Virus record (IMG/VR): IMGVR_UViG_3300035688_000233
Coordinates: 1 to 39,022 of that record
Source of the DNA: a virus
DNA length: 39,022 bases
Direction: 5' to 3' (one strand)
The position numbers were made by a program, and so were the translations under genes. The notes below the pieces were generated by a model, which made no database searches, had not been told where the DNA came from, and worked only from the letters and a program-made list of their open reading frames with translations. This document shows, piece by piece, positions 1 through 39,022 of the stretch (positions are counted from its first letter, which is position 1; each line of letters opens with the position of its first letter).

Positions 1-971
1 TGAGGATATTATTCATCCACGGGGAGAGGGGGGTGGGGGGTGGGGCGGAGGCTTTGCTGCGCGACCAGGCGGAGGGGTTGAAGCGTCTTGGACATGAAAC
101 GGCGTGGTGGTGGGGCGAGGGGAGATTGTCTCAGGCGCTGGAGGAGTTCCAGCCGGACGTGTGTCACTTGATGACGCTGCACTGTTACCAGGTCGGGCTG
201 GCTCCGGCTTTATATCTGCAAGGACACAAAATCCCACACGTATGGCACATTCAGGATTACTGGCCGTTCTGCGCGGGGCGGATGATGATGATGAAGGGAG
301 ACCAATCATGCAGTGCGGTGAATGGCATCTGCCAGCATGAGTGCGGGGATTATGCGCCATCGGAATACCTGGAGATCGTCAATAAATCTTTTATCGCGGC
401 GGGGAACGCGTACACGGCGGAGATCTACCGGCGGAACGGGATGCGCTGCGATGCGGTTGTGGAGCTGGGGGTGGATACGGAATTGTTTGCGCCGGGTGAG
501 CGGGGAATAAAGCCGAACATCTATACATCCTGCGCATGGCCGGAGGGAAGGTGGAAGGGGATGCACATCCTGGAGGAGGCGCTGCGGGGGGCGCCATATA
601 ACGGGAAGCTGATCACGGGGATGCCGAGGGAGGCGGTGGCGAGGGAATTGAAGAAGGCGGATATCTACGTTTTTCCGTCGTGCTACGAGGAGACATTCGG
701 GCTGGGTTTGTGCGAGGCGATGGCTGCGGGTTGTGCTATAATTGCTTCAGACGTTGCGGGGGCGCGTGCGCAGGTGCACGCCGGGACTGGTATACTGGTC
801 AAACCCCGCGATGCGACAGCACTCCGACAGGCGATTGACGAGCTTGTGCGGGATCCCAGGAAAAGGGAGAGAATGGGATCGCTGGCGCGGGAACACGTCG
901 TAGCAAAGCACAGTCTGGAAGCGATGAGCAGGCGATGGATGGATGTATATCATGAGGTGATGTATGGCTAG
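1..971 (+). CDS. Glycosyltransferase, GT4 family (5' end cut by one base)
   Basis: Transfers a sugar from an activated donor to an acceptor in the cytoplasm. The frame opens at base 1 with ?TG followed by codons for RILFIHGERG, a typical GT-B start, so the ATG most likely lies one base outside the window and a downstream GTG at 33 is internal. The full protein would be about 323 aa, short for GT4. The C-terminal donor-binding half is clear: an EX7E motif (about E231 and E239) in EETFGLGLCEAMAAG, then a helical tail. The gene overlaps the connector gene by 8 bases. With the FkbM/glycosyltransferase fusion at the other window end it forms a sugar-modification island in the head module. The target (virion or host surface) is unknown. 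Confidence 0.88.
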   Translation, partial: RILFIHGERGVGGGAEALLRDQAEGLKRLGHETAWWWGEGRLSQALEEFQPDVCHLMTLHCYQVGLAPALYLQGHKIPHVWHIQDYWPFCAGRMMMMKGDQSCSAVNGICQHECGDYAPSEYLEIVNKSFIAAGNAYTAEIYRRNGMRCDAVVELGVDTELFAPGERGIKPNIYTSCAWPEGRWKGMHILEEALRGAPYNGKLITGMPREAVARELKKADIYVFPSCYEETFGLGLCEAMAAGCAIIASDVAGARAQVHAGTGILVKPRDATALRQAIDELVRDPRKRERMGSLAREHVVAKHSLEAMSRRWMDVYHEVMYG

Positions 972-1527
972 ATCAGGGATGGCGGATCTAATCGAGACTG
1001 CCCGCGTGCTGGCGGATGCTGGCACGGCGGACTGGACGCTGGGCACGGTTGTTTATTGGGGGGATGATGAGGTGCAGCGGGTGCTGGACCGGCACCGCAT
1101 GGATGTGTTCCGGCACGAGCTGTCGGCGATGCAGACGTATGAGGGCGGGACGGTGGTCTACAAGGACTACTACGCCGGGTTTGGGAACATCGAGAGCGGG
1201 ACGGCGGTGTTCGGACTGGAGACGGCGGCGGGATCGGCGGTTGGCACAGCGAATTATTCTTTCGATCATGCGCGCGGGAAGGCAGTTTTCACGGCGGACC
1301 AGGCGGGCAGCGCCTATTTCCTGAATGGCAGGCGCTATGACGTCAATGCGGCGGCGGCGGACATCTGGCGGGTGAAGGCGGCGAACGTGGCGAAGCTGTT
1401 CAATTTCAGCACGGACGGGCACCGCATCGACCGGGGTGAGCTGCGAAAATACTACCTGGAGATGTGCGCGGAGTTCGAGGCACAATCTGAAATTTTCAAC
1501 GTGAAAATCGTGAGGGATGACGAGTGA
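964..1527 (+). CDS. Head-tail connector (adaptor) protein
   Basis: Probably forms the ring that joins the portal to the neck in the virion. It is 187 aa. The N-terminal helices contain the pattern DDEVQRVLDRHRMDV, which resembles small connector proteins of siphoviruses, and the C-terminal half is mixed. The start overlaps the previous gene; GAGGTG lies 4 bases upstream of ATG 964, while an in-frame ATG at 979 lacks a good ribosome site. The assignment rests on its position directly before head closure, gp10-like and tail terminator genes and on the N-terminal pattern. The exact family is not certain. Confidence 0.65.
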   Translation: MARSGMADLIETARVLADAGTADWTLGTVVYWGDDEVQRVLDRHRMDVFRHELSAMQTYEGGTVVYKDYYAGFGNIESGTAVFGLETAAGSAVGTANYSFDHARGKAVFTADQAGSAYFLNGRRYDVNAAAADIWRVKAANVAKLFNFSTDGHRIDRGELRKYYLEMCAEFEAQSEIFNVKIVRDDE

Positions 1528-1883
1528 CCCAAGGATTGACGGCTGCCGAGCTGGTGCGGATGCGGACGGACATCGAGAGCCTGATGCCGGATACCTGTCA
1601 CATCCTGAGCCTGACAACGACGCCGGACGGGCAGGGCGGGCAGACGGAGAGCTGGGGGACTGTGACGGCGGCATGCAGGCTGGATTTTATCAGCGGGCGT
1701 GAGGCGCTGGTCTCGGCGGCGATCCAGCCGTTCAGCCGGGCGATGCTGAGCGTGGCGCAGAGCGCGGCGATCACGACGGCGAACCGGGTGGTGCACGGCG
1801 GGGTGACTTACAACGTGCAGTCGGTGAACCAGGATGCGTCCTGGCTGGCTGTAAAGAGGTGCATTTTGGAGGCGGTGAGATGA
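1524..1883 (+). CDS. Head closure / head-tail joining protein
   Basis: A 119-aa protein likely to seal the connector after DNA packaging. The start is GTG overlapping the previous stop (GTGA), a sign of translational coupling. The sequence has an N-terminal helix followed by beta-rich segments (around CHILSLTT, GGQTESW and VHGGVTYNVQSV), the usual pattern of the small head-tail joining barrel family. Order in the operon (connector, this gene, gp10-like, tail terminator, tail tube) supports the role. Confidence 0.65.
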   Translation: MTQGLTAAELVRMRTDIESLMPDTCHILSLTTTPDGQGGQTESWGTVTAACRLDFISGREALVSAAIQPFSRAMLSVAQSAAITTANRVVHGGVTYNVQSVNQDASWLAVKRCILEAVR

Positions 1884-2290
1884 CGGCGAACGTGAGGCTG
1901 GATACGCACGTGCTGGACAGGATCAAGGGCGACCTGCCGAAGAAGCGCGGCAAGCTGATACGCGAGACGGCGTTCCGGGTGGAGGATAAAGCCAAGCGAA
2001 TGACACCACTGCTGACGGGTGCGCTGCGCAGCAGCGGATACACGAGCACCGACCAAGGCAGCACGCATGCGGCGGGTGCAGCGGAGGCGGAGGGCAGGCG
2101 GCCGGGCGTGGGGATCACGGAGGAAGCGGCGCCGGAGGCGGCGGGAAATGCGATTGTTGGTTTTTCGGTGGAGTATGCGCTTTTTATCGAGCTGGGGACG
2201 AGCAGGATGGCGGCCAGACCGTTCCTGGTCCCGGCGGTGGAGGCGGAGCGGCCGGAGTTCGAGCGCATGGCGAAGGAGCTTGTGGAGTGA
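1880..2290 (+). CDS. HK97 gp10-like neck/tail completion protein
   Basis: A 136-aa protein of the HK97 gp10-like type, acting at the head-tail interface. Typical features are an N-terminal helix rich in K/R with an AKRMTPLLTGALRSS segment, and the C-terminal pattern VEYALFIELGTSRMAARPFLVPA, split here by nothing unusual. ATG 1880 is chosen because GGAGG lies 7 bases upstream and the codon overlaps the previous stop (ATGA); a GTG at 1859 in the same frame has no such support. Confidence 0.8.
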   Translation: MTANVRLDTHVLDRIKGDLPKKRGKLIRETAFRVEDKAKRMTPLLTGALRSSGYTSTDQGSTHAAGAAEAEGRRPGVGITEEAAPEAAGNAIVGFSVEYALFIELGTSRMAARPFLVPAVEAERPEFERMAKELVE

Positions 2291-2697
2291 GCGTCTACAA
2301 CGTGCTGAACGCGGGGATCTACAGCAAGCTATCCGGCGGGACGGCGTTGATCAGCGCGCTGGGCGGGACGGCGATTTACTTCGGGAAGGCGAAGGACAGC
2401 CAAGTACTGCCGTATGTTGTGTTTTCCTACCAGCACGGGTCGCCGGACAACATCGTGCCGAGCGAGATGACGACGCAGCTGGTCTATGCCCGGGCTTATG
2501 CGGCGAGGTCTGACCAGGCGGGCACGATCGATGGGTTGATCAGCAGCCTGCTGCACAAGCAGGAGTTGACGGTTTCGGGATGGAAGAATTTCTGGCTGGC
2601 GCGCGAGACGGAGGTGGCGATGCCGGAGACGGATGAAGCGGGAGTTACCACATGGACGGCCGGGGCTTTTTACCGGATCAGGATGAGCGAGGATTAG
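2287..2697 (+). CDS. Tail terminator / tail completion protein (DUF3168-like)
   Basis: A 136-aa protein expected to cap the tail tube and dock it to the head. Recognised by the N-terminal pattern of a helix starting near VYNVLNAGIYSKL, the LPYVVFSYQ strand and the later ...ARAYAARSDQAGTIDGLISSLL helix, typical of DUF3168-type tail completion proteins. It starts with GTG overlapping the upstream stop (GTGA). It directly precedes the tail tube gene, the conserved position of the tail terminator. Confidence 0.75.
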   Translation: MSVYNVLNAGIYSKLSGGTALISALGGTAIYFGKAKDSQVLPYVVFSYQHGSPDNIVPSEMTTQLVYARAYAARSDQAGTIDGLISSLLHKQELTVSGWKNFWLARETEVAMPETDEAGVTTWTAGAFYRIRMSED

Positions 2698-2710
2698 GAA
2701 GGAGCGAGAA

Positions 2711-3121
2711 ATGACGAAATACAGCGGAAAAGATTGTTACATAGCCTGGATACATGCGGGCGGGACGGCGGTTCTTTCGGATGATTTTCGTGATATATCC
2801 GAGAAGCCAAGCGTCAAACTATCGGATGCTTCTGCTGGAGATGATGAAGATGAAACATTTGTTGCAACGATCAAGGGCGGATTAATCAGCTACTCAGGAC
2901 TGCTGAGTGCTGGTGGCACTGTTGTCATCAATTCTCTGGTAGAGGGTGCGGTGGGTACAATTATCATAGGACCAGAAGGGACCGCAACCGGCAAGCCGAA
3001 GAGAACCTATCCGGCGATCTCAATGGGTCCGGTACAAAGACATCCCTATAGCGATATAGCGGAAGTAACCTGCGATTTCACCAAAAACGGCGCGCTCGTA
3101 AAATCGACATATCCGGTGTGA
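2711..3121 (+). CDS. Major tail (tube) protein
   Basis: A 136-aa structural subunit that polymerises into the tail tube. It has a GGAG ribosome site 7 bases upstream of its ATG. The body is beta-rich with the run of small residues (DASAGDDEDETFVATIKGGL) seen in small tube proteins, and its gene is the last before the two tail chaperone frames and the tape measure gene. The 3' half has lower GC than its neighbours. No domain beyond the tube fold is visible. Confidence 0.72.
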   Translation: MTKYSGKDCYIAWIHAGGTAVLSDDFRDISEKPSVKLSDASAGDDEDETFVATIKGGLISYSGLLSAGGTVVINSLVEGAVGTIIIGPEGTATGKPKRTYPAISMGPVQRHPYSDIAEVTCDFTKNGALVKSTYPV

Positions 3122-3122
3122 G

Positions 3123-3377
3123 ATGAAACTATCAAACGGGAGAAAGATCGTCGTTGACCTGACGAAGATCACGATATCCGAGTGGCGGCTGATGTGGAGC
3201 ATGGAATCGGACGAGACGAAGTCCGATGAGATCCTGGGCCGCTGCACGGGGATGAGCGTGGAACAGGTGCAGGCGCTGTTGCTGCGGGATTACCAGACGC
3301 TGTGCAGGGCAGTGCGCGAGGAGGCGGCAGCGCCGTTAGCCGACCCAAACTCGCCAAGCGCGTCTACCGAGGACTGA
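3123..3377 (+). CDS. Tail assembly chaperone, short (gpG-like) form
   Basis: An 84-aa chaperone thought to coat the tape measure protein during tail assembly and not to enter the virion. It starts 1 base after the tube gene stop. It is mostly helical with a Pro/Ser-rich C-terminus (PLADPNSPSASTED), which is where the -1 slip occurs. Position between tube and tape measure, overlapping a second open frame in the -1 register, is the hallmark of the lambda G/GT pair. Confidence 0.82.
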   Translation: MKLSNGRKIVVDLTKITISEWRLMWSMESDETKSDEILGRCTGMSVEQVQALLLRDYQTLCRAVREEAAAPLADPNSPSASTED

Positions 3378-3547
3378 TCGGCAGCAAGAAATCGGAGGGG
3401 CTGCCGCTGGAGTACTGGCGCTGGCGATTGGTGCAGGAGACCGGCTGGACGCTGGAGTACGTGGACGCGCTGAGCATGGCCGATCTGCACGAGTTTTTGC
3501 AGGTCCTGGATGGGATGAGCAAGGCGGCTGGATCGATACTGAAATGA
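3123..3547 (+). CDS. Tail assembly chaperone, long (gpGT-like) form by -1 frameshift
   Basis: Predicted 141-aa fusion: 76 codons of the short frame up to AAC 3348-3350, then a -1 slip that continues from 3350 to the stop at 3547 (65 codons). The extension, from LAKRVYRGL to the end, contains a WRWRLVQETGWTLEYVDAL stretch and the helical end common in gpT-like domains that bind the tape measure. No independent start with a ribosome site is seen for the downstream frame, so frameshifting is its most likely mode of expression. Confidence 0.8.
3344..3350 (+). promoter_or_regulatory. -1 ribosomal slippery heptamer CCCAAAC
   Basis: The heptamer is in the register C CCA AAC relative to the upstream frame, matching X XXY YYZ. 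After simultaneous slippage the P- and A-site tRNAs re-pair with CCC and AAA. It lies 27 bases before the zero-frame stop, inside the overlap of the two chaperone frames. No strong downstream stem was found by eye. Confidence 0.8.
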
Positions 3548-3563
3548 GAGGAGTTCAGGCGAG

Positions 3564-5096
3564 ATGTCGAGCAAGATAGCGAGTCTATACGCCGAGATCG
3601 GGGCGGACACCAGGGGATTGGAGAGGGGCTTGGCGACGACCAAGTCCGGGCTGCTGGATGCGGCCAAGGGCTTCGCCGGGGCGATCCTGCCGGCGGTGTC
3701 GTTCGCGGCGGTGGCTGCGGCGGTGGCGAAGGGTCTCAAGCTGGCGGTAGATGAAGCAGGCAAGGCGGAGACGGCGAACGTCAAGCTGGCCGGGGTGCTG
3801 TTTTCCAGCGGGCGCGGGGCGGAGATCAGCGCCGGGCAGGTAGACAAGTTTGCCGCTTCGTTGATGGCGGCGACGGCCATCGATGACGAGGCGATCAAGG
3901 ACGCCTTCGCGGCGATCGCCGGTTTCGAGAATTTGCCGACGGGCAAGATGGAGGATATCGTCAAGATCGCGGCGGACATGTCGGCGATGTTTGGCGGGGA
4001 CCTGGCGAGCAATGCGACCATGGTGGCGGGCGTGCTGGAGACGGGAATCATCCCGAAGACCTGGCGCTTCGACAAAGCGTTGAAGGCGCAGATACAGAGC
4101 CAGGTGGAGGCGGGGGATACGGCGGGGGCGCTGAGCCTGATGATGGCAGAGCTGAACCGCAGGTACGGCGGGCAGGCGGTGGCGCAGATGAACACATACG
4201 CGGGAAGCGTGCGGGAATTGAAGACGGCCTGGGGCGAGTATTGGGAGGCGATTGGACAGGGATTGATTGGGCCAGGCAAGGATATCAATACCTGGATAGC
4301 GGGGACCATAAATGCTCAAACTCAATATACAATGGCGATTAATAAAATGCAGGAACTGGGTGTCTCATTACCATACATGTTCTACGATGTCGGAGCTGGC
4401 CGGGAGGCGGTTATTGCCTGGTACACAAAGTATCTTGCACAGATGGAGGAGGCAAATAAAGATTCGTATGAGGCAATTATTGCGAATCAAAGAATGGCTT
4501 CTACCATCAGGGAGGTAGGTAAGGTTGCCATTATTGCAGCTGGGGACTATGCCGGATTTGTGGATGTAGCCAGAGGTGTGGAAGCCGGAGAAAAATCAGC
4601 AGAACTTATCTATAATATTCTGGCAAAGGCGCCTTTTATGACCGATAAAATGTTGGCGGATTATGCTTTGAAATCGGGTTTGATCACGCAAGAATCTTAT
4701 GATACGGCTATCAATCTCATTGCTGATGCTACCAAGATCGGGATTGGTTATCAGTTCCCGGTAGACCAGATCGAACTGATCCGCAGCGGGTTGAGCGGGA
4801 TCGCGAACATGCCGGATATCGTCAAGAACATCACGATCAACGTGAACGGCGAGATCCCGGATTTAGTCAAGAGAAAGAGACCACAACGACGCAAGCAGTT
4901 TGGCGGGGACGTGATGGGGGGCGAGCCGTACCTGATCGGGGAGCAGGGACCGGAGTTGTTCGTGCCGCCAACATCCGGCAGGATCATACCGAACGATAAG
5001 CTGCCAGCGGGTGAGGTCAAGAATGTGCACCAAAATTATTACGGGCCGGTTTATTTGACGGTGCCGAAGGAAGAGACTCCATGGCAGGAGCTGTAA
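3564..5096 (+). CDS. Tail tape measure protein
   Basis: At 510 aa this is a short tape measure. At about 1.5 angstrom per residue it predicts a tail near 75-80 nm. It has a ribosome site (GGAG) ahead of ATG 3564, a hydrophobic stretch at about residues 34-60, long helical Ala/Lys/Glu-rich segments, and a C-terminus with GGEPYLIGEQGPELFVPP, a pattern common at the end of tape measure proteins. It follows the two chaperone frames and precedes the distal tail gene by 1 base. The stretch from about 4290 to 4750 is visibly richer in A and T than both flanks, suggesting replacement of the middle domain. Confidence 0.9.
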   Translation: MSSKIASLYAEIGADTRGLERGLATTKSGLLDAAKGFAGAILPAVSFAAVAAAVAKGLKLAVDEAGKAETANVKLAGVLFSSGRGAEISAGQVDKFAASLMAATAIDDEAIKDAFAAIAGFENLPTGKMEDIVKIAADMSAMFGGDLASNATMVAGVLETGIIPKTWRFDKALKAQIQSQVEAGDTAGALSLMMAELNRRYGGQAVAQMNTYAGSVRELKTAWGEYWEAIGQGLIGPGKDINTWIAGTINAQTQYTMAINKMQELGVSLPYMFYDVGAGREAVIAWYTKYLAQMEEANKDSYEAIIANQRMASTIREVGKVAIIAAGDYAGFVDVARGVEAGEKSAELIYNILAKAPFMTDKMLADYALKSGLITQESYDTAINLIADATKIGIGYQFPVDQIELIRSGLSGIANMPDIVKNITINVNGEIPDLVKRKRPQRRKQFGGDVMGGEPYLIGEQGPELFVPPTSGRIIPNDKLPAGEVKNVHQNYYGPVYLTVPKEETPWQEL

Positions 5097-5097
5097 T

Positions 5098-7302
5098 ATG
5101 CTGCTGAGCTTATATACCTGGAACGGCAACGCGATCAACGACATAACGAACTACAAGGCATGGATCCCGCGCGGGCAGATCCTGATGCCGGAGGCCGAGT
5201 CGAAGGAGGTCAAGAAGGCGGACGCGGCGGCGGAGCCGGTTGGGGTGGATATCTCCGGCAAGAGCCTGACGATCTGCATCGAGTGCAAAGGGGCGACGAA
5301 GCACACGCAGCGGGAAACGGTGAAGGCGTGGTTTGCCGACCAGGTGACTTTTCATAATCTCGTCGTGAAAGATACTGCGGACAGCAGCCGGCAGTGGTAC
5401 GTGGAGGCGCGACCGACACGGGTGGTGCCGGAAAGTCCCGGTCTGCTGACGATCACGCTGGCGATAAAAGAGCCGATCTGGAAGACGGTGGCGACGGAGA
5501 CCGAGACGACATGGCAGCCGACGGCGTCCGGTCAATCACGCGACTACACGATCGATGTGGGCAACCTGGAGGCGCTGCCGATCTACGAGATCACGCCGAC
5601 GACAGGAAAGAGCGCGATCATCACGGCGTACCGGCGGCACGTGGTGATCCATAATCCGAAAACGTGGGCGATGTGGAACTATGCAGAATGCGTGACCGGC
5701 GGCGGGCTGGACACGGCGGCGCTGATCAACGATACGAGCGTCTCGAACCAGATCAATGACGCCGATGGGATCACGGCGGGAGACGAAACAATCGACATCG
5801 ACACGGCGGTGGGCGGCGGGCTGCCAGCCAGCGGCATGGGCTACTGTGGAACGGAGCAACTATCCTGGACGGCAAACAGCGGTACGCAGTTGACTGGCTG
5901 CGTGCGCGGCATCAACGGAACGACGGCTGCGGCGCACGCCAACAACACGGTGATCGCCACCAGCCGGATCCAGGCGGACGGGGATGACATCCGCGTCTGG
6001 GTGGATGGCAAGGAGGTGCACCGCTGGATTACGGGGATGAACTCGGCGGCGACGCTGGTATGGATCGTGATCGACTTCAAGCGCAAGCGGGAGTTCAAGC
6101 TGGCGACGACACTGGATGACTCATCCGATTATGCCGACATCGCGGTGACGGGTGAGCAGGCGATGAAGTGCCCGGAGGAGGGCTGGCTGCTGATCGGAAC
6201 GGAAGTTTTCCATTACACGAGCACGGAGGATAACTATTTCAGCGACGGCAACGGCGAGACGAACATCCAACGCGGCTGCTGGGATACGACCAAGGCGGCG
6301 CACGCGATCGGTGCCACGGTTTACTGGATCGAGCACGAGATCCAGGTCAACTACGGCAACCAGACGATGACGGATCCGGCGGTGAGCGATGAGATGAGCG
6401 ACTACTACGATGACGACAAGCCGATGCTGGACCTGGCGAACTGCACGAACGTGCTGTGGACCTGGACGGAGTTCTGGTCATCGCTGAAGACTCGAACATG
6501 CCAGTGGAAGCCGCTGGTCAACCCGGTCTGGGGTCCGGATATGTCGAGTGAACGACTATCATATACGGCGAACGAAAAAACATACGCCGAACCGGCTTTG
6601 GAGATGGGGCTGGTTGGTGGTCTGAAGGACGGCGTGCTGGCGGACGACAACTACTGGATTTTCTCGCACCCGGCGGGGATCAACACGACGGCGGCGAACA
6701 TGGTTTTCGCCAGCGGAGAGAAGTACAACGTTGCGGCGGCGGCGGACGAGGCGGCGATCAAAATAAATTCATCCGATCATGCCATCCCGGATCCGATGCT
6801 CTGGACGACCTGGTACACGATCCCGGATACGAGCGTGGCAAACACCTGGCAGGCATGGTCGAGGGATGCGGCGGTGAGCGGGACAATCTATCACGTAGAA
6901 TTGTTCCTGAAGACGAAGCGGTCAAACTCCTGCATCGAGGTGTCGAGCGTGACACTGCCGCTCCTGGCAGCGGGCGTGCCGCAGGTGACGATGCTGGCGC
7001 AGGTGGCGAACATCTACAACATTTCGTTGAAACTGGAGAACACGACGGCTGGTGCGGCATATTCCATTAATCTAGACTTCCCGATCAAATTGAACCAAAA
7101 ATTTACGGTCAATACGCTGAATCACAGCATCCGACTAACGCCAGGCGGAGGTAACGCGTTCGCAGCATTGACGCTGAACCTGCCGGATAAGAACCGGGCG
7201 CAGTGGCTGAAGATGATCCAGGGCGTGAACAACATCAAGGTGACGGAAACGGGGCTGGCGGGAATGGACATCGTGGTGAAGTGGCAGGGGAGGAACAATT
7301 GA
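5098..7302 (+). CDS. Distal tail (Dit-like) protein with large insertion
   Basis: A 734-aa virion protein at the tail tip. The N-terminus (about 1-150) has the Dit-like order: hydrophobic strands, a RETVKAWFADQ helix, then WYVEARPTRVV and ITLAIKEPIWK strands. The end (about 640-734) again looks like a tail-tip strand domain. Between them lie beta-rich domains, including repeated GCVRGINGTTAAAH- and GCWDTTKAAHAIGAT-like units (about residues 263 and 400) that are internal repeats. Classic Dit proteins are 250-300 aa, so the extra middle may carry carbohydrate binding or receptor contact. It follows the tape measure and overlaps the next gene (TGATG). Confidence 0.72.
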   Translation: MLLSLYTWNGNAINDITNYKAWIPRGQILMPEAESKEVKKADAAAEPVGVDISGKSLTICIECKGATKHTQRETVKAWFADQVTFHNLVVKDTADSSRQWYVEARPTRVVPESPGLLTITLAIKEPIWKTVATETETTWQPTASGQSRDYTIDVGNLEALPIYEITPTTGKSAIITAYRRHVVIHNPKTWAMWNYAECVTGGGLDTAALINDTSVSNQINDADGITAGDETIDIDTAVGGGLPASGMGYCGTEQLSWTANSGTQLTGCVRGINGTTAAAHANNTVIATSRIQADGDDIRVWVDGKEVHRWITGMNSAATLVWIVIDFKRKREFKLATTLDDSSDYADIAVTGEQAMKCPEEGWLLIGTEVFHYTSTEDNYFSDGNGETNIQRGCWDTTKAAHAIGATVYWIEHEIQVNYGNQTMTDPAVSDEMSDYYDDDKPMLDLANCTNVLWTWTEFWSSLKTRTCQWKPLVNPVWGPDMSSERLSYTANEKTYAEPALEMGLVGGLKDGVLADDNYWIFSHPAGINTTAANMVFASGEKYNVAAAADEAAIKINSSDHAIPDPMLWTTWYTIPDTSVANTWQAWSRDAAVSGTIYHVELFLKTKRSNSCIEVSSVTLPLLAAGVPQVTMLAQVANIYNISLKLENTTAGAAYSINLDFPIKLNQKFTVNTLNHSIRLTPGGGNAFAALTLNLPDKNRAQWLKMIQGVNNIKVTETGLAGMDIVVKWQGRNN

Positions 7303-8354
7303 TGTCGGAGCGGGTGATCCTGTTCAACCGCAGCGGGGTGCCGCAGATGGACCTGGATGCGCCGGTGGTGCGCAACTGGAAGCTGGAACACGCGGTCTCG
7401 GCGGAGCGGGCGGTCTTCGAGCTGGACCCGTCTGACGTGCCGGGCGGCATGCTGGATTACGGGAATTTTATCGGTGTATTCTCGGATGACCTGCCGAACT
7501 GGGCCGGGGTGATCTGGCCGCCGCAAACCTGGCCGGGTGGCGGGAAGATGCTGGTGGAGGCGAGGGGTGCCGAATTCATCTTGAACTTCCGGGTTTCGGG
7601 CGTGAATGACCGCATTTCGGGGACGCCGGGATTTATTTTTTCGAAATTATTAAACAGCATCCAGAGCCAGCCGTGGCGTGCGCACCTGCCGCTGTTGATC
7701 ATCGAAGAAGAAAATATCATTCACGCCGGGTATAACCAGACGATCACATATCACCGGGAGCGGCTATTCGATGCCGCAAATGACCTGGCGGAGGGTCAGC
7801 ACCAATACTGGTGGCTCGAGCCGGAGCTGGATCCGCGTGACAGGCTGCGATTGGTGGCGCACTGGCAGGTGAGGCGGGGCCGGAAGTGGGACAACAGATT
7901 GATAGAGGGCTTGAACTTTTCGCCTGAAGAGGTGCTCGAGACGGGGGAACTCGCCAACCGGCTGTATGCGATCGGCGAGCACAAAGGCTGGACGCACCCG
8001 CTGGAGGTGATCGAGGAGGACAAAGAATCGAGCTCGGATTATGGATTGATCGAGGACGTTTTCATGGACGAGGGTTGCGGGAGCGCGACGGTGCTGTCGA
8101 AAAAGGCGCGCTCCAGGCTGAAGAAACGGGCGCAGCCGCGCATCGTGATTACGGGCAGCGTCTACAAGACGCCGTACCCGGAGATCGGAGACCTGGTGGA
8201 TGTGCAATTATCATACGAGTTATATACGGCCAAGGGCGTGAATCTGGGCAGCCTGGTGAACGATATCCAGCTGACAGAGATGTCGTACTCATCGGTCGAG
8301 AAGATAGCGCAGGTGACGCTGGATTCAGCCGGGATAGACGACGAGGGCGAGTGA
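7302..8354 (+). CDS. Tail hub / tail-associated (Tal-like) baseplate protein
   Basis: A 350-aa protein expected to form the tail tip hub under the distal tail ring. The chosen ATG 7302 overlaps the upstream stop and has GGGAGG about 8 bases ahead; a longer frame upstream lacks support. It opens with ILFNRSGVPQMDL and a WKLEHAVSAERAVFEL segment, resembling gp44/Tal hub N-termini, and ends with the pattern YPEIGDLVDVQLSYEL typical of hub barrel domains. No peptidase or lysozyme domain is seen at the C-terminus, so it is probably purely structural. Confidence 0.72.
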   Translation: MSERVILFNRSGVPQMDLDAPVVRNWKLEHAVSAERAVFELDPSDVPGGMLDYGNFIGVFSDDLPNWAGVIWPPQTWPGGGKMLVEARGAEFILNFRVSGVNDRISGTPGFIFSKLLNSIQSQPWRAHLPLLIIEEENIIHAGYNQTITYHRERLFDAANDLAEGQHQYWWLEPELDPRDRLRLVAHWQVRRGRKWDNRLIEGLNFSPEEVLETGELANRLYAIGEHKGWTHPLEVIEEDKESSSDYGLIEDVFMDEGCGSATVLSKKARSRLKKRAQPRIVITGSVYKTPYPEIGDLVDVQLSYELYTAKGVNLGSLVNDIQLTEMSYSSVEKIAQVTLDSAGIDDEGE

Positions 8355-8355
8355 C

Positions 8356-10266
8356 ATGAAAACACGACTGCCAGGTGTAAAGGAATTCCACCGCAACGAG
8401 CGCGATGAGATCATGCGGCTGCTGCGCAAGTATGCGTTGAGCGTGCGGCGCAGCCTGGAGAGCTACCGATCAGAGAAGGCGGCGCGGGCGAGCGACCTGG
8501 CGCGCGAGGGTGGGGAATTTCATGCCATGGCGTTCATCACGGGCGAGGGCGACCCGGAGGACGGCGATTTCACGGGCGGGTTCTTTGGCTATCCGGGGCA
8601 CACAATCAACGGAGTGGAATATTTTCTTTTCGCCAAAAAGGATGGAAAATTAACAGTTGGCTTGAATTTGACGGAGGGGGAGATTTGGGCGGCGCTGGGG
8701 GCGGTGATCCTGGGTAGATCGGGGCTGCTGTTGAGCGAGGGCGGCGGGACGATATTGTTCGGAGCAGACAACTATCACGGGGCGATCAGCCTGGGCACGG
8801 GCGGCTTGAACTTATTTGGCTGGAGAGAGATTACGGGGACGAACCTGGTTGCCGACGGCGATTTCGAGGTGGGCAACCTGGCGGCGAACTGGACGACGGT
8901 GGCTGGCGCGCCATCGTTGAACACCATCGACCCATTCGAGGGCGACTACTGCCTGCAGTTGGATAATGCCGAGGAGATCAGGAGCGCGGCTTTCATTACC
9001 GGAATCTCGCCGGGCGATTGCTTGGCGATCAGCGCACGCGTGCGGCAGGATGCGGTGGAAACGAGCAAGGGCAGCCCGTGGGGTTTGTACCTGATGATCG
9101 ATTGGTACACCGCAGGAGGAGCGGCGATCAGTAGTAGTAGCGATACCGCCGTCCCGATGACGACGGGCAAGTGGGCTTATTTTATCTTCAGCGGTACGGC
9201 TCCGGCGACGGCAGCGAAATGCAAAATCAGGCTGTGGAATGCATGTAATACTCCAATTACACGCTACGCGGATGACGTGAAGCTGGTGGCGGTATCTGCG
9301 GAGATATCACGACTGTCAGCAGGAAACGCAGGTGCGGCTACAACTGAGATCATCAATGCAGGCACGTTGAACGTTTCGGATTACCTGAATTTGAATGCGC
9401 TTGGGAATGCTTTACTCGAAGGTCCGGTCGATTTCGAAGGGCGGGCGACAATTGGAAATTTTCTGAACCTGGAGGTGGGCGCGCAGTTGACCATCTCAGG
9501 CGGTGCGATCACGCCGACACGCACGTTTCACACGGTGGAGGTGGAAAGCGGCACGACGGACAACCTGGACGAGATCATCATCGATAACATCGGCGGGGGC
9601 GATCTTGTTATACTGCGCCCGGCAAGCACGAATGACATCGTGGTCAGGAACTTGGGCGGGGGCGGCAATATCCGGAACTACCACGACGCGGACGTGACGC
9701 TGAAGGGCGTCCAGAATATTTGGATGGGGATCCGGCGGGGATCGTATATTGAGGAGATTGGTTGTCTGTTCAACATCGGCACGCATGTGCAGGCGTGGGA
9801 TAAGCAACTGGATGATTTAGCCGCGTGCGCCGTAACCGCCGATGGAGATTTCATCGTTGGAAATTATGGGGATGGTTCCGAACCAAAATGGGAAAAGCAA
9901 GCCAAGGCGACCGCTCGGGCTTTAATGGGCATGCCGAACGAAATGGCGGTGGGCGTGCTGGCTTCGCTGGCTGATGACACGGCGATGTCATTTTCTCCGC
10001 TGAACATCGCCGGAAAGCTGCTGGTTTTCGGGCGCTCATCCAGCACATTGGCGGGGCAGGTTCTTTTCGAGGGATTGTTCCGGCACACGACCGCAGTTTT
10101 TTTGACCCCGTTCCACTTGGGCACAGAAACTGTATACACCACCGGGGCGCTGGCAGGCACGACCGGCACGAATGGGAAGTTCACGATCTCGGTTCATACG
10201 GATGGAAAAATCTATTTCGAGAACCGCACCGGCGCAACTGTTGCGCTCTATTATGCAATTATGTGA
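8356..10266 (+). CDS. Tail fibre / receptor-binding protein with carbohydrate-binding-like domain
   Basis: A 636-aa tail fibre candidate. The first 60 residues are charged and helical (virion attachment or coiled coil). A jelly-roll-like segment follows at about 158-312, starting GTNLVADGDFEVGNLAANW and containing an FEGDYCLQL strand, the usual signature of CBM4/9-like carbohydrate-binding modules in fibres. Next come beta-helix-like repeats (LNVSDYLNLNALGNALLEG), then a tip domain ending in small-residue strands. It starts 1 base after the hub gene. A role in binding host surface glycans is inferred. Confidence 0.75.
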   Translation: MKTRLPGVKEFHRNERDEIMRLLRKYALSVRRSLESYRSEKAARASDLAREGGEFHAMAFITGEGDPEDGDFTGGFFGYPGHTINGVEYFLFAKKDGKLTVGLNLTEGEIWAALGAVILGRSGLLLSEGGGTILFGADNYHGAISLGTGGLNLFGWREITGTNLVADGDFEVGNLAANWTTVAGAPSLNTIDPFEGDYCLQLDNAEEIRSAAFITGISPGDCLAISARVRQDAVETSKGSPWGLYLMIDWYTAGGAAISSSSDTAVPMTTGKWAYFIFSGTAPATAAKCKIRLWNACNTPITRYADDVKLVAVSAEISRLSAGNAGAATTEIINAGTLNVSDYLNLNALGNALLEGPVDFEGRATIGNFLNLEVGAQLTISGGAITPTRTFHTVEVESGTTDNLDEIIIDNIGGGDLVILRPASTNDIVVRNLGGGGNIRNYHDADVTLKGVQNIWMGIRRGSYIEEIGCLFNIGTHVQAWDKQLDDLAACAVTADGDFIVGNYGDGSEPKWEKQAKATARALMGMPNEMAVGVLASLADDTAMSFSPLNIAGKLLVFGRSSSTLAGQVLFEGLFRHTTAVFLTPFHLGTETVYTTGALAGTTGTNGKFTISVHTDGKIYFENRTGATVALYYAIM

Positions 10267-10275
10267 GGTAATAAA

Positions 10276-10848
10276 ATGGCAGGAAAACAAGGTGAACAAT
10301 CGCCAAATCTAGAAATCGGGCCGGGGCAGTCCATCCGCAGAAAAGCTGACGATACCGGCTTCGAGACTTATACGCCCGGGGCTGGCGGGGCAGTGGCTTG
10401 GGGTGATATTTTAGGTTCATTATCCGCCCAGGGCGATTTAAATTCCGCGCTGAACAATAAAGTTGCATCGGATGATGCCAGACTATCAGATGACCGGACT
10501 CCATTGGTACACGGCAGCGGCAAGCATAGTGTTGACTATCAACAACTTGGGTTTACGGTGCTTGCAAATGACACATTAGCGCAGGCGCTGGCCACTAACA
10601 TTAATACCAAATTGACCGTGACTGCCAGCCGGACATTGACCACCACGGTTCCCGCAGCGGGGGTGCGCTGCTCCATACTGATATTAACCAGCGGTACAAC
10701 ATCCTATACGATCACGTTCGGAACGGGCTTCAAAACCACCGGCACGCTGGCGACCGGAACTGTCTCGGGGCGGATATTTGTGATCAATTTTTTCAGCACC
10801 GGCACGGTGTTATACGAGGCCGGACGCACGGCGGCGATGGCGGCGTGA
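10276..10848 (+). CDS. Short tail fibre or fibre-tip protein
   Basis: A 190-aa protein with the phage fibre motif VAWGDILGSLSAQGDLNSAL followed by NKVASDDARLSDDRTPL, a recurring shaft segment in tail fibres. The C-terminal third is Thr/Gly-rich beta strand sequence like the trimeric heads of fibres. GAGGTA precedes the ATG. It is directly downstream of the large fibre gene and upstream of the endolysin, so it likely forms part of the same adhesion device. Confidence 0.75.
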   Translation: MAGKQGEQSPNLEIGPGQSIRRKADDTGFETYTPGAGGAVAWGDILGSLSAQGDLNSALNNKVASDDARLSDDRTPLVHGSGKHSVDYQQLGFTVLANDTLAQALATNINTKLTVTASRTLTTTVPAAGVRCSILILTSGTTSYTITFGTGFKTTGTLATGTVSGRIFVINFFSTGTVLYEAGRTAAMAA

Positions 10849-10866
10849 TGCGAATGGAGATTTTAG

Positions 10867-11751
10867 ATGAACGAACTGGGTTTTGATTGTTCGGGGCTGG
10901 ATACACGGCCGGATCAGCCAATCAACTGGCTGGTGGCGCATGAGCACGGCATCCGCTACGCGACGATCCGGGCGACGTCGGGGGCGCAGGCGGACTACCA
11001 GTACAAGCCCAACATGGAGGGGGCGCGCGCGGCGGGCATCCACGTGATGCCGTATACATATCTCGTTTTCCATGACGATCCGGTCAAGCAGGCGGTGGGA
11101 TTTTTGAACGCGGTCGAGTGGGCAGACCTGCCGCCGATGCTGGACCTGGAGGAATACGAGAGAAAAAACAAGGCGTTTGGCGGCTGCTGGAAAGCGGCGA
11201 TCAAACCTTGGCTGGACTACGTGGGCGGGGCGCTGGGCATCACGCCGGTCATCTACTCGAGCCCGGGCTTCATCAGGCAGTTCCTGAGCGCGGATACGGA
11301 GGCGGTCAAGTATCCGCTGGTGATCGCGCACTACGATATAAATGCGCCGTACGTCGGCAAGCCGTGGATCCCGGGGCGGGAGCTGGCCTGGCAGTTCGGC
11401 GATGGGCGGGACGGGTACTACTACGGTTTCACCGGCGCCAGGGGCTGCGCCTTGTACGCCTGGAACGGGGAGCTCGCGGATTATGTGAAGGAGTGGTCGG
11501 GCGGCAGCTTCACACCGCCGCCGCCACCGCCGGAACGACAGGCGCGCGTGATTACGAGCTCGTTGAACATCAGGAGTTGGCCGAGCGGGGATGCGACGCC
11601 GGACGGAACGATCGGGGTGGTGAAGCGAAACCAGGTTGTGACGGTTTACGATGAACGGAAGGATTATTACGGCAACACCTGGGCGCGCATCGGCGAGGAT
11701 ATGTGGTCGGCGCTGCGGTACGGGTCGAGCGTGTACCTGGAGTATCTGTAG
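10867..11751 (+). CDS. Endolysin: GH25 muramidase with C-terminal SH3 domain
   Basis: A 294-aa cell wall hydrolase that cuts the glycan strands of peptidoglycan. The GH25 fold runs from about 5 to 210 with FDCSGLD (D7) and the DxE pair in MLDLEEYE (D93, E95). A six-proline linker (217-222) leads to an SH3-like wall-binding domain (about 228-290). No signal peptide is present, so release needs a holin. GGAG precedes ATG 10867. The next gene encodes a small membrane protein that may assist. Confidence 0.93.
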   Translation: MNELGFDCSGLDTRPDQPINWLVAHEHGIRYATIRATSGAQADYQYKPNMEGARAAGIHVMPYTYLVFHDDPVKQAVGFLNAVEWADLPPMLDLEEYERKNKAFGGCWKAAIKPWLDYVGGALGITPVIYSSPGFIRQFLSADTEAVKYPLVIAHYDINAPYVGKPWIPGRELAWQFGDGRDGYYYGFTGARGCALYAWNGELADYVKEWSGGSFTPPPPPPERQARVITSSLNIRSWPSGDATPDGTIGVVKRNQVVTVYDERKDYYGNTWARIGEDMWSALRYGSSVYLEYL

Positions 11752-11765
11752 GAGGAGGTTTTAAA

Positions 11766-12005
11766 ATGACAGCGAGATCTATCACCAGACCTGAGTTCGA
11801 CAACCTGAAAGTCGATGTGGACCGGATCGGCAAGATCATTGATGGCAACAATCGAGACGCAGGCTTGATGACGACGATTGCGATCCTGCGCGATAACTAC
11901 AAAACACTAAGCAACGATGTCAAGTCGGTCAAAGCCTGGGAGATTGCGATCTTCATTGCGATCGCAGTAGATGTCCTGACGCGGGCATTGAAGATCGGTT
12001 TTTGA
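11766..12005 (+). CDS. XhlA-like small membrane protein (possible holin partner)
   Basis: A 79-aa protein with a polar, helical N-terminal part (coiled-coil-like, about 8-52) and a single hydrophobic segment near the C-terminus (WEIAIFIAIAVDVLTRALKI, about 58-77). This layout matches haemolysin XhlA-type proteins that often accompany endolysins. ATG 11766 is chosen over an earlier GTG because GGAGGAGG lies just upstream (11751-11758). It is the last gene of the late operon. A lysis role is inferred from position and topology. Confidence 0.65.
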   Translation: MTARSITRPEFDNLKVDVDRIGKIIDGNNRDAGLMTTIAILRDNYKTLSNDVKSVKAWEIAIFIAIAVDVLTRALKIGF

Positions 12006-12302
12006 GAATTTACTCAATGAAAAACGCAAAAAACAGGGGGTAGGACGCACGCAAATGGGGAGTCGGTACATATATACCCCTCAAAAAGGGGTATTTGTGA
12101 TCATTTCGACCCCCATATATAGCCAGAAAGCCGAAATAACCCCCCTACCCCCCATATATGGTGTTTGAAAGGGTCTAAAAAGGCTCTTTTTTGTAGTGCA
12201 AATGGCGGTACATTTACGCGTACAGGGCGTTCTGGGGGCTTTTTAATTATAGAACAAACATAGAACACCAGATTAGAGTTTGATTAGAGTTTCCGAAATC
12301 GC
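12006..12302. other. Intergenic control region with palindromes after the late operon
   Basis: No gene is seen. It holds a hairpin at 12074-12094 (arms ATACCCC/GGGGTAT), two CCCCC(C)ATATAT motifs at 12110-12120 and 12148-12161, a long-range inverted pair GGGGGTAGG (12036-12044) and CCTACCCCC (12144-12152), a terminator at 12170-12192, and an 11-bp perfect tandem repeat GATTAGAGTTT (12271-12292) just upstream of the next promoter. Confidence 0.7.
12170..12192 (+). terminator. Weak intrinsic terminator of the lysis operon
   Basis: A 6-bp stem AGGGTC (12170-12175) with GGCTCT (12182-12187), including two G-U pairs, a 6-base loop and a T run at 12187-12192. It would end transcripts from the tail and lysis genes. 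Confidence 0.5.
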
Positions 12303-12331
12303 TTGTATTGTACCGCTAATCGTGGTACAAT
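12303..12331 (+). promoter_or_regulatory. Sigma70-type promoter with embedded operator palindrome
   Basis: -35 TTGTAT (12303-12308), 17-base spacer, -10 TACAAT (12326-12331). A perfect 8-bp inverted repeat, ATTGTACC (12307-12314) and GGTACAAT (12324-12331), spans from the -35 to the -10 element with a 9-base spacer. A repressor dimer bound there would block the polymerase. The start of transcription would be near 12338, 28 bases before ATG 12366. Confidence 0.72.
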
Positions 12332-12365
12332 GTACATAGATCAAAAATCAGAAAAGGAGAAAAGA

Positions 12366-12707
12366 ATGAACACCAGCAAGGTCCAGATTACGAATGAAGA
12401 TCAAATTAAAAAACTCCAACTCATAGGTTCATTGTGGGAAAGGGAGAACATGAAGAGAGTTTATTTCAATAATTTAGAGGACATCTATGGCCTGGAAACT
12501 CAATGGTCTAACAGTGATAATGTTTCTTCAGCCAAACTGGATGGAGAAGCCATCAGCAACAATCAGGCCCGTCAAATTTGTTGGCGTCTAGGTAGTGGCA
12601 AATTTTGGTTTGATATGAACGATGGATTTTTTCACGGTAACGGCCTAGACGATAACGATTTCGTGATCCTGGTTAATCACATTAAAAAGCAAATCAGAAC
12701 AGCATAA
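12366..12707 (+). CDS. Small protein of unknown function
   Basis: A 113-aa acidic-to-neutral soluble protein, not recognised. It is first in a two-gene unit driven by the operator-bearing promoter just upstream. The ATG is chosen for the AAAGGAGA ribosome site; the longer frame from 12303 would start inside the promoter. The sequence is Trp- and Asn-rich (WERENMKRVYFNN, WSNSDN, NNQARQICWRLG) without membrane segments or known motifs. Its place between lysis genes and integrase is typical for lysogenic conversion or immunity genes. Confidence 0.75.
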   Translation: MNTSKVQITNEDQIKKLQLIGSLWERENMKRVYFNNLEDIYGLETQWSNSDNVSSAKLDGEAISNNQARQICWRLGSGKFWFDMNDGFFHGNGLDDNDFVILVNHIKKQIRTA

Positions 12708-12723
12708 TAAAAAAGGAGAAGTT

Positions 12724-13167
12724 ATGAAAAAATCAACCAGCTTTCGATTGAGTGACCAGGCGGCAAAGAACCTGGAAACGATCTGCCGGATCTCCGGCGT
12801 CAACCGCACCGCGGCCGTGGAGATGTCCGTGGCAGAGATGGCGGTGAAATTAAATTATCAAAAGGAGAAAACGATGAACGAGAAAATTATTACGATTGTC
12901 GAGTCCGCCGATTGGGGTGGATTTGATTGGGGAGATGTTGATGAGAAGGATTTCCGCAGCATCTATAACCAGAGATTGGCTGAGGCGGTGGCTCATGAGT
13001 TTCACTGCCGTTGCACGGTAGAAACAGGCGATATCAATCCAACCAGTATCGAGTTCGAGGGTTTCCCCCCTGATTTCGACGAGGATTATGCCAAGCAATG
13101 GATTGAGGAAGTTGGCGGCAATCTCGTAGTGGACGAGGGTATATATCTGGAGTTAGGTAAGTCTTAG
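12724..13167 (+). CDS. RHH-like N-terminus joined to a small acidic domain
   Basis: A 147-aa reading frame made of two parts. Residues 1-50 look like a ribbon-helix-helix DNA-binding unit (STSFRLSDQAAKNLETICRISGVNRTAAVEMSVAEMA). At codon 51 there is a second ATG (12874) with its own AAAGGAG (12861-12867), from which a 97-aa acidic protein beginning NEKIITIVESADWGG could be made independently. No stop separates the parts; CAA at 12859-12861 is one transition away from TAA. It may be one fused protein or two with internal initiation. The small domain (EFEGFPPDFDEDYAKQWIEE) is not recognised. Confidence 0.7.
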   Translation: MKKSTSFRLSDQAAKNLETICRISGVNRTAAVEMSVAEMAVKLNYQKEKTMNEKIITIVESADWGGFDWGDVDEKDFRSIYNQRLAEAVAHEFHCRCTVETGDINPTSIEFEGFPPDFDEDYAKQWIEEVGGNLVVDEGIYLELGKS

Positions 13168-13188
13168 TGATCTAAATCAACCCTCCTC

Positions 13189-13224
13189 AACCGCCTGGGT
13201 GACGTGAGCGCCGAGGCGGTTTTT
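13189..13224 (+). terminator. Intrinsic terminator between convergent genes
   Basis: Stem AACCGCCT (13189-13196) with AGGCGGTT (13214-13221), 17-base loop, followed by a T run to 13224. It ends the plus-strand unit before the convergent integrase gene. The loop contains TGAGCGCCG, a 9-mer also found at the terminators of both duplicated leader RNAs. Confidence 0.75.
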
Positions 13225-13243
13225 ATCCACAGGATACGCTTCG

Positions 13244-14182
13244 CTATATATTCAAATGATCCACCGGTGAAGCCCGCCGGTGGGCATTATCCAGATCTAT
13301 CTGCGCCAGGCGCAGGTAGGTCTTGACCATCTCCATGGTCGAGTGTCCCAGGATGTACTGCAGCGTGTACGGGTCGCCGCCGTTGCGCAGGTACATGATG
13401 GCGAAAGTGTGGCGAAAGCGGTGCGGGTGGACATTCGGGATGCCAACCCGATCGCCGATGTTTTTCAGGAGATTCAGCAGGCGGTCGCGGCTCATCTGGC
13501 GGTATCTCGTGGTCAGGAAGAGGAAATCGTCCGGCTGCGCTGGTTGCCGGGACCTGCGGATCGCCAAGTAGCGCCACAGCGCGTGGCCGGTGCGGTACGA
13601 GTATGGGATCGAGCGCTCCTTATCCCCCTTGCCGAAAATCGAGATGCGCTGGTTGCGGGTATCTAGGTGCTTGATCCTGATGGCGCACAGCTCGGAGGCG
13701 CGCAAGCCGGTATCGACCAGCAGCAGGATGATGGCGCGGTTGCGCTCCGGATGAGGCAGCGAGTTGGCGCAGCTGCGCTTGCCGGGGAGTGAGTAGAATT
13801 TCGATTTTTCCAGGGCGTTGAGCATGGCTACGATCTCGTCAGCCGTAAACGGGACGATCTCGCGCTGCTCGGGCTTGGGAGGTTTGACCAGGCGCACCAC
13901 GTTGCGGGAGGCGAGGTCTTCGCTGACCACCCAGGTCCAGAGGGCGGAGAGGCCCACGTAGTAGTTGAGGATCGTTTTTTTTGTGACTCCTTCGCGCGAT
14001 GCCAGGAAAGATTCGATCTGGCGGATGGTAATGGCGGCGATGGGCGGATCCTGGTCGAGGTAGGCCAGGAATTTATTGAATGTATTTTTGTAATCGGCGA
14101 TGGTATGCAGGCTGAGATGGCGCGCTCCCGCTGCCAGCAGATAGCCTTCGATGGCCTGGGAAATCGATATCTTTTTATTCAT
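13244..14182 (-). CDS. int: Phage integrase, tyrosine recombinase
   Basis: Catalyses site-specific integration and excision between attP and the host attB. It is 312 aa: an N-terminal SAM-like core-binding domain (about 5-95) and a catalytic domain with R161 (TGLRASE), K185 (GKGDKER), H254 and R257 (HRFRH), H280 (LGHS) and nucleophile Y289 (KTYLR). All active-site residues are present. It is on the minus strand, and its start lies about 190 bases from a tRNA-Pro 3' half that is the likely attP core. Confidence 0.95.
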   Translation of the reverse strand: MNKKISISQAIEGYLLAAGARHLSLHTIADYKNTFNKFLAYLDQDPPIAAITIRQIESFLASREGVTKKTILNYYVGLSALWTWVVSEDLASRNVVRLVKPPKPEQREIVPFTADEIVAMLNALEKSKFYSLPGKRSCANSLPHPERNRAIILLLVDTGLRASELCAIRIKHLDTRNQRISIFGKGDKERSIPYSYRTGHALWRYLAIRRSRQPAQPDDFLFLTTRYRQMSRDRLLNLLKNIGDRVGIPNVHPHRFRHTFAIMYLRNGGDPYTLQYILGHSTMEMVKTYLRLAQIDLDNAHRRASPVDHLNI

Positions 14183-14370
14183 AACTGTGCAGTCTCCAGT
14201 TCTTTTTCAATCAGGCGAAAAATATAAAAATTGGTTGAAAGCACTCGTTGGCAGGTTTTTGGTCAGGACAAACATACGGTGTGCAGCAGGTATTACTTTT
14301 ACTTACTGATGAACACCAAGCCGCATGGCTGGAGATTTTGTCAATCCGTGCGGTGTGAGGTGGCATCGAG
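14183..14370. other. Intergenic arm between integrase start and attP core
   Basis: No gene is seen. It should hold the integrase promoter and arm-type binding sites. By eye there are short AT-rich stretches (14215-14235) and imperfect repeats of GCGGTGTG/GGTGTGC type, none convincing as an arm site. Confidence 0.4.
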
Positions 14371-14412
14371 TCGGGGCGGGCGGATTTGAACCGCCGACCT
14401 CACGGTCCCGAA
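14371..14412 (-). other. attP core: 3' half of a tRNA-Pro(CGG) gene
   Basis: Read on the minus strand, 14412-14371 matches tRNA-Pro from the anticodon loop TTCGGGA (anticodon CGG, 14410-14408) to the discriminator A: anticodon stem 3' strand, variable loop GAGGTC, a T arm with 5-bp stem GGCGG/CCGCC and loop TTCAAAT, and a CGCCCCG acceptor strand. The 5' side does not complete the anticodon stem or acceptor, so this is not a functional tRNA. Phages that use tRNA genes carry exactly such a 3' half to restore the gene after integration. It adjoins the integrase gene. Confidence 0.85.
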
Positions 14413-14522
14413 TTATGTCATCCTGATACCCCTGCCTCGCCTCGCACAGTGACGTGGATTTATGCAGCCGTGCTGGGTGAAGTACCACGCATCCATGAGG
14501 GGTGCGGTTGGGCTATGGGGAA

Positions 14523-14699
14523 TTATTGTGCAAATGCAATGCAGGATTGTATGATGATGGCAAAGATGGCCAGAACTACAAAAAATTGGAGAGATCCTTT
14601 TATGCTGCTCAATAAATTGATCTGTTTATCCAGTTTGGCATCCAATTTTTCCATGAATTCATATTGCCATCTGGATTTTTCATCTATTTCGTTTGACAT
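14523..14699 (-). CDS. Small single-pass membrane protein, expressed with the repressor
   Basis: A 58-aa protein on the minus strand, start at 14699 with GGGAG 6 bases upstream. The N-terminal 35 residues are charged and helical (DEKSRWQYEFMEKLDAKLDK) and the C-terminal part is a strong membrane segment (FFVVLAIFAIIIQSCIAFA, about 39-57). It lies about 100 bases downstream of the repressor on the same strand, so it is probably made in the lysogen. Superinfection exclusion is one possibility; the function is not known. Confidence 0.72.
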   Translation of the reverse strand: MSNEIDEKSRWQYEFMEKLDAKLDKQINLLSSIKGSLQFFVVLAIFAIIIQSCIAFAQ

Positions 14700-14800
14700 T
14701 TCAGGCTCCCTTATGTTATATGCGAAAGCCCGGCGGCGGATGTAGCTTTGTCAGTTCGGTGAATTGCAGCCAGGTCAGATAGATCAACAGCAGCCTGCGA

Positions 14801-15205
14801 TTAATCGGTCTTCGCAGGCACTTGCTCAGCTTTCTTCGGTACAAGATATTCCCCGCGTTCCTCCTGGATCATCAGGAACTCCAGAAAATCCAGCGCACGT
14901 TTCTTGTTGGCTGGATCCTCCAGCTCATTATAAAGATATTCGATGCGGTCTAACAACTCATCATTATCTTTTTTTGATGGCAACAACCCCGCTTGGCGAA
15001 AAACTTCTTCTGGTGGGATTTTGAATGCTCGGGCAATTTTTGTTAATGCTCTTTCATCTGGATATCTTGATTTGGAACTTAAATAATAACTTATTGCTTG
15101 TCTTGTTAATCCTGAATGTCTAGCCAAATCGGATTGCGTCCAATTATGTTCTCTCATCTTTTTTGAGAGCCAATCGCCAAAATTTATGTCCATGTTTATT
15201 GACAT
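14801..15205 (-). CDS. CI-like lysogeny repressor (XRE-family HTH)
   Basis: A 134-aa DNA-binding protein starting at ATG 15205 (an ATG 4 codons later at 15193 is an alternative). Residues about 8-62 form an XRE helix-turn-helix: WLSKKMREHNWTQSDLARHS, then GLTRQAISYYLSSKSRYPD. The C-terminal half is helical and acidic without a LexA-type protease domain, so it is not a self-cleaving repressor. It is transcribed divergently from the RHH gene pair across a 120-base gap with overlapping promoters, the classic switch position. No ribosome site precedes either ATG; see the promoter entry for a short or absent leader. Confidence 0.88.
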   Translation of the reverse strand: MSINMDINFGDWLSKKMREHNWTQSDLARHSGLTRQAISYYLSSKSRYPDERALTKIARAFKIPPEEVFRQAGLLPSKKDNDELLDRIEYLYNELEDPANKKRALDFLEFLMIQEERGEYLVPKKAEQVPAKTD

Positions 15206-15218
15206 TTTGCCATAGATA

Positions 15219-15247
15219 AATATAAAAGCCTCATACGAGTTTGTCGA
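15219..15247 (-). promoter_or_regulatory. Repressor promoter (minus strand)
   Basis: On the minus strand: -35 TCGACA (15247-15242), 17-base spacer, -10 TATATT (15224-15219). Transcription would begin near 15212, only about 7 bases before the ATG at 15205, so the repressor mRNA would be leaderless or nearly so. Confidence 0.62.
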
Positions 15248-15253
15248 AAGGTA

Positions 15254-15281
15254 TTGACATTCAATAAAATGTATGTATAAT
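15254..15281 (+). promoter_or_regulatory. Early promoter (plus strand), perfect consensus
   Basis: -35 TTGACA (15254-15259), 16-base spacer, -10 TATAAT (15276-15281): both hexamers match consensus exactly. The decamer TATTGACATT covers the -35 (15252-15261) and recurs at 15197-15206 over the repressor start; ACATT/AATGT arms (15258-15262, 15269-15273) lie in the spacer. These are candidate operator half-sites. Confidence 0.82.
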
Positions 15282-15326
15282 GACAAGAGATTATTACATG
15301 ATGTCTGAAGGTTTGGAGCGAAGATT

Positions 15327-15539
15327 ATGACAAAACGGACAAGTATTTACCTCGATGATGAAACCTTGTCACATTTGTTTGAGATGGCTTATCTTGATCA
15401 TCGCAGTACTAGCAATTTCCTCAAAGTGCTTACGAATCATGAGTGGAATCGGCGCCATCAAGCCGAGGTCTTAGGAAAGGAACATATATGTCAGAACGAA
15501 CAAGTATTTACTTCGATGATGAAACCTGGTCTCACTTGA
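15327..15539 (+). CDS. Ribbon-helix-helix protein, copy 1 (frame runs into copy 2)
   Basis: A 70-aa protein, first gene after the early promoter. Residues 1-47 match an RHH fold: strand RTSIYLDDET, then helices ending in STSNFLKVLTNHEWNRRH. The rest (about 50-70) is translated out of frame from the start of copy 2, so the native C-terminus was probably lost in the duplication. It occupies the Cro position opposite the CI-like repressor. GGAG lies 9 bases upstream of the ATG. Confidence 0.72.
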   Translation: MTKRTSIYLDDETLSHLFEMAYLDHRSTSNFLKVLTNHEWNRRHQAEVLGKEHICQNEQVFTSMMKPGLT

Positions 15540-15736
15540 TTAATATGGCTGGCCCTGATTATCGCAGTATCAGCAATTTCCTCAAAGTATTGACGAAACA
15601 GGAATGGGATCGGCGCCACCCACCCGAGATTTTACGGGTCGAGGAGCTGCCGCATCCCGCCGGTGCCGAGCCGGTCCCGTTGGTTTTCGTTACCCAAAAA
15701 GGCGACGAGGACGAGATCTCCATACCAATAGAGTAG
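15488..15736 (+). CDS. Ribbon-helix-helix protein, copy 2
   Basis: An 82-aa protein with ATG 15488 preceded by AGGAAAGGA. Residues 2-46 align closely with copy 1 (RTSIYFDDET ... SISNFLKVLTKQEWDRRH), and the nucleotide sequences also align with a 161-base period, showing tandem duplication. This copy keeps a full C-terminus (EELPHPAGAEPVPLVFV...). It may act as a Cro/Arc-like regulator of the switch. Binding sites are not known. Confidence 0.78.
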   Translation: MSERTSIYFDDETWSHLINMAGPDYRSISNFLKVLTKQEWDRRHPPEILRVEELPHPAGAEPVPLVFVTQKGDEDEISIPIE

Positions 15737-15789
15737 CATGGCTTCTGGCGTTTATCAGAAGTTTTTTTCTAAAAATCAAAGGAGAAAAA

Positions 15790-16056
15790 ATGAACAAGAA
15801 ATTTGCTTTATCCCTATGTTTGGCGGCGCTGGCATTCGTCGCGGCACGCAGCACCACTGCTCCGGTCTGGCATACCTGCCCTCCACCTAGATTCGTTGCG
15901 GGGATGCCGATCGTGCACGCTTGTGTCGACTTAGCCCGGGAGTGCCCGAGGGCACTTGCACGACCAGGTGTACCAGCGTTGGTTTACATACAGTGCTGGG
16001 TGTGGTTCCCCGGCGATCACAACGAGGCACCCGGCTGGAGGCTGCGGCAGCCATGA
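15790..16056 (+). CDS. Small exported protein
   Basis: An 88-aa protein with an excellent AAAGGAG site. The N-terminus has a signal peptide: NKK, a hydrophobic core FALSLCLAALAFVAA and a likely cleavage near ARS-TT. The mature part has four Cys (WHTCPPPR, HACVDLARECP, YIQCW) that could form disulfides outside the membrane. No family recognised. It is followed by two overlapping membrane protein genes, so the group may act at the cell envelope. Confidence 0.62.
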   Translation: MNKKFALSLCLAALAFVAARSTTAPVWHTCPPPRFVAGMPIVHACVDLARECPRALARPGVPALVYIQCWVWFPGDHNEAPGWRLRQP

Positions 16057-16142
16057 AGCGGAAATACTGGTTCTGGATCGTCTGGATAATCTTGATGTTG
16101 GTATTCATAGCATTAGGGGTATTGCTATGGCCATCCTACTAA
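16053..16142 (+). CDS. 29-aa membrane peptide
   Basis: The frame encodes KRKYWFWIVWIILMLVFIAL and a short tail, a single membrane helix with a positive N-terminus. Its ATG overlaps the previous stop (ATGA) and its end overlaps the next gene by 16 bases, a compact arrangement that supports translation by coupling. The ribosome site (GGAGG at 16036) is rather far. Function unknown. Confidence 0.5.
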   Translation: MKRKYWFWIVWIILMLVFIALGVLLWPSY

Positions 16143-16459
16143 TCATCATTGGCATCATCGCCGCGTTCTTGATCGGCTGGTTCTGGCGCTCCGAGATCGC
16201 CGAGCGCGAGAAGCTTGAGGCCAGGATAACGCACCTCGAGGCCGCGAACCTGACAGGTCGGGGTGCGCTCCCGCTCAACGTCGAGAACTCGATGCTCGAG
16301 GAGATCGCCAGCATCCTGAAAGCACGCCGTCACATCGAGGAGATGGACGTCTACATCGCCGGTCTGCGCCGCATCCAGGACGTCGCCCGCAGCTCGCTGT
16401 CCGAGGCGATGGAGATAAACGGCGAGATCCGCAACAAGCCGCGCAATGTCAAAAAATAA
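16127..16459 (+). CDS. Membrane-anchored coiled-coil protein
   Basis: A 110-aa protein: N-terminal membrane helix (AILLIIIGIIAAFLIGWFW, 2-20), then a charged coiled coil (EIAEREKLEARITHLEAANL, and a second stretch from about 60 to 105). The ATG has AGGGG 8 bases upstream. The topology resembles inner-membrane spanins, but no lipoprotein partner is present and the gene is in the early, not the lysis, region. Function unknown. Confidence 0.65.
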   Translation: MAILLIIIGIIAAFLIGWFWRSEIAEREKLEARITHLEAANLTGRGALPLNVENSMLEEIASILKARRHIEEMDVYIAGLRRIQDVARSSLSEAMEINGEIRNKPRNVKK

Positions 16460-16471
16460 AAGGAGGATCGC

Positions 16472-16669
16472 ATGTACCTGATAGCAGGATTTTTGATCGG
16501 CTGTTTGACTGGATGCTTGATTTTTCCATTGATTTTTATTTTGCTGATATTGGCGTCCGTGGTGGATAAAAAGATCGATCAAGCATGCGGCTTATGCTCA
16601 TGCTTCGAGAGGATGGGGGATAACCCGGGCTGCCCGGTCCATGGATCAAAGGAGATTAGACATGCCTAA
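16472..16669 (+). CDS. Small membrane protein with Cys-rich tail
   Basis: A 65-aa protein. Residues 3-33 are hydrophobic (membrane hairpin or single long helix, GFLIGCLTGCLIFPLIFILL). The tail has CGLCSCF and a GCPVHG motif, giving C-x2-C-x-C plus C and H, which could bind a metal. AAAAGGAGG precedes the ATG. It overlaps the start of the next gene by 8 bases. Function unknown. Confidence 0.6.
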   Translation: MYLIAGFLIGCLTGCLIFPLIFILLILASVVDKKIDQACGLCSCFERMGDNPGCPVHGSKEIRHA

Positions 16670-17012
16670 AACACGCGAAGAGATCGAACACCTGAAAATG
16701 AATTGGTTGGAAGATGCTTGCTGGGATATCGAAACCACAGAAGGCTTTGAAGAATATAAAAACGAACTTGAGTCTTATCGAAAAGAAATGGAGGACAAGT
16801 GGAAAGCTCAACGAAAATTTGCGCGTATTTGTCCTCTATCTCCAATGACCCGTTATCGAGAGCGGCTTTGTTTACGGAATGAATGCGCCTGGTGGGATGA
16901 GGATTGCGACCAGTGCTCGATCCGGCGGCTGGCCAGCCTGGTCGACAGAGCCGAGAGTGAAGACGGGTACCGGTCGACGAGCCTGATGGAATACAAAGAA
17001 AAGTTTGGTTGA
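16662..17012 (+). CDS. Cys-rich small protein
   Basis: A 116-aa protein starting at 16662, where AAAGGAG gives a clear ribosome site. The first half is a charged helix (EEYKNELESYRKEMEDKWKA); the second half has a Cys cluster ICPLSP ... RLCLRNECAWWDEDCDQCSI, a pattern I have seen in other phage small proteins (CPL... ECAWW) and which may bind zinc or an iron-sulfur cluster. No confident function. Confidence 0.68.
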   Translation: MPKTREEIEHLKMNWLEDACWDIETTEGFEEYKNELESYRKEMEDKWKAQRKFARICPLSPMTRYRERLCLRNECAWWDEDCDQCSIRRLASLVDRAESEDGYRSTSLMEYKEKFG

Positions 17013-17053
17013 GAGAATTATTCAAAGGGATCTAAAAATTAAATTCCAGCCCT

Positions 17054-17114
17054 GCCCCGTCCGTGTCCGCTTTTGGGCGGTCGGCCTCTCCTGCCGTTGA
17101 AAGCACGGCGGGGC
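17054..17114 (+). promoter_or_regulatory. Structured leader before the second recombinase
   Basis: Arms GCCCCG-T-CCGTG (17054-17065) and CACGGCGGGGC (17104-17114) pair over 11 bp with one bulge. Inside the loop CCGC/GCGG can form a small stem. The outer stem ends 15 bases before the AAAGGAG site of the recombinase gene. No T run follows, so it is a leader structure rather than a terminator. Confidence 0.5.
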
Positions 17115-17141
17115 GGGGTGGAAAAATCAAAGGAGATTGAT

Positions 17142-18071
17142 ATGAACACACAAACTCTTGAATTGACCGAAACGAAAACCAGCTCCAACTGGCTCGACGA
17201 TTACAGCCAGCACATCTGCAGCCGCTGCGCCTCCAGGCTGACCGTGATTTCCTATCTCCAGGAGGTGCGCTCGTTCGTCGCCTGGTTCGAGCAAACCAAC
17301 AACCAGGCGTTCACGCCTGATCTGCTCAACGGCACCGATATCCGTGAGTATGCGCGCCGCTGCATGAGCCTCAACAAGCCCTCCACCTGGAATCACAAGC
17401 GCACGGTGATCAAGTCGCTTTGCGATTGGGCGCTGGAGAGCGGCTTTCTCACATACAACCCATTCCGCGACATCCCCCTGGGCAAGTCGATCGATCTCGC
17501 CCCGCGCTGGCTCGATCGCAGCGCTTACAGCCGTCTCACCCGTCATCTCGAGCTCGCCACCAATTCCCCCCAAACCGCTGCCCGGCGCAGGCAGGCGGTC
17601 CGTGACCAGGCGCTCGTCAGCCTGATGTTGTACGCCGGTCTGCGCGTGGCCGAGGCCGTCGCCCTGGATACGCCCGATCTGGAGATATCCGAGCGCAAGG
17701 GTCGTGTAATTATTAGGCATGGTAAGGGAGATAAGAGGCGCGAGGTCCCGCTCAACAATGATGTTAGGCGAGCGATTGTCGCCTGGCTGGCGATCCGGGG
17801 CGGGCGCGCGGGACCTGTATTTAGCGGCAAAAACTCCGAGAGGATCACCACCCGGCAGGTGCAGCGCATCGTGGCATCCATTGGTCGAGCCTGCCAGCTG
17901 GATGTCGGGTCCACGCCGCATCGGCTGCGGCACACCTGCGCCAAGCGTCTGCTCGACAACGGCGCGCCGCTCACGGTGGTCTCGAAGATCCTCGGTCATG
18001 GTAGCCTGAATGCAACCCAGCGTTATACGCTGCCCGGCTGGGACGATCTCGAAGCTGCTGTGAATAAGTAA
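17142..18071 (+). CDS. Second tyrosine recombinase (XerC/D-like)
   Basis: A 309-aa recombinase with an N-terminal core-binding domain (about 15-110) and a full catalytic set: R168 (AGLRVAE), K195 (GKGDKRR), H260 and R263 (HRLRH), H286 (LGHG) and Y295 (TQRYTLP). The ATG is fixed by AAAGGAG 12 bases upstream. It lies in the early operon on the opposite strand from the first integrase. Roles could be a second integration specificity, resolution of multimers or control of the first enzyme. A tRNA-like element lies 230 bases downstream. Confidence 0.9.
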   Translation: MNTQTLELTETKTSSNWLDDYSQHICSRCASRLTVISYLQEVRSFVAWFEQTNNQAFTPDLLNGTDIREYARRCMSLNKPSTWNHKRTVIKSLCDWALESGFLTYNPFRDIPLGKSIDLAPRWLDRSAYSRLTRHLELATNSPQTAARRRQAVRDQALVSLMLYAGLRVAEAVALDTPDLEISERKGRVIIRHGKGDKRREVPLNNDVRRAIVAWLAIRGGRAGPVFSGKNSERITTRQVQRIVASIGRACQLDVGSTPHRLRHTCAKRLLDNGAPLTVVSKILGHGSLNATQRYTLPGWDDLEAAVNK

Positions 18072-18085
18072 TCAAGGAGAAAGAT

Positions 18086-18310
18086 ATGAATATGAAAAAG
18101 ACTGCAAGACAAAAAATTATGCAGGTCAGGGTAAACCCAATTGAGTACGCTCTATTGAATGCAATTTCTAATAAAGAGGGAGTTAGCCTTTCGGAAATAG
18201 TCCGGAACTCAATCAAATTTTATGGTGCCAAACGTGGAATAAATATTAAATATGGGAAGATAATCGACAAAAAAGATGAATCCCAACCCATAATAGATCT
18301 TGGGACATAA
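18086..18310 (+). CDS. RHH/Arc-like small DNA-binding protein
   Basis: A 74-aa basic protein with AAGGAGA before the ATG. KIMQVRVNPIEYALLNAISN and VSLSEIVRNSIKFYG fit a strand followed by two helices of an RHH fold. It follows the second recombinase by 14 bases, the place expected for an excisionase or directionality factor; that role is inferred. Its last codons and stop lie within the 5' strand of the tRNA-like element (GGGACATAA). Confidence 0.7.
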   Translation: MNMKKTARQKIMQVRVNPIEYALLNAISNKEGVSLSEIVRNSIKFYGAKRGINIKYGKIIDKKDESQPIIDLGT

Positions 18311-18360
18311 TGGCGTTGCTTTTTTACCAGGCAAGGCGGGTTCGATTCCCGCATGTCCCC
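18302..18360 (+). other. tRNA-like element: acceptor and T arm without D/anticodon arms
   Basis: GGGACAT (18302-18308) pairs fully with ATGTCCC (18353-18359). The T arm is perfect: GCGGG (18336-18340), loop TTCGATT, CCCGC (18348-18352). Acceptor and T stems would stack to a 12-bp minihelix. Only 27 bases lie between, too few for D and anticodon arms, so it is not an ordinary tRNA. It may be a remnant att site for the second recombinase or an RNase P substrate at the gene end. Confidence 0.6.
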
Positions 18361-18394
18361 CTCGCGCGACTGGGCACCGCGCGACTCCTTTGAA

Positions 18395-18431
18395 AGCCCT
18401 GGGTTGTGTGCTGGTCACACAGCTCAGGGCT
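18395..18431 (+). other. Strong 16-bp hairpin
   Basis: AGCCCTGGGTTGTGTG (18395-18410), loop CTGGT, then CACACAGCTCAGGGCT (18416-18431): 16 continuous pairs with two G-U. No T run follows. Two CGCGCGACT copies (18363-18371, 18378-18386) lie between it and the tRNA-like element. Confidence 0.65.
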
Positions 18432-18672
18432 GAAGGGTCAGCCCCAATGCGGTTTTGCGCAGTGAAATTATTTAGTAGCAGGAAAAATCTCTTTCTTCAC
18501 TTTTACCCTACGTTTACGTCCCCGGGCACACGCGTGGGAGAAACGGCGCTCGCTTTGTGTCGCATATTATCAAGATGTGGACATAACCTGGATTTTTTGG
18601 ATGATTTTCGGGCTGAAATAGGCTCGTTATCGAGGCGAATTTATGTCGCATAACATGGAGCGAGGGTGATTG
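18432..18672. other. Gap before replication genes
   Basis: No gene is convincing here. A 9-mer TGTCGCATA occurs at 18558-18566 and 18644-18652, the second just before the primase start. I found no clear promoter. Confidence 0.4.
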
Positions 18673-19818
18673 ATGGATAATTTCGAGGATTACATCGAGG
18701 ACGTGAAGCTGGCGAACCCGATCGAGGACGTGATCGAGGAGAGCGGATACAAGCTGTCAGGGGGGCATGGCTCGACCAGGCGGGGCGTGGGCAAGGACCA
18801 TGCCAGCCTGGTGGTCAGCATACACAAGCAATTGTTCTACTGGAACAGCCGGGCTGCCGATGGCTGGCGGGGTGACGTGATCAGATGGGTAGAGAAACAT
18901 AAGGGCGTGGATTTCCAGGGAGCGCTCGATCACCTGGCAAAGCGGGCGGGGATCTCCCCGCCGGTATGGTCCGGAGCGGATCCAAAGACAATCCAGACCA
19001 GGCGAACGACTGAGGACGTGATGGGGATTGCGGCGGCGGTGTTCCACCGCTGGCTGGTGGGAGATGAAAAGAAGGACGTCAAACCCGACCAGGATGCGCT
19101 GGACTATGTGCGGGGCAGGGCATGGACGGAGGAGACCATCGAGGCGGCGATGATCGGGTTCTCGGGGAGGAGGCAGGCCTGGCAGATCCAGGACATGATC
19201 GGCGACTTCAACCTGCACGGGATCGATGTGCAATCACCGGCGGCGGTGATGGTGCTGGGCTTCGCCGGGAACGTGCGGGAGTGGGGCAAGCACTGGGATA
19301 TCGACACATCAACCTGGGATGAGAAGGAACGCATCCACGGGCTGATGGATACGCCGGGGGTAATCTACGTGCATTATTACAACGGCAGCGTGCGATACCT
19401 GACACGCAGGCAACTGCCCGGGTTCGACGTGATCAAAAGCGAGGGCAGGGAACGGGCGTGGAAATCATTCAACCCGCCGGTGGCGCTGGCTGGATACAGG
19501 CAGCCATACTACAACCACGTGTACCGGCGGGATGCGCCGGACTGTGTGATCGTGGAGGGGCAGGGGGATGCGGTATCGCTGGCGCAACTGGGTCAGGCGG
19601 CGGTTGGTCTATGTGGGATTAATGCTGGGGATGTCCAGATGGAAAGGTTGATACGAATATTGAAGAAACATGAAGCGAAATACCTGGCTTTGGATAGTGA
19701 TGATCCAGGGGTCGCCGCTTCGTGGAAAATAGCCCGTCAATTTGGGCCGATGGTGAGGATGGTGACATGGGTGGGGGAGGGCGGGGCGACCCCGCCCGTA
19801 CGGGGTGATGATGGGTAA
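18673..19818 (+). CDS. DNA primase (DnaG-type, Toprim), C-terminally cut by a palindrome
   Basis: A 381-aa primase for phage DNA replication. Residues about 12-92 match a CHC2-type N-terminus in layout (ANPIEDVIEESGYKL ... YWNSRAADGWRGDVIRWV), but every zinc ligand Cys is missing. A Toprim domain follows at about 288-365 with E295 (CVIVEGQGDA) and D341/D343 (ALDSDDPG). The last 12 residues (GGATPPVRGDDG) are encoded by the palindrome at 19779. The usual next segment (GKDANDL...) is instead found at the start of the next two genes. ATG 18673 is preferred over TTG 18670. Confidence 0.85.
   Translation: MDNFEDYIEDVKLANPIEDVIEESGYKLSGGHGSTRRGVGKDHASLVVSIHKQLFYWNSRAADGWRGDVIRWVEKHKGVDFQGALDHLAKRAGISPPVWSGADPKTIQTRRTTEDVMGIAAAVFHRWLVGDEKKDVKPDQDALDYVRGRAWTEETIEAAMIGFSGRRQAWQIQDMIGDFNLHGIDVQSPAAVMVLGFAGNVREWGKHWDIDTSTWDEKERIHGLMDTPGVIYVHYYNGSVRYLTRRQLPGFDVIKSEGRERAWKSFNPPVALAGYRQPYYNHVYRRDAPDCVIVEGQGDAVSLAQLGQAAVGLCGINAGDVQMERLIRILKKHEAKYLALDSDDPGVAASWKIARQFGPMVRMVTWVGEGGATPPVRGDDG
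19779..19805 (+). repeat. Palindrome family member at primase 3' end
   Basis: Arms GGGCGGGG/CCCCGCCC, loop CGA, right end GTACGGGG. It lies inside the last codons of the primase and 5 bases before ATG 19811. Confidence 0.9.
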
Positions 19819-20092
19819 AGACGCCAACGACTTATACGATAGATGCATACTGTGTCACAGGCAGAAGGCAAAATATACCTGTGATGGTGGTTGTATGAAT
19901 GATGAAGTTGCTTACTGTGGCTATTGCAGCCGCAACAAGATTGTTACCTGGATAGGCCATGCAATGAAACAGCGGTTATGTGCTGTATGTGCACTGAGAG
20001 GGGAAAGTCCTAGATCTCAAGGCATTTATGATGCAGCTTTCTATACCGTAGAGCAAATTCAACGATGGTTGAACGGGAAAAACAATGGCTAA
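19811..20092 (+). CDS. Cys-rich zinc-finger-like protein
   Basis: A 93-aa protein with eight or more Cys in pairs: CILCHRQKAKYTC, GGCMNDEVAYCGYCSR and CAVCALRG, a treble-clef or B-box-like zinc layout. Its first residues, MGKDANDL, nearly repeat those of the next gene (MAKDANDL), and in DnaG-like proteins this segment normally follows the Toprim domain. The gene probably inserted in the primase-helicase region. It overlaps the primase stop and the next start. Function unknown; DNA or protein binding likely. Confidence 0.68.
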   Translation: MGKDANDLYDRCILCHRQKAKYTCDGGCMNDEVAYCGYCSRNKIVTWIGHAMKQRLCAVCALRGESPRSQGIYDAAFYTVEQIQRWLNGKNNG

Positions 20093-21893
20093 AGATGCGA
20101 ATGATCTGATCCGGGAATGGAAGGCGGAGGGGATATTGCCAGAGGAACAGGCTGAGCGGCTGAGATTGCTGCTGCAGGCGGCGAAACCTTTTGTTGTGTG
20201 CATGGCCGAGCGGGTGTCAGAGATGGAAGGACCAGCACGGGACCTGGGTATGCGGGAGGTATCCGGGCTGGCAGCCCAGATGGATGGGCACGAGCAGGCG
20301 ATCTATAAGGAACAGATCTGCGAGGTGCTGAACATCGGGAGGCGGGAGTTCAAGGAGCTGGTCAAAGCGAGCATCAAGGGGGAGACGGACGAGGAGGACA
20401 AAAGTGAGCCGATCGAGACAGCGGGCGGCTGGATCAGGGGTCACCTGGTGGAGCTGCTGTATGACCGGCAGACGATGAAGACATCGTTCGTGGTGAGATA
20501 CCCGGACGGGAAGATCGAAGCCAGGCATAACATCGTTATAGAGGGAAAAAAGTACATACCAATATATCCGGACAGCCTGCTGACGCGGGACGTAGTGCTG
20601 CTGCCGACCAGGCTGGAGGCGCTGCGTCCCACGGTCGAGCTGGTGGGGATCATCCGGGCGCACCTGAACCGTTATTTTGATTTTGGCTCCGATGAGTTTT
20701 TCGAGCGGTTATGCGCCTACTACGTGATGTTCTCCTGGGTATACGATGGGTTCACGACGGTGCCGTACTTGCGGGCGCTGGGAGACTACGGCACGGGAAA
20801 ATCACGGCTGCTGGATACGGTGGGCAACATCTGCTACAGGCCGATCCGGATCACGGGAGCATCCAGCGCATCCAGCATCTTCCGCACGCTGGACCTGTAC
20901 CATGGGACGCTGGTGCTGGATGAGGCAGATTTTCCGAAGTCGGATGAAGCGGCGCTCATCGCAAAGATATTGAATGCAGGAAATCAAAAAAACCGACCGC
21001 TGCTGCGCATGATGGAAGCGGGGAATGGGAAATGGGCGGTGCAGGCGTTCGACGTCTATGGACCGAAATGCATCGCGACCAGGAAGGGTTTTGGAGATCG
21101 GGCAATCGAGAGCCGCTGCCTGACCAAGGAGACGGGGGGCGGGGTACCGCATCCGAGGATCCCGCTGGAGCTGCCGGATCCGCTATTTTGGCGACAGGCA
21201 GAGGAAATCCGAAACCTGCTGCTGGCGTACCGGATGGCAACAGCGCAGGAGACGCGAATGGTGGACTACACCGGGGTGGATCGATCGGTCGAGCCGCGGC
21301 TTAACCAGGTCACGTTAGCTCTCGTCACGATCATCGAGGACGAAGAACTGCGCAAGGAGATCCGGGGATTCATCAAGGATTACAACGAACAATTAAAAGT
21401 CGAGCGCAGCGGAACGATGACAGCCAGGGTGCTGGAGGCGCTGGTGCAGTGCTGGGGGATGGGGAAGACGACGGCGGACGAGGAGATCAACCGGATCTAC
21501 CTGAAAGACCTGGCGGAGGCGACGAACGAGATCGTGGACGAACAGAACCGGCAAATGGGGGACGAGGTGGAGGCGGCGACGGTGGACGAGGAGGGAAGGA
21601 AGAAAAAGTCGTCCAGGATGACGAGCCGGAGGGTGAGCGATACGGTGCGAAAGTACCTGCAGTTGAAGGTGCTGCGGGCGACGGACGGGGAGAAGGGGCG
21701 CAAGGGGACGAACTATATCGTGTGGGACCAGGAGCGGGTGGATGCGCTGTGCGAGCGTTTCGGGGTGGAGATGGTGGGGTACGGCAGTTTGAAGAAACAA
21801 ATGGCGTTCGGGGAGGAGGAACGGGGGAAGTGGAAGGCGCTGGATGAGAGGAATAAAAAGGAAACGATGGAGATGAGGTCTGGAAATGAATAA
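20085..21893 (+). CDS. Replicative helicase/ATPase with primase-derived N-terminus
   Basis: A 602-aa P-loop ATPase. Residues 1-95 (KDANDLIREWKAEGILPEEQ...) look like the region that follows Toprim in primase-helicase proteins. Walker A is GDYGTGKS (233-240) and Walker B is TLVLDEADF (D279, E280), a layout seen in phage and plasmid replication ATPases. The C-terminus (about 480-600) is charged with a winged-helix-like end (RRVSDTVRKYLQLKVLRATDG). Together with the primase gene it likely drives replication from the adjacent repeat region. Confidence 0.8.
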   Translation: MAKDANDLIREWKAEGILPEEQAERLRLLLQAAKPFVVCMAERVSEMEGPARDLGMREVSGLAAQMDGHEQAIYKEQICEVLNIGRREFKELVKASIKGETDEEDKSEPIETAGGWIRGHLVELLYDRQTMKTSFVVRYPDGKIEARHNIVIEGKKYIPIYPDSLLTRDVVLLPTRLEALRPTVELVGIIRAHLNRYFDFGSDEFFERLCAYYVMFSWVYDGFTTVPYLRALGDYGTGKSRLLDTVGNICYRPIRITGASSASSIFRTLDLYHGTLVLDEADFPKSDEAALIAKILNAGNQKNRPLLRMMEAGNGKWAVQAFDVYGPKCIATRKGFGDRAIESRCLTKETGGGVPHPRIPLELPDPLFWRQAEEIRNLLLAYRMATAQETRMVDYTGVDRSVEPRLNQVTLALVTIIEDEELRKEIRGFIKDYNEQLKVERSGTMTARVLEALVQCWGMGKTTADEEINRIYLKDLAEATNEIVDEQNRQMGDEVEAATVDEEGRKKKSSRMTSRRVSDTVRKYLQLKVLRATDGEKGRKGTNYIVWDQERVDALCERFGVEMVGYGSLKKQMAFGEEERGKWKALDERNKKETMEMRSGNE

Positions 21894-22340
21894 AAATGTA
21901 GATTTATATAGATTAGTGAAGGTTGGTGAAGAACTTTTGCCACTTCTGAGGCAGTTTCATTTTGTTTTGCATCAAAAGATCGATTCAAAACAAAATGATT
22001 CGTCCCCCAAAACCCTGAAAGTTCTTCACTCATCTTCACCGCGGGAGGAAAAAGCAGGTACATCGCACCTGGAAGGTGCAACGCACCGGCAAAAATGTAG
22101 ATTTAGTAGATTAGTGAAGGTTGGTGAAGATATAAGTAAAGTAAGTATATTATTTTTTATCATTTCTGATGCCTTTGACTGCTTTTGGAGGTTTATATGC
22201 TTATGCATATATTTGAAAGTGAAGATGTCAAAAATGGCACTTCTTCACTCATCTTCACCTGTTAATAAAAAGTTAATAAACAGCCCCCATATATGGGATT
22301 TTCTGACAGAGAAGATTATAAAACCTATATATGGGGGGGA
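21892..22340. other. Origin-like noncoding region with repeats
   Basis: An AT-rich stretch right after the helicase. A 40-base direct repeat occurs at 21892-21932 and 22091-22130 (ending TTAGTGAAGGTTGGTGAAGA). A 20-base repeat in opposite sense, ending CTTCACTCATCTTCACC, occurs at 22021-22040 and 22240-22259 (19 of 20 identical). GTGAAGAACTTT and AAAGTTCTTCAC can pair (21926-21937, 22018-22029). CCCCCATATATGGG (22284-22297) and ATATATGGGGGGG (22327-22339) follow. A long frame across it looks spurious. The layout suggests iterons of a replication origin. Confidence 0.55.
22056..22087 (+). repeat. Second palindrome family, copy 1
   Basis: Outer arms AGGTAC/GCACC (imperfect), inner arms GCACCT/AGGTGC around GGA. 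Shares its layout and the flanks ATC and AAC with the copy at 24123-24155. Confidence 0.7.
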
Positions 22341-22419
22341 AAAAGATTATGAATTCTTCACTGCGAATATATGCATAGGCGTATGTTCAGGATGGTTGGT
22401 AGGGAGTATGGAACGGACA

Positions 22420-22445
22420 GGGCGTGGAAACCACGCCCGTACAGG
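22420..22445 (+). repeat. Palindrome family member
   Basis: Arms GGGCGTGG/CCACGCCC, loop AAA, right end GTACAGG. Ends 13 bases before ATG 22458 and just before its GGAGG site. Confidence 0.9.
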
Positions 22446-22457
22446 ATGGAGGTTGAG

Positions 22458-22823
22458 ATGAGCGAGTATAAGATCAATCCATATTTGAGCGGGACGGAGA
22501 TGATCAGCAGGGAGCGGAGAAGGCAGATCATCAAGGAGGGCTATAACGCGGAGCATGATGAGAGGCTGGAACCTGGGGCACTGGCGATGGCGGCAGCGGT
22601 CTACATCATGGGGGCATGCTCCGGGATGCGGGGAGGGGGGGAACGCCCAGGGGAGGTGATGATCTGCTGGCCGTTCGAGATCTCGGCGTACAACCCGAAG
22701 GATCCGCTGCGGGACCTGGTGCGTGCGGGGGCGCTGATCGCAGCGGAGATAGACAGGATGATGAGGGTGGAGGGCGACGAGATAATGGGCGGGGAGACCC
22801 CGCCCCTACGGGGGGAGGAATGA
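22458..22823 (+). CDS. Conserved phage protein of unknown function
   Basis: A 121-aa protein with GGAGG before ATG 22458. The order RRRQIIKEGYNAEHDERLEPGALAMAA, WPFEISAYNPKDPLRDLVRAGALIAAEI matches a protein widespread in phages of many bacteria (often next to nucleotide or replication genes) whose activity is not known. The last residues GGETPPLRGEE are encoded by the palindrome at 22787, so the ancestral stop was probably earlier. Confidence 0.8.
   Translation: MSEYKINPYLSGTEMISRERRRQIIKEGYNAEHDERLEPGALAMAAAVYIMGACSGMRGGGERPGEVMICWPFEISAYNPKDPLRDLVRAGALIAAEIDRMMRVEGDEIMGGETPPLRGEE
22787..22810 (+). repeat. Palindrome family member at a gene end
   Basis: Arms GGGCGGGG/CCCCGCCC, loop AGA, right end CTACGG. 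Same arms as the copy at 28869. It encodes the end of the preceding protein and leads into GGGAGG of the next gene. Confidence 0.92.
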
Positions 22824-22824
22824 G

Positions 22825-23025
22825 ATGAGCAAGGAGACGATGGAATTCACCGAGATTTCCAGGAAGGAATATGCGGCGATCATCGAGAGAAGGTACATTT
22901 TCGAGATGCACTGGTGCCAATTCTGCGGGAGACAGACGATGCAGCGGCTGGAGATGCGGGGGACGCAGCACGAGAAGCGGTGGTGCCCGAGGTGCGGGAT
23001 CGGGAAGATGGTGAGGGTGAGGTGA
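22825..23025 (+). CDS. Small zinc-ribbon protein
   Basis: A 66-aa protein with a four-Cys zinc ribbon: WCQFCGRQTMQRLEM and KRWCPRCGIGKM (C-x2-C, then C-x2-C, spaced 20). The ribosome site is GGAGGAAT. It overlaps the methylase start by 4 bases. Such ribbons often bind nucleic acid; the partner is unknown. Confidence 0.75.
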   Translation: MSKETMEFTEISRKEYAAIIERRYIFEMHWCQFCGRQTMQRLEMRGTQHEKRWCPRCGIGKMVRVR

Positions 23026-23714
23026 AATATAAATTATATCAAGGTGATTGTTTGACATTTATGGATAATGACTGTAATGCGGGCGATTTTGATATTGTTG
23101 TTACAGATCCACCATACAGCATAAATACAAAATCGGACGGTCAAGGAAAATTAAATCCTTGGGGCGATAGATTGAATGCCGCTTTATGGTATCGAGAATG
23201 GATAGGAAGATGTCAAAAACTGATGTTAGGACGAGGTTGTTTATGGTCCTTTTTGAATTGGCGATCTTTGGTTACATTTCAGAAAGCAGCAGATGATTTA
23301 TGCTGGCCAATAGAATCTATCCTTATTTGGGATAAATGTTGGATTGGGCCAGGCGGTCATAAAGGCCTTCGACCGTCTTATGAAATGGTAGCACTTTGGG
23401 CGGGGAATGATTTTGCTATCAAAGATCGTGGATTGGCTGATATACAGCGATTCCAGTGGTCGTCTAATAAACCAAGTGGTCACCCAGCAGAAAAACCTTT
23501 GGATTTAATGAAGTGGATAATTGAAATCAGCACAAAACCAAATGAGATTGTTTTTGATCCTTTCATGGGTTCTGGCACAACCGGAATCGCCTGTATGAAA
23601 TTGGGCCGTAATTTTATTGGTTGTGAAATTGATCCAAATTATTATTCTTTGGCAGAAATGCGCATAAAAGCAGAAGAAGCACAGTTATCAATGTTTCCAA
23701 TTGTGGAGAGGTAA
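23022..23714 (+). CDS. DNA methyltransferase, N6-adenine/N4-cytosine type (beta class)
   Basis: Methylates exocyclic amines in phage DNA, likely against host restriction. It is 230 aa, starting at GTG 23022, which overlaps the previous stop (GTGA). Catalytic motif IV is TDPPY (29-32) and the SAM-binding motif I lies downstream at DPFMGSGTT (179-187), the beta-class order. DPPY favours N6-adenine. No partner endonuclease is nearby, so it is an orphan methylase. The gene is more AT-rich than its neighbours, which suggests recent gain. Confidence 0.93.
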   Translation: MKYKLYQGDCLTFMDNDCNAGDFDIVVTDPPYSINTKSDGQGKLNPWGDRLNAALWYREWIGRCQKLMLGRGCLWSFLNWRSLVTFQKAADDLCWPIESILIWDKCWIGPGGHKGLRPSYEMVALWAGNDFAIKDRGLADIQRFQWSSNKPSGHPAEKPLDLMKWIIEISTKPNEIVFDPFMGSGTTGIACMKLGRNFIGCEIDPNYYSLAEMRIKAEEAQLSMFPIVER

Positions 23715-23755
23715 TTTTTATTGTTTGTTATCTGTTTTAACAGGGCAAAAGAGCG

Positions 23756-24061
23756 ATGAAAAATGAAAACGGGTATCAATCATCGTTGATGAGGAAAAGG
23801 CTGCTAAAACGGCACGCGAGGGGCCAGACGTGGAGGGAGATCGCGGGCGGGATTGGGCTGAATGTGAGTTATGTCTACAACTTTGCGGTGCATGGGGTGG
23901 AGCCGCCATCGCCTGCGGTGAGGGTGAAGCTGGGATTGAAGGCGAAGTGCCCGCGGTGCAAAAGGCGGGTGACCCTGGCACCGATGAGGCGATGGCACAG
24001 GTTGAGCAGCTTGAGCAGGGAGCAGGTTTTGTATTTATTGGAGCATAGAGAGGAGATGTGA
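23756..24061 (+). CDS. HTH protein with C-terminal zinc knuckle
   Basis: A 101-aa basic protein. Residues 10-48 carry a helix-turn-helix (RKRLLKRHARGQTWREIAGG, then IGLNVSYVYNFAVHG), followed by KCPRCKRRVTL (one C-x2-C pair) and a Ser/Arg-rich C-terminal helix. Probably a DNA-binding regulator. No known family recognised. Confidence 0.65.
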   Translation: MKNENGYQSSLMRKRLLKRHARGQTWREIAGGIGLNVSYVYNFAVHGVEPPSPAVRVKLGLKAKCPRCKRRVTLAPMRRWHRLSSLSREQVLYLLEHREEM

Positions 24062-24063
24062 AG

Positions 24064-24249
24064 ATGAATTATAAAATCGTGGAGAGGCGGGCGAGGGTGG
24101 TGGGGATAGAGTCGGATGAGGAAGGTGCATCGCATTTGGGAAATGCAACGCACCTGTCGATGAGCATAAGGGAGAGGCTGGTCGTTTGGGGGTTGGCGGC
24201 GCTGATCGTGGCGGGGCTGGTGTTCGCGGCGATCGGCTGGGTGGGGTAG
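24064..24249 (+). CDS. Small membrane protein containing a palindrome
   Basis: A 61-aa protein with GGAG near 24050. Its middle (EEGASHLGNATHLSM) is encoded by the second-family palindrome at 24123-24155, and its end is a membrane helix (VVWGLAALIVAGLVFAAIGW). Without the insert it would be a very small protein with a charged head and one helix. Function unknown. Confidence 0.55.
   Translation: MNYKIVERRARVVGIESDEEGASHLGNATHLSMSIRERLVVWGLAALIVAGLVFAAIGWVG
24123..24155 (+). repeat. Second palindrome family, copy 2 (in a gene)
   Basis: Outer arms AGGTGC/GCACCT, inner arms GCATTT/AAATGC around GGG. The 33 bases are 11 codons and keep the frame. Confidence 0.8.
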
Positions 24250-24274
24250 GGATGGGGAGGGTGAAAACAGGAAT

Positions 24275-24299
24275 GGGCGCAGCTTGCTGCGCCCCTACG
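24275..24299 (+). repeat. Palindrome family member
   Basis: Arms GGGCGCAGC/GCTGCGCCC, loop TT, right end CTACG. It lies between 24249 and 24320. Confidence 0.92.
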
Positions 24300-24319
24300 T
24301 TGGAATTTGGAGAGATTGA

Positions 24320-24823
24320 ATGACCGATGAGGTGACGGTGCTGGAGGATTTGTGCAGCCCGGAGGGTGTGCGGAGGTTGCACGTGATGAGCGGGACGGAG
24401 ATCGATCTATCCCTGCTGATGTGGCGGGTGCCGGTCCCGGCGCAGGACATGGTCCAGGTGAGGGAATGGGAGGAGGCGCAGCTGGGGGTGAAACATGCAG
24501 AGCTGAGATGGAAGGCGCGGGAGGGAGTGCGCTGGCAGATCCAGGTGGATGGGAAGATGGTGGAATGGCATGGAGTGCTGTGGTACATCGAGCCGGGCGG
24601 GAGGATATCGGAGGCGGTGGGGGATGCGGCGGGCAGGTACTGGGTGGAGTTCGAATGCTGGCCGCAGTTCGGCTGGGTGAGGAGGCTGCCGGAGGGGGTG
24701 GAGGAGGGTGTGGAGGTGGAAATAGGATCAGGAGTAGAGGCGGTGCACGTGATGCTGGCGGATTGGGTGCCTGCCGGGTTCGTGGCGGTGGGGAGGGGCG
24801 CATCAATGAGGTTTTATGAATAG
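24320..24823 (+). CDS. Unknown protein
   Basis: A 167-aa acidic protein with GGAG 8 bases upstream of the ATG. Trp-rich (MWRVPVPAQDM, VRWQIQVDG, VEWHGVLWYIEPGG, YWVEFECWPQFGWV) with alternating strands and helices; no membrane segment or known motif. It overlaps the DndC-like gene by 8 bases and may work with it. Confidence 0.65.
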   Translation: MTDEVTVLEDLCSPEGVRRLHVMSGTEIDLSLLMWRVPVPAQDMVQVREWEEAQLGVKHAELRWKAREGVRWQIQVDGKMVEWHGVLWYIEPGGRISEAVGDAAGRYWVEFECWPQFGWVRRLPEGVEEGVEVEIGSGVEAVHVMLADWVPAGFVAVGRGASMRFYE

Positions 24824-25970
24824 AAGGCAATTATCTCTTTTTGAAAGCGGACGGCTTCGATTTGATGATGCCATCGATTTGAGTTTGAAAAGCCTGGATA
24901 GTTATGGATCCAGATATCGGCATTGGGCCGTGGCATACAGCGGGGGAAAAGACTCATCGGCAACGGTTACATTTGTGGCCTGGGCGATCAAATCGGGGAT
25001 GGTAAAAGTACCTGAGAGCTTGACGGTTCTATATGCGGATACCAGAATGGAAATACCGCCGCTACGACAGACAGCAGTCAGGCTACTTGAAAATCTTTCT
25101 GATGATGGTTTTAGAACAGCAGTTGTTTTGCCGGAGATCGATAATAGATTTTTTGTCTACATGCTGGGAAGAGGTGTGCCACCACCGAAAAACACATTTC
25201 GCTGGTGCACATCGATGTTGAAGATCAAACCGATGATGAAGGCTCTCCTGGAATTGAGAAAAATTTCAGGCGAGAAAATTATGATGATAACCGGAGTGCG
25301 GATCGGTGAAAGTGCTGCACGGGATCAACGTATAGCGCTGTCATGTTCACGTGATACGGGCGAGTGCGGCCAAGGGTGGTTTCAGATTTCGACTCCCGAG
25401 GCGATTGCTGATACCCTGGCACCGCTGCTGCACTGGCGCCTGTGTCATGTTTACGACTGGATTTACTTTTCGCAGGATAAACATGGTTATGATGTGAGCG
25501 ATATCGCAGTAATCTATGGCGAGGGAGATGTGCGCACAGGCTGCATCGAATGCAACCTGGCGAGCCGCGATGTATCACTCGAGCGATTAATCCGTAATCC
25601 GGAATGGCAATATCTAAAACCGCTGCTAGAACTCAAACCGCTTTATAAAGAATTGAAATTGGCATTTTGGCGAAAAAGAAAAACGAAACCTGAAATATGT
25701 AAAAGTGGGAAGATCAGTAAAAATATTCAACGGATGGGGCCGTTGACGATGGAGGGACGATCCTATGGTTTGGAGAAAGTTCTGGATATACAGAGGCGTG
25801 CAAAAATCGATTTAATCAATGACGAAGAGGAAGAGCGGATCAGGGAGATGTGGGCTTATGATGTTTGGCCGGAAAAGTGGTCCAAGGAGGATATTGATGC
25901 GATTTTTCCTTTTGATTTCATCCAGTTGGAGGATGGTAAATTTATTGTCCAGCCATTGTTGATCAGGTGA
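24816..25970 (+). CDS. DndC-like PAPS-reductase-family sulfurtransferase
   Basis: A 384-aa PP-loop ATPase. The loop is YSGGKDSS (41-48). LGRGVPPPKNTFRWCTSMLK (117-136) and the GVRIGESAARDQR block (160-172) follow the order of DndC, the enzyme that prepares sulfur insertion into the DNA backbone; C131 and the pair C243/C246 (GCIECN) fit an iron-sulfur or sulfur-relay site. No dndA, B, D or E genes are present, so a full phosphorothioation pathway is not supported. A base or tRNA modification is an alternative. Its AT-richer composition suggests transfer. Confidence 0.8.
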   Translation: MNRRQLSLFESGRLRFDDAIDLSLKSLDSYGSRYRHWAVAYSGGKDSSATVTFVAWAIKSGMVKVPESLTVLYADTRMEIPPLRQTAVRLLENLSDDGFRTAVVLPEIDNRFFVYMLGRGVPPPKNTFRWCTSMLKIKPMMKALLELRKISGEKIMMITGVRIGESAARDQRIALSCSRDTGECGQGWFQISTPEAIADTLAPLLHWRLCHVYDWIYFSQDKHGYDVSDIAVIYGEGDVRTGCIECNLASRDVSLERLIRNPEWQYLKPLLELKPLYKELKLAFWRKRKTKPEICKSGKISKNIQRMGPLTMEGRSYGLEKVLDIQRRAKIDLINDEEEERIREMWAYDVWPEKWSKEDIDAIFPFDFIQLEDGKFIVQPLLIR

Positions 25971-25981
25971 GGAGGTGTGTG

Positions 25982-26326
25982 ATGAGTGGAATTGAATGGT
26001 GTTGCAAGAACGGGCATGTGCTGGGGCTGGTGATGGAGAATGGGAGGGGGGTGAAGCATCTGCTGTTATATAGGGAGGCGCATGATCTGATGCAGCAAAG
26101 GGCGCAGCACGCTGCGCCCCTACAAATGCCGGACGTGATTGCGATCGTGAGGTATGCGACGGATATACGCTGCTCGATATGCGGATCTAAGAAAACATGG
26201 ATGATTGGGAGGGATGCGATCGAGGAGTTGGGGTTGAGGCTGGAGAAGCTGGTGTGGAGGAAGAGCCAGGGCGTGGTGGTAGCCAAAGACGCCACCATCC
26301 AAAACACGCTCCTACGGAGGGAATGA
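25982..26326 (+). CDS. Small Cys protein carrying two palindromes
   Basis: A 114-aa protein with GGAGGT before ATG 25982. It begins SGIEWCCKNGHVLGLVMEN and has a C-x2-C knuckle (RCSICGSKKTW); the N-terminal Cys/His and this pair may form one zinc site. Residues QQRAQHAAPLQ in the middle come from the palindrome at 26100 and the end (QGVVVAKDATIQNTLLRRE) from the one at 26269. Function unknown. Confidence 0.68.
   Translation: MSGIEWCCKNGHVLGLVMENGRGVKHLLLYREAHDLMQQRAQHAAPLQMPDVIAIVRYATDIRCSICGSKKTWMIGRDAIEELGLRLEKLVWRKSQGVVVAKDATIQNTLLRRE
26100..26124 (+). repeat. Palindrome family member inside a gene
   Basis: Arms GGGCGCAGC/GCTGCGCCC, loop AC, right end CTACA. Read through in frame by the gene at 25982-26326. 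Confidence 0.9.
26269..26317 (+). repeat. Degenerate palindrome at a gene end
   Basis: Left GGGCGTGGTGG, right end CACGCTCCTACGG, imperfect arms and a long middle that again contains GCCACCA. It leads into the GGAGG of the next gene. Confidence 0.6.
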
Positions 26327-27111
26327 TGGGTGAGAAAACAGGAATAGAATGGTGCGATGCGACGTGGAATCCGTGGATTGGGTGCCAAAAAATATCACTG
26401 GGTTGTCTTCACTGCTATGCTGAACGATACAACAAACAGTATGGGTGGACTATTGGTTGGGGTATTACTGGAGACCGTCGAAAGACCAGTGAGGTTAACT
26501 GGAAAAAACCAGTAGCATGGGACAGAGTCGCAAAGCGGGAAGGGATACGCAAAAGAGTTTTTTGCGGTAGCCTCTGTGATGTATTTGAGGACAGGCCAGA
26601 GTTGAAGGCATGGCGGGGTGAAATTTGGAGTTTGATTGTAAATACTCCAAATCTGGATTGGTTGATTTTGACGAAAAGACCCGAAAATATTTTGAGGATG
26701 TGCCCCACTCAGATTATGGGGGAACTTGATGAATGGATCCCGCCTAATGTTTGGATTGGTGTGAGTGTAGAAAATCAGGAAATGGCAGATAAACGAATCC
26801 CCATCTTGGCGGAAATGCCTTCCAATGTGAGATTTTTGTCTATCGAGCCGATGCTGGAAGATATTGATCTGACAAAAAATTTTTCGTATTACGATGGATG
26901 GAACGCACCTTTTGAATGGGTGATTGTTGGAGGCGAGAGCGGGACGGGTTGCAGACCGTTCAATGTTGAATGGGCAAGGCATATAGTGACACAATTAAGG
27001 TTATGTGGCGTACCGTTTTTTATGAAACAGTTGGGGGGATGGCCGGACAAGAGGGACAAGATGGAGGAATTTCCGGAGGATTTGAGGGTGAGGGAGTGGC
27101 CGGAAAGGTAA
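26326..27111 (+). CDS. Phage Gp37/Gp68 family (DUF5131) protein
   Basis: A 261-aa protein starting with GEKTGIEWCDATWNPWIGC, then QKISLGCLHCYAE: the three-Cys pattern of the Gp37/Gp68 family, which resembles radical SAM enzymes. WIGVSVENQEMADKRIP and VIVGGESGTGCRPF are family hallmarks further on. The reaction is not established. ATG 26326 overlaps the previous stop with GGAGG 5 bases upstream. It is a neighbour of the DndC-like and methylase genes, suggesting nucleic acid modification. Confidence 0.9.
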   Translation: MGEKTGIEWCDATWNPWIGCQKISLGCLHCYAERYNKQYGWTIGWGITGDRRKTSEVNWKKPVAWDRVAKREGIRKRVFCGSLCDVFEDRPELKAWRGEIWSLIVNTPNLDWLILTKRPENILRMCPTQIMGELDEWIPPNVWIGVSVENQEMADKRIPILAEMPSNVRFLSIEPMLEDIDLTKNFSYYDGWNAPFEWVIVGGESGTGCRPFNVEWARHIVTQLRLCGVPFFMKQLGGWPDKRDKMEEFPEDLRVREWPER

Positions 27112-27120
27112 GGTTTGATA

Positions 27121-27468
27121 ATGGCAAAAAAATTATTTCGTTGGGAGTGTAAACATTGTGAAGTCGAGTTTTATGGTACAGGAGTGTTGAATGAGAAATG
27201 TGAAATATGCGGGGGCGGACTTAATAGACTTGAGCTTATGGGTTATGTAGGAGGCATGATAAAGATAATGGATAAGAGATATTATAAATGGTTGCCAAAG
27301 ATTGCGCGGGCCACAGTTGAATTAAATAGAGTTTTACATGAGTCTCTTTCAGATGGGGTTATCCCTAAAATAATAGTTCATGATGATGAAAAGACTCAAG
27401 CTCTTTTCGGAAAAAATGCCCAAGTGGTTGAGGTTAGTATTGCCCTTGGGGAATTGAGGGCGGGATGA
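27121..27468 (+). CDS. Zinc-ribbon protein
   Basis: A 115-aa protein with an N-terminal four-Cys ribbon (WECKHCEVEF and EKCEICGGGLN). The rest is a mixed domain (YYKWLPKIARATVELNRVL, VIPKIIVHDDEKTQ) without known motif. The last four codons lie in the palindrome at 27458. The ribosome site is a weak AAGG. Confidence 0.7.
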   Translation: MAKKLFRWECKHCEVEFYGTGVLNEKCEICGGGLNRLELMGYVGGMIKIMDKRYYKWLPKIARATVELNRVLHESLSDGVIPKIIVHDDEKTQALFGKNAQVVEVSIALGELRAG

Positions 27469-27483
27469 TCCCGCCCGTACGGG
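27458..27483 (+). repeat. Palindrome family member at a gene end
   Basis: Arms GGGCGGGA/TCCCGCCC, loop TGA (part of the gene's stop region), right end GTACGG. It ends just before the promoter at 27487. Confidence 0.92.
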
Positions 27484-27486
27484 AGG

Positions 27487-27514
27487 TTGACAAAAGAGGA
27501 ATACGGCATATAAT
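27487..27514 (+). promoter_or_regulatory. Consensus promoter of leader RNA 1
   Basis: -35 TTGACA (27487-27492), 16-base spacer, -10 TATAAT (27509-27514); both hexamers are perfect. Start of transcription near 27521. Confidence 0.85.
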
Positions 27515-27523
27515 GTGAGGGAA

Positions 27524-27552
27524 GGGGGCGCAAACTAACAGTTTGCGTTACG
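27524..27552 (+). repeat. Palindrome family member within leader RNA 1
   Basis: Arms CGCAAACT/AGTTTGCG, loop AAC, left flank GGGGG and right end TTACGC. Confidence 0.75.
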
Positions 27553-27592
27553 CAGGTCCCCGGAGGGTGAGGGGACCAGTGGACGAGTTGAG

Positions 27593-27630
27593 CGCCGTCG
27601 TGTCAATCGACACGGCGGCGATTTTGTTTT
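27593..27630 (+). terminator. Terminator of leader RNA 1
   Basis: 12-bp stem (CGCCGTCGTGTC with GACACGGCGGCG, one G-U pair), tetraloop AATC, then ATTTTGTTTT. A strong intrinsic terminator placed before plus-strand genes. Confidence 0.85.
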
Positions 27631-27646
27631 GGGCGGGTGCGATAAA

Positions 27647-27671
27647 GGGCGCAGCATGCTGCGCCCCTACG
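27647..27671 (+). repeat. Palindrome family member
   Basis: Arms GGGCGCAGCA/TGCTGCGCCC with no loop, right end CTACG. It lies between the leader terminator and the next gene's ribosome site. Confidence 0.92.
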
Positions 27672-27689
27672 AGAGGAATGGAGGTTTGA

Positions 27690-28070
27690 ATGGAACTGAC
27701 GTTTGTGCAACTGGCGATCCTGGGTTTGGTCGCGACGGTGGTGACGGGGATCCTGAACTGGCTGGCGGAGAAGCGGGGCTATCACCTGGCTCGAGGCTGG
27801 GTGACGCTGATCCTGTTCGTGATTGCGATGATCCTGTCGTTTTTCTGGCAGCCGGTGGCGCTGCCTGTGTTCCCGGCCTATGCGGGGGATCCGGCTATAT
27901 TCACGATTGCGCTATTGACATGGGTTGGTACGCTTTCGAGCGCAGCGGGGGTGGTGGTCGGGTTTGCGACGGTGATCTACAACTGGCTGGTGAGGAAGAT
28001 ATATGACAAGGCGGCACGGGCCGTCGTGCAGGAAGATTTTTATAAAAAGGCAAGACTGCCAAAGAGATAA
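27690..28070 (+). CDS. Multi-pass membrane protein (holin candidate)
   Basis: A 126-aa protein with GGAGG before the ATG and three predicted membrane helices: about 5-25 (FVQLAILGLVATVVTGILNW), 38-56 (WVTLILFVIAMILSFFW) and 72-100 (FTIALLTWVGTLSSAAGVVV). The tail is charged and basic. Size and topology fit a class I holin, but it lies before the terminase genes, far from the endolysin. Its last 15 codons plus stop are repeated exactly downstream. Confidence 0.65.
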   Translation: MELTFVQLAILGLVATVVTGILNWLAEKRGYHLARGWVTLILFVIAMILSFFWQPVALPVFPAYAGDPAIFTIALLTWVGTLSSAAGVVVGFATVIYNWLVRKIYDKAARAVVQEDFYKKARLPKR

Positions 28071-28118
28071 GTCGTGCAGGAAGATTTTTATAAAAAGGCA
28101 AGACTGCCAAAGAGATAA
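28023..28118 (+). repeat. Perfect 48-bp tandem duplication
   Basis: Bases 28023-28070 are repeated without change at 28071-28118. The unit is the last 15 codons of the membrane protein plus its stop, so the second copy follows the stop in the same frame. Absence of any difference points to a recent event. Confidence 0.95.
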
Positions 28119-28126
28119 GCGTTATG

Positions 28127-28160
28127 GGGCGTGGACTTAGATCGCAGCACGCCCCTACGG
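28127..28160 (+). repeat. Palindrome family member, long loop
   Basis: Arms GGGCGTG/CACGCCC with a 14-base loop, right end CTACGG. It precedes the small terminase gene. Confidence 0.8.
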
Positions 28161-28175
28161 ATTGATGGAGGGTAG

Positions 28176-28913
28176 ATGAAATTCGACGAGCGGCAGATGG
28201 TCTTCGACGGGTTCGAGCTGGAGGATGACGTGCGGCTCGAGGCGGAGACGCGGCGGATCAGCATGGAGGAGGCGCGGCAGATCAGCGAGGCGGCGCGGCA
28301 GGTTTTCGAGCAGGGAGCGCAGGAGATAAAGAAAAATGAAGAGGGGGAGGTGGAGTTCGAGAATGCCTGGTACGAGGATTACCTGATGCTGCGCACATTG
28401 GGATGGCCGTGGAGGGTGGCGACGTATATCGCATGGGCGGCATCGCCAAAACTCAGGAGAGAACCAAGAACGCTTAATGAGTTGGCGGATAAAGTACTTG
28501 GACTGAACAGCCCGCGTGCGGTGCATACTTGGCGGGATAAATATGTGACCATCGATGCGGTGGTGAATATGATGCAAGCGAAGCCAACGTTGGAGTATAG
28601 ACGGGATGTGTACGATGCACTCGTCAAAGTGGCGGCAACCCAGGATCATAAATGTGCTCCAGATCGGAAATTATATATGGAGATGACGGGGGACTACGTG
28701 CCGCATATGAAGATCGATGAGAGAATTGGGAAGGCAACGGATTTGACTGGCTTGAGCGATGAGGAGCTGGATGCGCTGGGGGCGAAGAGGGTGATCGAGG
28801 AGAGGCTGAGGAAGGGCGGGGAGAATGGACAGGATGCTTCGCGACCAGGGCGGGATGCTTCGCGATCAGGGCGGGGAGACCCCGCCCCTACGGGCGATGA
28901 TGGTAACGGATAG
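28176..28913 (+). CDS. Terminase small subunit (TerS-like)
   Basis: A 245-aa protein expected to recognise the packaging site and load the large subunit. It has a charged N-terminal helix, a helix-turn-helix (about 107-130, LNELADKVLGLNSPRAVHTW) and a C-terminal block DRKLYMEMTGDYVP resembling the end of TerS proteins. The last 25 residues (ASRPGRDASRSGRGDPAPTG...) are encoded by a 21-bp tandem repeat and the palindrome at 28869. It overlaps the large subunit frame by 89 bases. Confidence 0.75.
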   Translation: MKFDERQMVFDGFELEDDVRLEAETRRISMEEARQISEAARQVFEQGAQEIKKNEEGEVEFENAWYEDYLMLRTLGWPWRVATYIAWAASPKLRREPRTLNELADKVLGLNSPRAVHTWRDKYVTIDAVVNMMQAKPTLEYRRDVYDALVKVAATQDHKCAPDRKLYMEMTGDYVPHMKIDERIGKATDLTGLSDEELDALGAKRVIEERLRKGGENGQDASRPGRDASRSGRGDPAPTGDDGNG

Positions 28914-30522
28914 GGCGGTTCAAGGGGCAATTCTTGAATTGCCCCAACAGGAATTGCCCCAACAGGAATTACCCCTGCTGGCGGCGGAGGAGAGGACGAG
29001 GCGGGAGGCGGCGAACCGGCACCTGATCGATTTTTCCATATACATGTCGCCATGGTACCGGCCGGGCAGGCACCACATGCTGGTGGCGGAGAAGCTGGAA
29101 CAGGTTGCGCGGTATATCATGACCAAGGGTGCGCAGGGGATCGGCAGGCTGATGATCTTCGAGCCGCCGAGACACGGAAAATCACTGCAAGTATCGAGGC
29201 TATTTCCAGCATGGCTGCTGGGGAAGATGCCTGATGCGAGGATCATCCTGGCATCATATGGGCTCGAACTGGCTGAGGATGACAGCCGGGCGGTGCGGAA
29301 CTACGTGCAGGAGCCGCGCTATGCCAACGTGTTCGGACGGAACCGATCGGTGGTGGATATACCGGTAGAGCTGAGCAAGGATTCCACGTCCAAGGCAGAC
29401 TGGGACCTGGCGGCGCCGCACCGGGGAGGGGTGATCGCGGCGGGGGTGGAGGGGCGGATCGTGGGGTTCGGGGCGCACCTATTGAACATCAACGACCCGA
29501 TCAAGGGCCGGAAGGAGGCGGAGAGCGAGACGCACCGGCGAAACGTAATGACCTGGTATCACGGCAACGCGTATACACGGCTGGAGGACGGCGGGGCGAT
29601 CGTGCTGACACATACACGATGGGATCCCGAGGATCTGGCGGGGCAACTGCTGATGGAGATGGTCTCGGACGATCCGTTGAAGGACCAGTGGGAAATCGTG
29701 TTTCTACCGGCGATCGCACTGGATGAGGATCAATATCCGAAGAACGAAGCGGAGTACAACGAGAATTTATTGAGAGGAATTTATATACCGATGGCGGCTA
29801 GCGCCGCACTTTCAGGGGGCGACCAACTGGGCAGGGAGGCAGGGGAGGTGATCTGGCCGGAGAAGTACCCGCTGGAGGTGATCCAGAAGATCATGGGGAA
29901 CATCCTGGATTACGAGGGGTCGAGCCAGTACCAGCAACTGCCGAGAATGATGTCAGGGGAGCTGTTCGATGAAAGTGATTTCCAATATGTAGAGAAGGCG
30001 CCGGAGGGCATACAATGGTACAGGTACATCGACCTGGCGCTGGGCAAGAGCGAGACTTCGGACCACAACGTGACGATAGCGGTGGCAGAGAACGAGGAGG
30101 GGAAGCTGTTCCTGAGGGACAGGTTGAAGGTGCGGAATCTGGAGGCGTTCCTGCCGGAGTGCAGGGAGCTGATGCTGGATAAAAAGGAGAGGGGGACGGT
30201 ATGGGGAGGGGAGGACGTGGCGTTCCAGTCGCTGGCGATGAAGGAATTTTTCAAGGATAAACAACTGGCGAACACGGCCATCACGCTGGTGAAGCCGGAG
30301 GGCGACAAGGTGCAGCGGGCACGCCCCTGGCAATTGAAGGCGAAGAGGGGGGAGGTCATATTAGTGAGGGGGAGCTGGAATTTGAGCTTCGTGCGGATCG
30401 CGACGGCGTTCAGGGCGGGGGCGCGGGAGGATGACGACATCGACAGCGTGAGCGGAGGGGTGCAGATGGTGGCGGAGCAGAGCAACGTGACGGAGGCGGT
30501 GCCGAATCCGTTTTATGGATAG
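28825..30522 (+). CDS. terL: Terminase large subunit
   Basis: The packaging motor: ATPase and nuclease that fill the capsid. At 565 aa it has Walker A PPRHGKS (114-120), the coupling motif THTRWDPEDLAG, and a C-terminal RNase H-like nuclease with YIDLALGKSETSDHN and DDDIDSVSG acidic residues. The first 50 residues are odd: repeated MLRDQGG and ELPQQ units encoded by repeats, followed by the real start-like part near AAEERTRREA. ATG 28825 has GGGG-AG upstream; ATG 28897 or 28900 are alternatives with poor ribosome sites. Domain function is not in doubt. Confidence 0.95.
   Translation: MDRMLRDQGGMLRDQGGETPPLRAMMVTDRAVQGAILELPQQELPQQELPLLAAEERTRREAANRHLIDFSIYMSPWYRPGRHHMLVAEKLEQVARYIMTKGAQGIGRLMIFEPPRHGKSLQVSRLFPAWLLGKMPDARIILASYGLELAEDDSRAVRNYVQEPRYANVFGRNRSVVDIPVELSKDSTSKADWDLAAPHRGGVIAAGVEGRIVGFGAHLLNINDPIKGRKEAESETHRRNVMTWYHGNAYTRLEDGGAIVLTHTRWDPEDLAGQLLMEMVSDDPLKDQWEIVFLPAIALDEDQYPKNEAEYNENLLRGIYIPMAASAALSGGDQLGREAGEVIWPEKYPLEVIQKIMGNILDYEGSSQYQQLPRMMSGELFDESDFQYVEKAPEGIQWYRYIDLALGKSETSDHNVTIAVAENEEGKLFLRDRLKVRNLEAFLPECRELMLDKKERGTVWGGEDVAFQSLAMKEFFKDKQLANTAITLVKPEGDKVQRARPWQLKAKRGEVILVRGSWNLSFVRIATAFRAGAREDDDIDSVSGGVQMVAEQSNVTEAVPNPFYG
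28832..28873 (+). repeat. 21-bp tandem repeat in the TerS/TerL overlap
   Basis: Two units starting GGATGCTTCGCGA (28832 and 28853), differing at one base. In the TerL frame each gives MLRDQGG. A related piece recurs at 38908. Confidence 0.85.
28869..28893 (+). repeat. Palindrome family member in the TerS/TerL overlap
   Basis: Arms GGGCGGGG/CCCCGCCC, loop AGA, right end CTACG. Read in both frames. Confidence 0.92.
28924..28980 (+). repeat. Palindrome with tripled right arm in TerL
   Basis: Arms GGGGCAATTC/GAATTGCCCC, loop TT, right end AACAG. GAATTGCCCCAACAG then occurs twice in tandem (28936-28950, 28951-28965), with a third, diverged copy to 28980. 15-base units keep the frame and give the ELPQQ repeats. 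Confidence 0.92.
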
Positions 30523-30530
30523 AAAAGAAA

Positions 30531-30589
30531 GGGCGCAGCGTGTTGGATTTTTGCAGGATAGGTTTGGAGGGATCGCTGCGCCACAACAG
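30531..30589 (+). repeat. Palindrome family member with long loop
   Basis: Arms GGCGCAGCG/CGCTGCGCC, 33-base loop, right end ACAACAGGAG, which supplies the portal gene's ribosome site. Confidence 0.88.
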
Positions 30590-30598
30590 GAGAGATAA

Positions 30599-32041
30599 AT
30601 GGGAAATATATTTGAAAATCTGAGGGAGTGGCTGCTAGAACCGTTGATGGGGCAGCCCTACGCGGAAAAGAAGAAGGATATTGAGAAGAGGCGCAAATAC
30701 CGACGGGGGGACCAGAAAGCACCGTTGAAGGGCGGGGATGACTGCATTATCGTCAATTTTACGGGGCTGATCGTGGACAGGTGCGTGTCGCAGCTCTTCG
30801 GGAAGGAGATCAAGTTCGATTTACCGGGGGAGGATGATGCTCCAGAATCGCTGTACATCAACCAGGTCTGGAGGGCAAACCACAAACAGCGGCTGCTGAA
30901 GGCGGTGGCGACATACGGCGCGGAGGCGGGGACGTGCTACATCAAGATCCTGCCGGACAGGGCGATGGATGAGGAGGGGAAACCGGTGCCGAGGCTGATC
31001 AGCATCGACCCGGCGTCGGTGCAGATGGAGACGGAGGAGGAGGACTGCGAGACGGTGATCCGGTATACCATCGGGTATACGATCCATGACGAGGCGACGG
31101 ATAAGGACATTGCGAGGAAGCAGGTGATCGAGAGGGGGGCGAGGCTGGTGGACGAATATGGTTTTGTCATTCCGCCAGTCGTTGATACGAGCGGGCACGG
31201 CGATGCCTCCGGTGCCGTGCCCCAACCGGAGGGGAGGGCAGCGGTCGGATGGGTTATCCAGAATTATCACTCGGAGGGAGACAGCCGCTGGATACTGGAT
31301 TCCGAGGTGATGTGGGAATGGGATTTCGCGCCGCTGATCCACTGGAAGAACATGCCGGAGAACGGATCGGCATACGGCAGGCCGGACGTGACGGACGACA
31401 TCATGGACCTGCAGGACAAGTTCAACTTCGTGATCTCGAATACGGGGAAGATTATCAAATTCCACGCGCACCCGAAGACGTGGGGCAAACTGTTTGGGAA
31501 GGCGGAAAATGCGACCTGGGGGGTGGATGACATGCTGCTGTCGAATAATCCAGAGGCGCACCTGGAGAACCTGGAGATGGAGAGCGACCTGGGGTCGAGC
31601 CTGAATTTCATCCGGTTCTTGAGGCAGGCGCTGTTCGACATCGCGCGGTCGGTGGACATAGACAGCCTGGCGGACAAGCTGGGGGCGTTGACGAATTTCG
31701 CGCTGCGGGTGTTGTACCAGGATGCGATGGACAAGCTGGAGGACAAGCGCGGCTCGTATGGGGAGGCGCTGGTGGCGATCAATCATGCGCTGCTGGAGCT
31801 GGCGGGGATGGGTGACACGGACGGCGGAGAGGTGATCTGGCCGGAGGTGCTGCCGCTGGACGAGATAGGGCAGGCGAACGCACTGAGCACGGACATGAAC
31901 CTGGGGCTGGTGAGCAAGCAGACGGCGTCGGACAGGCGAGGGTACGTGTGGGTGGATGAGGAGGATAGGATCGCTAAAGAGAAGCAGGAGGGGGATAACG
32001 TGGGGGCGGCGCTGCTGCGGGCGTTTGGGCAGGGGAAATGA
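30599..32041 (+). CDS. Portal protein (SPP1 gp6-like)
   Basis: A 480-aa portal, the dodecameric ring for DNA entry. Order and motifs fit SPP1-type portals: N-terminal VNFTGLIVDRCVSQLFGKEI, a central SAYGRPDVTDDIMDLQDKFN segment and a C-terminal helical crown with ALTNFALRVLYQDAMDKL. Residues 199-211 (GHGDASGAVPQPE) are encoded by a palindrome inserted in frame at 31193, in a loop before VGWVIQNYHSEG. GGAG lies 7 bases before the ATG. Confidence 0.92.
   Translation: MGNIFENLREWLLEPLMGQPYAEKKKDIEKRRKYRRGDQKAPLKGGDDCIIVNFTGLIVDRCVSQLFGKEIKFDLPGEDDAPESLYINQVWRANHKQRLLKAVATYGAEAGTCYIKILPDRAMDEEGKPVPRLISIDPASVQMETEEEDCETVIRYTIGYTIHDEATDKDIARKQVIERGARLVDEYGFVIPPVVDTSGHGDASGAVPQPEGRAAVGWVIQNYHSEGDSRWILDSEVMWEWDFAPLIHWKNMPENGSAYGRPDVTDDIMDLQDKFNFVISNTGKIIKFHAHPKTWGKLFGKAENATWGVDDMLLSNNPEAHLENLEMESDLGSSLNFIRFLRQALFDIARSVDIDSLADKLGALTNFALRVLYQDAMDKLEDKRGSYGEALVAINHALLELAGMGDTDGGEVIWPEVLPLDEIGQANALSTDMNLGLVSKQTASDRRGYVWVDEEDRIAKEKQEGDNVGAALLRAFGQGK
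31193..31232 (+). repeat. Palindrome family member inside the portal gene
   Basis: Arms GGGCACGGC/GCCGTGCCC, 12-base loop, right end CAACCGGAGG. The same arms occur at 35992. Confidence 0.9.
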
Positions 32042-32580
32042 TGATAAATCGAGGGCGGGAAGAACTTGCTCTTAAGTTATTAAAGATTGATGAGAAACAG
32101 CTAATATTTGATTGCATTGGAATGGGGTATAAAAAATGCTCAAAATGCGGAAAGACAAAAAAAATATCGGAATATTATCAAAAGAAAAATCTTAAATGTG
32201 TTTATCCTAATCAATGCAAGCAATGTATGAAAAAAGAATTCAGAAAATATCGGGTAAAAAATGCCGAAAAAATCCATGAATTGAGTAAAGGGGTTCATTT
32301 GAAGCATAAATATAATATGAGTTTATTAGATTTAGAAAAGATAAAAGAATCTCAATCGTCAAAATGTCCAACTTGCCATGAAATAAAAAAATTAGAAGTT
32401 GACCATGATCATTACACAAATAAAGTGAGGGGTCTTTTATGCCATCAATGTAATGTTGCTGTTGGATGTATAAGAGACAGCCCATTAATCGCGAAAGAAA
32501 TAATGAATTATTTAATCGCAAGTGAGGCAAGGGGTATTAATTATAAACATTTTATGTGGGGTAATATTTTTGATGACTAA
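32038..32580 (+). CDS. HNH endonuclease, endonuclease VII-like
   Basis: A 180-aa nuclease. Two C-x2-C zinc pairs at the N-terminus (KCSKCGKTKK, QCKQCMKK), then the endonuclease VII-type core CPTCHEIKKLEVDHDHYTNK and LLCHQCNVAVG. Composition is far more AT-rich than portal and head genes on either side, and it sits in a tight overlap between them, so it is likely a homing or mobile insertion; a role in resolving DNA branches is an alternative. It overlaps both neighbours (4 and 8 bases). Confidence 0.92.
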   Translation: MMINRGREELALKLLKIDEKQLIFDCIGMGYKKCSKCGKTKKISEYYQKKNLKCVYPNQCKQCMKKEFRKYRVKNAEKIHELSKGVHLKHKYNMSLLDLEKIKESQSSKCPTCHEIKKLEVDHDHYTNKVRGLLCHQCNVAVGCIRDSPLIAKEIMNYLIASEARGINYKHFMWGNIFDD

Positions 32581-33541
32581 TACGGTTTTAGATCTAGCGG
32601 CGGAGTTTCGGGCGGGATTACTGGCTCAGGATGCGGAGGTGCTGGAAAGGCTGGTGGGGGCGTATCTGCAGTTGTATGGAAGGTTGAAGGATAAGATCGA
32701 TATTTTTTTGCTGAAGTACGAGCTGCTGGAGGAGCCGACGAAGGCGGCGGTGGCGCGGTTGGCGCAGTACGGGGATTTGCTGCAGGCGATAGAGGAGGAG
32801 CTGGCGAAGTACAGTGCGTATGCGGAGGTGGAGATCTCGGGGGCGGCGCGGGCGGCGATAGAGCTGGCGATCAGGGATACGACGGCTTACCTGAATTTCT
32901 ACGGGCTGGAGCGACCGGCGATGCTGCCGACGAAGGCGATCGAGGCGATGTTGGGATTTTTGAAGCCGGATGGTCCGCTGTACGCGAGGCTGGGGGAGCT
33001 GGCGGGTGCCCATGCGGCGAAGGTGGGGGATGCGATCCTGGAGGGGGTGGGATTGGGATACAACCCGATAAAAGTTGCAAAATCAATCGAGAACTACATG
33101 GGGGGCGGTTTGACGGATGCGCTGCGCAACGCGAGGACGGTGCAGCTTTATTCATACCGGGAGGCGACGCGGGCGAACTACATGATGAACTCGGACGTGG
33201 TGCAGGGCTGGATCTGGTGGGCGGAGCTGGATGACGAGGTGTGCATGGCGTGCGCGGCGGAGCACGGGGAGGTGCACGGTTTGGAGGAGAATTTGGACGG
33301 ACATTACAACTGCCGGTGTGCGATGCTGCCGTACCTTGGCGATAACCCGGTGGAGCAGGGCGGGGAGGAGTGGTTCGAGGGGTTGAGCGAGGACATGCAG
33401 AGGCAGATGATGGGGGAGGAGAAGTTCGAGGCATGGAGCGAGGGGAAGTTCGATTTTGGAGATCTGGCGACGACGACGCATTCGGATGTGTTCGGGGACA
33501 TGCGGGTGGAGAGGTCGCTGCAGGAGTTGGTGGGAGGATGA
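32573..33541 (+). CDS. Minor head protein (SPP1 gp7/Mu gpF-like)
   Basis: A 322-aa head morphogenesis protein that accompanies the portal. It begins MTNTVLDLAAEF at 32573; the C-terminal half has LRNARTVQLYSYREATRANY, then ELDDEVCMACAAEHG ... HYNCRCAML, the Cys-bearing signature of the gp7/gpF family. It would normally follow the portal directly, but the HNH gene separates them. The last 60 residues are acidic and probably flexible. Confidence 0.9.
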   Translation: MTNTVLDLAAEFRAGLLAQDAEVLERLVGAYLQLYGRLKDKIDIFLLKYELLEEPTKAAVARLAQYGDLLQAIEEELAKYSAYAEVEISGAARAAIELAIRDTTAYLNFYGLERPAMLPTKAIEAMLGFLKPDGPLYARLGELAGAHAAKVGDAILEGVGLGYNPIKVAKSIENYMGGGLTDALRNARTVQLYSYREATRANYMMNSDVVQGWIWWAELDDEVCMACAAEHGEVHGLEENLDGHYNCRCAMLPYLGDNPVEQGGEEWFEGLSEDMQRQMMGEEKFEAWSEGKFDFGDLATTTHSDVFGDMRVERSLQELVGG

Positions 33542-33553
33542 CCCCACCCCTGA

Positions 33554-33586
33554 CCCCTCCCCAAATTCTGCGAATTTGGAGAGGGG
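33554..33586 (+). repeat. 15-bp inverted repeat
   Basis: Arms CCCCTCCCCAAATTC (33554-33568) and GAATTTGGAGAGGGG (33572-33586), one mismatch, loop TGC. It differs from the GGGC family. It lies just before the small basic gene. Confidence 0.85.
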
Positions 33587-33601
33587 AAATGGAGGAATGG
33601 A

Positions 33602-33763
33602 ATGCCATATAAGACGGTGAGATTGAAAGGGGGGAGGGTGAGGGCGACGAACAAGAGCACGGGGAAGAAGCGGACGTTCCGGAGCAAGGGGGCGTTCAAG
33701 CGCTGGAGCCGGGTGGCGCGGGCGTATGATCACGGCTGGAGGCCGAGGGGGAGGAGGCATTGA
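33602..33763 (+). CDS. Small, very basic protein (53 aa)
   Basis: The frame gives MPYKTVRLKGGRVRATNKST and continues with GKKRTFRSKGAFKRWSRVAR to end in RPRGRRH: about one third Lys/Arg and almost no acidic residues. GGAGG precedes the ATG. It sits between minor head protein and scaffold. Such a protein could bind DNA or the packaging machinery, or be enclosed in the capsid. No family recognised. Confidence 0.72.
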   Translation: MPYKTVRLKGGRVRATNKSTGKKRTFRSKGAFKRWSRVARAYDHGWRPRGRRH

Positions 33764-33765
33764 GG

Positions 33766-33792
33766 TTGACAGGAGTAAAAATCTGATATAAT
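33766..33792 (+). promoter_or_regulatory. Consensus promoter of leader RNA 2
   Basis: -35 TTGACA (33766-33771), 15-base spacer, -10 TATAAT (33787-33792). Spacer is short, hexamers are perfect. It begins 3 bases after the basic protein's stop. Confidence 0.78.
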
Positions 33793-33801
33793 GGAGTGAA
33801 A

Positions 33802-33827
33802 GGGCGGTTCGTGAACCGCCCCAACAG
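33802..33827 (+). repeat. Palindrome family member within leader RNA 2
   Basis: Arms GGGCGGTTC/GAACCGCCC, loop GT, right end CAACAG. Confidence 0.92.
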
Positions 33828-33871
33828 AATAGCAGGTCCCCGGAGGGTGAGGGGACCAGGGACGAGTTGAG

Positions 33872-33905
33872 CGCCGTCGTGTCAAGAGACACGGCGGCGT
33901 TTTTT
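33872..33905 (+). terminator. Terminator of leader RNA 2
   Basis: 12-bp stem with the same arms as RNA 1, loop AAGA, followed by six T (33900-33905). Confidence 0.88.
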
Positions 33906-33974
33906 GTTGGAGAAGGGCGGCTGGAGGAGATCCTTCGGCTACGCCTCAGGATGACAATAAAAGGGAGAGTCGAG

Positions 33975-34529
33975 ATGACTAAAGAGCAGGAAGCTGCCGA
34001 GAAGGCAGCGAAGGAAACCACCAAGACGGTGGAGGCAGAGGTTGAGGCCGAGACGGCGGAAACGGAAGGGACCGAGAAGGTAGCTTCCAAAACCGAAACC
34101 AAAGAGGATGAGGCTTTCGACCAAGTGCGGGCGATGGAGACAATCCGGAACCTGCGCGAGATCGAGAAACAGGCCAAGAGAGACAAGGCCGAACTCGAAC
34201 GTCTTAAGAAGCTGGAAGAGGAGCGCAAACTGGCGGATCTGTCAGAGACAGACCGCTTAAAGGCACAAATCGTAAAACTAGAAAAGACGATCGAGGAACT
34301 GACAACCAGACAGATGCAGATCGAGGCTGCGGAGAAGGTCAAGCTGCCGATGATTTTCGCCGACCGGATCAGGGGCGAGACGCCCGAGGAGATGGAGGCG
34401 GATGCCAAGGCACTGCTAGAGGCAATGCCGAAGGGGAAGGGTACCCCGGACACGGGGGAGACCAACCCAGGCGAGAACAAGATCACCGGGGAGACGGATG
34501 CGCAGCGGAGGAAGCGTCTGATTGGATAA
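33975..34529 (+). CDS. Capsid scaffold protein
   Basis: A 184-aa, highly charged, helical protein that directs capsid assembly and is absent from the mature head. The N-terminus is Glu/Lys/Thr-rich and disordered; about 50-130 is coiled coil (RNLREIEKQAKRDKAELERL, AQIVKLEKTIEELTTRQMQI); the end is a short basic patch (AQRRKRLIG), typical for coat binding. Its position immediately before the major capsid gene supports the role. ATG 33975 has GGGAGAG upstream. Confidence 0.88.
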   Translation: MTKEQEAAEKAAKETTKTVEAEVEAETAETEGTEKVASKTETKEDEAFDQVRAMETIRNLREIEKQAKRDKAELERLKKLEEERKLADLSETDRLKAQIVKLEKTIEELTTRQMQIEAAEKVKLPMIFADRIRGETPEEMEADAKALLEAMPKGKGTPDTGETNPGENKITGETDAQRRKRLIG

Positions 34530-34533
34530 TGAA

Positions 34534-34561
34534 GGGCTGGGAAACCCAGCCCCTACGGAGG
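34534..34561 (+). repeat. Palindrome family member
   Basis: Arms GGGCTGGG/CCCAGCCC, loop AAA, right end CTACGGAGG, which itself is the ribosome site of the capsid gene. Confidence 0.93.
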
Positions 34562-34569
34562 AATAAATT

Positions 34570-35439
34570 ATGACAACAGGACGAAATCTTTGGGCGGATA
34601 TTTCCGACATCGCTAACGCGGTGCAGGAAGATGCCTATTTTATAGTGCGAGAAGCGGCGATCATGCAGAACTTCGTGCTGGTTTTCAACGACATGAAGGG
34701 AATGAATCTGCGGAAGGGTTACAAATATTCGAGTGGGACGGCCAAGACGATCGGCGAGGACGATGACCTGGTCTCGGACACGTTCACGCCTTCGGTAGAT
34801 CAAACGCTGACACCGGCGGAAATCGGCGAGCAGTTTTTCATCACCGATTCGCGCAGGGACAGCGAGGCGCCGGAGAATATCATGACGGATGCGGCGCAGG
34901 AGCTGGGCTTCGCAGCGGCTGACAAGATCAACAACGACCTGGCGGGCGACATGGCGTCGCTGACGGGCGGTACGATTGGCACGGCAGGATCGGCGATCAC
35001 GTGGGGCTATGTGGCTGCAGCAATCGCAAGGGCGCGCAACGCCAGCAAAAACCTGGCGGTACCACTGAACTGCGTGATTCACGGCTACCAGGCGGCTGTG
35101 CTGGGAAAGACGGCCAGCATAGCGGGGGCTTCGGTGGTGAATGCGCCCGGGGTGCAGGACGTGGTCACGCGGCGGGGCATGGAGCAGGCGTTTACATTCC
35201 TGGGAGTGCCGATCTGGCAGGTGTTCGTGACACCTGACAGCTCGGATGATTTCACCGGAGGAGTGTTCCCGAGGAAGGCGCTGGCGATCGACTGGCGGCG
35301 TGCGATCCGGGTGGCTCCAGAAAGGGACGAATCACGGCGCGGGCTGGAGTTGAACATGAGCGCTGTCTATGCTCACGGTATCTGGCGTCCTCTATTGGGC
35401 GTCAAGATGATCTTCGACGCTACGGCGCCGACGAGCTAG
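34570..35439 (+). CDS. Major capsid protein (HK97 fold)
   Basis: A 289-aa coat protein. It follows scaffold and precedes a small decoration gene. N-terminal helix IVREAAIMQNFVLVFNDM, a GYKYSSGTAKTIGEDDDLVS E-loop-like region, a long helix (APENIMTDAAQELGFAAADK) and a C-terminal block RRAIRVAPERDESRRGLEL fit HK97-fold capsids. It lacks an N-terminal delta domain, consistent with a separate scaffold gene. GGAGG is provided by the palindrome. Confidence 0.9.
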   Translation: MTTGRNLWADISDIANAVQEDAYFIVREAAIMQNFVLVFNDMKGMNLRKGYKYSSGTAKTIGEDDDLVSDTFTPSVDQTLTPAEIGEQFFITDSRRDSEAPENIMTDAAQELGFAAADKINNDLAGDMASLTGGTIGTAGSAITWGYVAAAIARARNASKNLAVPLNCVIHGYQAAVLGKTASIAGASVVNAPGVQDVVTRRGMEQAFTFLGVPIWQVFVTPDSSDDFTGGVFPRKALAIDWRRAIRVAPERDESRRGLELNMSAVYAHGIWRPLLGVKMIFDATAPTS

Positions 35440-35449
35440 GAGGTGTGAA

Positions 35450-35845
35450 GTGGATCTAATAACAGTCAATACATGTATCACGGACCCGGGGGCAGATAAC
35501 AAGCACATCTTCCTGTTCAAGGCACCGAGTGCTTCGCTAGGCGGAGGTGCGCGGGTTCTTTCGGCTCATGCACATTCACAATCACAGGGTGCTGGGACGT
35601 CGTTCTCGCTGGCGCTGCACAAGTACAGCTCGGCGGGGACACCGGCGGTGAACGGGACGATCGCAGCGGCGATCGGCGGGACGGCCGGAACGGTCTGGAC
35701 GGAGGGCGTGCCGCAGGCGTTCACAATCGATGCGGATTATGCCTTCCTGGATGCGGGCGAGTGGCTGGTGATCGACTACCAGGAGGATGCTGCACTGGCG
35801 GTGGTGGGGGCGAACATCACGGTCGTGATGCAGATGGGCAAATAA
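35450..35845 (+). CDS. Capsid decoration or auxiliary head protein
   Basis: A 131-aa protein with a GTG start and AGGAGGTG 6 bases upstream. It is beta-rich and Ala/Gly/Thr-rich (GTIAAAIGGTAGTVWTEG, GEWLVIDYQEDAALAV), the usual make-up of head decoration proteins. Position after the capsid gene supports this. It is followed by a palindrome and a folded noncoding element. Confidence 0.65.
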   Translation: MDLITVNTCITDPGADNKHIFLFKAPSASLGGGARVLSAHAHSQSQGAGTSFSLALHKYSSAGTPAVNGTIAAAIGGTAGTVWTEGVPQAFTIDADYAFLDAGEWLVIDYQEDAALAVVGANITVVMQMGK

Positions 35846-35848
35846 TTT

Positions 35849-35872
35849 GGGCAGGGCGACCCTGCCCCTACA
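35849..35872 (+). repeat. Palindrome family member
   Basis: Arms GGGCAGGG/CCCTGCCC, loop CGA, right end CTACA. Confidence 0.92.
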
Positions 35873-35873
35873 A

Positions 35874-35930
35874 AGCGCCAGGATAGCCGTATACGGCGAA
35901 AAGCGGACCCTCCCGCCGCTTCCTGGCGCT
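35874..35930 (+). other. Predicted three-way junction element
   Basis: Outer arms AGCGCCAGGA (35874-35883) and TCCTGGCGCT (35921-35930) pair perfectly over 10 bp. Inside are GCCGTATACGGC (35886-35897, self-complementary) and AGCGG/CCGCT (35902-35906, 35916-35920). No T run follows. It lies 25 bases before the FkbM gene. Confidence 0.7.
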
Positions 35931-35955
35931 ATTTGGGAGATGTGAGGAGGCACAG

Positions 35956-38007
35956 ATGAATGATATGCCGAGGGAATCGGGCACGGCGAATGGGCACGGC
36001 ACAAAACCCGCCGTGCCCCTACGGGGGAGGTGGTGCGGGATCGGGTTGTACAACCCGGACGGGAGCATGAGCATTCCGGACGCAGAGGGGAATGAGAAAC
36101 AAATCAGTATAGATGGCAAGGGCGTGATCATTCCAGGCGGGTTCAAAAATCCGTTGAATTTTGTATTTAACGAGCCGGACGGGATCGAGTACATCGTGCT
36201 GCGGGAGATCGAGCGGGATTACCGGCTGGACGAATGCGGGTTGACGAAGGACAGCCTAGTGATCGATATTGGGGCGCACGTGGGGGTGGTGAGCATGTAC
36301 TTGTCGAAGAAGTACGGGTGCCGGGTGCTGGCATATGAGCCGGAGGGGGGGAATTGCGAGAGGCTGATCAGAAACATCGAGACGAATGGACTGGGTGGAT
36401 TGATCCGGGCGTGGCAACTGGCGGTGACGGGGGATGGGCGGGAGGTGACGATCAGCAAGGATGATGTAAATTCAGGCGGGGGGAACATCTATGCGGAGGG
36501 GGGGGAAACAGTCAATTCAGTTACTTTGAAAGATATTATGGAATTAATAGCGGATAAAGAAATTGATCTACTAAAAGTTGATTGCGAGGGGGCGGAGTAT
36601 GAGATTTTCGAGGATCTGGAGCCGTTGAAGCGGGTGCGGGCGATACGGGGGGAGTTTCATCGGGGGTTTGGGGATGCGGAGAAATTATTGGAGAGGGTGC
36701 GGGCTGCCGTGCCGGATACGGTGGTGACGATGCAGGGGACCCCCCCGGCCAATAAAAGGGCGCAACGTGTCGCGCTCAAAGAAGTGGAGATTAGCAATAT
36801 ACCGCTGCGCCCCAACGGGCCCGCCGGGAAATTGCGGATCCATTGGCTGGCGTGTGCGCCATGGACGGCGGTGGGTTATGGGAACCAGACGAAGATTTTC
36901 GTGCCGAGGCTGAAAACGGCGGGGCACGAGATCAGCATCACGGCGCTGTACGGGCTGGAGGGTGCGCCGTTACACTGGGGGGATGTCAAGGTATATCCGA
37001 AGGGATTCCATCTGTATGGACAGGATATCGCGGCGGCGAATGCAGGTATCGAGAAGGCGGATATCCTGATCAGCCTGCTGGATGCTTGGGTATGCGAGCC
37101 GGATATGCTGGCGATGAACAAGCAGCGCTGGGTGCCGTGGTTCCCGGTGGACAGCGAGCCGCTGGCGGCCAGCATCCGGGAGAATGTGGCGAGGGCGTAC
37201 AAGCGGATCGTCTTCAGCCAATTTGCGGAGAGGATGATGGAGCAGGCGGGGCTGGATTATTACTACGTGCCGCATGGTATAGATACCAAAAAATTTACGC
37301 CAAAAGATCGAGCGGAGAGCCGGAAGATGCTGGGGCTGCCGGAGGACGCGTATATCGTTGGGATGGTGGCGGCGAACAAGGGCAATCCAAGCAGGAAATG
37401 TTTTTGCGAGCAGATTGCGGCGTTCCAAACGCTGAGGATGGCGCACAAGGATGCGGTGATGTACCTGCACACATACGACGGGTCGAGCGGGGCGCATGGG
37501 GCGGTGAACCTGGTGGAGTATATCAAGGGGCTGGATTTGAAACTGGGGAAGGAAATTTACATCTGCAACCAGCACATGTATCACCTGAGCTATGGGGATA
37601 CATACATGGCGGCAGCGTACTCAGCGATGGACGTGTTGACGAACGTGTCGGCGGGGGAGGGGTTCGGGATCCCGATCGTGGAGGCGCAGGCGTGCGGGAC
37701 GCCGGTGATCGTTGGTGACTGGACGAGCATGAGCGAGCTATGTTTCAGCGGGCGCAAAGTTCGGAAGGAGGAGGCGGCGCCGTTCTACACGGGGATCGGT
37801 GTGTTCCAGTTCGTGCCGCGGATCGAGTCGATTGCGAGCCTGATGCTGGCGGAGTACGAGCATCCGCACAGCCGGGAGAAGGCGCGCGAGGGGGTGCTGG
37901 CGTATGAGGCGGACCTGGTGGTAGAGAAGTACTGGGAGCCGGTACTCATGGATATCGGCAGGTGCATCGAGGAGGGGGCGAGCAAGCTGGAGCTGGTGAG
38001 GTTTTGA
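35956..38007 (+). CDS. FkbM methyltransferase fused to GT4-like glycosyltransferase
   Basis: A 683-aa two-enzyme protein. Domain 1 (about 75-265): SAM-dependent FkbM methyltransferase with VIDIGAHVG (102-110) and LLKVDCEGAEYEIF. Domain 2 (about 292-675): glycosyltransferase that opens KLRIHWLACAPW, like a free-standing start, and has VSAGEGFGIPIVEAQACGTP (donor site). The joining segment (about 268-291) is encoded by a palindrome (36757-36818), and residues 7-24 by another (35992). GAGG precedes the ATG. Likely role: decorating virion proteins or altering host glycans. Confidence 0.9.
   Translation: MNDMPRESGTANGHGTKPAVPLRGRWCGIGLYNPDGSMSIPDAEGNEKQISIDGKGVIIPGGFKNPLNFVFNEPDGIEYIVLREIERDYRLDECGLTKDSLVIDIGAHVGVVSMYLSKKYGCRVLAYEPEGGNCERLIRNIETNGLGGLIRAWQLAVTGDGREVTISKDDVNSGGGNIYAEGGETVNSVTLKDIMELIADKEIDLLKVDCEGAEYEIFEDLEPLKRVRAIRGEFHRGFGDAEKLLERVRAAVPDTVVTMQGTPPANKRAQRVALKEVEISNIPLRPNGPAGKLRIHWLACAPWTAVGYGNQTKIFVPRLKTAGHEISITALYGLEGAPLHWGDVKVYPKGFHLYGQDIAAANAGIEKADILISLLDAWVCEPDMLAMNKQRWVPWFPVDSEPLAASIRENVARAYKRIVFSQFAERMMEQAGLDYYYVPHGIDTKKFTPKDRAESRKMLGLPEDAYIVGMVAANKGNPSRKCFCEQIAAFQTLRMAHKDAVMYLHTYDGSSGAHGAVNLVEYIKGLDLKLGKEIYICNQHMYHLSYGDTYMAAAYSAMDVLTNVSAGEGFGIPIVEAQACGTPVIVGDWTSMSELCFSGRKVRKEEAAPFYTGIGVFQFVPRIESIASLMLAEYEHPHSREKAREGVLAYEADLVVEKYWEPVLMDIGRCIEEGASKLELVRF
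35992..36027 (+). repeat. Palindrome family member inside the FkbM N-terminus
   Basis: Arms GGGCACGGC/GCCGTGCCC, 9-base loop, right end CTACGGGGG. A GGGCACGGC is also present just before (35980-35988). Confidence 0.9.
36757..36818 (+). repeat. Palindrome family member at the enzyme fusion point
   Basis: Arms GGGCGCA/TGCGCCC, about 41-base loop, right end CAACGGG. In frame between the two domains. Confidence 0.75.
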
Positions 38008-38036
38008 TTAGATATGAAGTTTGATGAGACGGACCA

Positions 38037-38061
38037 GGGCGATGCATGCATCGCCCCTACA
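38037..38061 (+). repeat. Palindrome family member
   Basis: Arms GGGCGATGCA/TGCATCGCCC, no loop, right end CTACA. Between the fusion gene and the HNH gene. Confidence 0.92.
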
Positions 38062-38075
38062 AATACGAGGTTTTG

Positions 38076-38603
38076 ATGGGTAGAAAAGCCACACCATTTT
38101 GGGATAGGGTAAAAAAAGCTGGCGATGGTGATTGCTGGCCCTGGATGGGATGTAGAGACATAAAGGGTTATGGAAGAATTTGGATAAGAGGGAAAGATAA
38201 AATGACTCATCGCGTGGCCTGGGAGCTTACCAACGGTCCTATTCCAGAAGGGATTTGTGTTCTACATATATGCGATAATCCACCATGCTGTAATCTCAAG
38301 CATCTATGGCTTGGTACACAACAGGCTAATGTTAGAGATTGCATTTCAAAAGGGAGGTTTATTTATGGTTGGTTACTTGGTGAACAGAATTTAAATGCCA
38401 AACTGACAGAGGAAGAGGCAAAAGCCATTTTTATTGCCATGAATCGGGATGGGAAAAAATGGCAAGAATTAGCAGAACAATATGGAATATCAAGACGGGA
38501 GATTTATAGTATAGCAGAAGGTAGGTGTTGGAAATGGGCAACGGAGGGGATATTGGGAAAATCAGGGCGTGGTGACCACGCCCAAACGATTGGGAGGTTT
38601 TGA
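38076..38603 (+). CDS. HNH homing-type endonuclease (HNH_3) with C-terminal HTH
   Basis: A 175-aa nuclease with GAGG before ATG 38076. The HNH core reads MTHRVAWELTNGPIPEGICV, then HICDNPPCCNLKHLWLG with its His and Asn residues. The C-terminal part has a helix-turn-helix (WQELAEQYGISRREIYSIAE) typical of free-standing homing enzymes for site recognition. It is AT-richer than nearby genes. The last 13 codons lie in and after the palindrome at 38565. Confidence 0.93.
   Translation: MGRKATPFWDRVKKAGDGDCWPWMGCRDIKGYGRIWIRGKDKMTHRVAWELTNGPIPEGICVLHICDNPPCCNLKHLWLGTQQANVRDCISKGRFIYGWLLGEQNLNAKLTEEEAKAIFIAMNRDGKKWQELAEQYGISRREIYSIAEGRCWKWATEGILGKSGRGDHAQTIGRF
38565..38588 (+). repeat. Palindrome family member at a gene end
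   Basis: Arms GGGCGTGG/CCACGCCC, loop TGA, right end AAACG. Confidence 0.88.
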
Positions 38604-38977
38604 TGAACAAGACAACCAAGGTCGGGCCGCAGGTTTTCAAGAACGTTATTGTAAATAATATGAGGGATAAAAATGACGGCAGATTGGACGGGGAAATATG
38701 CTATGGACAATCGGAAATCCATCTGGATGATAAATTGGATGACTTTGGGCGTAAACAAGTTTTATGGCATGAGATTTTTCACGGGATATTAACTCAGGCG
38801 GGGATGCAAATTAAAAGGAAGGAAGAGGAGAGCTTGGTGGATGCATTATCTTATGGAATTATATCCGTGCTGGAGGATAATCCGTGGTTGGTGAGGGAAC
38901 TAGAGCAGGATGCTTCGCGACCTGCCCCTAAAAAAAACCAGGGCGGGGAATTACCGGCACGCATACCATATAAATGA
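38603..38977 (+). CDS. HExxH metallopeptidase-like protein
   Basis: A 124-aa protein with GGGAGG upstream of ATG 38603. HEIFHG (56-61) is a zinc-binding HExxH motif within a helix, as in ImmA/IrrE-like or minigluzincin peptidases; LVDALSYGIISVLEDNP follows. There is no HTH domain. It may act on a repressor or host factor, but could also be non-catalytic. The C-terminal tail (ASRPAPKKNQGGELPARIPYK) is repeat-encoded. Confidence 0.75.
   Translation: MNKTTKVGPQVFKNVIVNNMRDKNDGRLDGEICYGQSEIHLDDKLDDFGRKQVLWHEIFHGILTQAGMQIKRKEEESLVDALSYGIISVLEDNPWLVRELEQDASRPAPKKNQGGELPARIPYK
38903..38930 (+). repeat. Palindrome family-like element at a gene end
   Basis: Arms GAGCAGG/CCTGCCC (one mismatch), loop ATGCTTCGCGA shared with 28832, right end CTA. 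Confidence 0.65.
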
Positions 38978-39022
38978 AAATTCAACTTTTCAATCCACCG
39001 GTGTTCCACTACGCGGGGTTTC
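38974..39022 (+). CDS. Start of a further gene, possibly radical SAM (cut by window end)
   Basis: The frame reads KIQLFNPPVFHYAGF after ATG 38974 and is open to the window end. MKI-L-NPP is the usual start of B12-binding radical SAM enzymes, which often act in sugar or lipid modification clusters. The start overlaps the previous stop (ATGA). Only 16 codons are visible. Confidence 0.55.
   Translation, partial: MKIQLFNPPVFHYAGF

Follow-up and report, generated by a model that had tools for sequence, protein, structure and literature searches.

A candidate two-state transcription attenuator in the leaders of late operons from a clade of uncultivated phages

Why should a phage place strong terminators directly in front of essential late genes? 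For temperate phages, late-gene switching is the central decision step, and most of what is understood about it comes from lambda-like Q systems. The question is raised by the window, i.e. the whole stretch of DNA that was analysed, an IMG/VR virus record of 39,022 bases. It appears to come from a temperate tailed phage and encodes two tyrosine integrases, TerL, an SPP1-like portal, a Mu F-like head protein, a scaffold and a capsid. Two elements on its plus strand, at 27487-27630 (copy 1) and 33766-33905 (copy 2), share the order promoter, palindrome, hairpin, terminator. Copy 1 adjoins a lysis/terminase operon on the same strand. This begins with a gene for a small membrane protein (27690-28070), which is holin-like by position, has no PHROG or Pfam match, and has homologues that are first in the operon of relatives. 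It is followed by the presumed TerS (28176-28913) and by TerL (28825-30522; PHROG 38, E = 2e-77). Copy 2 lies directly 5' of the plus-strand scaffold/capsid operon, which comprises the scaffold (33972-34529; phrog_233, E = 2e-10) and the probable major capsid protein (34570-35439; phrog_544, E = 1.6e-4).

The common order of parts had been claimed in the initial annotation and was confirmed by the promoter hexamers, the number of hairpin copies and the folding. The copy 1 promoter (27487-27514) consists of TTGACA (27487-27492), a 16-nt spacer and TATAAT (27509-27514); it matches all 12 consensus positions and is the sole 12/12 match within 20000-39022, where scores of 9 are background. In the copy 2 promoter (33766-33792), the spacer between TTGACA (33766-33771) and TATAAT (33787-33792) is 15 nt. 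The hairpin GGTCCCCGGAGGGTGAGGGGACCAG occurs exactly twice in the window and not once in 100 shuffles, even when up to three mismatches are allowed, and folding compared with shuffles gave z values of -5.9 for copy 1 and -7.0 for copy 2.

Downstream of its promoter, copy 1 carries a palindrome (27529-27547), a conserved GCA (27552-27554), the hairpin P1 (27555-27577), and the predicted antiterminator P2 (27582-27599), in which GACG and CGTC enclose AGTTGAGCGC. The intrinsic terminator (27593-27630) has a 12-bp stem (27593-27620) followed by a T run, and its 5' arm includes the 3' strand of P2. In copy 2, GAATA (33827-33831) and GCA precede P1 (33835-33857), and P2 (33861-33878), again GACG and CGTC around AGTTGAGCGC, overlaps the terminator with its T run (33869-33905). 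P1 was assigned from folding and covariation, P2 from pairing and covariation among relatives. From GCAGG onward, the copies differ by one indel and in the terminator loop, as had been described, and additionally by a single base where the T run starts. The segment GACGAGTTGAGCGCC, previously listed as separate, is instead one strand of P2 together with its loop and the start of the terminator. The palindrome had rightly been called variable and is real; in relatives it is absent or different, and it is thus outside the conserved core. The GC-rich palindrome in copy 2 (33802-33821) is probably inserted and is of a type shared with the intergenic families D2 and D4. It resembles GC-rich palindromes that are scattered through the intergenic gaps of the window genome, and a related one lies inside the P1 loop of one relative (L056). 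A leader peptide was considered and rejected: the GTG frames in P1 are unlike between the copies, and the P1 loop that contains them is not conserved.

Neither exact-pattern scans for the window hairpin in viral contigs nor a search with the window TerL alone gave a match. Relatives were obtained via Virus Rctr41k (KX853513.1, from a DAMO/AAA enrichment culture), which matches the window TerL with 53% identity, and via relaxed patterns. In Rctr41k the order of the leader is repeated at 15577-15704, upstream of the terminase genes, and at 13905-14025, with different stem sequences. The relaxed patterns yielded eight further leaders in viral contigs, most of them visibly before TerS/TerL. TerL alignments supplied further loci, which were then scanned with a covariance model built on 11 leaders, a search that the initial annotation had proposed. 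The model matched most loci that reach far enough upstream; in loci that encode protein A (see below) but had no model match, the leader was present on manual inspection. Homologous leaders, 58 non-redundant copies in all, were thus found 5' of the terminase genes of about 55 related uncultivated phages, and both the hairpin pair and the terminator are conserved by covariation in these phages, an outcome in favour of the initial annotation. When 84,980 bacterial and archaeal genome species were scanned with the pattern, all 16 matches lacked the promoter-hairpin context. These and the remaining pattern-only viral matches resemble ordinary terminators or coding sequence and were rejected. At the gathering score, Rfam 15 had no family on the module in the window, Rctr41k or ten relatives, and a literature search with partial coverage found no description of the leader element.

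The presence of two copies per genome holds for the window but is an exception among relatives, where one copy before the terminase is the rule: ten of the 11 records searched whole have one sense-strand copy, Rctr41k has two, and two are also found in L058. TerS/TerL are located downstream of the leader in 32-33 loci, at a distance of 0.1-3 kb, and the median distance from the U tract to the first gene preceded by a Shine-Dalgarno sequence is 40 nt. The best promoter scores upstream of the leaders in relatives average 9.57 of 12, compared with 7.72 in shuffled sequences. By its placement in these sequences, the element belongs to the late operon as a cis leader. In addition, a YTGAATA-like element after the -10 region, near the transcription start, is found in 20 of 53 cases (4.5 expected); it falls outside what the attenuator model presented here explains.

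The central finding is P2: the conserved 10-nt loop AGAUGAGCGC is directly flanked by two strands of 4-6 nt that pair with one another, and P2 with its own loop is 18-24 nt long. The strands are GACG/CGUC in the window; CUGG/CCAG, GUAG/CUAC, GACAGG/CCUGUC and GGAAG/CUUCC occur elsewhere, and UCAG/CUGA, CGAC/GUCG and GGCGG/CCGCC in further relatives. With a fixed register, 46 modules form a mean of 3.13 of 4 pairs, compared with 2.01 ± 0.15 when partners are shuffled and 0.9-2.0 in other registers. With a flexible register and only one module per type (27 types), the value is 11.2 versus 7.04 ± 0.50, and the maximum of 2000 shuffles is 9.04. For 38 fixed-length 22-mers, which were picked by their loop letters and thus independently of pairing, changes on both sides were observed in all five pairs; covariation is 0.739 compared with 0.223 ± 0.036 after shuffling, and drops to 0.07-0.30 when the 22-mer is slid. 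Within the loop, positions 6-10 (AGCGC) are 84-98% conserved, and position 4 is T in 44 and G in three of the 58 modules. P2 is generally short, and in a few modules (L047, L044 and L071) its pairing is limited to 3 bp or less.

P1, when folded independently, has a mean z of -1.9 compared with mononucleotide shuffles. A hand alignment of 13 leaders, which was placed by structure and N-padded and is therefore biased towards structure, shows two-sided changes for seven of the eight P1 pairs; the joint covariation of P1 and terminator in it is 0.476 versus 0.154 in shuffles. The P1 loops are variable among modules, and GCA precedes P1 in 40 of the 58.

Since P2 contributes its 3' strand to the terminator 5' arm, P2 and the terminator exclude one another. 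By a simple rule, 50 of the 58 modules have a terminator that overlaps this strand; the eight without a good one include L066, L071, L140, L147 and L167. The G-U pair kept in the window terminators would be explained by the requirement that the U pairs with an A in P2. The terminators have energies of about -24 to -27 kcal/mol (a value of -4.3 for L076, which stems from a shortened segment, is outside this range), compared with -0.6 to -7.1 kcal/mol for P2. Due to the weakness of P2 relative to the terminator, we infer that termination is the default.

We consider it probable that each element heads a late operon as its 5' leader and acts as a two-state transcription attenuator that is off by default and switched by a factor late in infection. 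Sequence comparison establishes the promoter, P1, P2, the terminator, the exclusivity of the latter two and the leader position; the off state, the factor with its nature and the timing are inferred. Host RNA polymerase would initiate at the sigma-70-type promoter and make P1 first. The segment after P1 could then form either P2, with 4-6 bp closing the loop, or the terminator, which uses the P2 3' strand. By default, transcription would terminate and the late genes would stay silent, as fits a temperate phage. A factor acting late in infection would recognise the P2 loop, and probably P1 and the GCA before it as well, and would keep P2 in place long enough to block the terminator, resulting in read-through into the terminase or capsid genes. 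The initial annotation had offered an attenuated leader that needs antitermination as one explanation for the strong terminators; this is the best reading, and the element is kept as a leader in relatives.

The factor is most likely encoded by the phage. Two small protein families, encoded on the same strand as the leader, are found upstream of it in nearly all phages that carry the RNA. In the window, these are protein A (25967-26326, plus strand, 119 aa), which is zinc-ribbon-like (C-x-N-G-H ... C-x-x-C) and a candidate late regulator, and protein B (24320-24823, plus strand, 167 aa), which is conserved upstream in most of these phages. In a TerL tree, the RNA-bearing phages form one clade. 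Protein A was found in all 36 tree members with the RNA and sufficient upstream sequence; L156 is a 37th member with protein A, and its leader is weak and was read by hand. TerL relatives outside the clade have neither protein A nor the RNA (0/13 each), and of 50,697 phage records, Rctr41k alone encodes a protein A that can be recognised. Since the RNA and protein A follow the same clade, their association is, as far as can be told, one by descent; occurring in every RNA-bearing phage with enough sequence and in none outside the clade, protein A is a candidate and not a proven factor. We regard it as the first candidate. AlphaFold2 models of proteins A and B reached pLDDT values of 85 and 91; neither protein had a match in Pfam or PHROGs, including CAT RNA-binding domains (Pfam) and Q-family antiterminators (both databases), or a significant match in fold searches of the models. 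Weak LicT rows in the fold search were below significance and were rejected as evidence. No ANTAR domain was detected in A or B, nor in 15 phage records, where the control genomes also gave none. We suggest only tentatively that this lineage of temperate phages gates its virion genes by a classical terminator/antiterminator switch, the conserved 10-nt loop of which would be recognised by an antitermination factor of a new class (the zinc-ribbon protein A) or directly by a small-molecule signal.

Other mechanisms could also account for a promoter followed by a terminator at this position. In lambda Q-type processive antitermination, a phage protein would load at the late promoter or at a promoter-proximal pause, the polymerase would ignore both the leader terminator and later ones, and the hairpins would be incidental or serve in pausing. 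The genetic order of regulator, constitutive late promoter, terminator and late genes matches lambda, small conserved proteins are encoded upstream, and the conserved element that directly follows the -10 region might serve for pausing or loading. However, the GAATA element is missing from copy 1, and Q recognises promoter DNA and needs no RNA hairpin that overlaps a terminator (PMC6606751), whereas covariation shows P2 and its loop to be conserved. This conserved overlap argues for attenuation at the terminator instead of a Q-type modification of the polymerase at the promoter. We therefore consider the Q-type mechanism unlikely, and the proposed likeness to lambda 6S RNA and Q is less supported than attenuation. 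A riboswitch, in which a small molecule stabilises P2, GCA and P1 form the pocket and late expression is tied to the state of the host, would fit the compact conserved core (GCA, P1 and the 10-nt loop) with its alternative-terminator expression platform. However, few positions outside the loop are invariant, the P1 loop is variable, no Rfam riboswitch matched, and a metabolite switch on virion genes would be unusual; this possibility appears improbable to us.

The other explanation in the initial annotation had been a free small RNA; with a length of about 108 nt, it would act in trans and lie before late genes by chance. In its favour, the promoter and the terminator are both strong and the window copies are nearly identical. 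However, the first late gene has its Shine-Dalgarno start only a short distance away, and the terminator includes the part that is most conserved, which makes a free RNA very improbable. We give slightly less credence still to a put-like RNA as in phage HK022, whose two hairpins bind directly to RNA polymerase and suppress termination with no protein involved. Two adjacent stem-loops right after a phage promoter, spanning about 70 nt, do resemble putL (PMC9378689). However, put RNAs act on terminators further downstream, whereas the second hairpin of the phage leader shares a strand with the terminator; the P1 loops are not conserved, and an RNA that is active by itself would render the leader terminator pointless. 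Overall, the interpretation given in the initial annotation is partly supported.

With the attenuator reading, an unlisted RNA family with a built-in terminator alternative stands before the terminase genes across a diverse clade of uncultivated phages. If this is true, it would represent a new coupling of lysis and virion assembly to a signal, provide a marker for recognising late operons in this clade, and offer a compact RNA switch, off by default, whose RNA-binding factor could be sought. We know of no described phage with such control of its late genes.

The individual features can be compared with those of known systems. The leader shares with lambda (pR', tR', 6S RNA) the layout of a constitutive-type late promoter, a short leader RNA and a terminator before lysis and virion genes, with a regulator gene upstream. 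It differs in its antiterminator hairpin, which overlaps the terminator; lambda Q acts via promoter DNA and a sigma pause and in this model uses no such hairpin (PMC6606751). Lambda Q leaders are further characterised by a Q-binding DNA element between -35 and -10 and by a -10-like pause element; in the phage leaders, the YTGAATA-like element comes after the -10 region. The HK022 put RNA also has two stem-loops behind a promoter, but it acts directly on the polymerase, at early genes (PMC9378689), and is no alternative to one leader terminator, as P2 is. In the RAT elements of BglG, SacY and LicT, a protein-stabilised hairpin overlaps a terminator, with OFF as the default (PMC3369931). The principle is common to both; however, RAT is a single hairpin of 29-30 nt, apparently different in sequence and without P1, compared with 18-24 nt for P2, and proteins A and B lack a match to the CAT RNA-binding domain of these regulators. 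ANTAR leaders (EutV, NasR, AmiR) have two tandem hairpins, the second of which overlaps the 5' part of the terminator, and conserved loop bases, the hexanucleotide loop of both hairpins having A as its first and G as its fourth base (PMC3369931). The phage leader likewise has tandem hairpins, and its P2 overlaps and excludes an intrinsic terminator. However, the P2 loop is 10 nt long with U at position 4, the P1 loops vary, and the characterised ANTAR leaders belong to bacterial metabolic operons instead of late operons. As the A1/G4 hexanucleotide loops are absent, we leave the phage leader out of the ANTAR class. Judged by its sequence, it is a new RNA family, whose mechanism would be of a known kind but serve a new role.

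Directly 3' of the -10 hexamer, close to the likely transcript start, some of the leader promoters carry a conserved YTGAATA/TCGAATA-like element. It was found in 20 of 53 modules, against 4.5 expected, and its carriers include the related phage loci L035, L057, L078, L140, L142 and L152. Some of the window's short GC-rich palindromes adjoin the leaders. These palindromes form families of the GGGCGGGGAGACCCCGCCCCTAC and GGGCGCAGCATGCTGCGCCCCTAC types and are dispersed over short gaps in the phage genome (19777-19811, 22418-22452, 22785-22819, 24268-24298, 26093-26123, 27456-27490, 27640-27670, 28867-28901, 34532-34566 and 38030-38060).

The small membrane protein ORF that follows leader copy 1 (27690-28070) ends in an exact 48-bp tandem duplication (28023-28118), the first copy of which contains its stop codon. 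A direct repeat of 148 nt with 80% identity covers a small ORF at 15326-15634. Between protein B and protein A, the zinc-ribbon-like candidate late regulator, lies a gene for a PAPS-reductase-like protein (24816-25970, + strand; phrog_12882, E = 4e-121), which is also kept in the related locus L036.

An int-alpA RNA (Rfam RF02996) was detected at 35876-35940 (+) with 44.6 bits (gathering threshold 35.8). It has no integrase or alpA nearby and is immediately followed by an FkbM methyltransferase/glycosyltransferase gene; Rfam searches of Virus Rctr41k, a related phage, and ten relatives did not detect it. The window, a single phage record, encodes two differing tyrosine integrases (13244-14182, -; 17073-18071, +). 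Rctr41k likewise has two integrases, and elements similar to the GC-rich palindromes are present in it.
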